From contig NZ_ATLK01000001.1 of the NCBI RefSeq assembly GCF_000737845.1, forward strand, positions 1,364,001-1,428,000: a stretch of 64,000 nt of DNA, written 5' to 3'. The notes under the pieces were generated by a model that was not told the origin of the DNA, did no database searches, and saw only the letters and a program-made list of their open reading frames with translations. Positions 1-64,000 of this stretch are shown here, piece after piece (position 1 is the first letter of the stretch; each line of letters starts with the position of its first letter). This DNA is from Bifidobacterium bombi DSM 19703. GTDB taxonomy: Bacteria; Actinomycetota; Actinomycetes; Actinomycetales; Bifidobacteriaceae. Position numbers and translations under genes: made by a program.

Positions 1-289
<289 letters not shown>

Positions 290-313
290 TCACATCCGTT
301 TTGCTTTCCAAAA

Positions 314-334
314 CTTGAGCCTACACTACTCAAC
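314..334 (-). promoter_or_regulatory. HAIR operator 1 overlapping the dnaK promoter
   Basis: The inverted repeat CTTGAGC-N7-ACTCAAC matches the actinobacterial HAIR consensus CTTGAGT-N7-ACTCAAG with one change in each half. On the minus strand it sits inside a promoter-like pair, TTGACA then 18 bases then TAGGCT, in front of dnaK. HspR bound here would block RNA polymerase. Seen: the repeat and hexamers. Inferred: repression by HspR, whose gene usually belongs to the dnaK operon. Confidence 0.85.
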
Positions 335-372
335 TTTGAACTGTCAACTTTTATTCCCGCGTTTTGAGAAAA

Positions 373-393
373 CTTGCTCATATCTGACTCAAG
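373..393 (-). promoter_or_regulatory. HAIR operator 2 upstream of dnaK
   Basis: The second inverted repeat is CTTGCTC-N7-ACTCAAG. The right half is the exact HAIR consensus; the left half differs at two positions. It lies 59 bases (centre to centre) further from dnaK than the first HAIR. Paired HAIR sites are usual in front of HspR-controlled dnaK operons. Confidence 0.85.
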
Positions 394-648
394 TTTCATT
401 TTCACTTCATCGCAAGCACTCCTGAATAAACCATGCCACACGAGCCGTCACTACCGCACCGGCGCCATTGATTCGCAACGAACTTTGTGACCCTAAACCA
501 TGCCACTGCCTACGGTAAGGAGAGCGCATCGCGAAATCAAGCCACAGGAGCATCACCAGAGCACCTGGCCGCCAAGCAAAGCCAACCACAAGCACCGGCC
601 GTACTGCCCAACCCGCATAACAACCCTGCCACCAAGCCCCATAACGAC

Positions 649-680
649 GGTCGTATGGCGACGCGTCGCCATACCCGACC
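649..680. repeat. 22-bp perfect palindrome with extended arms, 3' of the MFS gene
   Basis: Positions 653-674 form a perfect, loopless 22-base palindrome with half-site GTATGGCGACG. It is flanked by GGTCG on the left and CGACC on the right, so a longer imperfect stem can form. It lies about 50 bases past the stop codon of the minus-strand exporter. No T-run follows on either strand, so it is not a classical intrinsic terminator. It may be a factor-binding site, a mRNA 3'-end stem or a cruciform. The rest of 191-724 holds only the dnaK promoter and HAIR sites; I see no gene in it. Confidence 0.6.
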
Positions 681-724
681 ACCTATAAACAAGGAGAACT
701 GCTCAATTGAGAGCAACGATGCTA

Positions 725-2416
725 CTACTGGGCCTTGCCACGCTTAACCGCGCGGGCTATCCAGACGGATGCGAAAAGACCGATTAGCAGCATGACAATG
801 GATGCGAACAAAGTCCATTGCCCCGCCGACACAAAGGCAGACTGTAGAGCATCGGCCACCTGCGGCCCCAACGCACCCAATTTCCCGTTCGTGCCTTGGG
901 CGCGAATACCTGGAATCACCGAGCCTGCGGAGGCACTCAAGGAGACGGAAAGCCCATTCGAGGCACTCGCTGGCAAACCCTGAACAGCCGCGAGTCTCAC
1001 CGGTGCGATGGCGTGAATGGCAATCGCCAAGACCGCACCGGCAATAGCTGAACCCACGCCCGTACCTAACTGGCGTACCATCGACTGGGTGGCCGAACCT
1101 TCGCCGGACTGTGGAATCGGAACCTCGGAAAGCACCAGGCTCGTGAGCTGGGCGGAGGCGAGACCAAGTCCGAATCCATACAGCAGCATGGCGATAAGCA
1201 TCAGAAGCACGGGGAAATGCGGGTTCATCAACACCAGCGTCAGCACCACACCGAGAGTCTCCAGAACCAGACCAAGTTGAACCGTTCCCGCAGCACCTAT
1301 TTTCTTCGTGAACGCGCGCGCAAGGCCACCAGAAACGATCGAACCCAAGCCCATACTTGCCACAAGCGCGCCGGTGGCCATCATTCCAAGCCCACGAGCG
1401 TTGATGAGATACAGCGGCAGCACGAAAATCACGGCGAACTGACCTGCGGCAATCGCGCAAGCCGCGATGTTACCCAGGGAGAACGTAGGGATACGGAACA
1501 ACGTCAGATCAAGCATGACCGGCAACTCACGTGAGGCGCGGCTGGACTCCGTATGAATGAACCAAGCGAAGAACAGCACGCCCAGCACGATGCACACCGG
1601 AATGATTGAAACGGGCCAGGCCTGCCCCCAAGTAAAGCCGCCGATGGAGAATGTTCCTGTGGGGCGCCACCACCCATAAGTCTCGCCCTCGATGAGACCG
1701 AAAATGAGGAAGGCCGAGCCAAGCGCGGAAAGAACAATGCCGAGAGGATCCGCACCCTGGGGCTTACCAGACCTCGCGGCATTCATGGCGCCACCGGTCT
1801 GCGGGACGAAGAATATGGCGGAGACAAACACGATCAGACCCAGAGGAAGATTGACGAGGAAAATCCAACGCCAACCGATGGTAGCGGTGAACAGCCCGCC
1901 AAGCAATGGCCCGACCGCAGCCGCCGCGCTCATCACGGATCCCCAGACACCGAACGCGACCGCACGATCCTTGCCGCGGAAAGATGCGGAAACCGTGGAA
2001 AGCGTGGAAGGCATAACGAGCGCCCCTCCGACAGCCTGCACGGCACGCGCGGAAAGCAGAACCGCCGCCCCGTTCGAACTTGCCGCCAAAACCGAACCGC
2101 ATACGAAAATCACAACGCCCACCTGTAGAGTGGTCTTACGGCCTTTCATATCGCCAAGCTTCCCAAACGGCAGCAACAGCGCTGCCAGCACAATGTTATA
2201 CAGCGATGTGACCCATTGCGCATCCGTCAAGTTGATATGAATCTCACGGATGATGTCCGGCATGGATACATTCACAATGGAACCATCGAGTACGATCATG
2301 GCGAGTCCTAACGCAAGAACCCACAACGCATTCCAAGGTGGAGCCACCTGCTGCGCACCAGCCTGCCCATGCAAGGACGCAGGCTGTGATTCATTGGAAT
2401 TTTTGCCATCAGCCAT
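725..2416 (-). CDS. MFS drug exporter, DHA2 (14-TMS, EmrB/QacA) family
   Basis: A 563-residue major facilitator of the DHA2 type, the 14-helix drug:proton antiporters that expel amphipathic compounds. The loop 2-3 signature GKLGDMKGRKTT (motif A) and the helix-5 motif LGGLFTATIGWRWIFLVNLP are visible, and hydrophobic segments run to the C-terminus. The start at 2416 (MADGKNSN) is chosen because GAGAGGG lies 5 bases upstream. The frame is open further upstream (to 2554), but those codons contain the Shine-Dalgarno and look non-coding. It stands alone: dnaK lies downstream on the same strand and nrdH is divergent. A central insertion of about 25 residues (SGKPQGADP region) is usual in the family. 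Substrate unknown. Confidence 0.88.
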   Translation of the reverse strand: MADGKNSNESQPASLHGQAGAQQVAPPWNALWVLALGLAMIVLDGSIVNVSMPDIIREIHINLTDAQWVTSLYNIVLAALLLPFGKLGDMKGRKTTLQVGVVIFVCGSVLAASSNGAAVLLSARAVQAVGGALVMPSTLSTVSASFRGKDRAVAFGVWGSVMSAAAAVGPLLGGLFTATIGWRWIFLVNLPLGLIVFVSAIFFVPQTGGAMNAARSGKPQGADPLGIVLSALGSAFLIFGLIEGETYGWWRPTGTFSIGGFTWGQAWPVSIIPVCIVLGVLFFAWFIHTESSRASRELPVMLDLTLFRIPTFSLGNIAACAIAAGQFAVIFVLPLYLINARGLGMMATGALVASMGLGSIVSGGLARAFTKKIGAAGTVQLGLVLETLGVVLTLVLMNPHFPVLLMLIAMLLYGFGLGLASAQLTSLVLSEVPIPQSGEGSATQSMVRQLGTGVGSAIAGAVLAIAIHAIAPVRLAAVQGLPASASNGLSVSLSASAGSVIPGIRAQGTNGKLGALGPQVADALQSAFVSAGQWTLFASIVMLLIGLFASVWIARAVKRGKAQ

Positions 2417-3022
2417 AGTTTCCCTCTCTTCACTACATTTCGACATGCACCGCTCATTTGCAACATCCAACAGCACCATCATCGCAAATATCCACACGAT
2501 GGTATCCGCAGCCGTAGTCACAATCAAACGCTTTACACTGTTATTGGTCACCACACAGTCACCTGCACAATTATGCGCGTCATACAGGAACCATATCGGT
2601 CAACATTCTCAACCTATTTGAATGGATTTGATTCCAGAAATCACAACACGGGACGACAAATTTTCGCGCGAACCTCCAAGGTTCGACATAAACGCAATGC
2701 CTCCACAAAATGATTGAGACAGTGAAAAACCTGCAATCCAGTCAAATCGTCGATGCCAGCGAGCCACCCGTGAATGCATGAAACAGCCAAAACCGGGGTC
2801 AACGAAATGCACAAAACAGGTGAGACGCAATGACCGCGCGGCCACCGCCACACCATCATCGCCACGGCAACCGATCGGAATCACTCATGAACGAACAACA
2901 ATAAAGGAACACGCCCAAAACATCTCCCAGACATTGTGTGAAGTGCGCGACATTTGCCGATGTGGACAGCTCTGTGGACAAGTCCCCGGAGCTACTCGCA
3001 ACTAGGATTGCGCACAGCCAAG
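2417..3022. other. Intergenic region between the exporter and the nrd operon, no gene recognised
   Basis: About 600 bases between two divergent transcription units. Short frames are open on both strands, but none has a ribosome binding site, a recognisable product or consistent codon use. The right end leads into the nrd promoter. It may hold the exporter promoter near 2450-2560; I could not pick a convincing pair of hexamers. Confidence 0.5.
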
Positions 3023-3038
3023 ACACTACATCTAGTGG
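3023..3038 (+). promoter_or_regulatory. NrdR box 1
   Basis: ACACTACATCTAGTGG fits the 16-base NrdR palindrome (ACACWAYATCTWGTGT-like) apart from the last base. It pairs with a second box 32 bases downstream, about three helical turns, which is the spacing typical of NrdR-regulated promoters. NrdR senses ATP/dATP and represses ribonucleotide reductase operons. Confidence 0.88.
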
Positions 3039-3054
3039 GACGATGGGCGACACC

Positions 3055-3070
3055 CTACTACAAATAGTGT
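3055..3070 (+). promoter_or_regulatory. NrdR box 2
   Basis: CTACTACAAATAGTGT is the second NrdR-like palindrome, with an exact right half (TAGTGT). It starts 32 bases after box 1 and 72 bases before the nrdH start, so it should lie over or next to the promoter. A plausible -35 (TTGGAA, 3076-3081) follows directly. Confidence 0.82.
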
Positions 3071-3141
3071 TTTCTTTGGAACTGAAGGCATGTAGTCTAT
3101 ACGTACTGAGCAAAATGAATTTCAAGTCGATGGAGGGCGCA

Positions 3142-3459
3142 ATGACCGTCACAGTATTCACTAAACCGCACTGCCCACAATGCATGGCCACCACACGCCA
3201 GATGAAGCGTCAAGGCCTACAGTTCGAAACCGTGAATCTGGCCGAGAACCCCGAGACTCTCAAGCAACTTATTGATGCCGGATACAAGCAGTCACCAATC
3301 GTCATCACTCCCGACGGATCGTGGAGCGGCTACCGTCCAGACCTTATCAAGGAACTGGGTGACGGCAGTTCTATGAACGCTTCCGCCGCTGCTTCCTCAA
3401 GCGTTCCACAAGCCACATCCAACGAATCACGGAAGCAGGAAGTACTGGCTCAGCAATGA
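3142..3459 (+). CDS. nrdH: NrdH glutaredoxin-like redoxin
   Basis: A 105-residue thioredoxin-fold protein that supplies electrons to the class Ib ribonucleotide reductase NrdEF. The redox motif is Cys11-Pro-Gln-Cys14, preceded by FTKPH as in NrdH. The region after it (QSPIVITPDGSWSGYRPDLIKEL) holds the cis-Pro and the WSGYRPD segment characteristic of NrdH. The ATG at 3142 has GGAGG 6 bases upstream; the frame is open further 5' but lacks NrdH similarity. A Ser/Ala-rich tail of about 30 residues is longer than in E. coli NrdH (81 residues). The stop overlaps the nrdI start (ATGA), indicating translational coupling. Confidence 0.95.
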   Translation: MTVTVFTKPHCPQCMATTRQMKRQGLQFETVNLAENPETLKQLIDAGYKQSPIVITPDGSWSGYRPDLIKELGDGSSMNASAAASSSVPQATSNESRKQEVLAQQ

Positions 3460-4127
3460 ACGACGAAGAATCAGCACAGGCGAACTACGTAGAGCAACAC
3501 AACGCATTTGAAGATGTGGCATCCCATTTCCAGGAAACCGCAGCCACAGCCACCATTTCCGCGAGTGACCCCTTCGAAACTGAAAACCTCGAAGCCGAGA
3601 ACACCGCGGACCCTGGTCGCGCGAACGAGGACGGTGAAGAGCAGGACGTCGCCAGCCTGCCCGAACGTCCGGCAGATCCCAGCACCGAACACATCGGTGC
3701 CGTGGTCTATTTTTCCTCAATATCCGGAAACACAGCCAGGTTCATCACGGCATGTAATTTCCCCGACGAAGGCATCAACGTCTACCGCATACCGTTGCGC
3801 ACCAAGGAAGAACCGCTCCAAGTGAGGGAGCCCTACGTGCTCATCGTGCCGACGTACGGAGGCGGCAACGTGAAAAAGGCGCTATTGCCCCAAATCCGTA
3901 AATTCCTAAACGGACGCGCCAACCGCAGCTTCATCCGAGGAGTGATTTCCTCCGGCAACCGCAATTTCGCGAGCGCCTTCTGCGCCGCCGGAGACATCAT
4001 CTCCCAAAAATGCCATGTACCCTTCATGTACAACTTCGAGCTCATCGGCACTCCGGACGACCACCGTAAAGTAAGAGAAGGCGTACGGAACTTCTTCCTT
4101 GAACAACGTAAACAAGATGCTCGGTAA
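3456..4127 (+). CDS. nrdI: NrdI flavodoxin-like protein with acidic N-terminal extension
   Basis: NrdI is the small flavoprotein that delivers oxidant to assemble the Mn(III)2-tyrosyl radical of NrdF. The core begins near residue 84 with VVYFSSISGNTARFI, the FMN phosphate-binding loop, followed by VPTYGGGNVKKALLPQI and the VISSGNRNFASAFCAAGD segment typical of the family. The first 80 residues are acidic, low-complexity and absent from the usual NrdI of about 130-150 residues. The start is fixed by the 4-base overlap with nrdH, though an internal start cannot be ruled out. Its partner NrdF is not encoded next to it here. Confidence 0.92.
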   Translation: MNDEESAQANYVEQHNAFEDVASHFQETAATATISASDPFETENLEAENTADPGRANEDGEEQDVASLPERPADPSTEHIGAVVYFSSISGNTARFITACNFPDEGINVYRIPLRTKEEPLQVREPYVLIVPTYGGGNVKKALLPQIRKFLNGRANRSFIRGVISSGNRNFASAFCAAGDIISQKCHVPFMYNFELIGTPDDHRKVREGVRNFFLEQRKQDAR

Positions 4128-4394
4128 CCGAAACGAACGCCAAATAACCGAAAGACCGGATTCCGCGACACCTATGCGCTCAACCGTCTCCGCGGGATGA
4201 ATAAACCGACGGGCGACGACGGCGCAAGAACGAAGTACACCGGTACGGTTCAGACATAAGGAACACGACGTGTATTGAGCACGACCTCTATTCATCCGCA
4301 TTCGACACGACAGAACACTGAATTTTGAGATGTAACCAATCGACGATCGAAGCAAAAGCCTCATCGTCATATAACCGAAAGGAAACTGCCGATT

Positions 4395-6599
4395 ATGGCC
4401 AGCAACACCTTACCCACCAACGACACCACGCTGAGCATGGACCAAACAGAAGACGAAGCCGATGTCTTCGACCCCGAGCACGACTACCATTCGCTGAATG
4501 CCATGCTCAACCTCTACGACGAGAACGGCCAGATCCAGTTCGACGCGGACATCGAAGCCGAACGCGCGTACATCGAAAGCCATGTGGCACCGAACACCAT
4601 GCGATTCGCCTCCACGGCGGCTCGCCTGAAGTACCTGGAAGACAACCTTTATTATGACAAATCCGTCTTCGACCGATATTCGCCGCAATTCCTCGACTCC
4701 TTCTACGAACACGTCGAGGGGCTGGGATTCGAGTTCGAGACCTTCCTGGGGGCGTTCAAGTTCTACCGCTCCTACGCGCTGAAGACCTTCGACGGCAAGC
4801 AGTACCTCGAGGACTTCCCACAGCGGTGCGCCGCCGTGGCCCTGGAACTCGCGGCGGGAGACGAAGACGCCGCCGTCAAATACGCCGATGAGATGATCGC
4901 CGGCCGCTTCCAGCCAGCAACCCCGACCTTCCTCAATCTGGGCAAGGCACAGCGCGGCGAGCCTGTCAGCTGCTTCCTGGTTCGTATCGAGGACAACATG
5001 GAGTCCATCAGCCGTGGAATCAACTCCGCGCTGCAGCTGTCGAAACGCGGCGGCGGCGTGGCCTTGCTTCTGACTAATCTGCGTGAGCAAGGTGCACCCA
5101 TCAAGCACATCGAGAATCAGTCCAGCGGCGTCGTGCCAGTCATGAAGCTTCTTGAGGATTCGTTCTCATACGCCAACCAGCTGGGCGCACGCCAGGGCGC
5201 CGGCGCCGTGTACCTGAGCGCGAACCACCCGGACGTCCTGCGCTTCCTCGATACCAAGCGCGAGAATGCGGACGAGAAGATCCGCGTGAAGACCTTGGCC
5301 CTCGGCGTGGTGATCCCCGACATCGATTTCGAACTCGCAAAGCGCAAGGAGAAGATGGCGCTCTTCTCCCCGTATGACGTGGAGCGTGTGTACGGCAAGC
5401 CGTTCGCGGATATCTCCGTCACCGAGCATTACGACGAGATGGTCAACGACGAGCGCATCAAGAAGACCTACATCGACGCACGCGAGTTCTTCATGACCCT
5501 GGCGGAGGTGCAGTTCGAATCCGGCTATCCGTACATCCTCTTCGAAGACACCGTCAACCGCGCCAACCCCATCGACGGGCGCGTGACGATGAGCAACCTG
5601 TGCTCCGAAATCCTGCAGGTGCAGGAAGCTAGCACATACAACGACGACCTCTCCTACGACCATGTGGGCAAGGACGTCTCCTGCAACCTGGGCTCCCTCA
5701 ACATCGCGAAGGCGATGGACGGCGGCCTTGCGCAGCCCGTCGAAACCGCCGTTCGTGCACTCACCGCAGTTTCCGACCAGACCCATATCGACTCCGTCCC
5801 CTCCATCAAGCGCGGCAATGAGGAGAGCCACTCCATCGGCCTCGGCCAGATGAACCTGCACGGCTTCCTGGCGCGCGAGCACATGTTCTACGGCAGCGAC
5901 GAGGCGTTGGACTTCACCGACATGTACTTCATGACCGTGGCCTACCACGCCTACAAGGCCTCGCACGCCCTTGCGGTGGAGCACGGCCACCCGTTCGTCG
6001 GGTTCGAGAAGTCACAGTACGCCAAGCCGGCCGGGGCAGGCAACTACTTCGACAAGTACACCGACGGCAGCCGCTCGCTGGAACCTCGCACCGATGCCGT
6101 GAAGGCGCTTTTCGAGCGTTTCGGCGTAGCCATCCCATCAGTTGACGATTGGAAGGAGCTGCAGGCGCAGATCCTCAAGGACGGCATTTACAACGAGTAC
6201 TTGCAGGCCGTGCCGCCCACCGGCTCGATCTCCTACATCAACCATTCCACAAGCTCGATCCATCCGATCGCCTCGAAGATCGAGATCCGCAAGGAAGGCA
6301 AGACCGGCCGCGTCTACTACCCCGCGCCGTACATGACCAACGACAATCTGGAGTACTTCCAGGACGCCTACGAGATCGGCTGGCAGAAGGTCATCGACAC
6401 TTACGCCGAAGCCACGCAGCACGTCGACCAGGGCCTGTCGCTGACGCTCTTCTTCCCCGCGGAGGCCACCACGCGCGACATCAACAAGGCGCAGATCTAC
6501 GCCTGGCGCAAGGGCATCAAGACCATCTACTACATCCGCATCCGCCAGCAGGCACTGGAGGGCACGCAGGTCGAGGGCTGCGTCAGCTGCATGCTGTAG
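4395..6599 (+). CDS. nrdE: Class Ib ribonucleoside-diphosphate reductase, alpha subunit
   Basis: The 734-residue catalytic subunit that reduces NDPs to dNDPs. The family cysteines are in place: Cys193 (PVSCFL) and Cys430 (SCNLGSLN) as the substrate-reducing pair, Cys403 (NLCSEI) as the thiyl-radical site, and a C-terminal CVSCML pair that exchanges electrons with NrdH. The [19 protein letters not shown] loop lies in the active site. It lacks the N-terminal ATP cone of class Ia enzymes, as expected for NrdE. A 267-base gap separates it from nrdI. A weak Shine-Dalgarno (AAAGGA) lies about 12 bases before this ATG. A strong terminator follows, so nrdF is not cotranscribed. Confidence 0.96.
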
Positions 6600-6633
6600 T
6601 TTGATCGCAACGCACATCTGCAACCGCGCTACT

Positions 6634-6680
6634 GAGCCGCCTGCATGGCCGGGTTTCCGGCGAGCGCAGGCGGCTCTTTT
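6634..6680 (+). terminator. Rho-independent terminator of nrdHIE
   Basis: A perfect 11-base stem, GAGCCGCCTGC (6634-6644) with GCAGGCGGCTC (6666-6676), is followed by TTTT. It lies 35 bases after the nrdE stop and closes the operon before any nrdF. Confidence 0.92.
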
Positions 6681-6971
6681 ATTCGCAGCGGCGAGGTAGC
6701 GGCGGTCCGATTCCCTAGCTTCACATTTCTACGGGATTTCCAGCGGAAACGCGAACGTCTACAAGTCCGATGCCCAATCTTGCGGTTGTTGATGAAGATG
6801 TTTCCGTAAGTAGCCATAGACTCCGCAACAACTCCTGGCCGTACGAACAAGCCTTGTCCAAGAAGTACAATCCACCCGCCGGGATAGTTATACCTTCGGT
6901 GTAATATTGACGTACAAAAATCGTAGCGAGACAACCATGAATCCCGTCCAAAAGCGCAGCAAGGAGGCAGA

Positions 6972-8141
6972 ATGGCCACGATAACCGTCCAGCCCACAAC
7001 GCTACGCTGGGCTGTGGAACAAAGCGATGCTGATCTCGATGAAATAGTAATCAGCAAGCCAAAACTTGGCCAGCTTCCGGATTGGCTCAACTCCAACGAA
7101 CCCTTGAAACTATCCTTCAGCAACCTGGAAGCTCTCAGCGCATCGTTGCATGTCCCGTTCGGAACGCTGGTGCTCACCGAACCACCGCAAAGCCACGATG
7201 AAGCCATCGTAAAGTACCGCACACTCGGCAACGACAATGCCCATATCAGCCAGAATCTTCGAGATGTGCTGGCCTCCATGCATGCCAAACAAAACTGGGC
7301 ACACGACGAACTCAGCAATCTGGGCTTGGGAGACAATACGCTGGTCGGCAGTGCGCGGCAAACCAAGTCCCCACAAGAAATCGCAAACCTCATCAAGGAC
7401 CAGCTTTCCTTGAAAGACGATTGGCCGCTTGGCTACGACCGTCGACCCGCTCGGTTCAATTTCCTGCGTGACATCGTAGCAAAGGCCGGTGTGCTGGTGA
7501 TGAACGATACCATGATCGGCCGAAGGCGCTTAAATCTCTCGGAATTCCGGGCATTCACCCTCCTTGACGATGTGGTTCCTCTTATCTTCATCAACCGCAA
7601 CGATTCTGACAGTGCGATGCTGTTTTCCCTGCTCCATGAACTTGTGCATGTGGCGCTCGGGACCGAGGAGCTGTTCAACGACTCCGAAATACCACAATCC
7701 AGCGCTGATTCGGAACGGCTCATCAACAGGACAGCAATGGAGCTTGTCGTGCCCGAGCACGTGTTCCTCAACGAATGGAAACTGATGGCCCGGACGCATA
7801 CAGCCGACGATATTGCGAATCGTTTCTCGTTGAAATACGGCTTAAGCACAATCGCCTTCCTCATCAGAGCCCGACAACTTGGACTTGCAAGCGAAGCCGA
7901 CATCGAGCAGGAACGCAATGCCATGGAACAGCGTCTTAAGAGTCCTCGACAATCCAATGACAGCAAAGGAGGGAATCAGAATCTCACGAATGCCTCCCAT
8001 TTTGATTCCCGATTCGTTGGCCTAGTGAGGCAGAGCATCAACTCGGGTACTCTTCCCTACACTGATGGCTTCGCATTGCTCAATGTGAAATCCTCACGCG
8101 CTTACGACGGGTTGCTGAAAGCAAAGAAGATGATGCCATGA
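6972..8141 (+). CDS. ImmA/IrrE-family metallopeptidase (COG2856), putative antitoxin/regulator
   Basis: A 389-residue protein with a zinc-protease motif at residues 222-226 (HELVH, in FSLLHELVHVAL), typical of ImmA/IrrE (DUF955, COG2856). The first 75 residues are helical and resemble the degenerate XRE-like N-terminal domain of such proteins. Residues 150-215 (FLRDIVAKAGVLVM...RAFTLLDDVVPLIFIN) match the strand region before the HExxH helix. The C-terminal 100 residues follow a Ser/Asn-rich linker. AGGAGG lies 4 bases before the ATG. The stop overlaps the next gene by ATGA. COG2856 proteins paired with PIN proteins are a predicted toxin-antitoxin class; here the large protease would be the antitoxin. 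Function is inferred from family and context. Confidence 0.85.
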   Translation: MATITVQPTTLRWAVEQSDADLDEIVISKPKLGQLPDWLNSNEPLKLSFSNLEALSASLHVPFGTLVLTEPPQSHDEAIVKYRTLGNDNAHISQNLRDVLASMHAKQNWAHDELSNLGLGDNTLVGSARQTKSPQEIANLIKDQLSLKDDWPLGYDRRPARFNFLRDIVAKAGVLVMNDTMIGRRRLNLSEFRAFTLLDDVVPLIFINRNDSDSAMLFSLLHELVHVALGTEELFNDSEIPQSSADSERLINRTAMELVVPEHVFLNEWKLMARTHTADDIANRFSLKYGLSTIAFLIRARQLGLASEADIEQERNAMEQRLKSPRQSNDSKGGNQNLTNASHFDSRFVGLVRQSINSGTLPYTDGFALLNVKSSRAYDGLLKAKKMMP

Positions 8142-8707
8142 CACAACAGCTCTACCTGCCGGATTCGAACATTTTCATAGAATCCTCACGTCAGCATTAT
8201 CCGTTTGATTACGGCGAGTTCCATGCCTTCTGGCAATGGCTTGAACGATTGAACGACTCAGGCAGCATCATTATGCTCGACGTTGTTTTCAATGAGCTGA
8301 CGACTACACGCAGAAATGACAGCAAGAGCAAACCGGACTTCCTCGAAACTTGGGTGATGGCGACCTTCACCAACCCTGTAAGCCATAAGACGGACGAAAT
8401 CGGCGAGGCGTATTCGGAAATCCTCGATTACCTCAATACCTGCGGCCTGTATTCGCAGGATTCCTTTAGACAATGGACGCCGGAAGACAAGGCCGATCCC
8501 TGGCTCATAGCCGCCGCAATGACTACCGGAGCAACCATCGTCACCAATGAGGTTCCGGCACATCCAAGCAGGCAACAGCAAATGAAACGAGAACCAAAGA
8601 TTCCGGACGTTGCGGCGAATTTTGAGGCTCGAACCATCAACTTGCGCGAGTTTTTTGATGAAAGCGGTCTACTTAATAAGAATCCATATTCGTGCCATGC
8701 AAAGTGA
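8138..8707 (+). CDS. DUF4411 PIN-domain protein, putative toxin RNase
   Basis: A 189-residue PIN-fold protein of the DUF4411 type. Acidic residues that should bind Mg2+ are present: Asp9 in LPDSNIFIE, the Glu of VVFNELTTTR, and the Asp of KADPWLIAAAM, followed by the TIVTNEV strand. PIN proteins of toxin-antitoxin modules cut RNA. The start codon overlaps the stop of the metallopeptidase gene, so the two are made together. It sits where nrdF might be expected after nrdE, consistent with an inserted accessory module. Toxicity and target are not shown by sequence. Confidence 0.85.
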   Translation: MTQQLYLPDSNIFIESSRQHYPFDYGEFHAFWQWLERLNDSGSIIMLDVVFNELTTTRRNDSKSKPDFLETWVMATFTNPVSHKTDEIGEAYSEILDYLNTCGLYSQDSFRQWTPEDKADPWLIAAAMTTGATIVTNEVPAHPSRQQQMKREPKIPDVAANFEARTINLREFFDESGLLNKNPYSCHAK

Positions 8708-8783
8708 CATTATCGATGTCTCGATGAGCTCCGGTTTTATGTGAGGCATTCCCTCCCAGTTCCGTTCTGGTTGTATTTGTATC

Positions 8784-8840
8784 GTTGCGTCTCGGTTGTG
8801 TCTTGGTTGCACACTTTGGTTGCGTCTCGGTGGCGTCTCG
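8784..8840 (+). repeat. Degenerate 11-bp tandem repeat array
   Basis: Five head-to-tail units based on GTTGCGTCTCG: exact copies at 8784-8794 and 8819-8829, variants GTTGTGTCTTG (8795-8805) and GTGGCGTCTCG (8830-8840), and a 13-base unit at 8806-8818. A sixth partial unit follows. The array lies 76 bases past the PIN gene. The period of about one helical turn would place every unit on the same DNA face. Function unknown. Confidence 0.75.
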
Positions 8841-9017
8841 GTTCGGGAAGAGCCAGTCTTTCCGGAACACGCATTGCAGATTCATCAATCACAAGCCTTT
8901 CTTGCTACCTCAAAACCAACGATTACACGCACTTCACTTATTTCAAAATAAATTGAAAAATATCTGCATCGTCAGCGTGTTTCAATTTTATTTGAAATAT
9001 AGTTACGAGCAATCAGC

Positions 9018-9089
9018 AAGAACGCAGTTCACTGAACGGTTGGCCGGAGAGCTGGCCGAACGGCCGATCGGAGAGTTCGCTGGATGGCC
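9018..9089 (+). repeat. Three degenerate 24-bp direct repeats upstream of the ArsR-type gene
   Basis: Units at 9042-9065 and 9066-9089 match at 17 of 24 positions (shared core CGGAGAG-T--GC and a GGCC end). A third, weaker unit at 9018-9041 shares AGTTC-CTG-A-GG with unit 9066-9089. They end 60 bases before the regulator start, where an operator for an autorepressor would be expected. The rest of 8708-9149 is AT-rich around 8920-9000 and holds no gene I can support. Confidence 0.5.
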
Positions 9090-9149
9090 GTCCGGGGGGG
9101 GCTCACCAAACAGTTAGCCGTCAAATTCGCCATAAGAAAGGAGGTGAGT

Positions 9150-9449
9150 ATGGGGGTCCAAACGACGCTCGAAGCATTGAACGACTCCGCACGGCGCAGA
9201 ATCATCGAGCTCCTGCGCACCCAGACCATGAGCGCGGGCGATCTCGCCGAAGCCGTGGACCTTGCCCCATCGCGCCTCTCATACCATCTGAACAAGCTCA
9301 AGGCGGCAGGCCTAGTCAGCGGCACAAGGCGCGGGACCACAATCTACTACGAGTCAAACCTCACGGTGCTGGACGACACCATCGTCTGGCTCAAGGGGTT
9401 GCAGAAACGCGAAGACGCCTCAGGTAGCGACGATACCGAAAACTGCTGA
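9150..9449 (+). CDS. ArsR/SmtB-type winged-helix regulator (SdpR-like)
   Basis: A 99-residue DNA-binding protein with the ArsR-type winged helix: EALNDSARRRIIELL (helix 1), DLAEAVDLAPSRLSYHLNKLKAAGLV (recognition HTH), then a wing RRGTTIYYESN. No metal-binding cysteine motif (ELCVCDL) is present, so metal sensing is unlikely. The ATG at 9150 is preceded by AAGGAGG at 5 bases. The SdpI-like membrane gene follows after 150 bases, which repeats the sdpR-sdpI arrangement of Bacillus subtilis, where SdpR represses its own operon and is sequestered by SdpI. The regulatory link here is inferred. Confidence 0.85.
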   Translation: MGVQTTLEALNDSARRRIIELLRTQTMSAGDLAEAVDLAPSRLSYHLNKLKAAGLVSGTRRGTTIYYESNLTVLDDTIVWLKGLQKREDASGSDDTENC

Positions 9450-9599
9450 GCGCCAGTATCCGACCCGCAGCAGCACAGCGGCACAACCGCCACGCGGCAC
9501 CAGTCCGTCAGGCAATCCCGACGGACGCATATAACCATCCAATTCAAATAATGTGAGCATCCAACAACCATCGGCCAACACCGAGCAACGGAGACCATC

Positions 9600-10460
9600 A
9601 TGTCAACACAAAAAACACAAACCACAACCACCGAAGCCACCGGAACCCTAGGAATTCCCAAAAATCCAGAAACCACCGAAAAACCCGAACCCCGCACGAT
9701 TGTACGCAGCCTGCTCGGATGGAACATCGCAATGTACATCCTGGCACTGCTGACACCAGTAAGCACCCTCATCACCCTGCCGAGTCTGCCTGCGCAAGTT
9801 CCGGCGCATTATGGCATCAGCGGCGAAGTCGACCGTTGGGGCAGCAAGTACGAGACACTGACCATGTCGGGAATCATGATTGTACTTCTCGTCATTTGGA
9901 CGGTATTGGAACTCGTGCTCATACACCGGACGATTCACAGCGAATCCGAGCCTGACGCCAGACGCAGCATCCGGTTCTTCATCTTCGGCGGCATATGTAT
10001 ATTCGTGTTGTTCGATGTAATAAACACCTATATACTGTGGATGTCGAAAACAGGAACGACGAGCCTCAACATGACTTCGGTCTCGTTCGCACAGATCATC
10101 AACATCGTGACAGGGCTGGTACTCATCATAACCGGCAACTTCATGCCGCAAGCCAAGCCAAACACATTTTCCGGTATACGTCTGCCCAGCGCCTACACGA
10201 GCCGTGAGACGTGGCGGCGCTGCCAGCGCATGGGCGGCATCGCGTTCATAATGGCCGGAGCGATCATCTTCATCTGCGGAATCTTCGTCAACGATGAAAC
10301 CGCCGCGCTGACCGTGCTCCTCACCGCCATCATCACCGCCACCATCGCCTTGATGGTCTACGCCCCTTATGCCGCCCGCAAATACGGTGCCATCGGCGGG
10401 CCGATCGACAGCGAAGACGACGAGTCCGCGGATATTCCACAAGCACCAGCAATGAAGTAG
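9600..10460 (+). CDS. SdpI/DUF1648-family membrane protein
   Basis: A 286-residue integral membrane protein. An N-terminal DUF1648 module (LPAQVPAHYGISGEVDRWGS) is followed by an SdpI module with the hallmark NTFSGIRLPSAYTSRETWRR before the last helices. About six hydrophobic segments are visible (near residues 42-62, 95-115, 122-146, 158-180, 207-227, 235-260). A Thr/Glu/Pro-rich N-terminal tail of about 35 residues and an acidic C-terminal tail (DSEDDESAD) lie outside the membrane. In B. subtilis SdpI gives immunity to the toxin SdpC and sequesters SdpR. No sdpC-like toxin gene is visible in this window, so the role may be defence against toxins from others. Confidence 0.85.
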   Translation: MSTQKTQTTTTEATGTLGIPKNPETTEKPEPRTIVRSLLGWNIAMYILALLTPVSTLITLPSLPAQVPAHYGISGEVDRWGSKYETLTMSGIMIVLLVIWTVLELVLIHRTIHSESEPDARRSIRFFIFGGICIFVLFDVINTYILWMSKTGTTSLNMTSVSFAQIINIVTGLVLIITGNFMPQAKPNTFSGIRLPSAYTSRETWRRCQRMGGIAFIMAGAIIFICGIFVNDETAALTVLLTAIITATIALMVYAPYAARKYGAIGGPIDSEDDESADIPQAPAMK

Positions 10461-10559
10461 CATTTAACCAGCCTGGACAAAACAAGGTAAAATATCATAT
10501 TGTGAGGGTGAGACGGCATGCATGAACAGAAAACGGGATTCATGCTGGACTCAATCGTC

Positions 10560-11162
10560 CTACCGATACCCATCCCACATCGGCAACGGCATCAACTGAT
10601 CCTCGCAGTGTGCCCACAACTCGTTGAGGTCACTGCCCGGATTCCTCAGCCACCGCAGCTGAATGCCGTCCATCATACTGAAACCTGCATTCAGTAGCTG
10701 TTCGATATTCACTCCGTCAGGGACGGCCCACGGGACCTTCAACATTGAGTCGATGACATTACGGTCTCGATCGAGGAAGTACTGATACGCCGGATGCTTG
10801 GGATCAATCGCCTCGGCATCGAGGGTGGAGAACATGTGAACCTGTTCGGGGCGTTTGGAATTGAAAGCCACGACATCTCTCCACATATGCGCCAACAGCG
10901 GCTTCTCCGTCATGCTGAAACGTGTGATTATCTGTGATGTGCCGGTATCGTATACCTCATCAAGCACAATGTTGAGCAGCCCCTCCTTACTGCCCACATG
11001 ATGCAGCACACCAGCCTTGGTCATGCCGACAGAATTCGCTATCTTCTGCAATGAAGTGCGGTAGTATCCGCGCAAACCGAACGAAATGACGGCGGCGTCA
11101 AGAATAGCCGCACGGCTGCTCGCCCCGTTCGTGTATTTTTTAGTGCGCTCTAAAGGCTGCAT
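10560..11162 (-). CDS. TetR-family transcriptional regulator of the beta-glucoside module
   Basis: A 200-residue TetR-type repressor. The N-terminal HTH covers about residues 14-60 (SRAAILDAAVISFGLRGYYRTSLQKIANSVGMTKAGVLHHVGSKEGLL); the rest is the helical ligand domain. The ATG at 11162 is chosen; a TTG ten codons upstream is possible. The gene follows the MFS permease terminator on the same strand. An identical palindromic operator lies before the MFS gene and before the GH3 gene, and this regulator is the obvious candidate to bind it. The inducer would be a beta-glucoside or its product (inference). Downstream, GCATGAA (10520-10526) and TTCATGC (10539-10545) form a weak inverted repeat. 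Confidence 0.9.
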   Translation of the reverse strand: MQPLERTKKYTNGASSRAAILDAAVISFGLRGYYRTSLQKIANSVGMTKAGVLHHVGSKEGLLNIVLDEVYDTGTSQIITRFSMTEKPLLAHMWRDVVAFNSKRPEQVHMFSTLDAEAIDPKHPAYQYFLDRDRNVIDSMLKVPWAVPDGVNIEQLLNAGFSMMDGIQLRWLRNPGSDLNELWAHCEDQLMPLPMWDGYR

Positions 11163-11256
11163 TTCATCATCTTCTTCTGCTCTCAGCAACAATCAATCCG
11201 TTTTATTGTGCATGTTGAGGTAGACCTCGGAATGAAGCAACAGCTAATAAACAAGA

Positions 11257-11296
11257 ATGCGGACCCCGCTCCCTCTTGTGGCAACGGAATCCGCAT
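11257..11296 (-). terminator. Terminator of the MFS permease gene
   Basis: On the minus strand ATGCGGATTCCGTT pairs with the complementary arm ending in GGGGTCCGCAT, giving about 14 base pairs including several G-U pairs and a small loop. TCTTGTTTATT follows. It lies 25 bases past the MFS stop and before the TetR gene, so the two genes are partly uncoupled. Confidence 0.75.
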
Positions 11297-11320
11297 CATA
11301 CGACAACGCACTATCTAAAT

Positions 11321-12589
11321 TCACTTCACCTTGCGAATCATCATGATGCCAATGGTTCCTATGAGCAAGAAGAAAGCAGCGACAGGGAAGACCGCCTTGT
11401 AGCCGCCCATAAAAGCAATGATCGCGGTCGTGCACCACGGGGCCAGCGCCTGACCTATGGTATTGGCGAGGTTGAGGATGCCCAGATCTTTGCCAGCCTG
11501 TTCCGGGCTGGGAAGCACATCGACGTTGAGCGCCTGGTCAACGGACATGTAGCAGCCGTTGCCAAGACCCGACAGCACCGCGAAGATGTACATGCCGGTC
11601 GTGGTGGGCATGATCCAAGGCATGAGTAGTCCCAATGCGGTCAGTATGCAGCCGAACGCCACCATCACCTTGCGGCGTTGCAGGAAATCGGAAAGCGGAC
11701 CGGACACCACCGATGCCACGATAGTGGCCACCAGGGTGATCATGGAGATGATTTTGATGGCCGTGCTGGATTCACTGACGCTCAAATGGATGTAGCGTTC
11801 AAGGATGAGCAGCTGATAGCTCGTGATCATGAACATGCCAATGGTGAAGGTAAGCCTTCCGACCAGAGCGAGGTAGAAATCACGGCTGTTCTTGGTGGGA
11901 GGAATGAAGGAGCGGAGGATATCGGCAGCTGAGGTCACCTTCGTGTTGTTCTCGGCGGACTGCTCGCGCGGCCAGATGAGCACGGTGAGCAGGCCAGAGA
12001 AGAGGAAAAGCAATGTGCCGATGACCAGACCCACGTTGAGTTTGGTCAGAAAGAAACTGCCGACGAAGTTACCCAGCTGCATCCCGACAATCTGCCCGGC
12101 ACCGTAAATCGCGGAGAATGTTCCACGTGTTGCCTCGGGAATACGGTCGGAAAGCACGGCTACGGCAGGCGCGATGAGGCAGTTGATGCCAATCTGCACG
12201 ATGCACCAGCCGGCGACGATCCAGAACAAGGTCCTAGACTGTGAAGTCAGGAAATAGCCCGCCGCACCGATGACACCGCCTGCGACGATCCACGGGGTGC
12301 GCTTACCGACACGGAATTTGGAGATATCCGACAAGGTGCCGAATATGATGTTGGCGAAGAGCGCGAAGATGACGCTGATCGAGTTCATAGAGCCAACGGC
12401 TTGCTCAGCGGAGAGCCCTGGAATGCTGGTGAACAGCTGCGGCAAAAGCACTCCCGAGCCCATAGAGAACGGTATTCCCCAAAGTATTGAAATCATGGCG
12501 AAACCAATGCCGAACCTCACTTTATTGGCCAATGGTTTCCCTGTGTCCGGTGCCAAATTCGCCGCATCCGGTAATGATACTGCCTCCAT
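11321..12589 (-). CDS. MFS transporter, likely beta-glucoside or gluco-oligosaccharide permease
   Basis: A 422-residue, 12-helix major facilitator. SDISKFRVGKRTPWIVAGG after helix 2 is a sugar-porter-like variant of the MFS loop 2-3 motif, repeated in the second half as GPLSDFLQRRKVMVAFG. The start at 12589 is taken because AAGGAGG lies about 7 bases upstream; the longer open frame has no ribosome binding site. It lies between a TetR gene and a GH3 beta-glucosidase gene, all on the minus strand. The operator shared with the GH3 promoter suggests it imports the substrate of that enzyme. The exact substrate is inference. Confidence 0.87.
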   Translation of the reverse strand: MEAVSLPDAANLAPDTGKPLANKVRFGIGFAMISILWGIPFSMGSGVLLPQLFTSIPGLSAEQAVGSMNSISVIFALFANIIFGTLSDISKFRVGKRTPWIVAGGVIGAAGYFLTSQSRTLFWIVAGWCIVQIGINCLIAPAVAVLSDRIPEATRGTFSAIYGAGQIVGMQLGNFVGSFFLTKLNVGLVIGTLLFLFSGLLTVLIWPREQSAENNTKVTSAADILRSFIPPTKNSRDFYLALVGRLTFTIGMFMITSYQLLILERYIHLSVSESSTAIKIISMITLVATIVASVVSGPLSDFLQRRKVMVAFGCILTALGLLMPWIMPTTTGMYIFAVLSGLGNGCYMSVDQALNVDVLPSPEQAGKDLGILNLANTIGQALAPWCTTAIIAFMGGYKAVFPVAAFFLLIGTIGIMMIRKVK

Positions 12590-12629
12590 GGCATGACCTC
12601 CTTGCGTAATGCCGACAACTATCTTTGTT

Positions 12630-12650
12630 GCCGAACGGTCGGTAAGTATT
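12630..12650 (-). promoter_or_regulatory. Putative TetR operator before the MFS gene
   Basis: GCCGAACGGTCGGTAAGTATT shares the block CCGAACGGWCGGTARGTATT with the region before the GH3 gene (15489-15510). The core CCGA-ACGG-TCGG is palindromic, in the ACCGA...TCGGT style of many TetR operators. It lies 41 bases upstream of the MFS start. Confidence 0.78.
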
Positions 12651-12696
12651 CTATCACTGCATGAAACAATATTCAATTCAATAATGTGTTTTTGCA

Positions 12697-12726
12697 ATTG
12701 CATGTCTGATTGCATACAGATTGCAC
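12697..12726. repeat. Three phased ATTGCAY direct repeats upstream of the MFS operator
   Basis: ATTGCAT (12697-12703), ATTGCAT (12709-12715) and ATTGCAC (12720-12726) recur at steps of 12 and 11 bases. They lie 47-76 bases upstream of the operator at 12630-12650, a position suited to an activator. The rest of 12727-13084, between the GH3 stop and this site, contains no recognisable gene. Confidence 0.45.
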
Positions 12727-13084
12727 GACCGTGTCCTCCCCCAACATCGCACGAAGCGGCGGCAGCACGGTTACGAGTATATTCCAGTGCAAACGTCGGC
12801 ATCGCAGCTCACAATCGGCATCAAGGTTGACGGTTTATAGCGGTGCGAATTCTTCACTGAGAGAGGAACAGGAAAGGGCTGGAATAGTGCGAACAAAAGG
12901 TTCCGATTCTATCTGCGGAACCGTCCGAGATTCCATTGCGATACTGAACCGCCCATGGCTCTGTCCAATACGAAACCGTCCGACCCACGACGACTTCGCC
13001 GCAAGCCGGACGGAACAATGAACGCACGCAAAGCAAGGCCTCACGTGCAGGTCATTTCAAATGGACCGATTGGGTTGACGCTCG

Positions 13085-15352
13085 TCAGCCGCGAATCTTC
13101 TCATACTCCTCCATGGTTCGGGTATACAGATCCTGCGCTATCTCTGCACTCAGCAACATCGACATGCCACTAAGCGGTGCGGAACGCAGGAACATGACGA
13201 TAAGCTGGCTATCGGGGATAATGGGGTGACCGTACTTCTTCTCCAGCTCAGGAAGGACCGTGTTCAACGCCTGGGAACCCACCGGATCATCAGCCCACTC
13301 ACCGTAGGTGGACCACTCCGTCAGCTTCATGCGCTTGCCGTCATCATCGACATCGACATCGACAATTTGGGCGATGTCACGCGAGGAACTACCGACCTCG
13401 ATGCCATATGAACCGCCTTCGACTTTCCAGCCTTCGAACTGCTCGGACCAATAGGCGAACGCACGCGAATCCAAATCGAAGGTGACCTCCTCGGACGCAC
13501 CAGGCTCCAAGAAGACCTTCTTGAACGCCTTGAGCTCATGGACCGGACGAGCCACTTTACAAGCTGGTGGGGCAACATAGAGCTGTACTACCTCGGCGCC
13601 AGGCAAGGAACCCGTATTGGTTACTCTAGCGGTAACGCGGGCGCTTTGAGGTCCGGACTTTTGAGCGTGCACATCCGAAATCTCGAAGGTCGTGTAGCTC
13701 ATGCCATAGCCGAACGGATAGACGACCGGCTTGTGGAAGGTATCGTAGTAGCGATAGCCCACAAACACTCCCTCGCCATAATCCACATGACCTTCTTCAC
13801 CAGGCCAGTTCATCATGCTTGGATCGTCGTCCAAGTTGTTGATAATGGTCTGCGCGAGCTTGCCAGAAGGATTGACATCACCAAAAACAACGTCGGCGGT
13901 AGCAGCCCCGCCGGCCTGCCCCAGCAGCCATGTTTCGATGATCGACTTCGCCTCGCCCTGCCAGGGCATGGAAACCACAGAACCATTGGAAAGGATGACC
14001 ACAACGTTCTTGTTGGCTGTTGCCACGGCCTTAAGTACCTCAACCTGCTTGGCCGGGATGTCGAGCGTGGTGCGGTCAAAGCCTTCGGACTCGGCCTCCG
14101 CAGGAAGCCCGAGGAAGAGCAGAACGGTATCAGCTCCCTTGGCTGCGCTGACGGCCTCATCGGTGAGCGCTTGAGTCTGTTCGGAACCATCAAGAGTGAA
14201 TCCTGGAGCGAATTGCGCATCCACGCCACGCTCCTTGAGCGCATCCAGGAAGCTGGTGAGCTTGTTGGGGTTGATCAGCGAGGAGCCAGCGCCCTGATAG
14301 CGCGGGGTACGCGCGAACTCACCGATGACGGCGAGTTTGGTGCCCGGCTTCACCGGCAGCAGGCCGTCCTCGTTCTTCAGCAGCACCATGGCCTCACGCG
14401 CTGCCTCACGAGCCACCTCATCGTGCTCATCAATGTCGTAACGATAGCCGGCGGCTCCCTTCTCCATGGCAGGACGAGCCTTGGTCACAAGGTCGATCAT
14501 GCCTTGCGCCATGTCCTCAAGCTGCTCCGGCTTGATCTGGCCGTCGCGCACTGCGTGCACCACCTTGTCATCGGTCTTGGTCGGCGGCATCTCGAGGTTC
14601 AGCCCGGCATTCAGTGCCGCAGCACGGTCGTGGACGGCACCCCAGTCGGACATGACAATGCCTTTGAATCCCCACTCCTTGCGCAGTACGTCGGTCAGCA
14701 GCCAATGGTTCTGCGAAGAGTACTCACCGTTGACACGGTTGTAGGAGCACATCACGGTCCAAGGTTGGGCTGTCTTGATGATGTGTTCGAAAGCCGGCAG
14801 GTAGATTTCGCGCATGGCGCGCTCAGAGATGCGCGCGTTGATGCGCAGACGGTCGGTTTCCTGGTTGTTCGCGGCGAAGTGCTTGAGCGACGTTCCTATC
14901 CCCTTGGACTGGATGCCTTCAACTTCACCGACTGCCTCATGCCCAGCCAAATACGGGTCCTCACTCCAAAACTCAAAGCAACGACCGCCAAGCGGATTGC
15001 GCTTGATGTTCACGCCAGGTCCGAGAATGACGGCGACTTGTTCCTGGATGCACTCCTCACCCATGGCCTCGCCGGTCTTCTTGATCAAATCCGGATTCCA
15101 GCTGCTGGACATGCCGGCGGCCGGAGGGAAACAGGTAGCGGGCACAGCTGCATCCACATCCATACCCTCAAGATTTTGAGCCTTACGCAATCCATGAGGC
15201 CCGTCCGTGATGGTGTAGTTGGGGAGACCTTTCTCCGGAACACTGCCGATACTCCAAGGATTAGTGCCGCTGGTCAGCGCCGCCTGTTCTTCGACGCTCA
15301 AGTCCTTCGCTTGCGGCAACGTCGCCTTCTGCTGGGAATTTTGCTCGCTCAT
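13085..15352 (-). CDS. Beta-glucosidase, glycoside hydrolase family 3
   Basis: A 755-residue GH3 enzyme without signal peptide, hence cytosolic. The (beta/alpha)8 domain covers about residues 20-300, with KHFAANNQE (157-165) and the nucleophile Asp236 in IVMSDWGAVHDR. The second, alpha/beta-sandwich domain (about 330-560) includes KLAVIGEFARTPRYQGAGSS. A fibronectin type III-like domain (about 600-700) and a C-terminal tail follow. The start is set at the second of two adjacent ATGs (15352), 6 bases after AAAGG. It hydrolyses terminal beta-glucosyl residues, presumably of sugars imported by the MFS permease downstream on the same strand. Its promoter carries the same operator as the MFS gene. 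Confidence 0.92.
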   Translation of the reverse strand: MSEQNSQQKATLPQAKDLSVEEQAALTSGTNPWSIGSVPEKGLPNYTITDGPHGLRKAQNLEGMDVDAAVPATCFPPAAGMSSSWNPDLIKKTGEAMGEECIQEQVAVILGPGVNIKRNPLGGRCFEFWSEDPYLAGHEAVGEVEGIQSKGIGTSLKHFAANNQETDRLRINARISERAMREIYLPAFEHIIKTAQPWTVMCSYNRVNGEYSSQNHWLLTDVLRKEWGFKGIVMSDWGAVHDRAAALNAGLNLEMPPTKTDDKVVHAVRDGQIKPEQLEDMAQGMIDLVTKARPAMEKGAAGYRYDIDEHDEVAREAAREAMVLLKNEDGLLPVKPGTKLAVIGEFARTPRYQGAGSSLINPNKLTSFLDALKERGVDAQFAPGFTLDGSEQTQALTDEAVSAAKGADTVLLFLGLPAEAESEGFDRTTLDIPAKQVEVLKAVATANKNVVVILSNGSVVSMPWQGEAKSIIETWLLGQAGGAATADVVFGDVNPSGKLAQTIINNLDDDPSMMNWPGEEGHVDYGEGVFVGYRYYDTFHKPVVYPFGYGMSYTTFEISDVHAQKSGPQSARVTARVTNTGSLPGAEVVQLYVAPPACKVARPVHELKAFKKVFLEPGASEEVTFDLDSRAFAYWSEQFEGWKVEGGSYGIEVGSSSRDIAQIVDVDVDDDGKRMKLTEWSTYGEWADDPVGSQALNTVLPELEKKYGHPIIPDSQLIVMFLRSAPLSGMSMLLSAEIAQDLYTRTMEEYEKIRG

Positions 15353-15488
15353 CATATTCCTTTCATCTATGTGACCGTCCCGCACTGATATCGACTTCGA
15401 TGCTGCAGACGGCTTGCAACCATGTGCACGGTGGTGTGCACCCGTTCGAGGTACTGGTAGCCCAGCACAATGAGCCGGCACCACCTGT

Positions 15489-15510
15489 TACCGAACGGAC
15501 GGTAGGTATT
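15489..15510 (-). promoter_or_regulatory. Putative TetR operator before the GH3 gene
   Basis: The palindromic core TACCG-N6-CGGTA is followed by GGTATT, sharing the block CCGAACGGWCGGTARGTATT with the MFS promoter (12630-12650). An AT-rich stretch on its upstream side (15510-15520) offers a -10-like TATTAT on the minus strand. It lies in the 239-base space between the divergent GH3 and CNNM genes. Confidence 0.78.
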
Positions 15511-15591
15511 AATATAATAGCACACTCACCCGCGATATGGTAGAGCATATGGATAATCAATCGTATCCTGCCGAAACTGTAGACTGAGGAT

Positions 15592-16947
15592 ATGTCATTG
15601 TGGCTCAATATTCTGCTGATTTTCGTCTTCCTTATGCTCGGATCGATATTTTCGGGCACCGAACTCGCATTGGTGAGCCTGCGCGGATCACAGCTCGACC
15701 AAATGGAAGAGCAGGATGCACGCGGCGCGAGGGTGGCCCAAATCGCCCGCGACCCCAATACTTTTCTTTCCACGGTGCAAATCGGCGTGACGCTTTCGGG
15801 TTTCCTATCGGCGTCTTTCGGTGAATCGTCCATATCACCGTTCGTGGTGCCGGTGGTGGAAGGCTGGGGCCTACCTTCCCGCATAGCCGCACCTTTGACG
15901 ACGATCATCCTGACGCTGGTCATCTCATTCTGCTCCATCGTGATCTCCGAAATGGTACCGAAGCGTATCGCCATGCAGCGCACGGTGCAGATATCGCGTG
16001 CCGTTGTGCCGGCAATCGATGTGTTCGCTAAAATTTGCAGACCCATCATCTGGGCGATAGGCAAATGCACCAATGGATTCGTCAGGTTGCTCGGCTTTGA
16101 CCCGAACGAAACCAGCAGCGAGGTCAGCGACGACGAATTGCGCGTGCTAGTGGACTCCAATTCCCGCCTCAGCTTGGACGAACGCACTATTCTTGACGAC
16201 GTCTTCGACGCCTCCGGCACTATCGTGGCTGAAGTGATGCGGCCGCGTGCTGATGTGACGTTCCTGGACGGCGACATGCCGCTCGCGGAAGCGGCGAAAT
16301 ACGTGCGTAAGATGCCCTACTCCCGTTACCCCGTCACCGGCAAAGACTTCGACGACGTGTTGGGTTTCGTGCACGTGCGCGACCTTCTGGACATTAGGGA
16401 TCCCAAGGCGAAAACCGTGGCCGACGTGGCGCGTCCGGGAATCTCGCTCCCCGGCACCTCGAAGCTACTGCCCAGTCTGGAATTGCTTCGCAAGCGCGGG
16501 GTGCATCTTGCAGTAGTCATCGACGAATACGGCGGAACGGACGGCATTGTGACCCTCGAAGACATGACCGAGGAACTCGTCGGGGACATCAGAGACGAAT
16601 ACGACCTCCCGGATGACTCCGGCACCGAACGCGAACCGGGAGGCAAGGGCGATCAGGCTCCTGCTTTCGTGGACGGCGTCGCCACGATTGAAGGAGGCAT
16701 GACCATAGAGGATTTCGCCGATCTGACGGGAATACAACTCGAAGATGGACCGTACGAAACCGTAGCTGGCTATTTCCTCGCGCATACAGGCAAGCTCGCT
16801 TCTGTGGGCGATGTGCTGCATTCCGATGACGGCTACGATATGATCGTATCGAAGGTGGACGGACGCAGAATCGAAACCATCGAAGTGCGCAAAAGCAGCA
16901 GCGAAGGCGCGGAGCCCGCTTTTGGAGCGAACAACAGCCAACAATAG
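15592..16947 (+). CDS. CNNM/CBS/CorC_HlyC transporter-associated protein (TlyC-like)
   Basis: A 451-residue membrane protein of the family once called haemolysin C. Order: CNNM (DUF21) transmembrane domain at about 1-190, with FSGTELALVSLR and SEMVPKRIA motifs; a CBS pair at about 205-330 (MRPRADVTFLD, VIDEYGGTDGIVTLED); and a CorC_HlyC domain at about 350-435 ending in KVDGRRIETIEV. Family members are linked to Mg2+/Co2+ transport or resistance; haemolytic activity is not implied. It is single, divergent from the GH3 gene, with Dps following after 150 bases. Confidence 0.9.
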   Translation: MSLWLNILLIFVFLMLGSIFSGTELALVSLRGSQLDQMEEQDARGARVAQIARDPNTFLSTVQIGVTLSGFLSASFGESSISPFVVPVVEGWGLPSRIAAPLTTIILTLVISFCSIVISEMVPKRIAMQRTVQISRAVVPAIDVFAKICRPIIWAIGKCTNGFVRLLGFDPNETSSEVSDDELRVLVDSNSRLSLDERTILDDVFDASGTIVAEVMRPRADVTFLDGDMPLAEAAKYVRKMPYSRYPVTGKDFDDVLGFVHVRDLLDIRDPKAKTVADVARPGISLPGTSKLLPSLELLRKRGVHLAVVIDEYGGTDGIVTLEDMTEELVGDIRDEYDLPDDSGTEREPGGKGDQAPAFVDGVATIEGGMTIEDFADLTGIQLEDGPYETVAGYFLAHTGKLASVGDVLHSDDGYDMIVSKVDGRRIETIEVRKSSSEGAEPAFGANNSQQ

Positions 16948-17095
16948 CGAATTGAACGAATGTATCTCCGCGCTTAGCACAATTGTCACCTCGCAGCAAC
17001 CTTAGGGCACAATTAGCCTCACGGCGCAGTGATTAAGCAAACCAACAGCACTCAGTAAAATAGTATTGGTATAGAAAAAATAGAAAGGAAAGTTC

Positions 17096-17578
17096 ATGGT
17101 TAAGAATTTTTTGAGCCCAGGACTGGATCAGGCAAGTTCCGACAAGATCGTCGATATCCTGCTCAGCTGCCTAGCCCATGAGGAAGAGGGATCGCTTGTC
17201 TTGAAGCATGCCCACTGGAACGTAGCCGGCCCATCCTTCATCGGCGTCCATGAGATGCTTGATCCCGAAGTCGATTCGGTACGCAATATGGCCGATGAGA
17301 CCGCCGAACGCATTGCCACCTTGGGCGGTGCAGCAGAAGGCGGTGCGGACTTCATCCTCAGCCGCCGCAACTGGAAGCCGTTTGAGCTCAAGGGCCGCCA
17401 GGACACGCAGGACTATCTCAAGGCCCTCGTGGACTACTACGCCGAGTTCATCGTCGCCGAGCGCAACGCGATTACGCAACTCGATGACTTAGACGTCATC
17501 AGCTCGAACATCATCCAAGATCATGTGCAGGAATTGGAGCACTTCAACTGGTTCATGAACAGCCACCTCATCAAGTGA
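17096..17578 (+). CDS. dps: Dps-family ferritin-like DNA-protection protein
   Basis: A 160-residue four-helix protein that oxidises and stores iron and protects DNA. The ferroxidase-site motif LKHAHWNVAGPSFIGVHEMLD is visible at residues 36-58, with DSVRNMADETAERIATLGG on the next helix, and a conserved C-terminal IIQDHVQELEHFNWFM helix. Length is normal for Dps. AAAGGAAAG precedes the ATG. No lysine-rich N-terminal tail is present, so direct DNA binding is uncertain. An inverted repeat follows the stop. Confidence 0.93.
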   Translation: MVKNFLSPGLDQASSDKIVDILLSCLAHEEEGSLVLKHAHWNVAGPSFIGVHEMLDPEVDSVRNMADETAERIATLGGAAEGGADFILSRRNWKPFELKGRQDTQDYLKALVDYYAEFIVAERNAITQLDDLDVISSNIIQDHVQELEHFNWFMNSHLIK

Positions 17579-17622
17579 TTTTCTGTTGAGTAACGATTCG
17601 CATCCACGGCGATCTTCGTAGG

Positions 17623-17673
17623 CGAAGAACGACCCCTAGCCTCGCATCATGTGAGCCAAGGGGTCATTCTTCG
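17623..17673 (+). terminator. Long inverted repeat downstream of dps
   Basis: CGAAGAACGACCCCT (17623-17637) pairs with AGGGGTCATTCTTCG (17659-17673) at 14 of 15 positions. It starts 44 bases after the dps stop. There is no T-run, so termination may be inefficient or the stem may protect the mRNA 3' end. Confidence 0.6.
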
Positions 17674-17772
17674 GAAGATAGCCGCGGATGTCGTCGTCTT
17701 GAATGACGTTCGACACGCACTGAACCGGCGCTTGCGTAAGTATGAACGCAGAGGTATCGTTAATTTTTGTCT

Positions 17773-17855
17773 GCGAGTATGGCGGAATGGTAGACGCGCT
17801 GTCTTCAGGTGGCAGTGAGCGAATGCTCGTGGGGGTTCAACTCCCCCTACTCGCA
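17773..17855 (+). tRNA. tRNA-Leu (anticodon CAG)
   Basis: An 83-base tRNA: acceptor GCGAGTA pairing with TACTCGC, discriminator A. The anticodon stem CTGTC/GGCAG encloses loop TTCAGGT, giving anticodon CAG (reads CUG). A long variable arm (GAGCGAATGCTC) is typical of class II tRNA. The T-arm is GGGGG-TTCAACT-CCCCC. CCA is not encoded; CTTTT follows and may end transcription. Confidence 0.95.
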
Positions 17856-18141
17856 CTTTTATAATGTCATTTACAGGCACTGGTGGTCTGAATTTCATCA
17901 TTCTACCTGCGTCATATTATCCAATTCTCCTCTTCCCTAGACACGCGGTGACATGACCGGTCACACTCACCGCCGGCTCGTCTACATGAGACTCGTCGTT
18001 CTAACCCAAGATTCGCAGGCGCTGCGCACAGGGCGACGGCAAGACGTATCACAGAGCTACAGCTACACTAGCGATCTCTTCCACTGTGACTGGCCGTATA
18101 GGGCAAGCGCATAATCCATCCATGCACCACGCCGACCTACG
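17856..18141. other. Intergenic region between tRNA-Leu and the S9 peptidase gene
   Basis: About 290 bases. I see no open frame with a ribosome binding site, no RNA gene and no clear hairpin next to the peptidase stop. Confidence 0.4.
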
Positions 18142-20718
18142 TCAGCATATCCCCAACGCATCATAGAGGAAATCCCTCTGGAGCGTCAGAAGGTTCTGAG
18201 CAACGGTCTCGTCGTTGGTCATGTGCGTGATTCCGACGAGCGGCAGATAGGTATGTGGCCGACCGGACGCCATAAGCGCCTGCGACAGGCGCAGGGAATG
18301 GGCTATGGTGACGTTGTCGTCCGCAAAGCCGTGAATCAGCATCAGCGGCCGTCTGAGCTTGGGTGCATCCGCCACAATGGAATTACGCTCATATACCTTC
18401 GGGTCCAGTCCCAAATATCGTTCAGTGTAATGCGTGTCATAGAGCGTCCAATCCGTAGGCGGAGCTCCGGCGCATGCCGCATGGATCACGTCAGGCGCGT
18501 CCAGAACGGCGAGCGCCGAAAGATAACCTCCGAACGACCAGCCGATCATGGCCACATGCTCGAGATCTGCATCAGGCGCCACCTGCGGCAAAGCGCGTAC
18601 GACCTCCACCTGGTCATCAAGGCTCGCATGCTTGAGATCCTCGAACATCTCTCGATCCCACAGAGGTCCGCGACCTGGGGTACCACGATTGTCCGCAGTA
18701 ACGACAAGGAAGCCCTGGTCGGCCCACCACTGTGACTCGCTGTAGAAAGCCCTGTTGAGCTGAACCTGCTGAGCGCCGGGTCCGCCATAGGGTTTGAGCA
18801 GCACCGGAAGTTTTTCGGCATGAGCCCACTTGCTGCTCACACTCGGCCGGGTGATGGCAACGTACATACGCCGTTCTCCGAGACGTACAAAACTCGTGTT
18901 CGGCATGAAGCCAGGGACTTCGGCATAATTGGCGATGGAATGCAACAACGATGAGGCATACCCTGAAACCCGAGTGAACACGTCCTGCGCAAACTCGCCG
19001 GCACGTTGTGATTCACCCGGTCCATCATCGACCCGGCAAGCAGAGCTTTCTTCGGTGGCTGCCGGATGCCGGACATCTTCCACCCACTCATGCGCCACGA
19101 AGGCATGCACCATCAGCCCGCGCTCTTCGCTCATTCCGCGTCCCATAAGGACAATGCCCTGACCTGTTCTGCTGGCGCTCCAATCGCCAGGCTCCTGGTT
19201 GACCGGCGTCAGGGAACCGTCGTAGGCGATGGTGACCACATCCATGCTGCGGGCATCATGCGCCTGCCCCGTCTCACTGTCGTTCTTGTCCAGCCATTCC
19301 GAGGGAAGCGCCGCGTTCGGGTCGCCGGCTACCGCCGCAGCATCAGCCAGCTCCGGCGTACGTTGTACCACGACAAGCACATTCTCATCGTTCACGTCAA
19401 GTACGGAGCGCACCTGCCATCCGGTAGGGGTGAACGGACGCCCGTCAATCGTAAGCCGATTGGTGTTGGCATCCATGTCGTTTATCGCGCAGACGAGACG
19501 CCCATCGGGAGTAAGTGCCGGAACACCGGGAAACAGATCAAGCCACTGCGGATTCTCGTGCTCCTGCATCAAGGAAGTGGTACCGTCCGGTTCAATGGAA
19601 AGCACCTGGTCATGGTTCTGCCGTCTGTTCTGTACCAGCATGACCGGCCTGTGTCCATCGGTCCAGCTCAGGGATGCCAAGTACTCATAGGCGGATTCGT
19701 CCCACTGCACCTGACGAATCTCACAGCCTCGATACTCCCCGGACTCACTGAAGTCCAGAGCAGCGAGCGACAACGTCACCTTGGCGTTGCCAGTAAGCGC
19801 ACGCGGATACCGTCTGCTCTCCGCACCATGTTCAGGCTCGCTCGGATCACTGATATACCATGTGGGTTCATCACTGGAATCGAAACTTTCAAACAGTATC
19901 TCACTGCTGTCCGGCGCCCACCAGAATCCGTCGTAACGGTCCATCTCCTCGCCGGCGACGAACTCGGCCAGACCGATCCGGTGTGTTCGCGGATCGGCGC
20001 CGGCGGCGATGCGTGCCACTTCATGCACGGCATCCCCATCGGCGCCTTCGACGGTGTCGTCACCGACATCGACCAGCACAAGCCGAGACCCGGTGCTATA
20101 TGCAATATGCGAACCGTCAGGGGATATGTGCGGGTTGAGCACGGGCCGCCACTGCGGATCCGAAAGCGCCTCGGCCGCGACCTCACGGGTCGCCCGCCTA
20201 ACCTCGCCTCCGTCGGAAGCCTTCACGGCTGCCGACACATCAGTGAGGAACAGCTTGGAATCGAGGGTAAACGCCACACGGCGACCCATCGCGTCTACGC
20301 AATAGGAGACGATGCCTGCACCGCCTTCACGCATACGCTCCCTACGGGCGCGTTCCTCAGGTGGAACGTCCTCGGAATCGGCGTTAGCCAGTAAGTCACG
20401 CGGATCCGCGAGCTTGACCTCACGGCCCGCATCCCCACAGATGCGCGAACCGTGCGCACCATCATCCGCATCGATGACGCTCAGCCACAGGGATGTCGCC
20501 AAATCCACGGGCCCGTCGGAACGCAGGAACAACGCAAGTCCGCCGTCTCCGACGACCGTTGCGGACCGAGGGGCGCCGGCACGGAAGCGAAGCGTGCGCG
20601 CGTTCCGTCGCGGATACTGACGAATCGCTTCGGACTCGTCCAAGGGCTCACGCCCGTCCAATCCGACGACATCGCCGGTACCGGAGTAAGCCTTACTTGA
20701 ATTCCTCTGTTCGACCAT
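18142..20718 (-). CDS. S9 family peptidase, dipeptidyl-peptidase IV-like
   Basis: An 858-residue serine peptidase: an N-terminal DPPIV-type beta-propeller (about 50-590) and a C-terminal alpha/beta hydrolase domain. The catalytic triad reads Ser738 (GWSFGGY), Asp810 (GFADDNV) and His842 (GITHM). The propeller keeps the EEMDR-like GEEMDRYDGFWWAPDS segment whose Glu residues bind the substrate N-terminus in DPPIV. No signal peptide is visible, so it is probably cytosolic and trims proline-containing peptides. The start at 20718 (MVEQRNSS) is preferred because a strong hairpin (20745-20770) lies immediately upstream and would fall inside any longer reading. Confidence 0.9.
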   Translation of the reverse strand: MVEQRNSSKAYSGTGDVVGLDGREPLDESEAIRQYPRRNARTLRFRAGAPRSATVVGDGGLALFLRSDGPVDLATSLWLSVIDADDGAHGSRICGDAGREVKLADPRDLLANADSEDVPPEERARRERMREGGAGIVSYCVDAMGRRVAFTLDSKLFLTDVSAAVKASDGGEVRRATREVAAEALSDPQWRPVLNPHISPDGSHIAYSTGSRLVLVDVGDDTVEGADGDAVHEVARIAAGADPRTHRIGLAEFVAGEEMDRYDGFWWAPDSSEILFESFDSSDEPTWYISDPSEPEHGAESRRYPRALTGNAKVTLSLAALDFSESGEYRGCEIRQVQWDESAYEYLASLSWTDGHRPVMLVQNRRQNHDQVLSIEPDGTTSLMQEHENPQWLDLFPGVPALTPDGRLVCAINDMDANTNRLTIDGRPFTPTGWQVRSVLDVNDENVLVVVQRTPELADAAAVAGDPNAALPSEWLDKNDSETGQAHDARSMDVVTIAYDGSLTPVNQEPGDWSASRTGQGIVLMGRGMSEERGLMVHAFVAHEWVEDVRHPAATEESSACRVDDGPGESQRAGEFAQDVFTRVSGYASSLLHSIANYAEVPGFMPNTSFVRLGERRMYVAITRPSVSSKWAHAEKLPVLLKPYGGPGAQQVQLNRAFYSESQWWADQGFLVVTADNRGTPGRGPLWDREMFEDLKHASLDDQVEVVRALPQVAPDADLEHVAMIGWSFGGYLSALAVLDAPDVIHAACAGAPPTDWTLYDTHYTERYLGLDPKVYERNSIVADAPKLRRPLMLIHGFADDNVTIAHSLRLSQALMASGRPHTYLPLVGITHMTNDETVAQNLLTLQRDFLYDALGIC

Positions 20719-20744
20719 GTCACCCAGTATAAAGGCAAGCCATG

Positions 20745-20770
20745 AAAGTACCGGCGGATGCCGGTACTTT
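20745..20770 (-). terminator. Terminator between the oxidoreductase and the S9 peptidase genes
   Basis: A perfect 11-base stem, AAAGTACCGGC with GCCGGTACTTT and a 4-base loop. The A and T ends make it usable on either strand. It lies 53 bases after the oxidoreductase stop on the minus strand. Confidence 0.82.
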
Positions 20771-20822
20771 GTTGAACGGCTCATGGTTCGCCTTTCAGAT
20801 CACCGGCCACGAACCATACGTA

Positions 20823-21458
20823 TCACCACATCGGCCTGTCTGCGTCCGTGCCGGGACGATCGATGCCGACGCTAGAGCGATTATCAAGCTGCTGATCGGC
20901 AAGAAGCCGCATAATATAGTCCGCAATCGACGCTCGGGAGATGGTTGTGCCTCGGAACAGCTTGCCTTTGCACGTGGTCTCATAGTCGGTGTCGGCCGCG
21001 TCGTCCATATAGGCTGCGCGGATGATGGTGTAGTTCACATCCGAATCCTCGATAATCGCCGCCGCACGGCGGGTATCCTCCATGACCTCGTGTCCGCAGC
21101 TTTCTTCGATCCAACGTCCGAATTCACCTGGAACCTCATGATACAACCCCAGCCCGGTGACATAAATCAGGCGTCTGACGCCATCGGCATCCATTGCCCT
21201 GACGATGTTCGCCGCCATCGGCTCAAAACGCCCACCCAAGTTGGCGTACACCACGTCCTGGCCTTTGACAGCCTCGACCAGTGCCGCATAATCGTTCACA
21301 TCACCTTCCACCACGGTCTCACGCTCCGGATCGGCATCGGTGATACGCTCCGAACGACGCAGGAACAGGGTCAGGTGCGCATCCTTCTCCTGCAGCAGAC
21401 GGCTGCGCACCAGTCGTGCTACCTGCCCGTAAGCCCCCAAAATAATGATGCCGGTCAT
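20823..21458 (-). CDS. NAD(P)-binding oxidoreductase, atypical SDR (NmrA/YwnB-like)
   Basis: A 211-residue Rossmann-fold protein. The N-terminus MTGIIILGAYGQVARLV is the glycine-rich dinucleotide loop (GAYGQVA variant), followed by FLRRSE, a basic stretch that would favour NADPH. Further SDR landmarks are GDVNDYAALVEAVKGQDVVY and LIYVTGLGLYHEVPGEF. No YxxxK catalytic motif is evident, as in NmrA-like atypical SDRs. The ATG at 21458 follows AAGGGAAGGG. Substrate unknown; it stands alone between two terminators and the purE promoter. Confidence 0.82.
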   Translation of the reverse strand: MTGIIILGAYGQVARLVRSRLLQEKDAHLTLFLRRSERITDADPERETVVEGDVNDYAALVEAVKGQDVVYANLGGRFEPMAANIVRAMDADGVRRLIYVTGLGLYHEVPGEFGRWIEESCGHEVMEDTRRAAAIIEDSDVNYTIIRAAYMDDAADTDYETTCKGKLFRGTTISRASIADYIMRLLADQQLDNRSSVGIDRPGTDADRPMW

Positions 21459-21786
21459 TCCCTTCCCTTTTCCCTTGGATGCACCACACCGGATGACGCT
21501 AATCCGAGCCATCCGCTTTCATCCACACCTAAGGCTATTCCTTCAAGCCTGCTCAAAGTCAAATGGCTTCTGTACCAATCCAGAGGGTGGGCGGCAGGTT
21601 TCCCAAAATGCGTTCCACTCACCTCTCGGTAGGAGCTCAGACGGGCACGCAGACGGCAGGACAAACCGGCTGACGGAAGGCGGCGTCTAGCCGGCCTAAA
21701 ATTCATCCGACCTGTGCGGAGCATCGGACTCCGACGTGTTCGCACCCAGCGGGTAATATCGGCCTTGTCCCTACCGGAGGTCTTAT

Positions 21787-22419
21787 ATGGCAACAGTGGC
21801 AGCTTCTCACAACAACGATTCATCCGAATTCAACGGCACCGATGTAGCCAATGCCCAAGAGGCCGGCGCCCCCGACGCACCCACACCCCCCGATAGGTGC
21901 CACGCACGCATCGAAGGGCATGGTGCCGATGAGGCACCTGAAGTGGCGGTCATCATGGGCTCAGCGAGCGATTGGGAGACCATGAGGCATGCCTGCCGTA
22001 CTCTCGAGCGATTTGGAGTGGCGTATTCGAAACAGGTCATCTCCGCCCACCGCACACCCGAACTCATGGCGAAGTTCGCACACGAGGCGCGGCGAGCTGG
22101 AATCAAAGTCATTATCGCAGGCGCAGGTGGTGCGGCGCATCTGCCCGGCATGGTGGCCGCACAGACCACGTTGCCGGTCATCGGCGTTCCGGTCCAATCA
22201 CATGCGCTTTCAGGTTGGGACTCGTTGCTCTCAATCGTACAGATGCCAGGCGGCATACCTGTTGCAACAACGGCCATAGGCAATTCTGGCGCAACGAACG
22301 CAGCTCTGCTGGCTGTGAGCATCCTAGGCCTCACGGATGCCGCACTCGCGGATCAATTACAGGACTATCGCGATTCCCTCAAGGAAAAGGTGGCTCAGAG
22401 CAATGCCCAGCTTATCTGA
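21787..22419 (+). CDS. purE: N5-carboxyaminoimidazole ribonucleotide mutase
   Basis: PurE converts N5-CAIR to CAIR in purine synthesis. The class I signature starts near residue 54 ([14 protein letters not shown]), with SAHRTPELM and the [17 protein letters not shown] loop that binds the substrate phosphate. The first 50 residues are a hydrophilic extension not needed for the fold; a start further in cannot be excluded, but GGAGG lies 5 bases before this ATG. The 3' end overlaps purK by 17 bases, so both are translated from one mRNA. Confidence 0.95.
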
Positions 22420-23638
22420 GGAAACGAACGGACGAATCGAACAACTTATGCCAGGGGCCACCATAGGCATCATCGGGGGCGGCCAACTCGGCCAGATGAT
22501 GGCCATCGCTGCGAAATACCACGGATTCCGCGTAGGCACCCTCGACCCTACGCCGGACTGCCCCTGCGCGCAGGTAGCCGACTGGCAGATTGTTGCGGAT
22601 TACGACGACGAGACCGCCATCCGCAATCTTGCTCAACGTAGCGACGTGCTTACCTACGAATTCGAAAACGTGAACGCCGACACCATCGACGCAGTCCGCG
22701 GCCAGGTCGCCGTGCCCCAAGGCACCGACCTTCTGCGGGTCACACAGGAACGCGTACACGAGAAAACCTTCATTAACCGCCATGGCTCCTTGACGGCCCC
22801 TTGGCGCGCAATACACAGCATCGAAGAATTGGAGGATGCACTGTCGGCCGTTGACGACGACGTGGACCCCGTACCGCCGAACTCACCTACGGATTGCCGC
22901 CGCAGATGCATCGGCTACCCCGCGGTGCTCAAGACGTGCAGCGGCGGTTATGATGGCCACGGACAGGATGTGCTGCGCGGGCCCGAAGACCTGGCACGCA
23001 TCCGCGAGCGCGCACGACAGAAAGGAGCGTTCCCTGCGAGCATACTCGAAGGCTTCGTCGATTTTGATTTCGAAGCGTCCGTGCTGGTCTGCGGCAATGG
23101 CAACAACTCCGATCTGGTGACTTTCCCCTTGGTGCGCAACGAGCACCGCCACAATATTCTGCACATGACCATCGCTCCCGCACAAGCCAAGCCGAGCATC
23201 GCGCAGGAGGCGCACGAGTTGGCAATCCGTCTGGCCAAAGGCTTCGAATTGGCGGGCACGCTGGCTATTGAACTGTTCATCACAAAAAGCGGGCAGGTCA
23301 TCGTCAACGAGCTTGCTCCACGACCGCACAATTCAGGCCATTACACCATCGAAGCCTGCTCGCTGGACCAATATGACGCACATATTCGCGGCATCGTGGG
23401 TTGGCCGTTGCCCAAGGTGAAGTTGCTTAGCCCTGCCGTCATGGTAAACGTCCTGGGCCAGCATGTGGAGCCTACTCGCCGGGTCATCCCCCTGCATCCT
23501 GAATGGAACGTGCACGACTACGGCAAGGGCGAGACCCGTCGCGACCGCAAAATGGGACACATCACGGTTCTCACCAACGATACGGCGCGTACCGTCGACG
23601 AGCTCGAAGCTACCGGCTGCTGGGACAATTTGGAGTAG
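22403..23638 (+). CDS. purK: N5-carboxyaminoimidazole ribonucleotide synthetase
   Basis: A 411-residue ATP-grasp enzyme that makes N5-CAIR from AIR, ATP and bicarbonate, the substrate of PurE. The nucleotide-loop-like [17 protein letters not shown] lies at about 21-37. The ATP-grasp core includes [33 protein letters not shown] and [22 protein letters not shown] short loop of about 20 residues ([19 protein letters not shown]) is inserted before the ATP-grasp lysine strand. The start within the purE end (22403) is preferred; 22448 is an alternative. Confidence 0.94.
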
Positions 23639-23761
23639 TAGCGACGTCCGGGCGCAACCCACCCGGAACGCCAATCCGCCCAGACGCGGTTCGTTCGGCC
23701 ACTTTCGTATCGCTCGACGCCGCGCAACGGCGCACACGCACAACCGATTCGGCACAGCTGG

Positions 23762-25123
23762 CTATTTCAGCGCTTTGGCACCTATGTCATGACGATAGAA
23801 CATGCCGGTGGTGTCGGCGGCATCCAGAAGTTCATAGGCACGAACCTGCGCGTCGTGGATATCACGTGCCCTTGATGCAAGAAGAAGGACACGTCCGGAG
23901 CTCGCGGCCAGCGGTGCCTGCGACACGGTTTTCAGCATCGTCGAGGTGGTTCCGGTGATGTTGTTGGCAGTGCCCACGAAACTGTCCGAATCCGCCGCAC
24001 CGCTGAGGTCCTCCTCCACTGTGCCGATTTCGACGCCGGCGTAGAAGACGTGACTATCGGCATCGATGTCGATCAGAGGCACGTCCGCACCGGTTTTCAC
24101 CGCATTCGGATACCCTTCGGCCGCCAGCACCACGCCGACCACGGCATGATCCTCATCCCAAGTGAACGTGGGCTCGCGGTGATTGAGGATATCGTCAATG
24201 GCTTCGCCCAAATCGGAAGTCAGCAATGGCAGCACGACCTCAGCCTCCGGATCGCCGAACCGCGCGTTGAACTCAATCACCTTCGGCCCCTCATCCGTGG
24301 CGATGAGCCCCGCATAAAGCACGCCCGTAAACGGATTACCCTCATCAGCCATGGCCTTGACCGTCGGCCGCACGATAGTGTCGATTGCGGCGGTAACAAC
24401 GTTGTCACCGATTTGAGGCACCGGGCTATATGCACCCATGCCGCCCGTATTGGGTCCCTCATCACCATCGTAGGCACGTTTATGGTCCTGTGAGATGGGC
24501 ATGGGCCAGAAACGCTCGCCGTCTACGAAACTCATGAGCGAAAACTCCTGACCTTCAAGGTAGTCCTCCAGGACCACGCTCATTCCGGCGATGCCGAAAC
24601 GGCGATCCACAAAAATGCTCTGCAGTGCGTCAAGCGCGGTACGCTCATCCATTGCGACGGTCACACCTTTGCCGGCCGCCAGGCCGTCGGCCTTCACGAC
24701 GATGGGGGCACCGTGTTCGACGACATAGGCCTGGGCGCTGTCCAAATCTGTGAACGTACGGGAGGCGGCGGTAGGAATCCCGCGACTTTCCATAAGCGAC
24801 TTGGCGAATGTTTTGGAACCCTCAATCATCGCGGCCTTGCGTGTGGGGCCGAACGCCTTTATCCCCGCCTCAGTAAAGTCATCCACAATTCCCTCGACCA
24901 AAGGAACCTCAGGGCCTACGAACACCCAGTCGTAGCCGTTCGCCTTCACGAACTCAATGAGGGCCATGCGATTCTCCGGGTTGATTTTCATGGTGCGGAT
25001 GCCATCACGTTCCATACCGGGATTGCCCGGGGCCACCGTGACTTCCGAGACTCCGCCCCCTTTGAGCAGCGTATGTGCGATGGCATGCTCACGCGCGCCG
25101 GAACCGATGACCAAGACCTTCAT
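23762..25123 (-). CDS. purD: Phosphoribosylamine-glycine ligase (GAR synthetase)
   Basis: A 453-residue ATP-grasp enzyme that joins phosphoribosylamine and glycine, step two of purine synthesis. The N-terminus MKVLVIGSGAREHAIAHTL and the segment VTVAPGNPGM are diagnostic. The ATP-grasp region carries PIVVKADGLAAGKGVTVA, and GGMGAYSP and FNARFGDPEAEVVLP bind ATP and metal. A stretch rich in Asp/Ser/Thr near residues 380-405 is a lineage-specific insertion. It converges on purEK with 123 bases between the stops and no clear terminator there. GGGAG lies before the ATG. Confidence 0.96.
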   Translation of the reverse strand: MKVLVIGSGAREHAIAHTLLKGGGVSEVTVAPGNPGMERDGIRTMKINPENRMALIEFVKANGYDWVFVGPEVPLVEGIVDDFTEAGIKAFGPTRKAAMIEGSKTFAKSLMESRGIPTAASRTFTDLDSAQAYVVEHGAPIVVKADGLAAGKGVTVAMDERTALDALQSIFVDRRFGIAGMSVVLEDYLEGQEFSLMSFVDGERFWPMPISQDHKRAYDGDEGPNTGGMGAYSPVPQIGDNVVTAAIDTIVRPTVKAMADEGNPFTGVLYAGLIATDEGPKVIEFNARFGDPEAEVVLPLLTSDLGEAIDDILNHREPTFTWDEDHAVVGVVLAAEGYPNAVKTGADVPLIDIDADSHVFYAGVEIGTVEEDLSGAADSDSFVGTANNITGTTSTMLKTVSQAPLAASSGRVLLLASRARDIHDAQVRAYELLDAADTTGMFYRHDIGAKALK

Positions 25124-25410
25124 ATCTGTTCTCCCGACTGTATGGAGTTTCCCTGCGGGATGCCCCTACGTGGACTCCCACTTCCCCCCGTTCTTTCACT
25201 CAGCCGCCCTGAAGCGCCAAGTGGCGCCAAATCCATAGCAATCCGCTACACATATGGCATATATGACTTAAGATTACTCCCTAGATGGTAGGAACCCGGC
25301 AGCCACGGCAGGACTCGCAATAGGCTGGCTGTATCCCCTGACGCCTGTGCCATTTCGTCACTTCACCGTAGACCTGGCACAGGCCTGATTCATGCCCGCT
25401 CGACGGGTAC
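25124..25410. other. purD upstream region, possible structured leader
   Basis: About 290 bases before the purD start. On the minus strand near 25145-25190 GGAGT and ACTCC bracket an inner GGG/CCC pair, so the purD mRNA leader may fold. It does not match the purine riboswitch core as far as I can see. No gene is supported here. Confidence 0.3.
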
Positions 25411-25447
25411 GGAAAAGCGGCGGCACCTTCTTGGTTTGCCGCCGCTT
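25411..25447 (-). terminator. Terminator of the marR-ABC exporter unit
   Basis: A perfect 11-base stem, AAGCGGCGGCA with TGCCGCCGCTT, is followed on the minus strand by TTTTCC. It lies 48 bases after the stop of the second ABC gene. Confidence 0.9.
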
Positions 25448-25494
25448 CCATGGTATTCGAGGTCTTTCGTTTGCACCGCGTCTAAGGCAACGCC

Positions 25495-27330
25495 TTACGC
25501 GGGCAACTGCGAGAACTGACTGTTGTACAAATCGGCGTAGAAGCCGCCCTTTTTGAGCAGCTCGTCATGAGTGCCCCGTTCGACCACGTCGCCGTGGTTG
25601 ATCACCAGAATCATATCCGCGTCCCTGATGGTCGAAAGACGGTGCGCTATGACGAAGCTCGTGCGCCCTACGGTAAGCGCGTCCATGGCTTTCTGGATGA
25701 GCTCCTCCGTGCGGGTATCCACCGAAGAGGTGGCTTCGTCGAGGATGAGAATCGGCGCATCCTGAACCATGGCGCGGGCGATGGTCATCAGCTGACGCTG
25801 CCCTTGCGAAAGCGAAGAGTTCTCATCCAACACCGTGTCGTAACCCTGAGGAAGCGATTGGATGTAACGGTCCAAGCCGACGGCCTTGCACGCGCTTCGA
25901 ATCTGTTCGTGTGTCACTCCCCCCTTGGCGTATGCTATGTTCTCATTGACCGTTCCGTGGAACACCCAGGTATCCTGCAACACCATCGAGAACTGCTCAT
26001 GCACGTTGGCGCGCGGGACGGACGCGGTGTCGATGCCGTCTATGGATATGGAACCGCCATTAAGATCATAGAAACGCATCAACAGATTGACCAGCGTCGT
26101 CTTGCCGGCACCTGTCGGCCCGACGATGGCCACCTTCTGTCCGGCCTTGACGGAGGCGGAAAAATCGTTGATGATGGTTTTGCCCGGCTCATAGCAGAAA
26201 TTGACGTCCTTGAACTCCACGTCGCCCTTCACCCTCTGCGGGTGGCCCTCGGCATCACGACCGAGCAAGGCCCGCTTGCCCGATTCGTCGCTCATTTCCG
26301 GTTCCTCCAGGAAGGTGAAGACGCGTTCCGAGGCGGCGGCGCAACGCTGAAGGTTCTGCATGGCCTGGGCGAACTGGGCAAGGGGCTGCGTGAAGAGGCG
26401 CACGTACATCATGAAGGCGACGATGACGCCGAATTCGATCTTACCGTTCAGCGCCAAGGAGGCGCCCACGATGCACACGACCACGAAACTGAGGTTCGCG
26501 ATGAAGTTCATCATCGGGTTCATCAGGCCCGACAGGAACTGGCTTTTCCAAGCGGAGTCATAAAGGTCATCATTGTACTTTTCGAACTGGCGAATGGAGT
26601 CAGCCTCGCCGTTGTAGGCTTTGACGATGACATGACCCGAATACATCTCCTCGACGTGCCCGTTCACCTCGCCCAACGCCACTTGCTGACGTATGAAGTA
26701 TTCCTGCGAAGCCTTCATGACAATGACCATGAGCACGCCACCGACCGCCGCAACAACAATCGCGCACACCGTCATCAGGACGTTGTTCCAGAACATCATT
26801 ACCAGAGCACCGACGAACAAGGTGATGGAAGTGATGAGGCTTCCCAAGGACTGCCCCAGTGTCTGGGCGATGGCATCGACATCATTGGTTATGCGCGAAA
26901 GAACATCGCCGTAGCTGGTCCTATCGAAATAGCTCAACGGCAGACGGTTGATTTTGCGCGAGATGTCGTCACGCAGCGACTGTGCCGTATGCTGCGTGAC
27001 GTTGGCCATCATCCACTGCTGGACGTACCCCAGCAACGCATACGCCAGATACAGCGCAACCAGCGTCCAGGCGATGCGGGTGACTGCTCCCATGTCGATG
27101 GATCCCAAAACGGGACGGCCATGCACGATGGCAGGCAAGCCCTTGGCTATCTCGTTGGTCATGTTCTTGAGCATGTTGGGCCCTGCAATCTGGCAGATCG
27201 TCCCTATGGCCCCCAAAACCAAGGCGATGACCACCATTGGCAGGTATCTTTTGCAGTAGCTGACGAGTTTTTTCATCACACCTGCGAAATCGGCGGGTTT
27301 CTCGGCCACGCCCCTCATTCTTCTTGGCAT
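25495..27330 (-). CDS. ABC exporter half-transporter, canonical ATP site partner
   Basis: A 611-residue fusion of a six-helix transmembrane domain (about 25-340) and an ATPase domain. Motifs are complete: Walker A GPTGAGKTTL, Q-loop FSMVLQDTW, signature LSQGQRQ, Walker B ILILDEATSSVD with catalytic Glu, and H-loop IAHRLSTI. It follows the other ABC gene after 83 bases on the same strand, and the two are expected to form a heterodimeric multidrug-type exporter. AAGGAAG precedes the ATG at 27330. Control by the upstream marR gene is likely. Substrate unknown. Confidence 0.93.
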   Translation of the reverse strand: MPRRMRGVAEKPADFAGVMKKLVSYCKRYLPMVVIALVLGAIGTICQIAGPNMLKNMTNEIAKGLPAIVHGRPVLGSIDMGAVTRIAWTLVALYLAYALLGYVQQWMMANVTQHTAQSLRDDISRKINRLPLSYFDRTSYGDVLSRITNDVDAIAQTLGQSLGSLITSITLFVGALVMMFWNNVLMTVCAIVVAAVGGVLMVIVMKASQEYFIRQQVALGEVNGHVEEMYSGHVIVKAYNGEADSIRQFEKYNDDLYDSAWKSQFLSGLMNPMMNFIANLSFVVVCIVGASLALNGKIEFGVIVAFMMYVRLFTQPLAQFAQAMQNLQRCAAASERVFTFLEEPEMSDESGKRALLGRDAEGHPQRVKGDVEFKDVNFCYEPGKTIINDFSASVKAGQKVAIVGPTGAGKTTLVNLLMRFYDLNGGSISIDGIDTASVPRANVHEQFSMVLQDTWVFHGTVNENIAYAKGGVTHEQIRSACKAVGLDRYIQSLPQGYDTVLDENSSLSQGQRQLMTIARAMVQDAPILILDEATSSVDTRTEELIQKAMDALTVGRTSFVIAHRLSTIRDADMILVINHGDVVERGTHDELLKKGGFYADLYNSQFSQLPA

Positions 27331-27413
27331 GTTTTCTTCCTTAGTTCAACGTTAACGTTTTCCTGTTCGACATGGGCCCGTATCGGCGCTCCAAAAACGG
27401 GCCGCACCACGGT

Positions 27414-29270
27414 TTAGGCCTCAAGCTCTTCCGGGCTCAGCTGGGATTGCGCGATCTCCTTATAGACAGGGCAGGTTTTCAGCAGTTCGTCATGGGTGCC
27501 AACCCCTGCGACTCTGCCATCGTCAAGCACGACGATGGTATCGGCGTCCATTATGGTGCCGATTCGCTGAGCGACGATGAGCTTCGTGACGCCCACAGCC
27601 TGGGTTTTCAACGCGTCGCGTACGGCTCTGTCCGTCTTGAAGTCGAGCGCGCTGAACGAATCATCGAAGATAAGAACTTCAGGCTTGCGGTATACCGCGC
27701 GTGCAATGGAAAGCCTCTGTTTCTGACCCCCCGAAACATTGGAGCCGGATTGGGCAATAGGCGCCTGCCAGCCACCATCCATACGCTCTACGAATTCGCT
27801 GGCCTGCGCCACCTGACCGGCCTTGCGCACGTCCTCCATCTGGGCATCCGTGAGCCCGACGTTGTCCGAACTTGCGGCAATGAGCTCCAGCTCATGTCTG
27901 CGACCCTCTGCCGTCGAGGTGTCGGCCAGCTCGACGTCTTCGCTGTGTTCAGGTTTGGCCCCGTAGCTTACGTTCGAAGCCACGGTACCCTTGAACATGA
28001 CCGACTGCTGCGGAACATACCCCAAACGGTCGCGCAACGCCTGCACATCCCAGTCGCGCACGTCGACACCGTCCACAAGCACCTGACCGTCGCTGACGTC
28101 ATAGAACCTCGGAACCAGGTTAATCAGCGAACTCTTGCCCGAGCCGGTGGAACCGATGAACGCCACGGTCTGTCCCCTCTCGGCTTTGAAGGAGATGCCT
28201 TCAAGCATAGGTTTGCGGGCCCTCGGGTAAGTGAACTGCACGTTTCTGAACTCCACGGTTCCGCTTTCGCCGTTCTTCCCCGTCGTGACCGAACCGGACC
28301 TGACGATGGGTTCGGTATCGAGCACTTCAAGCACACGCTGCGCCGAGACGTCGGCGCGCGGCCACAGAACAAATACCATCGCGAGCAGCAGGAAGGCAGA
28401 GATGACCTGCATGGCGTAGCTCGAGAAGACCACCATGTTGGAAAAAAGTGTAAGCCTGTCCATCGCTCCGGCGGCTTTGATGAGGTAGGCACCTATCCAA
28501 TAGATGGAGAGACTCAGACCATTCATGACGGTGTTCATCAGGGGCATCATGACGGCTATCACACGTGTGGTGAAAAGCTGCGTACCAGTCAACTCGTCAT
28601 TCGCCTTGTCGAACTTTTTCTCTTGATAGTCCTCGGCGTTATAGGCGCGCACCACACGAAGGCCGGTCAGGTTTTCGCGTGCCACCTGGTTGATGTTGTC
28701 GGTGAGCTTCTGCATGGCCTTGAATTTAGGGATGACAAGCGCCATGATAATGGCCATGAAGGCCATGAGAATCACCGTGGCAATGCCGGTGGCCCAGGTC
28801 CAATCCGCACCTTTGCCAGCGATTTTGAAGACGGCCCAGACACCCATGATCGGCGCCCTGAAAACCATGAGCAGACCCATGGTGATGAAAATCTGAATCT
28901 GCGTCACATCATTGGTGGAACGTGTGATCAGGCTCGCAGTAGAAAACCTGTCCATCTCGGCAGGGCCGAAGGACTCCACCTTCCGAAATTCCAGAGAACG
29001 CAGCCGTTGGCTGAAAGAAGCGCCAATGCGGGCCATGAAGTACCCTACAGCGATGGCGCACAGCAACGAGCCCATGGAAATGAGTAGCATTTTGCCGCCC
29101 TCTTTCCATATGTCAGACATTCTACTCCCCGGGGTCTCCACCAATTTGGTCACCTGAGACATGTAATCCGGCAGTCTGAGGTCGAAGAAAATCTGCCCCA
29201 CAGTAAATACGAGGCTCAGCAGCAACTGGCCTATCTCCATTTTGGAGAGATACCTGCTTATACGAAGCAT
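27414..29270 (-). CDS. ABC exporter half-transporter with degenerate ATP site
   Basis: A 618-residue transmembrane-plus-ATPase protein. Walker A is GSTGSGKSSL and the signature VSGGQKQRLSIARA, but the Walker B Glu is replaced by Asp (VLIFDDSFSALD) and the H-loop His by Gln (VAQRIGTI). These are the changes seen in one subunit of heterodimeric exporters such as TM287/288 or BmrCD, where one of two ATP sites is not hydrolytic. An insertion of about 35 residues lies between Q-loop and signature (AKPEHSEDVELADTSTAEGR). The start at 29270 is chosen for GAAAGGGAG upstream; the longer frame is unlikely. Confidence 0.92.
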   Translation of the reverse strand: MLRISRYLSKMEIGQLLLSLVFTVGQIFFDLRLPDYMSQVTKLVETPGSRMSDIWKEGGKMLLISMGSLLCAIAVGYFMARIGASFSQRLRSLEFRKVESFGPAEMDRFSTASLITRSTNDVTQIQIFITMGLLMVFRAPIMGVWAVFKIAGKGADWTWATGIATVILMAFMAIIMALVIPKFKAMQKLTDNINQVARENLTGLRVVRAYNAEDYQEKKFDKANDELTGTQLFTTRVIAVMMPLMNTVMNGLSLSIYWIGAYLIKAAGAMDRLTLFSNMVVFSSYAMQVISAFLLLAMVFVLWPRADVSAQRVLEVLDTEPIVRSGSVTTGKNGESGTVEFRNVQFTYPRARKPMLEGISFKAERGQTVAFIGSTGSGKSSLINLVPRFYDVSDGQVLVDGVDVRDWDVQALRDRLGYVPQQSVMFKGTVASNVSYGAKPEHSEDVELADTSTAEGRRHELELIAASSDNVGLTDAQMEDVRKAGQVAQASEFVERMDGGWQAPIAQSGSNVSGGQKQRLSIARAVYRKPEVLIFDDSFSALDFKTDRAVRDALKTQAVGVTKLIVAQRIGTIMDADTIVVLDDGRVAGVGTHDELLKTCPVYKEIAQSQLSPEELEA

Positions 29271-29379
29271 CGGCTCCCTTTCTTGCGTACAATCGTATCG
29301 ACGTCGCCAAGCTCCGTCATCCGGAGTAACATCGTCGAAATTTTGTACATCAGCATCAAAAATATTTAACAGCATTAAT

Positions 29380-29397
29380 TATTTCTTGTGCGAAATA
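29380..29397. promoter_or_regulatory. Inverted repeat between marR and the ABC genes, putative MarR operator
   Basis: TATTTC-N6-GAAATA lies in an AT-rich stretch between the marR stop and the first ABC gene. A related palindrome (TATTT-N4-AAATA) lies just before marR. MarR proteins commonly bind such AT-rich palindromes, so both promoters could be autoregulated. Confidence 0.45.
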
Positions 29398-29512
29398 TTA
29401 TACTATGCTAAAGGACATCAGCGTTTATTTGCTTACCGCGAAGTGGTTTCCCGTCGTGCCTCAAAAAGCTCCTCGGTCAGTGTGGGTTAGCCAATCGACA
29501 ACGCTTCACAAA

Positions 29513-30058
29513 TCAATGCTCTGTGGGTACTGAACGGACATGAGCACGTGAGTTCGGACGTTCTTTGTCGCGCTTGCGGGCGCGCTCCTCGAACGCCTGG
29601 GAAACCTCCTGCGCACTCGGTCTTGGCCCAGCGGGCTGGCATACTGACATATAGGTCATGAACTCATCCACCAGTTCGACGAACTCACGGGTGCGGCGTT
29701 CGCCCATCTGGGAGAAGACCCAGCGGATGGCCGAGCTGACCCTATCATTTTCACGACTGGCTTCAGCCCGACCTTCATCAGTGAGCGAAACCAAAATATT
29801 ACGCCGATCTTCCGGGTCGATACGGCGGATTATAAAGCCTTTCTTCTCCAAAGCACCAAGCAGGGCCGATATCCTACCCGAACTCGAACGCAGAGCCGCC
29901 GCCAAATCAGAAGGAGTGGAAGTACCATGACCCAGCAGATGGTGCAGCACAAACGGCTCCCCCTTGTTGGAACGGTACAGCTCATGGCACATCGCGGACT
30001 TCTGATGATGCAGACTGTCATGCAAAGCCAGCAAAGCCTCTTGTTCGAACCCTTCCAT
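29513..30058 (-). CDS. MarR-family transcriptional regulator
   Basis: A 181-residue MarR-type winged-helix protein. HTH and wing are visible in TPSDLAAALRSSSGRISALLGALEKKGFIIRRIDPEDRRNILVSLTDEGR, the family signature with the DxRR wing. The C-terminal 40 residues are basic and probably disordered. The ATG at 30058 lies 6 bases after AGGAGG; a GTG two codons earlier is less well placed. Two ABC exporter genes follow on the same strand. The marR-ABC-ABC order suggests ligand-relieved repression of a drug exporter. Confidence 0.9.
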   Translation of the reverse strand: MEGFEQEALLALHDSLHHQKSAMCHELYRSNKGEPFVLHHLLGHGTSTPSDLAAALRSSSGRISALLGALEKKGFIIRRIDPEDRRNILVSLTDEGRAEASRENDRVSSAIRWVFSQMGERRTREFVELVDEFMTYMSVCQPAGPRPSAQEVSQAFEERARKRDKERPNSRAHVRSVPTEH

Positions 30059-30076
30059 GAACACCCTCCTGAGTAC

Positions 30077-30090
30077 TATTTTATGAAATA
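30077..30090. promoter_or_regulatory. Palindrome before marR, putative autoregulatory operator
   Basis: TATTTTATGAAATA has arms TATTT and AAATA with 4 bases between them. It lies 19 bases upstream of the marR start and resembles the inverted repeat at 29380-29397. Confidence 0.4.
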
Positions 30091-30230
30091 ATATCTCACA
30101 CTATTAACTTTTCATCTCCAGTGGAATCAAGCCATCGATTTACGTCGAAACGCTCGCTGTGTCACAAACGCTTGACTGAGACAATGGAAAACGGTCCATG
30201 ACCACACTTCGCACAGGCCTTGGAACGGCA

Positions 30231-30270
30231 AAATGGCATCACGATACTTGAATGTATCGTGATGCCATTT
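30231..30270 (-). terminator. Strong 17-bp hairpin terminator
   Basis: A perfect 17-base stem (AAATGGCATCACGATAC, 30231-30247, with its complement at 30254-30270) encloses a 6-base loop. On the minus strand TTTTGCC follows. It lies 65 bases after the stop of the secreted protein gene and before marR. Confidence 0.92.
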
Positions 30271-30334
30271 CACCCACACCATCGACAGTCAAACATGACT
30301 GTACTACAGAGCCCTATCGGCTTTGGATTCCCTC

Positions 30335-30859
30335 TCAGCGACGCTGTCCATCCTTGGAATAATCGCCACCGTCGTAGGCCTCATCTTCGTCTTCATCTTC
30401 CTTCTCGTCCTTGCGGCGAAGCAGATAGTTAATCAAAAGCACGATGAGCACTCCGACAATCACACCAACAACGACATAAGGCAGCCACCACCACCAAGGA
30501 AGGTTACCGTCGTCACGAATCCAGAAGAATGAATGATCCTTGCCCTCAGCAAGGACTACCCCTGAAGTCTGAACGGCGGTCTTGGAAAGACTATCCGCAG
30601 AGAGCGGAACTTGAGCAATCTTTCGAGCACCATCGACAGGAACCGTCAGTTCCAGCCTCGCGTCCTTCCCTTTGTACTCCTGCGAACGATCAGAAACCGC
30701 ATAAACGTTATTCGCCGGCAAGACAATCGAATCATCTGCTCCCGCAGCACCATTGCCCTGAGCGGCCAATGCCGGACCCGCCATAGCCAAACCAAGGACA
30801 GCCATAACCGTCGCGGCAGCCATAGCTACTGCCTTACGGATATTTGTCACTTTCATCAT
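30335..30859 (-). CDS. Small secreted, membrane-anchored protein of unknown function
   Basis: A 174-residue protein with a clear signal peptide (basic start, hydrophobic stretch, AGPALAAQG cleavage region near residue 33). An extracellular domain of about 85 residues follows, then WWWW and one transmembrane helix (about 127-147, YVVVGVIVGVLIVLLINYLL) and an acidic cytoplasmic tail (KEDEDEDEAYDGGDY). I do not recognise the domain. Two adjacent ATGs are possible starts (30859 and 30856) after GGAG. It is single-gene, flanked by terminators. Confidence 0.8.
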   Translation of the reverse strand: MMKVTNIRKAVAMAAATVMAVLGLAMAGPALAAQGNGAAGADDSIVLPANNVYAVSDRSQEYKGKDARLELTVPVDGARKIAQVPLSADSLSKTAVQTSGVVLAEGKDHSFFWIRDDGNLPWWWWLPYVVVGVIVGVLIVLLINYLLRRKDEKEDEDEDEAYDGGDYSKDGQRR

Positions 30860-30945
30860 TCTCCGACTCCTTTATCACATGGCACAATTACCATATGAAT
30901 TAATTAATTCCAGTCATATCCACTTAACTATAACGCAACACCTCT

Positions 30946-30966
30946 AAAAACTGGGATACCAGTTTT
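30946..30966 (-). terminator. Terminator of the amino-acid permease gene
   Basis: AAAACTGG (30947-30954) and CCAGTTTT form an 8-base stem with loop GATA; on the minus strand it ends in CAGTTTTTAG. It lies about 35 bases after the permease stop. Confidence 0.78.
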
Positions 30967-31001
30967 CTGAGCAAGCGTCTTCTCCCCAGCCTTCGAAAAT
31001 A

Positions 31002-32528
31002 TCACCTCTCTAACGCAACCCCGGCTTTACGACCCTTAATCAAGCTGTATCCACCGAAGCAGAGGAGCCATAACAATCCGAGCGCCGCAGGGGCGGTAGT
31101 CTCTTTCGAAAGAAACAGAGTGCAGTAGATGAACACGAAAAAGACAATCGTGATGACGCTGGTCACCTTGTAGGCAGGCATCAAGAAACCGTCGGGGTCG
31201 AAATCGTTTGACATCCGGTAGCGCCGGTGAGCCACCATGGTGAGAATATATACAAACAGAATGACCGCGCTGGAAGCGGACGAGAAGAGGACGAAGGCAC
31301 TGGACACCTGCGGGACTGCATTGATTGCCGGAGCAAGAAGAATCAGTGCGGCGGAAGCCAGGATGGCTCGCGCGGGCACTTTGCGCCTCGACACCACGCC
31401 AAGTTTTCGGATGACGGCATTGGGAGACTCAAGCGCCACCTGGAACAAATGGCGGCCGGCGGAATACAGGAGTGAGTTCAACGCCGAAGACGCCGCAGTG
31501 ATGACGACGAAAAAAACGAGGGCGGAAGCCCAGTTGAACCCTGCGTATTGAAACACCATGACGAAAGGCGAAGCGAAGGTACCGTCCTCATTGGGTTGAA
31601 ATGTTCGCCAAGGAACTATGAGCATGATGGAAATGAGGGCACCCACATAGAAAATGAGGATGCGGCCTATCAACTCATTGATGGCCTTAGGAAGCACCTT
31701 TCTTGGATTCTTCGTCTCAGAAACGGTTACGCCGACGAATTCAATCGTCTCATAGGCGAAGAAGACCATCTGGAAACTCATGAGGAAAGCCATCGGCCCA
31801 TTCGGCGCAAGCTTGAAACCGTTGAGAATATTGTCAAAACCGACATGTCCCGCCGAACTGACATGGTCCAGTCCATGCACATGCACAGCCGGATAATGGT
31901 AGCCGACAATCAGCATCACCACAGCTGTTGCGATAAGCCCTAGAATAAGGGTGATCTTAATCATGGAGAACCAGAATTCCGTTTCCCCGAACGCCTTCAC
32001 GGCAATGAGATTGATAGCGACGAGCAGCACCAGGAAGCACAACTCGATGAGCCACTGCCACTGTTTGAGATTGAAGCCGAACGTGCTAAAAAAGGTGACG
32101 AAATAAGTGCCCACGGCTGTCAACTCCGTCAAGCCTATCAAAATAAGCACGATCCAGTACGACCATCCGGCGAAATGCCCCCACCCGGGCCCAAGATACC
32201 GGCCTATGAAATTAATGAAGGTATGCTGGTTCGGATCGCGATACATGAGCTCCCCGATGGCGCGCATGAAAAGAAACATCACCGCACCTACCAAAATATA
32301 GACCAAGATGATGCTCGGGCCAGTCAATGCTATGGATTTGCCGGAGCCAAGGAACAGACCAGTCCCTATGGTCCCGCCAATGGCGATGAACTGCACATGA
32401 CGATTGGTCAACCCTCGTTCCAGCGAATTGCCCTTGCTTTGCTCGCCCATGGAAACGTCGTTGCGCGGGAGTTGTAGACCATCCGTTCCCGCTTCCGTAT
32501 CGTCGCTCACAGTGCCCTTTTCACTCAT
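31002..32528 (-). CDS. APC-family amino-acid permease (AAT subfamily)
   Basis: A 508-residue, 12-helix amino-acid/proton symporter. The first helix carries the family motif FIAIGGTIGTGLFLGSGKSI, and FFAYETIEFVGVTVSETKNPRK, with the conserved loop after helix 6, is typical of the AnsP/CycA/GabP-like AAT branch. No feature separates D-Ala/D-Ser/Gly from other substrates, so none is assigned. The ATG at 32528 is preferred over a TTG at 32555; the Shine-Dalgarno (GGGGCGG) is modest. ilvC lies upstream on the same strand after 310 bases. Confidence 0.9.
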   Translation of the reverse strand: MSEKGTVSDDTEAGTDGLQLPRNDVSMGEQSKGNSLERGLTNRHVQFIAIGGTIGTGLFLGSGKSIALTGPSIILVYILVGAVMFLFMRAIGELMYRDPNQHTFINFIGRYLGPGWGHFAGWSYWIVLILIGLTELTAVGTYFVTFFSTFGFNLKQWQWLIELCFLVLLVAINLIAVKAFGETEFWFSMIKITLILGLIATAVVMLIVGYHYPAVHVHGLDHVSSAGHVGFDNILNGFKLAPNGPMAFLMSFQMVFFAYETIEFVGVTVSETKNPRKVLPKAINELIGRILIFYVGALISIMLIVPWRTFQPNEDGTFASPFVMVFQYAGFNWASALVFFVVITAASSALNSLLYSAGRHLFQVALESPNAVIRKLGVVSRRKVPARAILASAALILLAPAINAVPQVSSAFVLFSSASSAVILFVYILTMVAHRRYRMSNDFDPDGFLMPAYKVTSVITIVFFVFIYCTLFLSKETTAPAALGLLWLLCFGGYSLIKGRKAGVALER

Positions 32529-32838
32529 GCCGCCCCATGACTCATCAATCCTCAACCCCGTGCACCCCTTCAGTAGTGGTACCAGCCAATGCTCGCCATG
32601 AACGCAAGATAACCCTGCGCCTTCAAGCGCCAGTCTTTATTGTAACCAAATGATACACAAGGAAAACGGCATACATGTAAACGGCATGCTAACCATCCAT
32701 CAACAGCAAGCACTGATCACAGCCTTCAAGAAACGACGATCCGTGTGCATGTGCGCTGCCTTGAGTGCAACACGCACACGGACTACAGCGGTCATATGAA
32801 TGACCACAACTGCAAACCATGAAAGGCAGACAGGCCGA
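32529..32838. other. Intergenic region between ilvC and the permease gene, with an inverted repeat
   Basis: CCGTGTGC (32741-32748) and GCACACGG (32774-32781) form an imperfectly extended stem about 60 bases after the ilvC stop, a possible minus-strand terminator without a strong T-run. The AT-rich part around 32630-32690 probably carries the permease promoter. No gene seen. Confidence 0.45.
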
Positions 32839-33897
32839 CTACTCGCCCTGCACCTGCTCACGGGCGATCTTGCCAGTAAAGGATTCCTCCTCATCCTTAT
32901 CGGCGGCCGGACCATTGTTCCAAGAGAACATGGCGCGAAGCTTCGGGCCGACCTCTTCGATCTTCTCGTGGCTGAACTTTTCCTGCAACTCTTTGAAATG
33001 CGGGGCACCAGCGGCCTGATCATCCATAAATTCCTTAGCGAAGGAACCGTCTTGGATGCGCTGCAGCTGATGGCGCATACGGTCCTTTGTGGACTCGTCC
33101 ACCACGGTGGAGGTGAAGTCGCCGTATTGAGCCGTATCCGAGCAGGACCAGCGAGCCTTGTTCAGGCCACCTTCATTCATCAAGTCGACGAGCATCTTCA
33201 GCTCATGGCACACCTCGAAGTACGCAATTTCAGGCTGGTACCCGGCCTCAGTAAGCACCTCAAAACCGGTTTCGACCAAATGGTTCACGCCACCCATGAG
33301 CACGTCCTGCTCACCGAAAAGATCGGTCTCCGTCTCTTCGGTGAAGGTGGTCTTGATGGCACCGGCACGAAGCGCACCCAACGCTTTGGCGTAGGCGAGC
33401 GTGATATCCCATCCGTCCCCGCGGGGATCCTGCTCGACGGCGACCACCACCGGTACACCGCGTCCCGCCGCGTACTCACGACGGACGATATGACCCGGCC
33501 CCTTGGGGGCGACCATGAACACCATATGCGAAGGACCCGGCTTGATGTACCCGTAATGGATGTTGAAACCGTGTGCGAAGGCGAGCGCGGTATCGGGTTT
33601 CATGTTGGGCTCGACCTCGTCATGGTAAATCTTGGCCTGGTACTGGTCGGGAGCCAGGAACATGATGATGTCCGCTTCTTTGGCGGCATCGGCGACTGAC
33701 TTGACCTCAAGTCCCTGCTCCTTGGCGAACTGGACAGATTTGGACTCCGGCCGCAAACCAACGATGACGTCGACGCCGGAGTCTCGCAGGTTGAGCGCGT
33801 GGGCGTGACCCTGTGAGCCGTAACCGACGATAGCCACCTTCTTCCCGTTGAGGACCGAGAGATCCGCATCGTCTTCATACCAGATTTGTGCTGCCAT
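32839..33897 (-). CDS. ilvC: Ketol-acid reductoisomerase (NADP+), class I
   Basis: A 352-residue enzyme of valine, leucine and isoleucine synthesis that isomerises and reduces acetolactate or acetohydroxybutyrate. The Rossmann motif is [21 protein letters not shown]. The metal-binding knotted domain shows [23 protein letters not shown] and [27 protein letters not shown] in the cofactor loop fits NADPH use. The ATG at 33897 follows AGGAGCCC; the frame is open for about 440 further bases but upstream codons show no IlvC similarity. ilvBN is not adjacent. Confidence 0.96.
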
Positions 33898-33946
33898 ATT
33901 GGGCTCCTTTTCTTCTTTTGCCGAGCTGAAACGCGGCGACGAGCGC

Positions 33947-33966
33947 CAACGGCATTGTCGCCGTTG
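33947..33966 (-). repeat. Hairpin in the ilvC leader
   Basis: CAACGGC and GCCGTTG form a 7-base stem with a 6-base loop, 50-69 bases upstream of the ilvC start on the same strand. It could affect mRNA stability or attenuation; no Leu/Ile/Val-rich leader peptide was found. Confidence 0.35.
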
Positions 33967-34236
33967 CAAGCTCCTGCGCCACACGAGCAAGCTTCCTCGC
34001 GCAGTGCCGTCTATAAGATGACGGGCACGGACCCAAGGCCGATTCACCTCGCGGTCCCCCCGATTATTCATAATGGGATTTTGTCCCTTCTGCTGTTCAA
34101 TATATCGTGCGGAATACATGGGGGGCGCATCCATTCCACAGTCCGAACACGATCGATGGCGATTGCAGGATGCACGACCAATCACGAACCGTTCAAGCCA
34201 GGGCGCACGGGTGAGACGCATTGTCCCCGTCGTGAA

Positions 34237-34256
34237 GTCCCAGCCGCTGCTGGGAC
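34237..34256. repeat. Perfect 8-bp stem between the GH101 gene and ilvC
   Basis: GTCCCAGC, 4 bases, GCTGGGAC. No T-run follows on either strand. The surrounding 33967-34307 region contains no recognisable gene. Confidence 0.4.
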
Positions 34257-34307
34257 CTAAACCCGTGTGATCGCGATTCCAGGCCGTTACGCAAAGTAAG
34301 GAAATGG

Positions 34308-34357
34308 CCAAACCCCTAGCGACACTGCAGCAATGCAAATCACTGTCAGGGATTTGG
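34308..34357 (-). terminator. Likely terminator of the GH101 gene
   Basis: On the minus strand CCAAATCCCT pairs over 10 bases (one G-U) with AGGGGTTTGG, with a loop of 30 bases that can pair further. CCATTTCC follows. It starts 36 bases past the GH101 stop. Confidence 0.6.
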
Positions 34358-34393
34358 TCATCTTAACTAGGTCACGTCTGCACGAGGGGCGTC

Positions 34394-37300
34394 TTAATGG
34401 GAGTCCGGCACATGCCTGCGGTGACGTGATTTGGCCACGAACAGCGCAGCAGCAGCCAAACCTGAGGCAACCGTTACGGCGACGATTACCAAGACAGCCG
34501 ATCCAGTAGCGCTCAGCTGGACGTCATCCGGCTTCCTCGTGAATCCCGTACCGGACTGGCCGGCACTTGAACTACCGATAGCGCCTATACCGGGAGAGCT
34601 CGAATCCCCGGGAACGTTGGAAGCGCCACCATGCACCTTGACCAGATGCCCGATGGCCGTCAACAAGTTGGTTTGACTCAACAGCACGTCATACAGGGTG
34701 CTGTTTTCATTGGAAAACACCGTTCTGGCGGCGGCGAGCGCCTGGGCCAGGGTGTTCCAAGTGATCGAGGTGTAGTCGTTCTGATTCAGGCCGGACGCCT
34801 CATCGATGGCCGTACCCAAATCGGTCTTGTCAACGGAGTCCCCAGCATCAGGAACAGCACGTTTTGTGGTGATTCGCAGTTCCGCCGCTGAAGCGAAGTT
34901 GTTCTCCTGACCGGAATCACCGTCCGTCTGGGTGGCGCTGATGCGCACAGCTGTGACATTCTTGATGACGACGGGGAATTTGACTTTCTGCCAAACGGCT
35001 CTCGTCGTGAATGTGCCGTCAGTGACCACACGCTGATCGGGCGTAGCGGAGCGCGGTTGAGCCGCGTACGTCTCCCCGCCATCGGCGGTGCTCACATCGA
35101 TGTTGTACTTCAGTATCCTGCCATTGGCACCACTGCTGCGAGGAAGGTACCGCAGGCCGTCGATAGTCGTGGGCTGACTCAGGTCGAACTGATACCACGC
35201 GCTGCCGGCCTGAACGGCGTTCACACCCCATTGCGTATGCCAGAACGTATCTGTCTTGCCATCCTGGGCCAGGATGGCAGGGCCTTCCGTCCCTCCACTT
35301 GAAAGCTCCTGCTCGCTCCCTGCCTTAACGGTGTATTTATCCGTCTCGACATCATACGCATCCGAGCCATCATTATTAGGGGCCTTCTGCATGTACGAAT
35401 CAAGGCTTTCCAACAACGAGTATGCCTTGGCGTAGCTTTGCTTATCGGCACCATTCTTGTCGATCAGCACCTGTGCCTTCGCCAACGTATCCTGGTATAA
35501 TCGCCAAGCCGTCGCAGAGAAATCAGAACTCCTGTCATCGTACTTGCCCTTTACTTCCTTGAGCTTGGCTTCGGTATCTGCCTTGGAGCGCGACGCCGAA
35601 GGAAGGTGACGGACCACGAGGTTGTCGAGGATGAAGTCCTTGTATCCACCGAAATCCTGTGCCTTACCGGTCGAGCCCTGCAAGTCGGGAGCCCTGTCCG
35701 TGGAGGATATGCCGAACCAGGAATCACCGTTTGGCGCACCGGTTACGGTGAACCTTGCATGAGCCGTGGTTCCCAACGCCTTTTTGAGCGGAGAGAGCTG
35801 GTCACGCGCAGGATCGTACTGTCCTTCACCTGTGGTGAACGCGTAGATGCCGTCGGAACCGGATTGGTAATCGAAGGACACCTCGTAAGCCTCCCCTGGC
35901 TCCAAATGGACGGTCTGCGGAATCGTCTGGTAAACCAAGTAGTCGTAATCAGCCAATCCGTTCACCTTGAGCGACCACTTGCCCTGCAGAACGTCATCCA
36001 TTTTCTTGACGTCCCAGCCAGCTTGTGTGTACGGCGCATGAAGCTCAGAAAGATGAGAACGATTGTCTTCCACGCCCTCCAGGCCGGATTCCACGAACGG
36101 CCACATGCCTTGCGGGTTACTCTCGAAGTCGTTCTTGAGCTCCTTGAGCGTGCCATCGCTTTCGAAGGACAGTCCGTCATAGTCATTTTCCAGGATTCGC
36201 ACATCGTCGAAATAGGCGTGATCCACGGCGTTAGCCGTTCCGCTTTGCGAAAGAGTCACCTGGGCGCTCCCCGAGGACGGGGCGATGAACCACACCATCA
36301 TGTTCTGGAACAGGCTCGTGCCATTCTCAGTATCCGTGTCTTTATTGTGGGCATAGGCCTTCACGTAATTGTAGGCGATGCTCCTGTCGGTGTAGTTGCT
36401 TGCAAGCGTCTTACCGTTATTGGTGACGTTGATCGATGCGATTCCATCACCTCGCTTATCCACGCCGACATAGAGGACATAGCGCTTGCCCGGCGTAAGG
36501 TCGGTGATGCTTTGCGAGACACCAGCCGCCCCCGAAAGTCTGAGCATGGCGTTGTTCGTGCCTACGATGTCGGCAGCGCCATGGCCTTTGGCGGAAAGCG
36601 TGGGATGCCAGTTCCGGATGAGGGTATCCTGGCCGCCGTTGAATCCGGCGTCCACTACATGCATGCCTTCGCTCCAGGCAATGTGCCGGTTCTTTTGGAC
36701 ACCCTGATAGACTACGTACGGCGTATTGGCGTCTGCATTCAAAGTCACCTTCCCGTCGGAGACGGGAACAGTCCGCATGTCGGTTTTGCCTTGATCAGTA
36801 AGACGGTACACTTTCACGTCGGAAAGACCGTTCCACCCATCGGGCAGCGCCCATGTGGTCTGACCACCTTTGGTGTTCCAGTGGTAGAGGCGCTGGGCGG
36901 AAGGATGTTGTTCCTTCCCGGTCTTGGCGTCCCATAGCCATGGCAACAGATACGACTCGTCTTCCGACCCCTTGGCGGTGCCGTCATCCGCCCTTACTGC
37001 TCCGTTGGAGATTACCCGTCCATTGAGGGTGATGGTGCGCTGCCGATAATCGGAACTCTTCGGGTCGTTCGACTTACGGGAAACCACCACCGTGTTGCCG
37101 TCAGCATCCTTGAGGGCAATCTGCTCGTTGCCTCCATTGGTGGACGGATCATGGGCGGAAGCTGCGTCGAGCGGGCTGTTGACCCAGCGCTGCACCGTGA
37201 AGTGCTGAAGGAATTTCGTGGACACGTCATGGGTGTAGAGATTGAGGATGTATGCCGCATAGTCATTACGGCCCTGCCAACCTTCAAAGTCCTTCATGTC

Positions 37301-39880
37301 ATAACCACCGAGCAACGGCGCGTTGGCCGCGCCGCCATAGGATGGGTAATCACCTACCCAGCTGTCCTTCTGGTGATTACGCAAGAACCGCATCACCTGG
37401 GAATTCTCGCCTTTAAGCTCACTTCCGCCATAAGTCAGATCCGCCGCCCAATGCTGGAAAGTGGAATCATACTCATTGGCGGCGCCCCACTCGTTGGCCA
37501 TGCGCCATCCTCGGTCATTGATCTCCTTGGAGAGTTTGCGCGTCTGCCAAGAATCGTCGGAACCACCGGTTTGGTTGCCCCAAATATCGACGTAGATGAA
37601 ATCGAGATTGTCGCCCACTTCGTTCTTCAGGTCCTGGAAGCGATTGGCACGCCCATGCGTCAGATCGTAGATGCTGTCGATGCCGACCGCCTGATCGAGC
37701 CAGTTCCACCCATACCTCAGGCTGCCGTTCGGGTTGCGACGCACAAGCTCGTCATTGAACGCCTTGGCTTCAGGGTACATCTCTCCGGCATTAACATGTA
37801 CGCCGAACCGAGCACCGTAATCGGCGCCTTTCTTCAACAGCGTGTTCATGTCCTTCGCACCACCGATGCGCTGGCCAATGTCGCCGTAGTCAGGGTGTCC
37901 GGAGTCGTGTCCCTCGTTCGCGTAACCCTTGAGCAACACTGACTGCCCCAGGCCGTCCGTGTTCAGCGAGACTTTCTTCACATTATCGAGCGTGGTCAGG
38001 AAGGGGTTCTGGGCCTGAGAGCCGAAATTCATGGCGATGCGGTAGGAGACGAGGTCAGGAACCTCTTGGGACTTGACGGGATTGTTCATGATGGAACGGT
38101 AGGCGAGCGCGCCGTCTTCCCAATCAACGACGCCGTCTTTGTTCTGATCTGCGGCAATGGCGACCTTCAACTTGGGCATTTCCGTCTGATCGACCGTATA
38201 CGAACGGTTTTTCGAATCCGTGACCACACGGTGATAGTACCAAGGAGCGCTTTCCAGACCCAACGAGGTCTCGCCGTTGATCGGAACGGTCGAAGCTATC
38301 ACGCGGGTGTTCTTCGCACCACCGGCGACAGCCGCAACCGCAGTGCCGTCATACTCGGAATTGCTCCAGAGGCCGGCGCTCAGCGATCCACCCGAAACGA
38401 AACCATAGGCGTAATCTCCGGCGTCGTTGATTGCAGTAGTATCGGTGACTGGGAATGTAGTATCGCCGTTTTTATTGGTGTCTGACGACATTCTGGCACC
38501 GGTAAACTGAGCCCCGTCCTCGTTGGATTGCACCGAGACGAGCGATTGCCTAGGAAACGCGATGGTCTGGATGGGGTGGTCTTTTTCACTCAAGTTGTTC
38601 TTGATGCCCGTAACCTCAAGACCCAGCGTATTCGCTTTCACCGTCAGGTCGACCGTGAGCTCGGCGTCTATATATTGGTCATCGTTCTTGACGGATAGCA
38701 GATAACGGGCTTCGGTGTCACTCACCTGCGTGAACTTGACGTCGCCGTCGCTCAGCTTCACATCCGTGCCATTGACGTTCACCACGTTCGAATCAACGCT
38801 TTGCCCATACATCTTCTTGCGGCCGAGCTTGATCATCGTATAATCCAAGACCGCCGGGAACCGCTCCTTGACACGCACCTCCATCTCGTCAGTGGTGAGC
38901 GTCCGCGTATGCTGATCGGCATTGGTGGCTGCGACCAGCGTAATCTGCGGGAGCTCCACATCGCTCCCCTGCAGCGTCACATCCCTGGTGATTTCGGTAT
39001 AGCCGGCCTTCCCCACGGATAGCGTGTACTTCCCGTTCTTCAAGTTGCTCAACGTAAAGTCCCCGGAAACATCGGTGGAGACGCTTTGCAATCCGGCAAT
39101 GCGAACCTTGGCGCCGACGATGGGGCCCTCGGCGCTCGCCACCGAACCCTTGACACTATACGTGGATGTGTCCGCATGCGGAAAGTCCCTGATATATATA
39201 TCAGTCAAGTCTGAGCCATATGTCGCGGCTCTCATGGCGACTTTCCCGCTCAACGAGTTCATGGATGAATAATCAACTTCGAACGCATCCTTACCGCCTA
39301 AGTTCAGTTTCGCGACCTTCCCCGTCCACGATACCGTCACGTCGGTGACCGAACCGGCGACCGGGGCGGGCAGACGAGCCCCTTGGTACCAATCCCCATC
39401 GCCACCAGCGTACTTCTGCCAAAACCAACCGCTGGAATCAAAACCTATGAACAGGCCGTCACCGGCAGACTTATAGCCCAGATAAAATCCGAAACGATTA
39501 TCCGAAGCTGATTGGGAAGATCGTATGGCCGCATGGAAGGATCCGGCTTGCCTAAAGTCGAAGGCCGAACCATACACCGCAATCGCCGGTTGACTGGACC
39601 CAGTTGTGGAATTACCGTTTTGGGAGGAAGACTTGAAATGAGTCCAGCCATCCTTATCTTCCAACACCTCACCCTTTGTGTTGTCGATCGTCCAACCATC
39701 CACCGTCGTCTGCGCTTGCGGACCGATCAACGGCGCAACTGCCGCCTGTACGGGGCCACCTTGGGACGGCGTCGACACCAAAGTCCGCAGGGAGGATGTG
39801 TCGGCGAACGCCGTTTCCCCCGTGAAAGCAAGGGTCAGCAGCAGCACCAGGCCCGAACGCAACAGCATGTTTTTCCTCAT
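34394..39880 (-). CDS. engBF: Endo-alpha-N-acetylgalactosaminidase, GH101, cell-wall anchored
   Basis: An 1828-residue secreted enzyme that releases core-1 disaccharide (Gal-beta-1,3-GalNAc) from Ser/Thr of mucin-type glycoproteins. Order: signal peptide (1-27); a lectin-like domain (about 60-235); a carboxypeptidase-regulatory-like Ig fold (240-315); the GH101 catalytic region (about 330-1000) with nucleophile Asp765 (FIYVDIWGN) and acid/base Glu797 (RMANEWGA), matching Asp789/Glu822 of B. longum EngBF as I recall it; galactose-binding-like domains; FIVAR-type segments (about 1485-1545, 1705-1770); an F5/8 discoidin domain (about 1560-1690); an LSATG motif, transmembrane helix and basic tail. 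GAGGAG lies about 9 bases before the ATG. It is divergent from the GNB importer and lnpA, which use its product. Confidence 0.94.
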   Translation of the reverse strand: MRKNMLLRSGLVLLLTLAFTGETAFADTSSLRTLVSTPSQGGPVQAAVAPLIGPQAQTTVDGWTIDNTKGEVLEDKDGWTHFKSSSQNGNSTTGSSQPAIAVYGSAFDFRQAGSFHAAIRSSQSASDNRFGFYLGYKSAGDGLFIGFDSSGWFWQKYAGGDGDWYQGARLPAPVAGSVTDVTVSWTGKVAKLNLGGKDAFEVDYSSMNSLSGKVAMRAATYGSDLTDIYIRDFPHADTSTYSVKGSVASAEGPIVGAKVRIAGLQSVSTDVSGDFTLSNLKNGKYTLSVGKAGYTEITRDVTLQGSDVELPQITLVAATNADQHTRTLTTDEMEVRVKERFPAVLDYTMIKLGRKKMYGQSVDSNVVNVNGTDVKLSDGDVKFTQVSDTEARYLLSVKNDDQYIDAELTVDLTVKANTLGLEVTGIKNNLSEKDHPIQTIAFPRQSLVSVQSNEDGAQFTGARMSSDTNKNGDTTFPVTDTTAINDAGDYAYGFVSGGSLSAGLWSNSEYDGTAVAAVAGGAKNTRVIASTVPINGETSLGLESAPWYYHRVVTDSKNRSYTVDQTEMPKLKVAIAADQNKDGVVDWEDGALAYRSIMNNPVKSQEVPDLVSYRIAMNFGSQAQNPFLTTLDNVKKVSLNTDGLGQSVLLKGYANEGHDSGHPDYGDIGQRIGGAKDMNTLLKKGADYGARFGVHVNAGEMYPEAKAFNDELVRRNPNGSLRYGWNWLDQAVGIDSIYDLTHGRANRFQDLKNEVGDNLDFIYVDIWGNQTGGSDDSWQTRKLSKEINDRGWRMANEWGAANEYDSTFQHWAADLTYGGSELKGENSQVMRFLRNHQKDSWVGDYPSYGGAANAPLLGGYDMKDFEGWQGRNDYAAYILNLYTHDVSTKFLQHFTVQRWVNSPLDAASAHDPSTNGGNEQIALKDADGNTVVVSRKSNDPKSSDYRQRTITLNGRVISNGAVRADDGTAKGSEDESYLLPWLWDAKTGKEQHPSAQRLYHWNTKGGQTTWALPDGWNGLSDVKVYRLTDQGKTDMRTVPVSDGKVTLNADANTPYVVYQGVQKNRHIAWSEGMHVVDAGFNGGQDTLIRNWHPTLSAKGHGAADIVGTNNAMLRLSGAAGVSQSITDLTPGKRYVLYVGVDKRGDGIASINVTNNGKTLASNYTDRSIAYNYVKAYAHNKDTDTENGTSLFQNMMVWFIAPSSGSAQVTLSQSGTANAVDHAYFDDVRILENDYDGLSFESDGTLKELKNDFESNPQGMWPFVESGLEGVEDNRSHLSELHAPYTQAGWDVKKMDDVLQGKWSLKVNGLADYDYLVYQTIPQTVHLEPGEAYEVSFDYQSGSDGIYAFTTGEGQYDPARDQLSPLKKALGTTAHARFTVTGAPNGDSWFGISSTDRAPDLQGSTGKAQDFGGYKDFILDNLVVRHLPSASRSKADTEAKLKEVKGKYDDRSSDFSATAWRLYQDTLAKAQVLIDKNGADKQSYAKAYSLLESLDSYMQKAPNNDGSDAYDVETDKYTVKAGSEQELSSGGTEGPAILAQDGKTDTFWHTQWGVNAVQAGSAWYQFDLSQPTTIDGLRYLPRSSGANGRILKYNIDVSTADGGETYAAQPRSATPDQRVVTDGTFTTRAVWQKVKFPVVIKNVTAVRISATQTDGDSGQENNFASAAELRITTKRAVPDAGDSVDKTDLGTAIDEASGLNQNDYTSITWNTLAQALAAARTVFSNENSTLYDVLLSQTNLLTAIGHLVKVHGGASNVPGDSSSPGIGAIGSSSAGQSGTGFTRKPDDVQLSATGSAVLVIVAVTVASGLAAAALFVAKSRHRRHVPDSH

Positions 39881-40259
39881 TGAAATTGTCTCCTCTCTGA
39901 TTCTTCCTATACAACCTCAGCGTCACACAGGAATGAATTTTAACGACAACATTCTTTATGTTAAACGAAACAACTTACAAATCATAATATACTATACACG
40001 AAATGTACAGATAACCAATCCTTTCGGTTTTTTGAAAAATATAAATTACAACGGAATATCAGCGATACCGTCAATGCGTCTGCCAAGCGTTTTATCGAAT
40101 GCATATTCTTTCGATGGATCTTCCAACTTTACAATTAATAGAAAGATGGTGTACATTAATATGTAACAGTTCATCCGCAATCGTCATACGCGGATTGGAC
40201 CTGTACGTCGGTTTTGACTAGGGCATGTCAAATCCGCAGAGAGATTACAAGGAGGTACG
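39881..40259. promoter_or_regulatory. Divergent AT-rich control region of the GH101 and GNB/LNB operons
   Basis: The 379 bases between the two divergent starts are markedly AT-rich (39930-40170), unlike their surroundings. Both promoters must lie here. I could not assign single -35/-10 pairs or a clear operator. A shared regulator site is plausible because the two units serve one pathway. Confidence 0.5.
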
Positions 40260-41600
40260 ATGAAAATGAAGGCAACATTGAAAAGGGCGGTCGCCCTTGT
40301 GGGCGCCGTAGCCATGCTCGCGTCCGTAGGCGCTTGCGGCGGCGCGAAGACCGGCGCTGACGGCGGGAAGACCGTACTGAAATTCGCCGCTTTCGAAGGT
40401 GGATACGGTTCGGACATATACAAACAGGTCGTCAAGGAATACGAGAAGCTCAACCCTGACGTCAAAATCGAGCTGACCACTTCCAAGAAACTCGGAGACG
40501 AGATAACCCCCGGGATGAAGGCGGGGAAGTATCCGGACATCGTCGAGATGGCCCAAGGCAATGAGTCCGGCTTAGTCGAAACCATGCTCAAGGACCACGC
40601 GCTCGAAGACGTCTCCGATGTACTGAACGAAAAAGTTCCGGGCGAAAGCAAGAAAGTGAAAGACAAGCTGGTCGACAACATCATCGGCCTCTATACCAAT
40701 CCTTACGGTGATTCCAAAACCTATCTGATGCCTATGTACTATTCGCCGTCCGGCTTGGTGTACAACAAGACGCTGCTTAAGGAGAACGGCTGGGAGGTGC
40801 CCACCAACTGGGACGACTTCTTCAAGTTGGGCGATGAAGCCAAAGCCAAGGGCATCTCGCTGTTCACCTATCCAACTTCCGGATACTTTGACGGTTTCTT
40901 CAACGCGCTGCTGGCGGACATGGGCGGTGAGGACTATTACAAGGACGTCATGACCTACAAGAAGGACGTCTGGAAAGAGGACAAATCAAAAGAGTCACTG
41001 GAACTGGTGCACAAACTCGTCACCGAGTATCTCAATCCAGCAACGGTAGGTTACGCGAACGCCCAGGACTTCACCAAGAACCAGCAATCCGTATTGGACG
41101 GCAAATCACTCTTCATGCCCAACGGCACATGGATTGTCAATGAAATGAAGGACGCACCACGTACCAGCGGTTTTGAATGGGGCTTCGCCCCGGTCCCAGC
41201 ACCGAAAGCCGGCGGGACACGCTACATCAACACAACGATCGAAGGAATCTGGATTCCGGCGAAGGCGAAGAACAAAGAGGCCGCTAAAAAGTTCATGGCT
41301 TACATGTACTCCGACAAAGCGGCCGAAATCTTCGCCAAGACGGGTGCCGTGCAACCTATAAAGGGTGCTTCCGACAAGGCAGACAAGACCATGCAGGTCT
41401 TCTATGACGGGTACAAGGAGAACGGCGTGAAGGCCATCACCGGATCGTTCTCCGCAACAGCATCCGTAGAAGGCAAGAACATCAAGGATGACCTTTACAC
41501 CGCAGTCGATTCCGTGGCATCCAAGCAGAAGAGCGTTACGGACTGGCAGAATTCGTTGAACGAAACCAGTAACGCACTTAACGCCGCAGCTTCGAAGTGA
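40260..41600 (+). CDS. gltA: GNB/LNB ABC transporter solute-binding lipoprotein
   Basis: A 446-residue family 1 solute-binding lipoprotein. The signal peptide ends in a lipobox with Cys26 (SVGAC), followed by GGAKTGADGG and a sugar-binding-protein fold (FAAFEGGYGSDIYKQVVKEYEKLNPDV). AAGGAGG lies 4 bases before the ATG. In B. longum the equivalent protein (GL-BP) binds galacto-N-biose and lacto-N-biose I. The assignment here rests on position directly before two permeases and lnpA. No ATPase gene is in the operon; a shared MsmK-type ATPase is expected elsewhere. Confidence 0.92.
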   Translation: MKMKATLKRAVALVGAVAMLASVGACGGAKTGADGGKTVLKFAAFEGGYGSDIYKQVVKEYEKLNPDVKIELTTSKKLGDEITPGMKAGKYPDIVEMAQGNESGLVETMLKDHALEDVSDVLNEKVPGESKKVKDKLVDNIIGLYTNPYGDSKTYLMPMYYSPSGLVYNKTLLKENGWEVPTNWDDFFKLGDEAKAKGISLFTYPTSGYFDGFFNALLADMGGEDYYKDVMTYKKDVWKEDKSKESLELVHKLVTEYLNPATVGYANAQDFTKNQQSVLDGKSLFMPNGTWIVNEMKDAPRTSGFEWGFAPVPAPKAGGTRYINTTIEGIWIPAKAKNKEAAKKFMAYMYSDKAAEIFAKTGAVQPIKGASDKADKTMQVFYDGYKENGVKAITGSFSATASVEGKNIKDDLYTAVDSVASKQKSVTDWQNSLNETSNALNAAASK

Positions 41601-41634
41601 GCCTATAGGCCGATAAACCGATATAAACCAAGGC

Positions 41635-41662
41635 GGGGCGACGAACAGCACTTTGCCGCCCC
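41635..41662 (+). terminator. Attenuating hairpin after the binding-protein gene
   Basis: GGGGCG (41635-41640) and CGCCCC (41657-41662) form a GC-rich stem in the 101-base gap before the first permease gene. No long T-run follows. Such hairpins often keep binding-protein mRNA more abundant than permease mRNA. Confidence 0.55.
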
Positions 41663-41701
41663 ATCGATTTTCATCAATCTTCAACAGCAAGAAGGGATCA
41701 C

Positions 41702-42628
41702 ATGTCGAATTCCACAAGAAAAACCAAAGGCAAACGCAGTGATCTACAACGCCGTCATTCGGCGTTCGGCTTGGCATGCGCAACGCCTGCGGTCATATTA
41801 TTCGTCATATTCATGGTGATACCCACCATCAACGTTTTTCGCATGTCTCTTTATAAGATGAGCCCGCTTTCCGACGATAAGACTTTCGTAGGGCTGGCGA
41901 ACTTCATGAAATTGGCGACTGATCTGAAATTCGTGAAAGCATGTCAGAACACCGTACTCTTGCTCGTACTCGTCACCGCCATCACGTTGCCGATTTCAAT
42001 CATATTCGCAGCCATCCTGACGCAAAGCAACATCATAGGATCAGGCTTCTTGAGATTCGCCATGTACATCCCTTCAGTGCTTTCAGCCGTGGTGATAGCA
42101 GCCATCTTCTCAGCCATCTACGACCAAAAGGACGGCCTGCTCAATGGCACCCTCGGGTTCCTTGGACTCAAAGCGCTCAGACAGGTATGGCTAGGCAACC
42201 AGAAAATCGTTATCTACTCCATTGTTTTCGCCATGGTCTGGCAGGCCTTCGGCTACTACATGGTGATGTACATGTCCGCGATGGCAGGTGTCAGTCCGGA
42301 ACTTTATGAGGCGTCTGAGATCGATGGTGCGGGCAAAGTCCGTCAGCTCTTCACCATAACCATTCCGCTGATATGGCAGAACATTCGCACCACCCTCACA
42401 TTCTTCATCATCAGCTCGGTGAACATGAGTTTTGTGCTGGTCACGGCAATGACCAATGGAGGCCCTGACGGAGCATCGCAGACTGTATTGGGCTACATGT
42501 ATAAGACGGCATACACTGATGCCACATATGGCTATGGAATGGCCATAGGCGTGGTGCTGTTCCTCTTTAGCTTCCTGCTATCTTTGATCGTCAATCAGTC
42601 CACCAAGCGTGAAGTGCTGCAATTCTAG
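41702..42628 (+). CDS. gltB: GNB/LNB ABC transporter permease 1
   Basis: A 308-residue MalF-type permease with six transmembrane helices (first at about 24-46). The EAA loop that contacts the ATPase reads YEASEIDGAGKVRQLFTITIPL. GAAGGGATC precedes the ATG. It imports GNB/LNB together with the next permease and the binding protein (inference from operon and family). Confidence 0.92.
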   Translation: MSNSTRKTKGKRSDLQRRHSAFGLACATPAVILFVIFMVIPTINVFRMSLYKMSPLSDDKTFVGLANFMKLATDLKFVKACQNTVLLLVLVTAITLPISIIFAAILTQSNIIGSGFLRFAMYIPSVLSAVVIAAIFSAIYDQKDGLLNGTLGFLGLKALRQVWLGNQKIVIYSIVFAMVWQAFGYYMVMYMSAMAGVSPELYEASEIDGAGKVRQLFTITIPLIWQNIRTTLTFFIISSVNMSFVLVTAMTNGGPDGASQTVLGYMYKTAYTDATYGYGMAIGVVLFLFSFLLSLIVNQSTKREVLQF

Positions 42629-42640
42629 GAGGCGTCAGCA

Positions 42641-43555
42641 ATGACGAGCAAAACTTTCAAACCAGCAGAAAACCGCGGTTCCACGCATACATGGACTGTA
42701 GGACGGGCAGTAGGTGAATTCATACTCATTCTGGCAGCACTGAGTATTCTCATCCCCGTGATTTGGGTGTTTTTCGCATCATTCAAAAGTAAAAGCGAAT
42801 TTTATGGCAACCCCTGGGCCATGCCGAATGGTCTGCATTGGCAGAACTATGTGTCCGCCTTCCAAGATGCGAAACTGGGTCAATATTTCGGCACATCGGT
42901 CATTGTGACGGTGATGGCCTTGGCCATTGTACTGGTCGTGGCCCTACCATGCGCATATGTGCTGGCAAGGTTTGATTTTCCGGCCAAGCGCATCATACAG
43001 GTCGGCATCCAGGCAGGATTGTTCATCAACGTGAACTACATCGTTGTGCCGATTTTCCTCATGCTGACGGATGGCGACAAATTGCTCATCGACATCTTTC
43101 CTAACGGCTTCTTCATCAACAATGTATTCATTCTGGCCTTGGTATACGCAGCCACATCACTGCCATTCACGATTTTCCTACTTCAGGATTTCTTCGTTAC
43201 CATACCTACAACGTATGAGGAGGCGGCGCTGCTTGACGGTGCTTCACAGTTCACGATTATGACACGCATCTTCTTCCCGATGGCAGGACCGGCCATCTCA
43301 ATGTCAATGCTCTTCAACTTCCTGAGTTATTGGAACGACTACATCATCGCCCAGACCCTCATGCCACCTTCCGCGGACATAGACCGCCGCACGGTACAGG
43401 TGGGTCTGCTCAATCTTATGCAAACGCAGAAAGCCGCAACTGACTACGGAAGACTCTACGCCGGCATGGTCATCGTCATGATACCTGTTCTCATCTTCTA
43501 TGCGTTGGTGCAGAAGAAGCTGCTGGAGACTTCAAACATGGGAGGGATCAAATGA
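42641..43555 (+). CDS. gltC: GNB/LNB ABC transporter permease 2
   Basis: A 304-residue MalG-type permease with six helices. The EAA loop is YEEAALLDGASQFTIMTRIFFPMAGP. It begins 12 bases after the first permease gene (AGGAGG before the ATG) and its stop overlaps the next small frame by ATGA, which shows tight coupling. Confidence 0.92.
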   Translation: MTSKTFKPAENRGSTHTWTVGRAVGEFILILAALSILIPVIWVFFASFKSKSEFYGNPWAMPNGLHWQNYVSAFQDAKLGQYFGTSVIVTVMALAIVLVVALPCAYVLARFDFPAKRIIQVGIQAGLFINVNYIVVPIFLMLTDGDKLLIDIFPNGFFINNVFILALVYAATSLPFTIFLLQDFFVTIPTTYEEAALLDGASQFTIMTRIFFPMAGPAISMSMLFNFLSYWNDYIIAQTLMPPSADIDRRTVQVGLLNLMQTQKAATDYGRLYAGMVIVMIPVLIFYALVQKKLLETSNMGGIK

Positions 43556-43731
43556 GCGACAGACTTCGTTCAGCGCTAATTATAACGCTGGAAGTACTCG
43601 TGTTCCTTACCTTCACGGCACTTACCGTGATTGGTCAGCGAATGCTTTCCTGGCAAGGCTTGGGACTGGAATGCATCGGTCTGGCGGGAGTGGTGGGTGT
43701 CATATGGTTTTACAACCATACCCACAAGTGA
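43552..43731 (+). CDS. 59-residue membrane peptide within the GNB/LNB operon
   Basis: The frame starts at the ATGA overlap with permease 2 and reads MSDRLRSALIITLEVLVFLT... to ...WFYNHTHK. Two hydrophobic segments are visible (about 8-26 and 36-53). GGGAGGG lies 6 bases before the ATG. Coupling to the permease suggests an accessory subunit or stabiliser of the transporter. I do not recognise a family; it is short enough to be missed by automated annotation. Confidence 0.72.
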   Translation: MSDRLRSALIITLEVLVFLTFTALTVIGQRMLSWQGLGLECIGLAGVVGVIWFYNHTHK

Positions 43732-43835
43732 GGCAGACTAGCTGGCAAACGGCCCGTGCAACGCCATATCAGTGACGTATTGCAGCTGCACACAATGACA
43801 AGCAACCTCTATAGACACATAAGGGAGAGAAACAT

Positions 43836-46130
43836 ATGTCCTACGGGTTATTCACCCTTCCGGCGGAGGAGAACTTCGCAGCAAAGACGCGTGAACTTGC
43901 GCAGCTCTGGGGGGCGGATGCCATCCGCAACTCGGACGGAACTCATTTGGACGAGGAGGTCAAGGCACTAGGCAAGAAGATATACAGCGCCTATTTCCCC
44001 GCTCGAGGCCATAATGAGTGGGCCCGACTGCACATGGACGAAACGCCGATGGTCTACCTGCTCAGCCAGCGTGTGCTCGCAGAGGACGACCCCACCACCA
44101 ACGGAAACCAGAGCGACACAAGCCCGAACGGCGCAAAGACACGGGTGGAGATTCCTTTCATGAAGACGTTCTTCGAAGAGCAGCTCCAACCCTATTATGA
44201 TGCCGATCCGGCGCGATACTGGGAGGTCACCGACAGAACAACGGGCGAAACGATACCCACCGAACGCTGGCATGTGGATCGGGAACGAGACACGGTCATC
44301 GTGGAACCAGCCGAGTGCTTCCACGAGTACACCGTCACCTTCTTGGCATCCATCATCTGGGACCCCGTCGAGATGTACAACCACATCACCAACAACTGGA
44401 GCGACCATGAGCACGCCGTGCCCCTTGACGTGTACCAGCCCGACACACGGGACTTCATCATGCACGCCTACCAGGAATGGCTTGATGCTAACCCTGAGGT
44501 GGACGTCGTGCGACTCACCACGTTCTTCTACCAGTTCACGCTTATTTTCAGCGCGCAGCGGCGCGAAAAAATAGTGGATTGGTTCGGATGTGCCTGCACC
44601 GTTTCGCCTTCGGCTTTGGACGGATTCGAACGGGAATACGGTTACCGCATGCGCCCCGAGGACTTCGTGAGCGAAGGCGGGTATAACAGCACTTTCCGAC
44701 AGCCCACCCGTCCGCAACTCGACTGGCTTGGGTTCGTGATGCACACGGTTCGTGCGAACGTGAAACGCATGGTGTCCATGACCCATGAGGCCGGCAAAGA
44801 GGCGATGATGTTCCTGGGCGACCAATGGATAGGCACCGAGCCATACGTCGACGGGTTCGAAGACCTCGGTCTTGACGCGGTGGTGGGATCGGTCGGGGAC
44901 GGAACCACCCTGCGCATGATCTCGGACATCAAGGGCGTCAGATACACGGAGGGACGGTTCCTCCCCTATTTCTTCCCCGATACGTTCCATGAGGGCAACG
45001 ATCCCAGCATCGAAGCATGGAGCAATTGGCGCAAGGCACGTCGCGCCATCCTGCGAAGCCCCATATCGCGTATGGGCTACGGCGGCTACCTTTCATTGGC
45101 CGCGAAGTTCCCGAAGTTCGTGGATGCAGTGACGGAAATCGCCGATGAATTCCGCGACCTGACGGCGAAGACGGGTGGAGAGGGGGCCCAAGGATCGCTC
45201 AACATCGCCGTTCTCAACACTTGGGGGCGCATGCGTTCTTGGATGGCCTACACCGTGGCCCATGCGAAGCCGTATCCACAGACCTATTCCTATTACGGCG
45301 TGCTTGAGTCACTTTCGGGGATGCGGGTCAACGTACGGTTCATCAGTTTCGACGATGTGACCTCACGTGGCATCGATGACGAAATCGACGTCGTCGTGAC
45401 TGGAGGCGCCGCCGGCACGTCGTTCAGCGGAGGCGAAGTATGGAAAGACCCTGCACTGGTGTCCACACTGCGCAGATGGGTCCGCAACGGCGGCGCCCTG
45501 GTGGGACTCGGCGAACCCAGCGCCGTCAACTGGCAGGGGCGCTTCTTCCAGCTGGCGGACGTGTTCGGTGTGGACAGGGAGATTTCCCAAACGCTTTCCG
45601 TAGATAAATACTTCCCCGCACTGACCCGTGGGCATTTCATCACTGCCGATGTTCCAGCGAACGAAACGAACGCGGAAGACGGGGACATCGAGCCCGAGGA
45701 CTTCGGAGGAACGGTTTACGCCACCCCACGGGCGATGAGCGACATAGGCTACGATTTCGGGGAACCCATAACGGGCACATACCCCATCGACGGAAACGTA
45801 ACGCTCCTCTCCGCCGCCGAAGGACGAGTGCAGCTGGCCACGAACCGGTACGGCAGCGGTGTCGGCGTCTACCTGTCCGGCCTGCCTTATTCAGGACGGA
45901 ATGCGCGGTTGCTGGAGCGCATCCTCTTCTATGCGGCTAGACGCGAGGATGAATACGAAGCATACAGTTCCACCAACCCACAGTGCGAGACTGCGGTCTT
46001 TCCCAAAACCGGTTGGATGTGCGTCATCAACAACACCAACCAACCGCAGAGCACGGATGTGAAGGTCCCGGGTCAGGGACCGGTGCACGTCGACCTCGGT
46101 ACGAGTGGCATCTTCTGGAGAAAGATCTAG
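43836..46130 (+). CDS. lnpA: 1,3-beta-galactosyl-N-acetylhexosamine phosphorylase (GH112)
   Basis: A 764-residue cytosolic phosphorylase that converts galacto-N-biose or lacto-N-biose I plus phosphate into alpha-galactose 1-phosphate and GalNAc or GlcNAc. GH112 landmarks: RVEIPFMKTFFEEQL, WHVDRERDTVIVEP, and MFLGDQWIGTEPY with the probable general acid Asp329 (Asp313 in the B. longum enzyme by recall). A glutamine amidotransferase-like domain (about 480-640; VVVTGGAAGTSFSGGEVW) and a C-terminal beta domain follow. The loop at residues 85-102 (DDPTTNGNQSDTSPNGAK) looks like an insertion. GGGAGAG precedes the ATG. The usual downstream lnpB, lnpC and lnpD are missing. Confidence 0.95.
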   Translation: MSYGLFTLPAEENFAAKTRELAQLWGADAIRNSDGTHLDEEVKALGKKIYSAYFPARGHNEWARLHMDETPMVYLLSQRVLAEDDPTTNGNQSDTSPNGAKTRVEIPFMKTFFEEQLQPYYDADPARYWEVTDRTTGETIPTERWHVDRERDTVIVEPAECFHEYTVTFLASIIWDPVEMYNHITNNWSDHEHAVPLDVYQPDTRDFIMHAYQEWLDANPEVDVVRLTTFFYQFTLIFSAQRREKIVDWFGCACTVSPSALDGFEREYGYRMRPEDFVSEGGYNSTFRQPTRPQLDWLGFVMHTVRANVKRMVSMTHEAGKEAMMFLGDQWIGTEPYVDGFEDLGLDAVVGSVGDGTTLRMISDIKGVRYTEGRFLPYFFPDTFHEGNDPSIEAWSNWRKARRAILRSPISRMGYGGYLSLAAKFPKFVDAVTEIADEFRDLTAKTGGEGAQGSLNIAVLNTWGRMRSWMAYTVAHAKPYPQTYSYYGVLESLSGMRVNVRFISFDDVTSRGIDDEIDVVVTGGAAGTSFSGGEVWKDPALVSTLRRWVRNGGALVGLGEPSAVNWQGRFFQLADVFGVDREISQTLSVDKYFPALTRGHFITADVPANETNAEDGDIEPEDFGGTVYATPRAMSDIGYDFGEPITGTYPIDGNVTLLSAAEGRVQLATNRYGSGVGVYLSGLPYSGRNARLLERILFYAARREDEYEAYSSTNPQCETAVFPKTGWMCVINNTNQPQSTDVKVPGQGPVHVDLGTSGIFWRKI

Positions 46131-46146
46131 CTCCAGCCACCGGAAA

Positions 46147-46185
46147 AGGGCCCGCGCAAACGCCATGAGGCTTTGTGTGGGCCCT
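46147..46185 (+). terminator. Terminator of the GNB/LNB-lnpA operon
   Basis: AGGGCCCGCGCAAA pairs with TTTGTGTGGGCCCT (14 pairs including G-U), with a small inner stem. It starts 17 bases after the lnpA stop. The hairpin ends the operon here, so lnpBCD are not cotranscribed. The following 46186-46500 contains no gene I can support. Confidence 0.8.
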
Positions 46186-46500
46186 ACTATCACAGCGGCA
46201 TCGCATGGTGTCGCCCAAAGAAACTGACCGCGCCACGGCAACTGAATACCCTGCAACGGCGAAACCAAGCCCCCCTCACCTCGACCCGGAAGGCCCGTGG
46301 ATTCCCGTGCCGTTCTTTCATCGAAGCTTGGCGGCATGCCCCATCTGACGAGAACACGGAACTTACGAGACCGAACGTACGACACTAAGAATCAAAGGTA
46401 AGCATGACGATAGGCCACCCGGGTAAAACGGCGAATACCGAATGCCCAGGCAGCCTATCCTGCGTTTCAGAGACTCAACGGCTGTCACGTCACCGCCAAG

Positions 46501-49500
46501 TCACCGCTTGGCATGTCCTGCGGCCAAATGAGAGCCTGAAGCTTCATGCCTCCTGCGAGAAATCATCAGCACCCCGCCGGCACCGAACAAAATCACGACG
46601 GCTGTCACCAACGCGGCGATTGCCGTACCGGTGGAAGCCATGTTCGGGCGCGCATTGAACTGGTCGATGATCTCCACAGTGGTGATGTCATCGTCGGGTA
46701 TGACGGCATTGCCGTCTTGTGGATTGTAGGAGACCAAATCAGCCATACTGGTATCTGTCTGGGTCACATGACAGCCGGTACCTACAATGAACTCACCAAT
46801 GGTCGTCTGGTAATCATGAGCCGCATCCAAGATGACCTCACCCTTGCCGGGAAGCTCCTCGTCGGAGGGGCTGTTCTTCTGATGAGCGCAATCAAGCCGC
46901 ACTCTGAATGGGCCCGCGCCCCGAGCGGCAATCGCCGAACGGTCACCCGTGCGCTTGAGCACGACACGAAGCGTGCCGATGTCATACCTGTCCTGGGCGA
47001 GAACCTCGGCATGGCTCAAGCCATCCTTACCGGATTGCCCGCCAGGAAGCTCATTCAGCCTATTGATAGTGACCGTTCCGTTCGTCGGCGTAAGCCTATG
47101 CTCCGTGGCGCCGGAATCGTCCAGCTGATTGACGACGCACTGCGTGCCGGCCGGGAATATGCCAAAGCTTTCCGTCTCACCGTTCCGCAGGCTGAACAGG
47201 CCATCCTTCCCCGCGAGCAGATGCTGACCTCGATAATCGCACACCGCGGAGAACCGCATCTTGGCCTTCCCGTAACGGGGAGCACCGTCCCCGGTCACTT
47301 CGCGCCTGATTTGCAACGTGCCGGCATCATAGTGATTCGTCACCAACGTGGAGACCACATCAGTGTCGCTATCGTTGAGTGTGATGGAGGCGGTGCCGTC
47401 GGAGTGTCCCGTTACATTCGTGCCGGTGAACACGGTGCTGTCGGCCGCCGATGTGCCCGTCTCCTTCAGCAGGCAGGTCGAACCGGCGGGAATTGTGTCC
47501 GCAGGGGCGCTCCATACGCCCCCATCAGTCAGCGTGAACGACGTGTCGTTCCTCCCTGCAAACCTCACCGCCTGTCCATCCTTCGTAGCGCATGAGAGCG
47601 TGAAGTCAAATGGACCGAACTGACCCTTATCGGCCTTCGTGTCCACCTTCTTGCGAACCTTCATACCGGCATACCTGTAGGTATTGGTAATCAAGACCTT
47701 CTGCGTATGATCCACATCATTGGAAGGCTTGCCGTTTGAATCAACACCGTCGGCATGGGAGAGCGCCACGACATTAGTGGCGACATTGTCGACGCTCACC
47801 GAACGCTCGGTTTCACCGAATTGTCCAAGCGGGCCATGTTCGTTGACGGTGCAGGAAGTCGCCTGCTGACCGGCACTCAGTGGAATCCCACTGAGACGGC
47901 CGGCCACGTAATTGCCATCGTCGCCTTTGGATATCGTGACGGACCCCGTTTCCTTGGTGCCGAAGAGTACGTTCTGCCCTTGTGCGTTTCGACAATCAAC
48001 ATCAGCAACGACGTGCGCGGGCGCATAACCTTTCGCCAGGCCATTCACCTCCTTGGCTATCTCCAACGAACCCGTAGAGATATGCACTCCGACCGGTACC
48101 GGCGCCAGAGGAGTGGAACTACCAGACATATTGGTGTAGTACAGACCAAATTGGCCCTTAGCCTCTTGCGGTCCGGCCTTGGCATCCATCGAGGCGTTAC
48201 CCTCAGCCGATCCAGCCACGTTCTTGGAAGAATACGTAACGTCTACCCCATCCCCAGGGCTGAGTTCCCCTCCCGTCCGACTGAAATCGACGGTCACGCG
48301 AATCCCCGTGACCTTCGACCAATCAGCGACGCTCGCGCTCGGCATCCAGCTGACCGAAGGATCGGTGGAACACGCATCAGGAACCTGTGAGACACCATTC
48401 AACAGGGACGGCCAAGTGCCCACGCACGGCGAAGCGCTCGTGGTCGCCTCTATCGTCGCGGCTCCTGCCGGAACACCCAACACCTTGGGTGCTCCGGTGA
48501 GTTCCGGACGATAGGTGGAACCTCGGTTTTCACCGCTTGCGACCATCATCTTATCGCCCTTCTGCGGCAACTCCTCAAAGAACTGAGCACGTTGAAGCGG
48601 GACGGTTCCTGCATTGACCATATGCAATACCCAGTCATCGATGCCACCTATCGCCGTATTTGCCTCGCAAGGACTGCGGTAATACTTCTTACCATCCTTG
48701 CCGGTGAACGTGACGTCGCATTTCGCACTTGGATCCGTAAAGCTCACCGCTCCGTCCAAGGCCCCTCTGACGCCCTTCAACGCGTAGATGTTCTCTCCAT
48801 ATGAAGGCAAGACGTTCGCCGAGGTCTTGGCGCCTCGTTCCGCACCACTGAGCGCTACCGGGGAGCTAGGCGACGGCATGCCGTCGACAGAAATCGCATA
48901 CAGGCCAACAGGCTGTTTATCGGTATGCACCTTCACCGGGAGGGTAATCTGTTGCCCGGAACGGGCCCCAGGCTGCAACTCCAACCAGATGCGGATTCGC
49001 AGTTGCTCTCCGGGATTCATGCGGCTCTTGCCCGCCGGCCACGTAAGCTTGATCTTCCCGGCAGTCGAAGTATCCAGCGAAGGCACTGTGGTAACGCCGC
49101 CCGTATGGCTAGAATCCGGCTCGAAGGTCATCGCTGGATCCCCGACCGTAGCACCGAAACCTGTGTACACCAGCTGATCGGGCAGATCAAGCGTAATGTC
49201 ATCCAAGCTAATATATGCGGTGCTGCTTGCGCGGTTTGAAACATAAATATCCCAAGGCACCATCTGCCCGATGGTGGCGGTGGAGGCGCCGTTATTGGCG
49301 AATTCAGACAGCCCCAGATCCGCACTACCCTGTGAGCGCTTCACACTTGCGACTGCGGTATCACTTGCGCTACTCGACAGTTCGGAGGTTTTCGACTCAA
49401 CCTGCACCGACAGCAACACCGTATCCGTCGCATCGGTCGGCTTGAAACTCACGGCTTGCGAGGTTCCCCTCACCGTACTCCGTTGTTTTGCACCATACGT

Positions 49501-51690
49501 TACGCCAGCGCGCCAATCATTACGAGTCGAGGAGAACAGCTGTGCATTGCCGTTGGCATCAGGGTTGTCGAACGTGAATCGAAGACCCTGGACATCAGAG
49601 AATCTTGAATTCGCCACAGGCATGGCATAGCCGGAATTCGAAGCAGTGTTCAACAGCTGCCAATCACCGTCCTGCCATTGCATCGCTCCATTGACGCCGA
49701 ACGGGCCGTACGCGGAAACCTTTACTCGTGAGGCACCCGAAGGGAAATCAATGGTCTTCAGTCCAGTGAAGTCATGGTTCTTCCAGAACCCACTAGTCTT
49801 TTGTGCGACTTCGCCCGTGTCGTTTGCAAGTCCCTGGTCCTCGGGCCAATCAGTCATGGTGACCTTGGTGGGCGACAGCGTCGAACAGGCGTCACCCACA
49901 TTTTGCCCGGAACAGCTGTCGGCGCGACCTTGCAAGGAAACCGTCAACGGACTGTCCGGCTTCGTTTCGTTCACCACGGAGGGATCGATGTTGGAAGCGG
50001 CCTTGGTCTTGACTGAGCCTGAAATATAGGTACGATTCATAGCGACAGAGGAACTGGGCCAACGACCTCCACCAGTAATCGGATCAAGTACCTGTGCAAA
50101 AACTCTGTTCTTGCCTGAAGTCTGCGACCCATCCGACTTGGGAACGAACTTGCTGCCATCGGCTCTGAGCGTACTGCGCACCCTAGTGGACAAATCCACA
50201 TGCAAATTGTTCCCGCTGGTGATCGTCCCACCATCTTGCTCCGGATCGGTACCTTGGAACGTGACGGACACTCCAACCACATCACTGAGCTGTTCTTCAG
50301 TCATGGCATTCGCATCTTGCGCCGTGGTCTTCGTGAACGAATACCTGTGCGCCCCATCCACTCCGGGAGTGTAGCGCAACAACCAAACCACGGACTGTTC
50401 AAGCGACACCTCACTCGGAATATCCGCTGAAATGGAAATTCGCGTCAAATCCTGTTTATTGAATATGTTGGGAATTTCGAAACTGTCTAGCTTGCCGTTC
50501 TTGATGTCATCGACTGTATTGCGATCAAACGGATTCTTCACGGCAGCCGCGTGGGCCTGATCGAAATCCGTCGGCGGCAATGCACACGCCGGAATATTGG
50601 TATCCGAACACATCGCCGGCTCGATGACCCTTATGTAGGACGCACGACTGGGAGAAGAGCTCTTGGCTTGAAGCCGGTAATTCAGATTCGGATAATCACC
50701 CTGACTGACCGCGCCATACGGAGGCACGACCACGGGGGGCTTGTTAGCGGTGTTCGAATCCGATGGTGGGTCGGTGGAGCTTGAAGAATCGCCGGTGGCA
50801 TCCACGTTCGGAGTACCGTCCTGAATGTTGAAATCGGCCTGGCCTGCACCTTGGTATTCTTGCAAATCACCTTGTCCCGGACTATGAACGGTAAGTGACT
50901 TAGAGTACACCTCAAGGGTCTGTTTCACAACTCGGGTAGCCGCCTGCGAACCTGAACGGGCAAATGGGGAAGGAGACGAGAAGCCGACAAGCGCTCCCTT
51001 AGGCTTGGGAAGCCCGGCGGATTGCGTCCCCAAAGTGCCTTCCGACGCATCCGCCAAGCCTCGAGGAGCGGTCTGCAACGCATTCGCGCCCAACGCCTGA
51101 CCCGAAGCATCCGTGGAATGGCCAGTGACGAAGCAATCATGACGTGTGCAATCACGCTCCTTGACTCGAATATTCCAGTTGAGCACAAACTCACGAACCG
51201 CAGCGGATGGCGTCACACCCGATCCCGGGGCAGGGACGTAAGGGTTGGTGGAATCCCTACTACGAGCAGCATCGTTGGGTACAACCATGAAACGGACACC
51301 TGTGATATCCTCACGCTTCACAGTCGAATTGGGGAAGGTTTCTGGAATGACATATCCTTTGAACGACCCATCCTGATCCTGCCAACTGCCATTGGGTTTT
51401 GGCAATTCAATCCAGTTGTCCCGTGTCGTTTGCACCTCGATCTTGGAGATGGTGTCGTACTTGAGGTACCAGCCATTGTCATAAGGCGTGGATGAAGTAT
51501 TGATGCCGGAGATGGACATCAGGTTGAAGTTCGGACCCCACGTACCAGCGAACGTATCATCGTTCGAGACATATTCGAATGTGTCATCACGATCCGTGAC
51601 CCTGGCATAGCTCATGTCCGGATCCACACCCCACATGAGGTGAGATGAGACCTCCATATCCGATTGCGCATAGATGGACTCAACAGGCAC
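46501..51690 (-). CDS. Giant surface protein, C-terminal part (frameshifted from 51612-54257)
   Basis: A 1729-codon frame with no signal peptide of its own; its first codons continue, in another frame, the ORF at 51612-54257. It is rich in Ser, Thr, Asn and Asp and has the look of an extracellular stalk. From about residue 1240 to 1690 there are four related modules, each starting like GSLEIAKEVNG, AGMKVRKKVDT, GTLQIRREVTG or GTLRVVLKRTG and each with a conserved Cys pair; they resemble SpaA/DUF5979-type repeats. The C-terminus has MASTG, a hydrophobic helix and a basic tail (SRRRHEAS), a sortase-type anchor with a non-canonical motif. Without the upstream ORF the product could not be exported. 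Ligand unknown. Confidence 0.82.
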   Translation of the reverse strand: MPVESIYAQSDMEVSSHLMWGVDPDMSYARVTDRDDTFEYVSNDDTFAGTWGPNFNLMSISGINTSSTPYDNGWYLKYDTISKIEVQTTRDNWIELPKPNGSWQDQDGSFKGYVIPETFPNSTVKREDITGVRFMVVPNDAARSRDSTNPYVPAPGSGVTPSAAVREFVLNWNIRVKERDCTRHDCFVTGHSTDASGQALGANALQTAPRGLADASEGTLGTQSAGLPKPKGALVGFSSPSPFARSGSQAATRVVKQTLEVYSKSLTVHSPGQGDLQEYQGAGQADFNIQDGTPNVDATGDSSSSTDPPSDSNTANKPPVVVPPYGAVSQGDYPNLNYRLQAKSSSPSRASYIRVIEPAMCSDTNIPACALPPTDFDQAHAAAVKNPFDRNTVDDIKNGKLDSFEIPNIFNKQDLTRISISADIPSEVSLEQSVVWLLRYTPGVDGAHRYSFTKTTAQDANAMTEEQLSDVVGVSVTFQGTDPEQDGGTITSGNNLHVDLSTRVRSTLRADGSKFVPKSDGSQTSGKNRVFAQVLDPITGGGRWPSSSVAMNRTYISGSVKTKAASNIDPSVVNETKPDSPLTVSLQGRADSCSGQNVGDACSTLSPTKVTMTDWPEDQGLANDTGEVAQKTSGFWKNHDFTGLKTIDFPSGASRVKVSAYGPFGVNGAMQWQDGDWQLLNTASNSGYAMPVANSRFSDVQGLRFTFDNPDANGNAQLFSSTRNDWRAGVTYGAKQRSTVRGTSQAVSFKPTDATDTVLLSVQVESKTSELSSSASDTAVASVKRSQGSADLGLSEFANNGASTATIGQMVPWDIYVSNRASSTAYISLDDITLDLPDQLVYTGFGATVGDPAMTFEPDSSHTGGVTTVPSLDTSTAGKIKLTWPAGKSRMNPGEQLRIRIWLELQPGARSGQQITLPVKVHTDKQPVGLYAISVDGMPSPSSPVALSGAERGAKTSANVLPSYGENIYALKGVRGALDGAVSFTDPSAKCDVTFTGKDGKKYYRSPCEANTAIGGIDDWVLHMVNAGTVPLQRAQFFEELPQKGDKMMVASGENRGSTYRPELTGAPKVLGVPAGAATIEATTSASPCVGTWPSLLNGVSQVPDACSTDPSVSWMPSASVADWSKVTGIRVTVDFSRTGGELSPGDGVDVTYSSKNVAGSAEGNASMDAKAGPQEAKGQFGLYYTNMSGSSTPLAPVPVGVHISTGSLEIAKEVNGLAKGYAPAHVVADVDCRNAQGQNVLFGTKETGSVTISKGDDGNYVAGRLSGIPLSAGQQATSCTVNEHGPLGQFGETERSVSVDNVATNVVALSHADGVDSNGKPSNDVDHTQKVLITNTYRYAGMKVRKKVDTKADKGQFGPFDFTLSCATKDGQAVRFAGRNDTSFTLTDGGVWSAPADTIPAGSTCLLKETGTSAADSTVFTGTNVTGHSDGTASITLNDSDTDVVSTLVTNHYDAGTLQIRREVTGDGAPRYGKAKMRFSAVCDYRGQHLLAGKDGLFSLRNGETESFGIFPAGTQCVVNQLDDSGATEHRLTPTNGTVTINRLNELPGGQSGKDGLSHAEVLAQDRYDIGTLRVVLKRTGDRSAIAARGAGPFRVRLDCAHQKNSPSDEELPGKGEVILDAAHDYQTTIGEFIVGTGCHVTQTDTSMADLVSYNPQDGNAVIPDDDITTVEIIDQFNARPNMASTGTAIAALVTAVVILFGAGGVLMISRRRHEASGSHLAAGHAKR

Positions 51691-54257
51691 ATCATGCTGG
51701 TGTACTTGATGTTCGCCCAGCCATCCATCTTCAAAAAGCCATGTTTAACGTCATCTTTCGTCGGGTATTTGATTACGTCGATATGACGACCGGAACTATC
51801 CGCGTCAAGCTTCGAGACGGAGACGACCTTGCCGTCATCGGTGACGCCTTCCGCGTTGAGCACAGTGGAGTTTCCGATTTGATACGGCGTCGGAATCTGG
51901 CCCTTGTCGTCAATCTTGTCAGTCTCATCGGTATTGGATCCCGGCGCGTTGGTGCCGTCCCGACGTGTGCTGCGTTCAGTGAACGCAACGAACTGATCAA
52001 GCGCCTTCATGGCATCAAAGGGACTGTTGTTGCCCGAATCGAATACGAACCTTATGCCTGTGACATCGCTTGGGACCGCACCGCAGGCATCATGCAATTT
52101 CCTTCGCAGGTCTTCGGCCGACAACCTGTACAGCGATGAGTTGCCTTTCGCGGGAACGTGGTCAAGCACGACCCAGCGACCATTGACCTGCACCTGTACG
52201 TCCAGACTGGTGTTTTGCGGCAAAGGCGTGGGCTGAATCGACTTGATGTCGAAGGCGTTCCAGAAGTTTCTGGACTTGTCGCCAGCTTCGTCGTTGTTGA
52301 CCACGTTGCCATTGACGTCAAGCTTCTTGGGCTGCCACGAATCCTCGACGGTGACCTTGTTCGGCTTCAGCGCATATGTCTTTGAGGATATACCGGCCTT
52401 AAGCTGCGCAATGACGCTCGCACCCGGCGACACACTCTGAGTGGGACTCACCTTTTTGACCACGTTTAATTCGATCACGGGCTTGACGAGCGTAACGCCT
52501 GACGATAATTCCTTGCTCGCCTCCAAGCCATTATGCGTAACGACTTTGGTCACGACAGTGCTCACCGAGTTCTTCGCCGTGCCTCCGTTGGGGAACGTCA
52601 TGTCGCTGCTGGTCTTCACCGTGAAGTTGACGGTGGTGTGCGCACCATGCTCAATGGGATCGATCGTGCCGGCACCTCCGTCGAATTCGACATCAAACCC
52701 TGAAATGTCGCCAGTCGGATTTGCCGGCACACTGGAATCGCCGAAGGTCCTGACCTGATCGGCCGTCCCATCCAGCATATGATAGGTCACCTTCCCGCTG
52801 TGGGCGCCTTGCGGGAGGATGATGGGGGAGAAACCACCGAACTTGATATCTTTATCAAAAAAGCCTTGTTTGCTGGAAACGATGAGCTTGTGCACATTGG
52901 TGCCCATATTGCTCACCGAAATGACATCAGTGAAACGGTTCCCGGCAGGGTAGCTGGGATTCGTGTCCGTTCCATTGAAGAGCTGGGTGCTGTCGACGGA
53001 GATGCTCGGAGGGGATAGCGTGAAGCTGGCGTTGGCGGACGAAACGTCACCCGTTTTATTTCCCTTGGATGCCTGAACGCTCACTGTGTTGTTGATCGTC
53101 ACCGAAGTCTTCGACTGCGTCAGTGGGGTGTGTGCATCGTCATTGCGATCATCACCCCTTTGCTTGAGATTGATGACGAACTGTGGAATGGACACGTCCT
53201 TCGCCATATCACCTTTGAACGTAAATCGAAGCCCGGCCACCTGACTTGCCCTTACGCCGTCAGGCAACATAAAGTCTGCAGAATCCCTGCCTTGTTTCCA
53301 ATTCCAGGAACCCGCAGTGTATACATAGGCATCCACCCGCACCGTATCTGCACCGGAGGGCAGACGGTTCATTGAGTCAAATCCTTCGAAATTGAAAAAG
53401 CGGAAGGGATTGCTCTCATCAAGTTTGCTCGTTCCGTTCGGAGTCTTCGAACCTTGAGGCTCGGAGACGACCAAGGACGTGATTCTGCCGTTCGCGCCAC
53501 CTCGGACAGACAAGATCAGAGCAACGTTGCCATCGGAACCATAGGTACCATTTTGCGGATTGAAACTCGCGTTGATATTGGCGGACAAAGATTCGAGCAC
53601 ATGCACAATGATGGAGGAAGCGGACGAGGCGGTCGCCGAGTTGGGACCCGAGAGATTGGCCAAATTCTCAATCGTCTGGTTGTTACGCGGATCATCAGGA
53701 GTGAAATCATCAGGAACCTTCAGCGTGACGCTGACGGAGCTCTGCCCCACGGCGAGACCAGTGCCGCCATCGAAGCTCTGCCTTGGAGTGACGGTCAGCT
53801 TCGTGGCGTTCCCAACCTTCTGCGGCCGGGCGTCGAGTGGTGTTCCTCCTTCACTCCAAACGACTGTGGAGTTCAGGCTGCTATCGACTGAGACGTCTGT
53901 AATCCCGAAGTCCTTGAACTGCGCAGGGAATTGGTCTTCAAGCTTGACACCAGGACAATTACGCTCAGAACAGCTCAAATTGAACCGCAATGTGAATGAA
54001 TCGCCTGCCTTGAGCGCCGCGGGGTCCGAACCTTGCACCCCACCGACGGACTGTGAGAGGCCGAGGAATTGATACTTGCCCGGTTGGATGGCGGTGGCGG
54101 CAGGCACTCCACCTATGAGCAAAGTTGAGAGAGCGGCCACCAGCGCCACCAGCCACTTCAGCCAAGAGCGTATCGGCGTACGACGATTCCCCCGCTTATT
54201 CGCCATGGCAGGCATATTGCCGGTTGACCGGTGTCTCCCATTCTGCCTAAACATCAT
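51612..54257 (-). CDS. Giant surface protein, N-terminal part (frame ends after a shift near 51695)
   Basis: The frame starts at 54257 (AGAGGG 6 bases upstream) with a long signal peptide: basic n-region, SWLKWLVALVAALSTLLIGG, cleavage near ATA/IQP (about residue 57). Repeated beta-rich segments follow, with similar phrases in the C-terminal ORF (GVRFMVVPNDA, GLRFTFDNPDA and here GLRFTFKGDMA, GIRFVFDSGNN), so both belong to one protein. The genuine sequence ends at about residue 855 (DGWANIKYTS); the last 26 codons are read out of frame. The joined product would be about 2585 residues. The role is probably adhesion (inference). Confidence 0.82.
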   Translation of the reverse strand: MMFRQNGRHRSTGNMPAMANKRGNRRTPIRSWLKWLVALVAALSTLLIGGVPAATAIQPGKYQFLGLSQSVGGVQGSDPAALKAGDSFTLRFNLSCSERNCPGVKLEDQFPAQFKDFGITDVSVDSSLNSTVVWSEGGTPLDARPQKVGNATKLTVTPRQSFDGGTGLAVGQSSVSVTLKVPDDFTPDDPRNNQTIENLANLSGPNSATASSASSIIVHVLESLSANINASFNPQNGTYGSDGNVALILSVRGGANGRITSLVVSEPQGSKTPNGTSKLDESNPFRFFNFEGFDSMNRLPSGADTVRVDAYVYTAGSWNWKQGRDSADFMLPDGVRASQVAGLRFTFKGDMAKDVSIPQFVINLKQRGDDRNDDAHTPLTQSKTSVTINNTVSVQASKGNKTGDVSSANASFTLSPPSISVDSTQLFNGTDTNPSYPAGNRFTDVISVSNMGTNVHKLIVSSKQGFFDKDIKFGGFSPIILPQGAHSGKVTYHMLDGTADQVRTFGDSSVPANPTGDISGFDVEFDGGAGTIDPIEHGAHTTVNFTVKTSSDMTFPNGGTAKNSVSTVVTKVVTHNGLEASKELSSGVTLVKPVIELNVVKKVSPTQSVSPGASVIAQLKAGISSKTYALKPNKVTVEDSWQPKKLDVNGNVVNNDEAGDKSRNFWNAFDIKSIQPTPLPQNTSLDVQVQVNGRWVVLDHVPAKGNSSLYRLSAEDLRRKLHDACGAVPSDVTGIRFVFDSGNNSPFDAMKALDQFVAFTERSTRRDGTNAPGSNTDETDKIDDKGQIPTPYQIGNSTVLNAEGVTDDGKVVSVSKLDADSSGRHIDVIKYPTKDDVKHGFLKMDGWANIKYTSMMCLLSPSMRNRIWRSHLTSCGVWIRT

Positions 54258-54914
54258 CGTGAGCCCTCTTTCAGAAGCGACTGTCTGACTTCAACCTACG
54301 TCAGACGTTTTATATAGCATAAATATTGTAAATCACTATCATAATAACCTATTTAATATCCAGTTTAGTCATTTTTCAAAATACCGTATTCTTTTTCTGC
54401 CAGCATGAACATAATTTCTGCACGCGATATTAACAGAAGAATACATAGATATCCCATGCACGCTGCCATGTGACGGACAACGAAGGTCGTTATATAATCT
54501 AAGAACGTTTGACACCAAAAACCAGTTTTTTACTATATTCAAATATCGACGCGCCAACACATTCCACTATTTCGAAGCACGAATGAAGGACACGACGCCG
54601 AGTACGCAATCACATCCTAGGCTCCCAAGGACAGCAAAGAACACAACACTTTTCTCCCCGACATCATCTCGTCCTACGGGCCTCAAGAGCTACGCTGGTG
54701 TATGGGTCTGCCGCCAGATCTACCAATGCACCACGGCCGATAACGACATCGTGCCACAGATGACCAGTGAAAGGTTAGTATCATGGCGCTCTGCATCTTC
54801 GGGCGTTTCCCATACAGTTGTCCTATCATGAAATAAGCGGGTTTACCGTCGAATCCGTACAACACGCAGCGGCCGGTAATGACGGGGTCGCGACACAATG
54901 ATGAGAGGTTCACT
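54258..54914. other. AT-rich intergenic region between the surface-protein and gldA genes
   Basis: About 650 bases. The part 54290-54560 is strongly AT-rich and should hold the promoter of the surface protein on the minus strand. The remainder leads to gldA. Short frames lack ribosome binding sites and recognisable products. Confidence 0.45.
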
Positions 54915-56000
54915 ATGCGTAAAGTTTTATGTTCACCTGGTAGCTATATCCAGCAGGAAGGCGCCATGGGACAGTTGGCGAAAGAATACTCGGCCATCGG
55001 GTCAGTCGGCGCGTATGTGCTTGTCGACCCCACAATTGACGAGCTCTACCACGACGAAATCGTATCCAGTTTCGAGCAGGACCATGTATCTTACCAACTA
55101 GTCAAGTTCGGCGGAGAATGCTCCATGGAGGAGGTTGAGCGCAATCGCAAGAACCTTGGCCAAGCCGACGCCGTGATCGGCATCGGCGGAGGCAAGACCC
55201 TCGATACAGCCAAAGCAGTGGCACATTTCGCCCATCTCCCGGTCATCATCGTACCGACCGCCGCGTCGTCCGACGCCCCCTGCTCACGACTCGCAGTGCT
55301 TTATACGCCCGAAGGAGTGTTCGACAAGTACCTGCCTCTGCCCGCCAACCCGAACGTCGTCATCATGGATACCGACATCATCGCCAAGGCACCGGTGCGG
55401 TTCCTGGTCTCCGGTTTGGGCGACGCCTTCGCCACCTATTATGAGGCCGCCGCCTGCGTTCAGTCCAACGCCACCACGATGACCGGCGGACACGCCACCA
55501 ACGCGGCCTTCGCATTGGCAAAGCTGTGCCACGACACATTGCTTGAAGATGGCGTGAAGGCTGTGGCCGCAGCCAAGGCGGGTGTGCGCACCGCAGCCTT
55601 GGAAAACATCATCGAGACAAACACCTTACTTTCGGGCTTGGGCTTCGAGTCAAGCGGCTTGGCGGCCGCCCACTCCATCCACGATGGCATGACCGCACTG
55701 GAAGGCACGCACAAGATGCTGCACGGCGAGAAGGTGGCATACGGCACCTTAGCTCAATTGGTGCTGGAAGATAGGCCACTCGAAGAAGTCAAAGAGGTCT
55801 ACAGCTTCTTCCGTCAAGTCGGACTACCCACCTCCCTGGCCGAAATCGGCATCGCCGATGCCACAGACGAAGACCTCCTCAAGGTGGGCGAACACGCCTG
55901 CGGTTCGGATGAGACCATGGGCAACATGCCTTTTGAAGTCACTCCTGTCGATGTTGCCCATGCGCTGCGCGCGGCGGACGCACTCGGCAAGGCACTGTAA
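54915..56000 (+). CDS. gldA: Glycerol dehydrogenase, iron/zinc-containing ADH family
   Basis: A 361-residue NAD+-dependent enzyme that oxidises glycerol to dihydroxyacetone or reduces dihydroxyacetone or related carbonyls. The NAD loop reads VIGIGGGKTLDTAKAVAH. The metal ligands are Asp170 (GLGDAFATYYEA), His253 (AAHSIHDG) and His270 (LHGEKVAYG), as in bacterial GldA. Length matches the family. The ATG at 54915 follows GAGAGG. Single gene. Confidence 0.94.
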   Translation: MRKVLCSPGSYIQQEGAMGQLAKEYSAIGSVGAYVLVDPTIDELYHDEIVSSFEQDHVSYQLVKFGGECSMEEVERNRKNLGQADAVIGIGGGKTLDTAKAVAHFAHLPVIIVPTAASSDAPCSRLAVLYTPEGVFDKYLPLPANPNVVIMDTDIIAKAPVRFLVSGLGDAFATYYEAAACVQSNATTMTGGHATNAAFALAKLCHDTLLEDGVKAVAAAKAGVRTAALENIIETNTLLSGLGFESSGLAAAHSIHDGMTALEGTHKMLHGEKVAYGTLAQLVLEDRPLEEVKEVYSFFRQVGLPTSLAEIGIADATDEDLLKVGEHACGSDETMGNMPFEVTPVDVAHALRAADALGKAL

Positions 56001-56342
56001 CCCGAACCCGGCGTTCCGATTGAATAATTTATTCGGCTCCCTGGATGTGGACTGCATTTGCCAGGGAGCCGGATGGCACACACCCAGTTGGGTCTCGCAC
56101 ACTCCCGCCATCTTACGTCCTAGCGGGGTAGCAACAGTCGAATAGTGTGCACAGCCGTCTCGCACACTCGGCAACCATCACACAAGCAACGCCTCAGAAC
56201 GCCAGAGAATACCCGTTTCACAAGTCAGTCCGCCTCATACGGGCCTGTAAGAAATTCCGTTCTTCTTTTTCTCTATACAATTCCTCACAGGCCCGCAATC
56301 AACCGCTTCTAATAATCCGCGCCTCCCAATCCTCATTCGTTT

Positions 56343-56445
56343 CATCCATCCAACTCTCCTCAATTTCGTTTTGCCTTTCCCTGCTTCCCTCCGTTCGCTT
56401 CGCCTTTCCCGACTTCCCCTCTCCTTTCTCGTTTTTCTCACCGGT
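56343..56445 (+). repeat. Long polypyrimidine tract
   Basis: About 100 bases made almost only of C and T on the plus strand, with scattered G and few A, containing repeated TTTCCC/CTTCC words. The strand asymmetry is extreme for this window. It lies in the gene-poor stretch between gldA and amtB. Role unknown. Confidence 0.6.
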
Positions 56446-56498
56446 GAAAGCATAAATCCCAAATCAACGTACTACAGATAAAACGAACCTCAAACACC

Positions 56499-56855
56499 AT
56501 GCGGCCTACAGCGAATGGAGAACACCTATGGGCAACGCAATCGATCGCCATCAAGGACACGAGCGAGACCACCGGCGGCAGTACTTGCGCTCTTCTCTAC
56601 TATAAAAACCAAATCCACCCTACTTACGTCAACATCAGCCAGAACGCACAAGGCAACGTCTCCTCGATATCCGAACAAATTTTCGCAAATAAGGACTATA
56701 CGCAAATCACCCTGCCCGAATACAACATCCTCAACCAGACCAACGCCATCGAATCCCCCTATGAAACCCTCAACCATGTAGCCATTCGATTCAGACTAAG
56801 GTTCGTCGGCAAACCCAATCCGCGAGCCAGGCTCAACAACTGCACAACGTCATAA
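56499..56855 (+). CDS. Possible short protein or gene remnant, unknown
   Basis: A 118-codon frame whose middle part (about 30-90; QIHPTYVNISQNAQGNVSSI, then ITLPEYNILNQTNAIESPYE) shows C-rich third codon positions like real genes here. There is no good ribosome binding site at the first ATG. A second frame opens at 56528 after GGAG but stops after 25 codons. No family recognised. It may be the decayed remainder of a larger gene. The rest of 56001-57220 contains the polypyrimidine tract and the amtB promoter but no other candidate. Confidence 0.25.
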   Translation: MRPTANGEHLWATQSIAIKDTSETTGGSTCALLYYKNQIHPTYVNISQNAQGNVSSISEQIFANKDYTQITLPEYNILNQTNAIESPYETLNHVAIRFRLRFVGKPNPRARLNNCTTS

Positions 56856-57182
56856 CAGGCAAGTAGTCCCTTCGCAAGACATCCTTGCGAAAGACGCATT
56901 CTCCCACAGACTTTCCCAAAGGCACCTTGTCCTGAAAGCCGTAGCACAGACATGCCTCCACGGCACGTCGCCCCAAGCACAGTTATCACAACGGCATACC
57001 GGGCTTCATTGCGATGGCAGTACAGTGACAACAAACAGCGACAGATTCACAACATAAGCTTCAGCGTTGTGCCAACGCTGACACCGACGCCGCCCTTTAC
57101 CTCCCTGTAATCAATGTTTTAACTGACCGTAATCTGCCGTAACCGCATCGACTCATGGCAAGTGTTTGATGTGCGTAACAAG

Positions 57183-57196
57183 GCGGCAATTGCCGC
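57183..57196. promoter_or_regulatory. 14-bp perfect palindrome upstream of amtB
   Basis: GCGGCAATTGCCGC, centred 31 bases before the amtB start. Further upstream GTAAT and GTAAC recur near 57131-57145, loosely like GlnR half-sites but with 5 instead of 6 bases between them. Nitrogen control of this promoter is expected; the responsible site is uncertain. Confidence 0.4.
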
Positions 57197-57220
57197 ATGA
57201 ACACGAGAATGGGGGAAACT

Positions 57221-58519
57221 ATGAACAGTGGAAACGCGGCATGGATGCTAGTGGCGGCATCGCTAGTGTTCCTGATGACACCTGCCGTGGCGTTCTTTTA
57301 CGGAGGGATGGTCCGGAGGAAAGCGGTGCTCAACATGCTCATACTCTCAGCCGGAGCGCTGGCCGTAAGCTCCGTCGTCTGGGCGATGTGGGGCTGGTCG
57401 ATCGCCTACGCGGGGCACGACGTCGGCGGGTTAGGCCTGTTCGGAGACCCGGCGAGCGGCCTCCTCCTAGGCGATACCATGAAGTTGGGCAAGGACGGCG
57501 CATACACCTCCACCGGTCTCAACGCCATCGGGCACTACCCGGTGGACATAGACGTGGCCTTCCAAATGGCTTTCGCCATGATCGCGGTGGCGCTTATCAG
57601 CGGTGCGCTGGCGGAACGCATCAAATACAGCACCTGGCTTGTGTTCGTCGCCCTGTGGATCACGCTTGACTACGCGCCAATGGCGCACATGGTATGGAAC
57701 GGCGGCCTGCTTTCGTCCACCGGAACGATTTCCAAGGCATTGGGAGCCGCCGCCCACGACTTCGCCGGCGGTACCGTCATCCATATCAACGCCGCCACGG
57801 CGGCCCTCATCATCGTCCTGATCATCGGCAAACGCAAGGGATTCGGTGTTGAGGTCACGAGGCCTCATAACATGCCCTTCGTCATGCTCGGTGCATTCCT
57901 GCTGTGGTTCGGGTGGTTCGGGTTCAACGCGGGATCTGCCTTCGCCGCCAACGGCACGGCTGGTTATGCGTGGGTGTCCACTTCACTGGCGGCCGGGGCG
58001 GCCATGCTCGCATGGGGCTTCACGGAACGCATCCGAAACGGCCATTACACGGCGCTGGGCGCGGCGTCCGGCATGGTGGCCGGCCTTGTGGGCATCACGC
58101 CTGCCGCGGATGTGGTCTCCCCGCTTGGGTCCATCGCCATAGGTGCCATTGCGGGCGTACTCACATGCCTGGCCTGCGGCCTCAAATTCCGGTTCGGATA
58201 TGACGATTCACTTGACGTCGTTGGAGTACATGGCGTCGGTGGGGTCACGGGAACCGTACTCATCGGTGTGTTCGGCGCCGAAACCGGTCTACTTGCCGGC
58301 GGTTCGTGGAAACAGTTGGCCGTGCAGGTCTCAGTCGCAATCGTGGCCATCCTTTATTCAGCAATCGTGACCGGAATCATCGCATTCGCCCTGCAGCACA
58401 CGCTGGGCTGGAGAGTCTCCTCGGACGAGGAAATGCTCGGCGTCGATCTGAGTGACCAGGGTGAGAGCGCCTACGATGTGCTCGCCCCAGCCATGTCCCT
58501 GGTCAACATCGGGCAGTGA
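57221..58519 (+). CDS. amtB: Ammonium transporter Amt
   Basis: A 432-residue, 11-helix ammonium channel. Landmarks: MTPAVAFFYGGMVRRKAVLNM in the first helices, APMAHMVWNGG with the conserved pore-region residues, and the twin pore histidines in VIHINAATAAL and VGVHGVGGVTGT. The C-terminal tail (SSDEEMLGVDLSDQGESAYD) holds the conserved DxxxHGE-like region that contacts P-II, here with Gln in place of His. GGGGGA precedes the ATG at 57221; an ATG 8 codons earlier is weaker. glnB follows after 277 bases, the common amtB-glnB pair. Confidence 0.96.
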   Translation: MNSGNAAWMLVAASLVFLMTPAVAFFYGGMVRRKAVLNMLILSAGALAVSSVVWAMWGWSIAYAGHDVGGLGLFGDPASGLLLGDTMKLGKDGAYTSTGLNAIGHYPVDIDVAFQMAFAMIAVALISGALAERIKYSTWLVFVALWITLDYAPMAHMVWNGGLLSSTGTISKALGAAAHDFAGGTVIHINAATAALIIVLIIGKRKGFGVEVTRPHNMPFVMLGAFLLWFGWFGFNAGSAFAANGTAGYAWVSTSLAAGAAMLAWGFTERIRNGHYTALGAASGMVAGLVGITPAADVVSPLGSIAIGAIAGVLTCLACGLKFRFGYDDSLDVVGVHGVGGVTGTVLIGVFGAETGLLAGGSWKQLAVQVSVAIVAILYSAIVTGIIAFALQHTLGWRVSSDEEMLGVDLSDQGESAYDVLAPAMSLVNIGQ

Positions 58520-58796
58520 TTACGTGGTTCCGGCGAAGCAGAAGACACAGGCACGAGCACAGCCAAGACAACACGGTCCGAGCCGACGCATATCGCGATC
58601 TTCCACAGACGACAAGTCGATTCGCGAGCCACGCCGCGACCCCGATCAATCATCGTCCATTCAATGGCCCGACCCAACCACCGTTTATTCAATCAAACAA
58701 TCAGACATCACGCCCGGTCAAACTGCGGATGCCCAACGCAACACGAAATACCGGACATGAAGGTGACCAAGCAAATGCACAGTCATGGAGAAGAAC

Positions 58797-59135
58797 ATGA
58801 AACTCATAACCGCAATCATCCGCCCTCAACAATTCAGCGATGTGAAGGAAGCCCTGGAACGCGAAGGCGTCCGAGGACTCACCGTAAGCGATGTGGCGGG
58901 ATATGGCTGCCAGCACGGGCACGCGGAGGTGTACCGCGGCGTGAGGCAGACCTCGCAGCTTGTGCAGAAGATCCGCCTTGACCTGGTGGTGAGAAACACC
59001 GAGGCGGATGCCATGGTGGACGCCATCGTCCAGGCTGCACACACCGGCAACGTGGGAGACGGCAAAGTGTGGGTGCTGCCGATCGACTCCGTGACCCGCG
59101 TACGTACTGGCGAATCCGACGCCGCCGCCTTATGA
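58797..59135 (+). CDS. glnB: Nitrogen regulatory protein P-II
   Basis: A 112-residue trimeric signal protein that binds ATP/ADP and 2-oxoglutarate and gates Amt. N-terminus MKLITAIIRPQQFSDVKEAL; the T-loop GYGCQHGHAEVYRG keeps the Tyr of the YRG modification site; the ATP/2-oxoglutarate region GNVGDGKVWVLPIDSVTRVRTGE is complete. GGAG lies 6 bases before the ATG. In corynebacteria glnD follows in the same operon; here no glnD is found, and tRNA genes on the other strand come next. Confidence 0.96.
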   Translation: MKLITAIIRPQQFSDVKEALEREGVRGLTVSDVAGYGCQHGHAEVYRGVRQTSQLVQKIRLDLVVRNTEADAMVDAIVQAAHTGNVGDGKVWVLPIDSVTRVRTGESDAAAL

Positions 59136-59447
59136 CGCCAATCTCAACCGTCACGCCGAACATCAACGCAAACCACTTGCTCACTCAGAGGCTTTAGCAG
59201 GAAACCCCAGACCATGTGCAAAAAACATCACGAATCTGAACGTAAACAAGTGATTCCATAGACAGCTGGCATATCCTCAAGCGACACACCACGCCAAGGC
59301 GAGCCTGCGTCTGCCATTGCCTCTGCTACTAGAAGAGAGATAGAGCCGTCTGCGAGAAAAGCCTGTGAAAAGCTGAAGATGCTGCCAGGGAATGGAGCGC
59401 ACTCGCGCGTTTTTGTAGTTGTGTTTGTAGTTGTCGGAGAAACGAAA
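59136..59447. other. Intergenic region downstream of glnB
   Basis: About 310 bases. A short direct repeat, TTTGTAGTTGT, occurs twice in a row near 59411-59434. No gene or RNA recognised. Confidence 0.35.
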
Positions 59448-59483
59448 GACCCGCGACCCTTGATCTCCCAAGGCTCCCGGGTC
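59448..59483 (-). terminator. Terminator of the tRNA-Ile/tRNA-Ala unit
   Basis: On the minus strand GACCCG pairs with CGGGTC and an inner CCTTG with CAAGG; TTTCGTTTC follows. It begins 7 bases after tRNA-Ala. Confidence 0.82.
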
Positions 59484-59489
59484 CGTCTG

Positions 59490-59562
59490 TGGAGCTAGGG
59501 AGACTCGAACTCCCGACCCTCTGCTTGCAAAGCAGATGCGCTACCAGCTGCGCCATAGCCCC
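59490..59562 (-). tRNA. tRNA-Ala (anticodon TGC)
   Basis: A 73-base tRNA on the minus strand: acceptor GGGGCTA/TAGCTCC with discriminator A, D-arm GCGC-AGCTGGTA-GCGC, anticodon loop TTTGCAA giving TGC, T-arm GGGAG-TTCGAGT-CTCCC. CCA is not encoded. Confidence 0.96.
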
Positions 59563-59620
59563 TTGGTGCACTGTCCCAAGGCGATTTCATCAATGTCATA
59601 AAGGTATCTTGGAACTTGCG

Positions 59621-59694
59621 TGGGCCCAGGAGGACTTGAACCTCCGACCTCATCCTTATCAGGGATGCGCTCTAACCAGCTGAGCTATGGGCCC
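59621..59694 (-). tRNA. tRNA-Ile (anticodon GAT)
   Basis: A 74-base tRNA on the minus strand: acceptor GGGCCCA/TGGGCCC with discriminator A, D-loop AGCTGGTTA, anticodon loop CTGATAA giving GAT, T-arm GGAGG-TTCAAGT-CCTCC. It lies 58 bases before tRNA-Ala and is probably cotranscribed with it. Confidence 0.96.
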
Positions 59695-59764
59695 GCACGC
59701 ACTAAAACGTACAGATAGAAATAGTAACAGCTCAGGCAGACGAGTCAACTCCGCAGGAGGTTGC

Positions 59765-60607
59765 GTGTCGCGGAAGCACGATCCGTTCCTCATGCAAGTC
59801 AATCACCTGAGTCACAATACTTCCATGTCTTATCATCGTCGCAGCAGCACCCGCCACCATGCGGTCCGCATCATCGATGAATCCACAATGCAAGTGGACG
59901 GCATGCCGGTCCATGTGACGCGAAAAACCACGCACAATATGTACCTTCGCATCAAACCGCCGCTTGGAACGGTGGAGATCAGCGCCCCTGTACAGATGAA
60001 GGATGAAGACATCACACGGTTGGTGAGGGCACGCATGCCTTGGATCACAAAACAGCAGGCGCGTTTATGGCACTCCATGCAGGAAATGCAAGCCGGATTC
60101 ACGGCAGCAAACGGGGCAGGAGCTGCGGCAACGTATGCACCACGGGCCAACACACCAGAAACCATAAGGAACACCCCAGCCGAAGCAGGCCGCGATGACA
60201 GCCTCGTCGCACCGACCGACTCCAACACCGCCACGACGATGGACCTTGCAGCAGGCCAATCGGCTTGGAACGACGACATGAAGAGCGAGGCCGAACGCCG
60301 CATCAGAGCCAGATTGCCGGAGCTACTCCGTCATTGGACGACCATCATAGGACGCGGCCCAACGCACGTCACGCTTCGACTTATGACCTCACGCTGGGGT
60401 TCCTGTACACCAGCCACCGGAAGGATTCGTCTCAATCTGCAACTGGGACTGATGAAACCGGAGCTTCTTGAATACGTCCTGGTGCACGAGATGACACACC
60501 TCTGGGAAAACGGTCACGGGGCGCGATTCCAACGACGGATGGACGCCTTTCTGCCAAATTGGCGCACACTACGGCACACCCTCAACCAACAGGTTGCATG
60601 GAAATGA
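59765..60607 (+). CDS. YgjP/SprT-like metal-dependent hydrolase (M48/DUF45)
   Basis: A 280-residue cytosolic metalloprotease-like protein of the YgjP family. The C-terminal half carries TSRWGSCTPATGRIRLNLQLGLMKPELLEYVLVHEMTHLWENGHG, with the HExxH zinc helix and the following His of the family. The N-terminal KTTHNMYLRIKPPLGTVEISAP strand region is also typical. An insertion of about 70 residues, rich in Ala/Thr, lies between them. The GTG start at 59765 is chosen for AGGAGG 4 bases upstream; an ATG at 59825 would give 260 residues with a poor ribosome binding site. Substrate unknown. Confidence 0.85.
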   Translation: MSRKHDPFLMQVNHLSHNTSMSYHRRSSTRHHAVRIIDESTMQVDGMPVHVTRKTTHNMYLRIKPPLGTVEISAPVQMKDEDITRLVRARMPWITKQQARLWHSMQEMQAGFTAANGAGAAATYAPRANTPETIRNTPAEAGRDDSLVAPTDSNTATTMDLAAGQSAWNDDMKSEAERRIRARLPELLRHWTTIIGRGPTHVTLRLMTSRWGSCTPATGRIRLNLQLGLMKPELLEYVLVHEMTHLWENGHGARFQRRMDAFLPNWRTLRHTLNQQVAWK

Positions 60608-60878
60608 ACGAATCCAGCAAGTCAAGTCAACCATGGTGGACTCTGGATACCGGTTCTCTCATCGCTAAATTCCCCCCTGCCCAAATCACGCCCCCTAGCC
60701 TTCGTTTTAACGAATCCAATGGCACTCATGCTGTGCCGGCTACAAGCGGGCCATATCACCAACACAACCAACACAACCAAATCCACGCGCTTGACTGTGC
60801 ATGACGCAAACCGCAATCAAGGCCTACACCGATCGGTGCAGGAATGAAATCCGATGCAACCTAGGCCGCATAAAACCA
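60608..60878. other. Intergenic region between the YgjP gene and the pknB terminator
   Basis: About 270 bases without a convincing frame or hairpin. The codons after 60608 stay open in another frame but end in low-complexity Asn/His repeats (near 60765-60782). Confidence 0.35.
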
Positions 60879-60917
60879 AAGTGGATTCCCTCCGATCTAA
60901 TCGACAGGAATCCACTT
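60879..60917 (-). terminator. Terminator of the pknA-pknB unit
   Basis: A perfect 11-base inverted repeat, AAGTGGATTCC and GGAATCCACTT, with a 17-base loop, followed on the minus strand by TGGTTTTATG. It lies 46 bases after the pknB stop. Confidence 0.75.
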
Positions 60918-60962
60918 AACTGAGTGACGCCACACCCCTCTAAACGCTTTCCGGCTATGTAA

Positions 60963-63005
60963 TCAGCTCACGGGAGGGGCATCGGTTTTATTGGAGGCCG
61001 GAGGGTTTGTAATCGCAGGAGCCTTCGTGGTGATAGTGACAACCGATCCTTTATCGACCATATTGCCACTGCCAGGATTCACGCCGGTCACAAGCGCATT
61101 GGAGTCATCGGGTCCCTGAACATGAACCTGAAACCCAGCCGCAGTAAGCAGACTCTGCGCATCACGCAGGGTCATACTCCCAGTGGTGTCAATGTCTGGA
61201 ATGCCAACTTTCTCTTTGCCTTTCGACACAAAGATGGTGACCCCCGACTGCTGAGTCACGCTCGCCCCCGCCGCCGGGTCGGTACGCGAAACCGTACCTG
61301 CCGGAGCATCGGAGAATTCCTGTTCTATCGTGACGACGAACTTCTGCGCCTGAAGCGTCTGCTGGGCGGCGTCCTTCTGCTGCCCCACCACATTAGGCAC
61401 CTTGGTCATACCCGAGGAAATGTACAGCATCAACGTTGAACCCTTAGGCGCGGAAGTGCCGGCCGTCGGGTCGGTACGCGTCACCATGTCCCTCGGCACA
61501 TCCACGCTATCTTCGGTCTGTGTGCTCGGGGTGACCTTAAAGCCGGCCTTCTCCAGCCTGGCCCTGGCATCGTTCTGCGAAGTTCCCTTGACGTCCGGTA
61601 TAAGCACTGACTGCGGGCCAGCCGAGAACCAGACCTTCACAGTAGTACCCTTCAACGCCTTCTTTCCGCCCTTCGGCGACTGCTTGGTGAAAGTGCCCTT
61701 TGCGAGGGTTGAGTCCGTATCCTCCTCCACCTGGATCTTCAGTCCCGCGTTTTCGAGTTGCTTGCGCGCTCTGCCTTCCGTGGTGCTTTCACTGAACGTC
61801 GGCACGGTGACATACACGTCCTTGCTCTGCCTGTTGCGATTCAGCGCAAATAATCCTCCGACCGCAAGCAAAACCAACACCACCGCGGCGGCCACAGAAG
61901 CGATGATGATCTTCTTTTTCTTCGCCTTGGCTTTGGCTGCCTGTTCGGCGCGGGTCTTTACTGCAGTGGCGGGACCGCCGAACGTACCGGTCGCCGGATC
62001 ATACTCAAGCGGATTGAACGCCTCCGTGGCGGTCGTCTCCAAAGGATTCATGGCCTCCGTAGCTGCGGTCTCTTCCGCCTGCTTGCGAGCCTGCATGTTG
62101 GAAAGATCAGAAAGCGGGTTGAACGCGGCGGCGACAGGAACACCGCCATTCATGAAGGTGAGGATGTCGTTACGGAACTCAGCGGCCGTAGCATAACGGT
62201 TCTGCCGATCCTTCGCCATGGCCTTGCCGCAAATCTGATCCCACATACGAGGTAAGCCCGGAACCATGGAACTCGGTGGGGTAGCGACCTCCGAAACATG
62301 CTGATAGGCGATGGCCACGGCGGAATCACCGGTGAACGGTGCTTTCCCCGTAAGCATCTCATAGAGCACGCAGCCCGCCGAATAGAGGTCGGACCGCATG
62401 TCCACGGTCTCTCCGCGCGCCTGCTCAGGCGACAAATACTGTGCGGTGCCGACGACACCCTGCGATTGGGTCATCGTCGCCACCGAGTCATCCAACGCGC
62501 GCGCGATACCGAAATCCATAACTTTGACAATGCCTTGCTCGGAAATCATGATGTTCCCGGGCTTGATGTCGCGGTGGATGATGCCCATGCGATGGGAATA
62601 GTCCAACGCCGTCAACACGCCCAACATCACTTGTTCGGCATCACGCTGGCTAAGTGGACCGTTGGCTTTGATGATGTCACGCAGGGTCTGGCCCTTGACG
62701 TATTCCATGACGAGATAAGGCACGCGTTCGCTCACCCCGTTCTCGCTCTCCACCGTCTCTTCACCGGAATCATAGATGTTGACGATGTTGGCGTTGTTCA
62801 TCTGAGCCACAGAATGGGCTTCACGACTGAAACGACGCAAGAAGATTTCATCATTGGCAAGGTCAGAACGCATGATCTTGATTGCGACGACCCGACCAAG
62901 CCTGGTATCCTGGGCGATGCGCACTTCGGCCATGCCACCTTTGCCGATAAGACCACCGAGCTGGTAACGGCCGTTCGCGAGGGATGAAGGCATGTTCACG
63001 CTCAT
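60963..63005 (-). CDS. pknB: Serine/threonine protein kinase PknB with four PASTA domains
   Basis: A 680-residue Hanks-type kinase. Kinase domain at about 12-275: GKGGMAEVRIAQD loop, VAIK lysine, HRDIKPGN catalytic loop, DFGIA, and an activation loop with SVATMTQSQGVVGTAQYLSPE. A juxtamembrane linker follows, with three near-copies of the phrase EAMNPLE/EAFNPLE (about 315-350). One transmembrane helix (about 372-395) follows AKKKK, and outside the cell there are four PASTA repeats (about 400-660) that bind muropeptides or lipid II. It controls cell wall synthesis and division. The start overlaps the pknA stop by ATGA; GAAGGAGC precedes it. Confidence 0.95.
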   Translation of the reverse strand: MSVNMPSSLANGRYQLGGLIGKGGMAEVRIAQDTRLGRVVAIKIMRSDLANDEIFLRRFSREAHSVAQMNNANIVNIYDSGEETVESENGVSERVPYLVMEYVKGQTLRDIIKANGPLSQRDAEQVMLGVLTALDYSHRMGIIHRDIKPGNIMISEQGIVKVMDFGIARALDDSVATMTQSQGVVGTAQYLSPEQARGETVDMRSDLYSAGCVLYEMLTGKAPFTGDSAVAIAYQHVSEVATPPSSMVPGLPRMWDQICGKAMAKDRQNRYATAAEFRNDILTFMNGGVPVAAAFNPLSDLSNMQARKQAEETAATEAMNPLETTATEAFNPLEYDPATGTFGGPATAVKTRAEQAAKAKAKKKKIIIASVAAAVVLVLLAVGGLFALNRNRQSKDVYVTVPTFSESTTEGRARKQLENAGLKIQVEEDTDSTLAKGTFTKQSPKGGKKALKGTTVKVWFSAGPQSVLIPDVKGTSQNDARARLEKAGFKVTPSTQTEDSVDVPRDMVTRTDPTAGTSAPKGSTLMLYISSGMTKVPNVVGQQKDAAQQTLQAQKFVVTIEQEFSDAPAGTVSRTDPAAGASVTQQSGVTIFVSKGKEKVGIPDIDTTGSMTLRDAQSLLTAAGFQVHVQGPDDSNALVTGVNPGSGNMVDKGSVVTITTKAPAITNPPASNKTDAPPVS

Positions 63006-64000
63006 AGTTGCTCCTTCTGTGTCTTTCCGTCAAGTTCTGGTTGCTCAGGTCGGGTCTGAACATGGGTCGAAGTTGTTGAGAAACGTCCTACGCCGCCCGG
63101 CATACTTGCCACTCGCCGTGGAATGCGCCCACCCTTGAGCTGAATGATGGTGTCCTCCGCTTCGGTGCGTTGATCGAGCAGCCTACGTTCGATCCGCGCC
63201 AAGGTGCTTGAGACCACGAGGGCGTCCTTGGGACGGTCGCGAGGATCCTTCTCCAGCATGCACATCACGAATTGTCGAAGTTGCAAGTCTATGAAATCAG
63301 GCATCGGCGGCACGGCGTCGTTCACATGTGCAGCCGCGATGTCCACGGGCGTGGCGCCGGTGAACGGCCTATGGCCGCACAGACCCTCATATGCCACGAC
63401 ACCCAGGGAATAGATGTCGGATTGAGGCGTGGCCTGCTCCCCTTGAGCCTGCTCTGGCGAAATATACTGGGCTGTGCCCACCACCATGCCATCCTGGGTT
63501 ATCTGCGCCTGGTTGGTGGAGTACGAAACCCCGAAATCGGTGATCTTCACTTCACCGTCCGGCGAAACCATGATGTTGCCCGGCTTGACGTCGCGGTGAA
63601 TCACACCATGCGAATGCGCCACATACAGACCTCGTGCCGCCTGTATGAGAATCGGCAGCAGCTCGAGCGGATCCATCGCCCCCTTGCGGTTGCGGTAGAT
63701 ATCAGCCAGGGAATCATTGGGAACATACTCCATGACGATGAAGCCGATGCCATCATGCTCATAGTACTCGAACAGCGCGGCGATGTTGGGATGGGCCAGA
63801 TCCGCCGAATTGTAAGCTTCACGTCTCAGCCTGCGGAGCCTCGCGCCGGTGTCCTTCATATCGGTTCGCAACGCCTTGACGGCTACATCACGCCTGAGCT
63901 GCAGGTCATAGCCCTTCCATACCTCTCCCATGCCACCCCGCGCAAGCCTGGTGTCGAGACGGTAGCGATTGTGAATCAACTGGCCTTCCACAAGTCTCAT
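63002..64000 (-). CDS. pknA: Serine/threonine protein kinase PknA, begins at the window edge
   Basis: A 332-residue Hanks-type kinase: ARGGMGEVWKGYD loop, VAVKALR lysine, HRDVKPGNIM catalytic loop, DFGVS and an activation segment with QITQDGMVVGTAQYISPEQ. There is no transmembrane helix, so it is shorter than mycobacterial PknA, and the C-terminal 60 residues are basic and probably disordered. The ATG is the last codon of the window (63998-64000), so a longer N-terminus cannot be excluded, although RLVEGQLIHNRYRLD looks like a natural beginning. It is coupled to pknB by ATGA. Confidence 0.93.
   Translation of the reverse strand: MRLVEGQLIHNRYRLDTRLARGGMGEVWKGYDLQLRRDVAVKALRTDMKDTGARLRRLRREAYNSADLAHPNIAALFEYYEHDGIGFIVMEYVPNDSLADIYRNRKGAMDPLELLPILIQAARGLYVAHSHGVIHRDVKPGNIMVSPDGEVKITDFGVSYSTNQAQITQDGMVVGTAQYISPEQAQGEQATPQSDIYSLGVVAYEGLCGHRPFTGATPVDIAAAHVNDAVPPMPDFIDLQLRQFVMCMLEKDPRDRPKDALVVSSTLARIERRLLDQRTEAEDTIIQLKGGRIPRRVASMPGGVGRFSTTSTHVQTRPEQPELDGKTQKEQL

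Follow-up and report, generated by a model that had tools for sequence, protein, structure and literature searches.

A divergent GH101-gltFGH-lnpA locus in Bifidobacterium bombi with a predicted role in scavenging the core 1 mucin disaccharide

Does Bifidobacterium bombi DSM 19703 keep its genes for release, import and phosphorolysis of Gal-beta-1,3-GalNAc in one place, and are they controlled as one unit? We addressed this question in a 64,000-nucleotide stretch of contig NZ_ATLK01000001.1 (positions 1,364,001 to 1,428,000), hereafter the window. The ORF list places GH101 on the minus strand, divergent from gltF, gltG, gltH and lnpA on the plus strand:

34394..39880, minus strand: GH101, 1828 aa; PF12905 (423.9 bits) with PF17974, PF18080, PF21466, PF17451, PF20909, PF17995 and PF00754; match to 2zxq
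34502..34516, minus strand: LSATG, LPXTG-like anchor motif (residues 1789-1793, read in translation)
37247..38119, minus strand: GH101 catalytic domain (protein residues 588-878)
39881..40259, no strand: intergenic region between the divergent arms, 379 bases
40260..41600, plus strand: gltF, predicted GltFGH-type lipoprotein binding protein for GNB/LNB, 446 aa; TIGR03850, PDB 9h0n, binding residues
41702..42628, plus strand: gltG, ABC permease 1; PF00528
42641..43555, plus strand: gltH, ABC permease 2; PF00528
43836..46130, plus strand: lnpA, GH112 1,3-beta-galactosyl-N-acetylhexosamine phosphorylase, 764 aa; TIGR02336, PF09508, 2zus

The first-pass annotation had described GH101 back to back with a binding protein, two permeases and lnpA, and the ORFs, with domain scores far above cut-offs, bear this out; together with the family matches they also support its claim that the genes for release, import and phosphorolysis are physically linked. 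The region between the arms, which it called 379 bases long and AT-rich, has exactly that length and is 62.8% AT against 44.1% in the whole window. The GH101 and GH112 families each have one match in this genome, which is 93% complete. A convergent surface-protein gene lies downstream of lnpA, and no ATPase gene was found within the locus, so a shared ATPase is presumed to serve GltGH.

Alignment of the GH101 protein to 2zxq, the structure of B. longum EngBF, scored 1884 bits and covered residues 325-1674. Its catalytic domain above the cut-off, together with the accessory domains, places it in the endo-alpha-N-acetylgalactosaminidase family. D765 and E797 are invariant across seven aligned GH101 proteins and align with what we take to be the EngBF nucleophile and acid/base. 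The C-terminus carries LSATG followed by a hydrophobic stretch and a basic tail, a non-canonical LPXTG-like arrangement in which T1792 and G1793 are invariant across the same number of aligned proteins. The predicted activity is release of Gal-beta-1,3-GalNAc. A search of the genome for a BNR_2 sialidase gave no match, so B. bombi, which the first-pass annotation placed in a lineage possibly adapted to mucin, may use core 1 that is already unmasked.

The binding protein had been called a GNB/LNB binding protein in wording that implied GL-BP, and here the family assignment had to be changed. GltF scored 624.8 bits with TIGR03850 (cut-off 299) and matched PDB 9h0n, which is Blon_0883, at E 9e-236. 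All nine residues given as disaccharide contacts of Blon_0883 in PMC12345172 are identical in GltF; the same source also reports binding by ITC, with a Kd of 68.5 nM for LNB and 169 nM for GNB. The family score and these contacts assign the importer to the GltFGH (BiGFL-BP) type. A classic GL-BP type was considered and rejected, as GltF is only 24% identical over 193 residues to GltA of G056, a genome that we take to be B. longum. A search for a close classic GltA in the B. bombi genome found none, the best match being 29% identical over part of the protein. Judged by sequence, the locus encodes an importer of the GltFGH lineage, which is distinct from GltABC/GL-BP, the importer known for GNB/LNB. 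S100 and T101 of the Blon_0883 fucose pocket are replaced by N and E in the window, so that this pocket is not retained, and T101 is missing from all eight species-level Bifidobacteriaceae homologues compared. The most notable feature of the locus is a GltF that keeps the disaccharide contacts of Blon_0883 while lacking two residues of its fucose pocket.

LnpA scored 1081.9 bits with TIGR02336 (cut-off 560.3) and 633.5 bits with PF09508, and aligned with 2zus at 1123 bits with D329 opposite D313. With the family model above its cut-off and the catalytic Asp retained, LnpA belongs with the GH112 GNB/LNB phosphorylases. It sits on a long branch (0.69) and, compared with 2zus, carries an insertion around residues 89-104; the kinetics of this LnpA may therefore be different.

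The window holds less than the whole pathway. In many relatives nahK and galT come after lnpA, a classic lnp operon feature, and neither is directly downstream of lnpA in the window. Instead, nahK is at C1:1534136, about 125 kb from lnpA (C1:1407845), and the region C1:1532-1536 kb contains nahK and a NagR-like ROK gene, then a galT-like ORF. We consider it quite probable that the window carries a scavenging locus for galacto-N-biose, the core 1 mucin disaccharide. A surface-held GH101 would cut Gal-beta-1,3-GalNAc from Ser/Thr, the GltF lipoprotein would capture it, GltGH would import it, LnpA would split it, and NahK and GalT would process the products of the locus further; activity, substrate, transport and expression are all predicted here. 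This reading draws on the families and structures, the conserved catalytic positions and the nine of nine Blon_0883 contacts, and also on the recurrent physical linkage, the lack of a close GltA and the presence of NahK, NagR-like ROK and galT-like genes. In so compact a locus, the steps that the main mucin disaccharide would pass through, from release by way of uptake to phosphorolysis, can be tested together.

How general is the linkage? PF12905 matches occurred in 46 of 189 genomes and were strong (E below 1e-60) in only 30; the weak ones spanned about 120 positions, in proteins roughly 500-790 aa long, and were rejected as GH101 and removed before counts were made. GH101 and GH112 domain matches lay less than 10 kb apart in 14 of the 29 Bifidobacteriaceae genomes with both genes, and on this count the adjacency exceeds chance. 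The first-pass annotation had held that its reading would fail if GH101 next to lnpA were common in the genus. This is partly the case: among genomes with both genes, adjacency was found in 3 of 16 within the genus and in none of two in Alloscardovia, but in all 11 of the bee-gut group and so in 14 of 29 over the family. Linkage unique to the window lineage was ruled out by the bee-gut group, Catonella, Robinsoniella and G292. The same annotation described engBF and the lnp operon as separate in B. longum, which agrees with the 1.7 Mb between GH101 and GH112 in G056.

These linkages also bear on whether the locus serves mainly LNB, from milk-type or other type 1 chains, with GH101 a neighbour by chance. 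LNB is also accepted by GH112 (TIGR02336) and by the GltF-type protein, the latter according to PMC12345172, and G047 and G099 have gltFGH with lnpA and no strong GH101 match. However, GH101 is tied to gltFGH or lnpA in B. bombi, G094, Gardnerella KA00225 (gltFGH only), Catonella, Robinsoniella and G292, and in the bee group it is tied to lnpA alongside GltABC. We hold the mainly-LNB reading to be improbable. Because GltF and LnpA would also handle LNB, a galacto-N-biose locus could still draw on milk or other type 1 chains.

We then asked of the gap whether both arms share one control. Scans for promoter-like sites (three found in the gap region, 0.9 expected), dyads and conserved elements gave the following candidates:

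39937-39964: second candidate GH101 promoter, from the promoter-like site scan
39981..40009, minus strand: candidate GH101 promoter TGTACA-17-TATGAT, from the same scan; similar layout in G094
39992..40010, no strand: weak dyad over the candidate GH101 -35 box, suggestive only
40140..40159, plus strand: conserved gltF-upstream element AGAAAGATGGTGTACATTAA, overlapping a promoter-like -10, TACATT

The gltF element scored 15.1 in the window, against 6.9 for the next best site in 64 kb and with 0 of 2,000 shuffles. Of the nine training sites behind its model, two come from places other than gltF promoters, and the training drew partly on genomes where the element was then found; the window, outside the training set, is the only independent test. 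Matches in G047 and G006 are weak. A single regulator in the gap governing the whole divergent locus is a reading that we hold a little less probable than its opposite. It would fit the divergent layout, which recurs in G094, the weak dyad, which has a perfect-arm counterpart at the matching place in G094, and a gltF-type element about 250 bases upstream of GH101 in Gardnerella KA00225. Against it, the conserved element occurs once in the gap, on the gltF side; de novo dyads over 20 promoter regions stayed at shuffle level, inverted repeats in the gap were only short or imperfect, and no NagR-type match was found there. The GH101 and gltF promoter-like sites are separate, about 150-190 bases apart. 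The earlier claim of coordinated regulation through a shared control region gains no support from these separate sites, the one-sided element and the missing NagR-type operator; the two arms are probably read from separate promoters within one gap, and GH101 and the import operon could answer different signals.

The 21-base NagR-type operator was sought with a matrix built in this analysis and limited to the consensus that it learned. The best score was 1.86 in the gap (p about 0.24-0.30) and 4.25 in the window, neither counting as a site, whereas elsewhere in the genome nahK scored 11.5 and nagB 10.6. Within 400 bases upstream of GH101, 5 of 21 other copies scored at least 8 (G096 11.4, B. 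bifidum 13.3, B. leontopitheci copy 1 13.3, B. tsurumiense 8.6, B. aerophilum 8.4); as the other 16 stayed below 8, GH101 genes do not generally carry a NagR site. Over the same distance upstream of gltF, none of eight gltF genomes reached 8, so the window is not exceptional in lacking a site there. Further sites lie about 610 bases (Gardnerella GH101, 10.4) and about 460 bases (G096 gltA, 12.3) upstream of annotated starts, and the bee-gut GH101-gltA gap has a strong site (16.65) in two checked full-length representatives. Loss of a NagR site can be argued for the GH101 arm only, where G096 has its site at -97, G094 scores 5.2 at -96 and the window has none. NagR might still act on the locus through weak sites missed by the matrix. 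In favour of this, the gltF element can be aligned with the 21-base pattern and is overlapped by the best gltF-upstream sites in G047 (7.96) and G006 (7.2), and lower-affinity operators are reported in PMC9599254, but the window element itself scores -4.1, far below nahK and nagB, and we regard this reading as rather unlikely.

The B. longum lnp operon (gltABC-lnpABCD) with its separate engBF covers the same functional steps as the window, and identity to bifidobacterial relatives is 65% for LnpA and about 58-60% for GH101. The window differs from that operon in its importer lineage, the attached GH101, the detached nahK and galT, and the lack of a visible NagR-type operator. The B. infantis GltFGH/BiGFL-BP system is Blon_0883-0885 of the nag cluster (PMC12345172, PMC9599254); it shares binding protein family and disaccharide contacts with the window, whose genes sit instead with lnpA and GH101, outside a nag cluster, and carry N/E for S100/T101. 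What is unusual at the window is the different importer and the absence of any sign of the usual control switch, while the linkage itself recurs in other bacteria. A further reading, which we regard as rather unlikely, is that GltFGH was originally a mucin core 1 (GNB) importer, travelling together with LnpA and GH101 in both Bifidobacteriaceae and Lachnospiraceae, that the B. infantis fucose pocket (for fucosylated milk blocks) was a later gain, and that in the window lineage the module replaced GltABC and left NagR control. If so, mucin core 1 use would be uncoupled from GlcNAc sensing in this lineage, and the importer, described in connection with fucosylated milk sugars, would be recast as possibly mucin-derived.

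The linkage recurs across lineages in modular form, and the importer and the regulator are swapped from one lineage to another. The bee-gut clusters (B. asteroides, B. mellis, B. choladohabitans and kin), arranged GH101-gltABC-lnpA-nahK-galT, join GH101 as the window does but lie on the same strand, use a GltABC-type importer and retain nahK and galT. The G294-type divergent cluster of G292, from another family of the order, has GH101 back to back with importer and lnpA as in the window, with a GltABC-like importer (31-43% identity) and GH101 running off the contig end. In Catonella morbi (L138) and Robinsoniella peoriensis (L147), gltFGH, lnpA and GH101 lie within about 13-16 kb, here on a single strand, with protein identities mostly of 37-61%.

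All five genes of the divergent locus were confirmed at the positions and on the strands assigned by the first-pass annotation, and the AT-rich control region it had placed between the two arms was confirmed as an AT-rich gap of 379 bases:

34394-39880, minus strand: GH101
39881-40259: gap
40260-41600, plus strand: gltF
41702-43555, plus strand: gltG and gltH
43836-46130, plus strand: lnpA

The GH101 protein carries a signal peptide, the full GH101 domain set, a CBM32-type F5/8 domain and an LSATG anchor, with a FIVAR domain scoring slightly below cut-off; its residues 325-1674 can be aligned with the B. longum EngBF structure. LnpA matched TIGR02336 and 2zus, the structure of the B. longum phosphorylase; relative to 2zus it has an insert near residues 89-104. 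The host genome (G000; 1.9 Mb, 4 contigs, 93% complete) falls in a GTDB-style genus common to B. longum-like and B. bifidum-like genomes. At 46501-54257, on the minus strand, an ORF of 1729 aa and one of 881 aa overlap; with DUF5979 repeats and an anchor-like C-terminus, they look like one large surface protein that a frameshift near 51.6 kb has divided.

The binding protein matched TIGR03850 at 624.8 bits (cut-off 299), and its nearest solved structure was 9h0n, identified in PMC12345172 as Blon_0883 (BiGFL-BP); PMC9599254 names these genes gltFGH and locates them in the nag cluster. A classic GltA query (438 aa, related to 2z8d and 7vfq, from genome G096) matched itself in G096 and found no close match in G000, G094, G122, G047 or G099 (best 27-35% identity). 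Of the 189 family genomes, eight had a TIGR03850 match above cut-off, with gltFGH less than 10 kb from lnpA in five (G000, G094, G047, G099, G055), adjoining GH101 and not lnpA in G122, and with neither gene seen within the 20 kb fetched in G052 and G006. In Gardnerella vaginalis KA00225 (locus L160:2917-12812), GH101 is followed directly by gltFGH, and lnpA lies elsewhere.

The window GltF has the same residue at every disaccharide contact of Blon_0883 (G47, Q98, S163, T205, Y208, D210, W290, E294, E327), and also at F44. At the fucose-pocket positions S100 and T101 it has N and E. T101 was absent from all eight Bifidobacteriaceae GltF homologues compared (E in six, K, P), a set drawn from genomes that exclude B. 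infantis, which suggests that fucosyl acceptance may be special to the B. infantis protein. The retained T205 also contacts fucose in Blon_0883 (PMC12345172).

The best reading is a predicted pathway in which surface GH101 would release GNB, GltFGH would capture and import it, and cytoplasmic phosphorolysis would follow. The BNR_2 sialidase model had no match in G000 (93% complete), which suggests that the locus may use already unmasked core 1; among the eight genomes tested, BNR_2 matched only G024, which we take to be B. bifidum-like.

Comparison of gene order counted in part against the first-pass suggestion that this arrangement may mark a lineage adapted to mucin. Strong GH101 matches occurred in 30 genomes of the 189-genome family survey, 29 of them also with GH112, and the two domain matches lay 4.3-9.8 kb apart in 14 of these 29. 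Linkage was found in 3 of 16 genomes in the window's genus (G000, G094 and G116, B. tsurumiense, where two genes separate GH101 from lnpA), in 11 of 11 in the bee-gut genus g5 (including B. asteroides, B. mellis, B. choladohabitans and B. sp. 7101) and in 0 of 2 in Alloscardovia; the remaining 15 include one unclassified genome, G052, with GH101 at the end of its contig, and G024, with 38 kb between the two matches. Five g5 genomes have a full-length GH101 upstream of gltABC-lnpA-nahK-galT, and six (L069-L074) have GH101 downstream of lnpA-nahK-galT. The GH101 of these six is short, about 1125 aa, and stops before the anchor region.

Beyond the family, gltFGH-lnpA was present in the fetched flank of 2 of 25 GH101 loci, many of them limited by contig ends (Catonella morbi, Robinsoniella peoriensis). 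In an order-level sample of 396 genomes, 35 non-family GH101 genomes were searched for GH112, which was present in eight and on the same contig as GH101 in one (G292), back to back with a GltABC-like importer between; in the other seven the genes were on separate contigs or far apart (G190). The literature consulted, mostly outside subscription journals and in part, yielded no description of this linkage. In P. acnes, GH101 and GNB phosphorylase genes have reportedly been noted near each other.

The GH101 tree resolved as (window,(G094,G096)) with support 100/100, and the GltF tree grouped the window with G094 and G099 (100/99). In the LnpA tree the window protein, on a long branch (0.69), lay near G094, G096 and G099, with branching order not settled. 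The divergent GH101/gltF layout is common to the window and G094 and may therefore have been inherited from their common ancestor. G096 has GltABC beside lnpA with GH101 distant, and G099 has gltFGH-lnpA without GH101. The genes nagR, nahK and galT are beside lnpA in G094 and about 125 kb away in the window genome.

We built a NagR-type matrix on 22 promoter regions of nag/lnp genes in relatives; it gave the 21-base palindrome ATTGTTAAnnnnnTTAACAAT. Compared by length and palindromy, not by letters, this fits the published NagR operators, described as 21-bp and palindromic in PMC9599254. In the window genome the matrix scored 11.5 in the nagR-nahK interval and 10.6 ahead of nagB. No NagR-type site was found in the 379-base gap (best 1.86, p 0.24 against shuffles); the best score in the 64-kb window was 4.25, and the 400 bases upstream of lnpA scored -4.1. 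Scores of at least 8 occurred in 5 of 21 other GH101 promoters, including those of B. bifidum and G096, whose sites lie near -100, and the window's sister, G094, scored 5.2 at the same position; with none in the window, loss of a NagR site on the GH101 arm is plausible. A strong site was absent upstream of gltF in all eight gltF genomes, so nothing specific to the window can be claimed for that arm.

About 100 bases upstream of gltF, the gltF genomes carry another element, GGAAACnTAGTGTACAWT. With the window excluded from training, it scored 15.1 at 40140 (next best in 64 kb, 6.9; 0 of 2000 shuffles), overlapping a promoter-like -10 box. By inference, it resembles a diverged NagR-type site. 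In G. vaginalis KA00225, elements of this type precede both GH101 and gltFGH.

The window genome also encodes a second NagR-like ROK regulator (L182:11731-12873; 35-45% identity to others), a relative of which sits between gltFGH and lnpA in G047; it is a candidate regulator of the gltFGH-lnpA module. Near nagA-nagB in the same genome (L182:8237-11689, contig C1 at about 996-1000 kb), an overlapping binding-protein ORF pair and an overlapping GH20 ORF pair appear as if broken by frameshifts.
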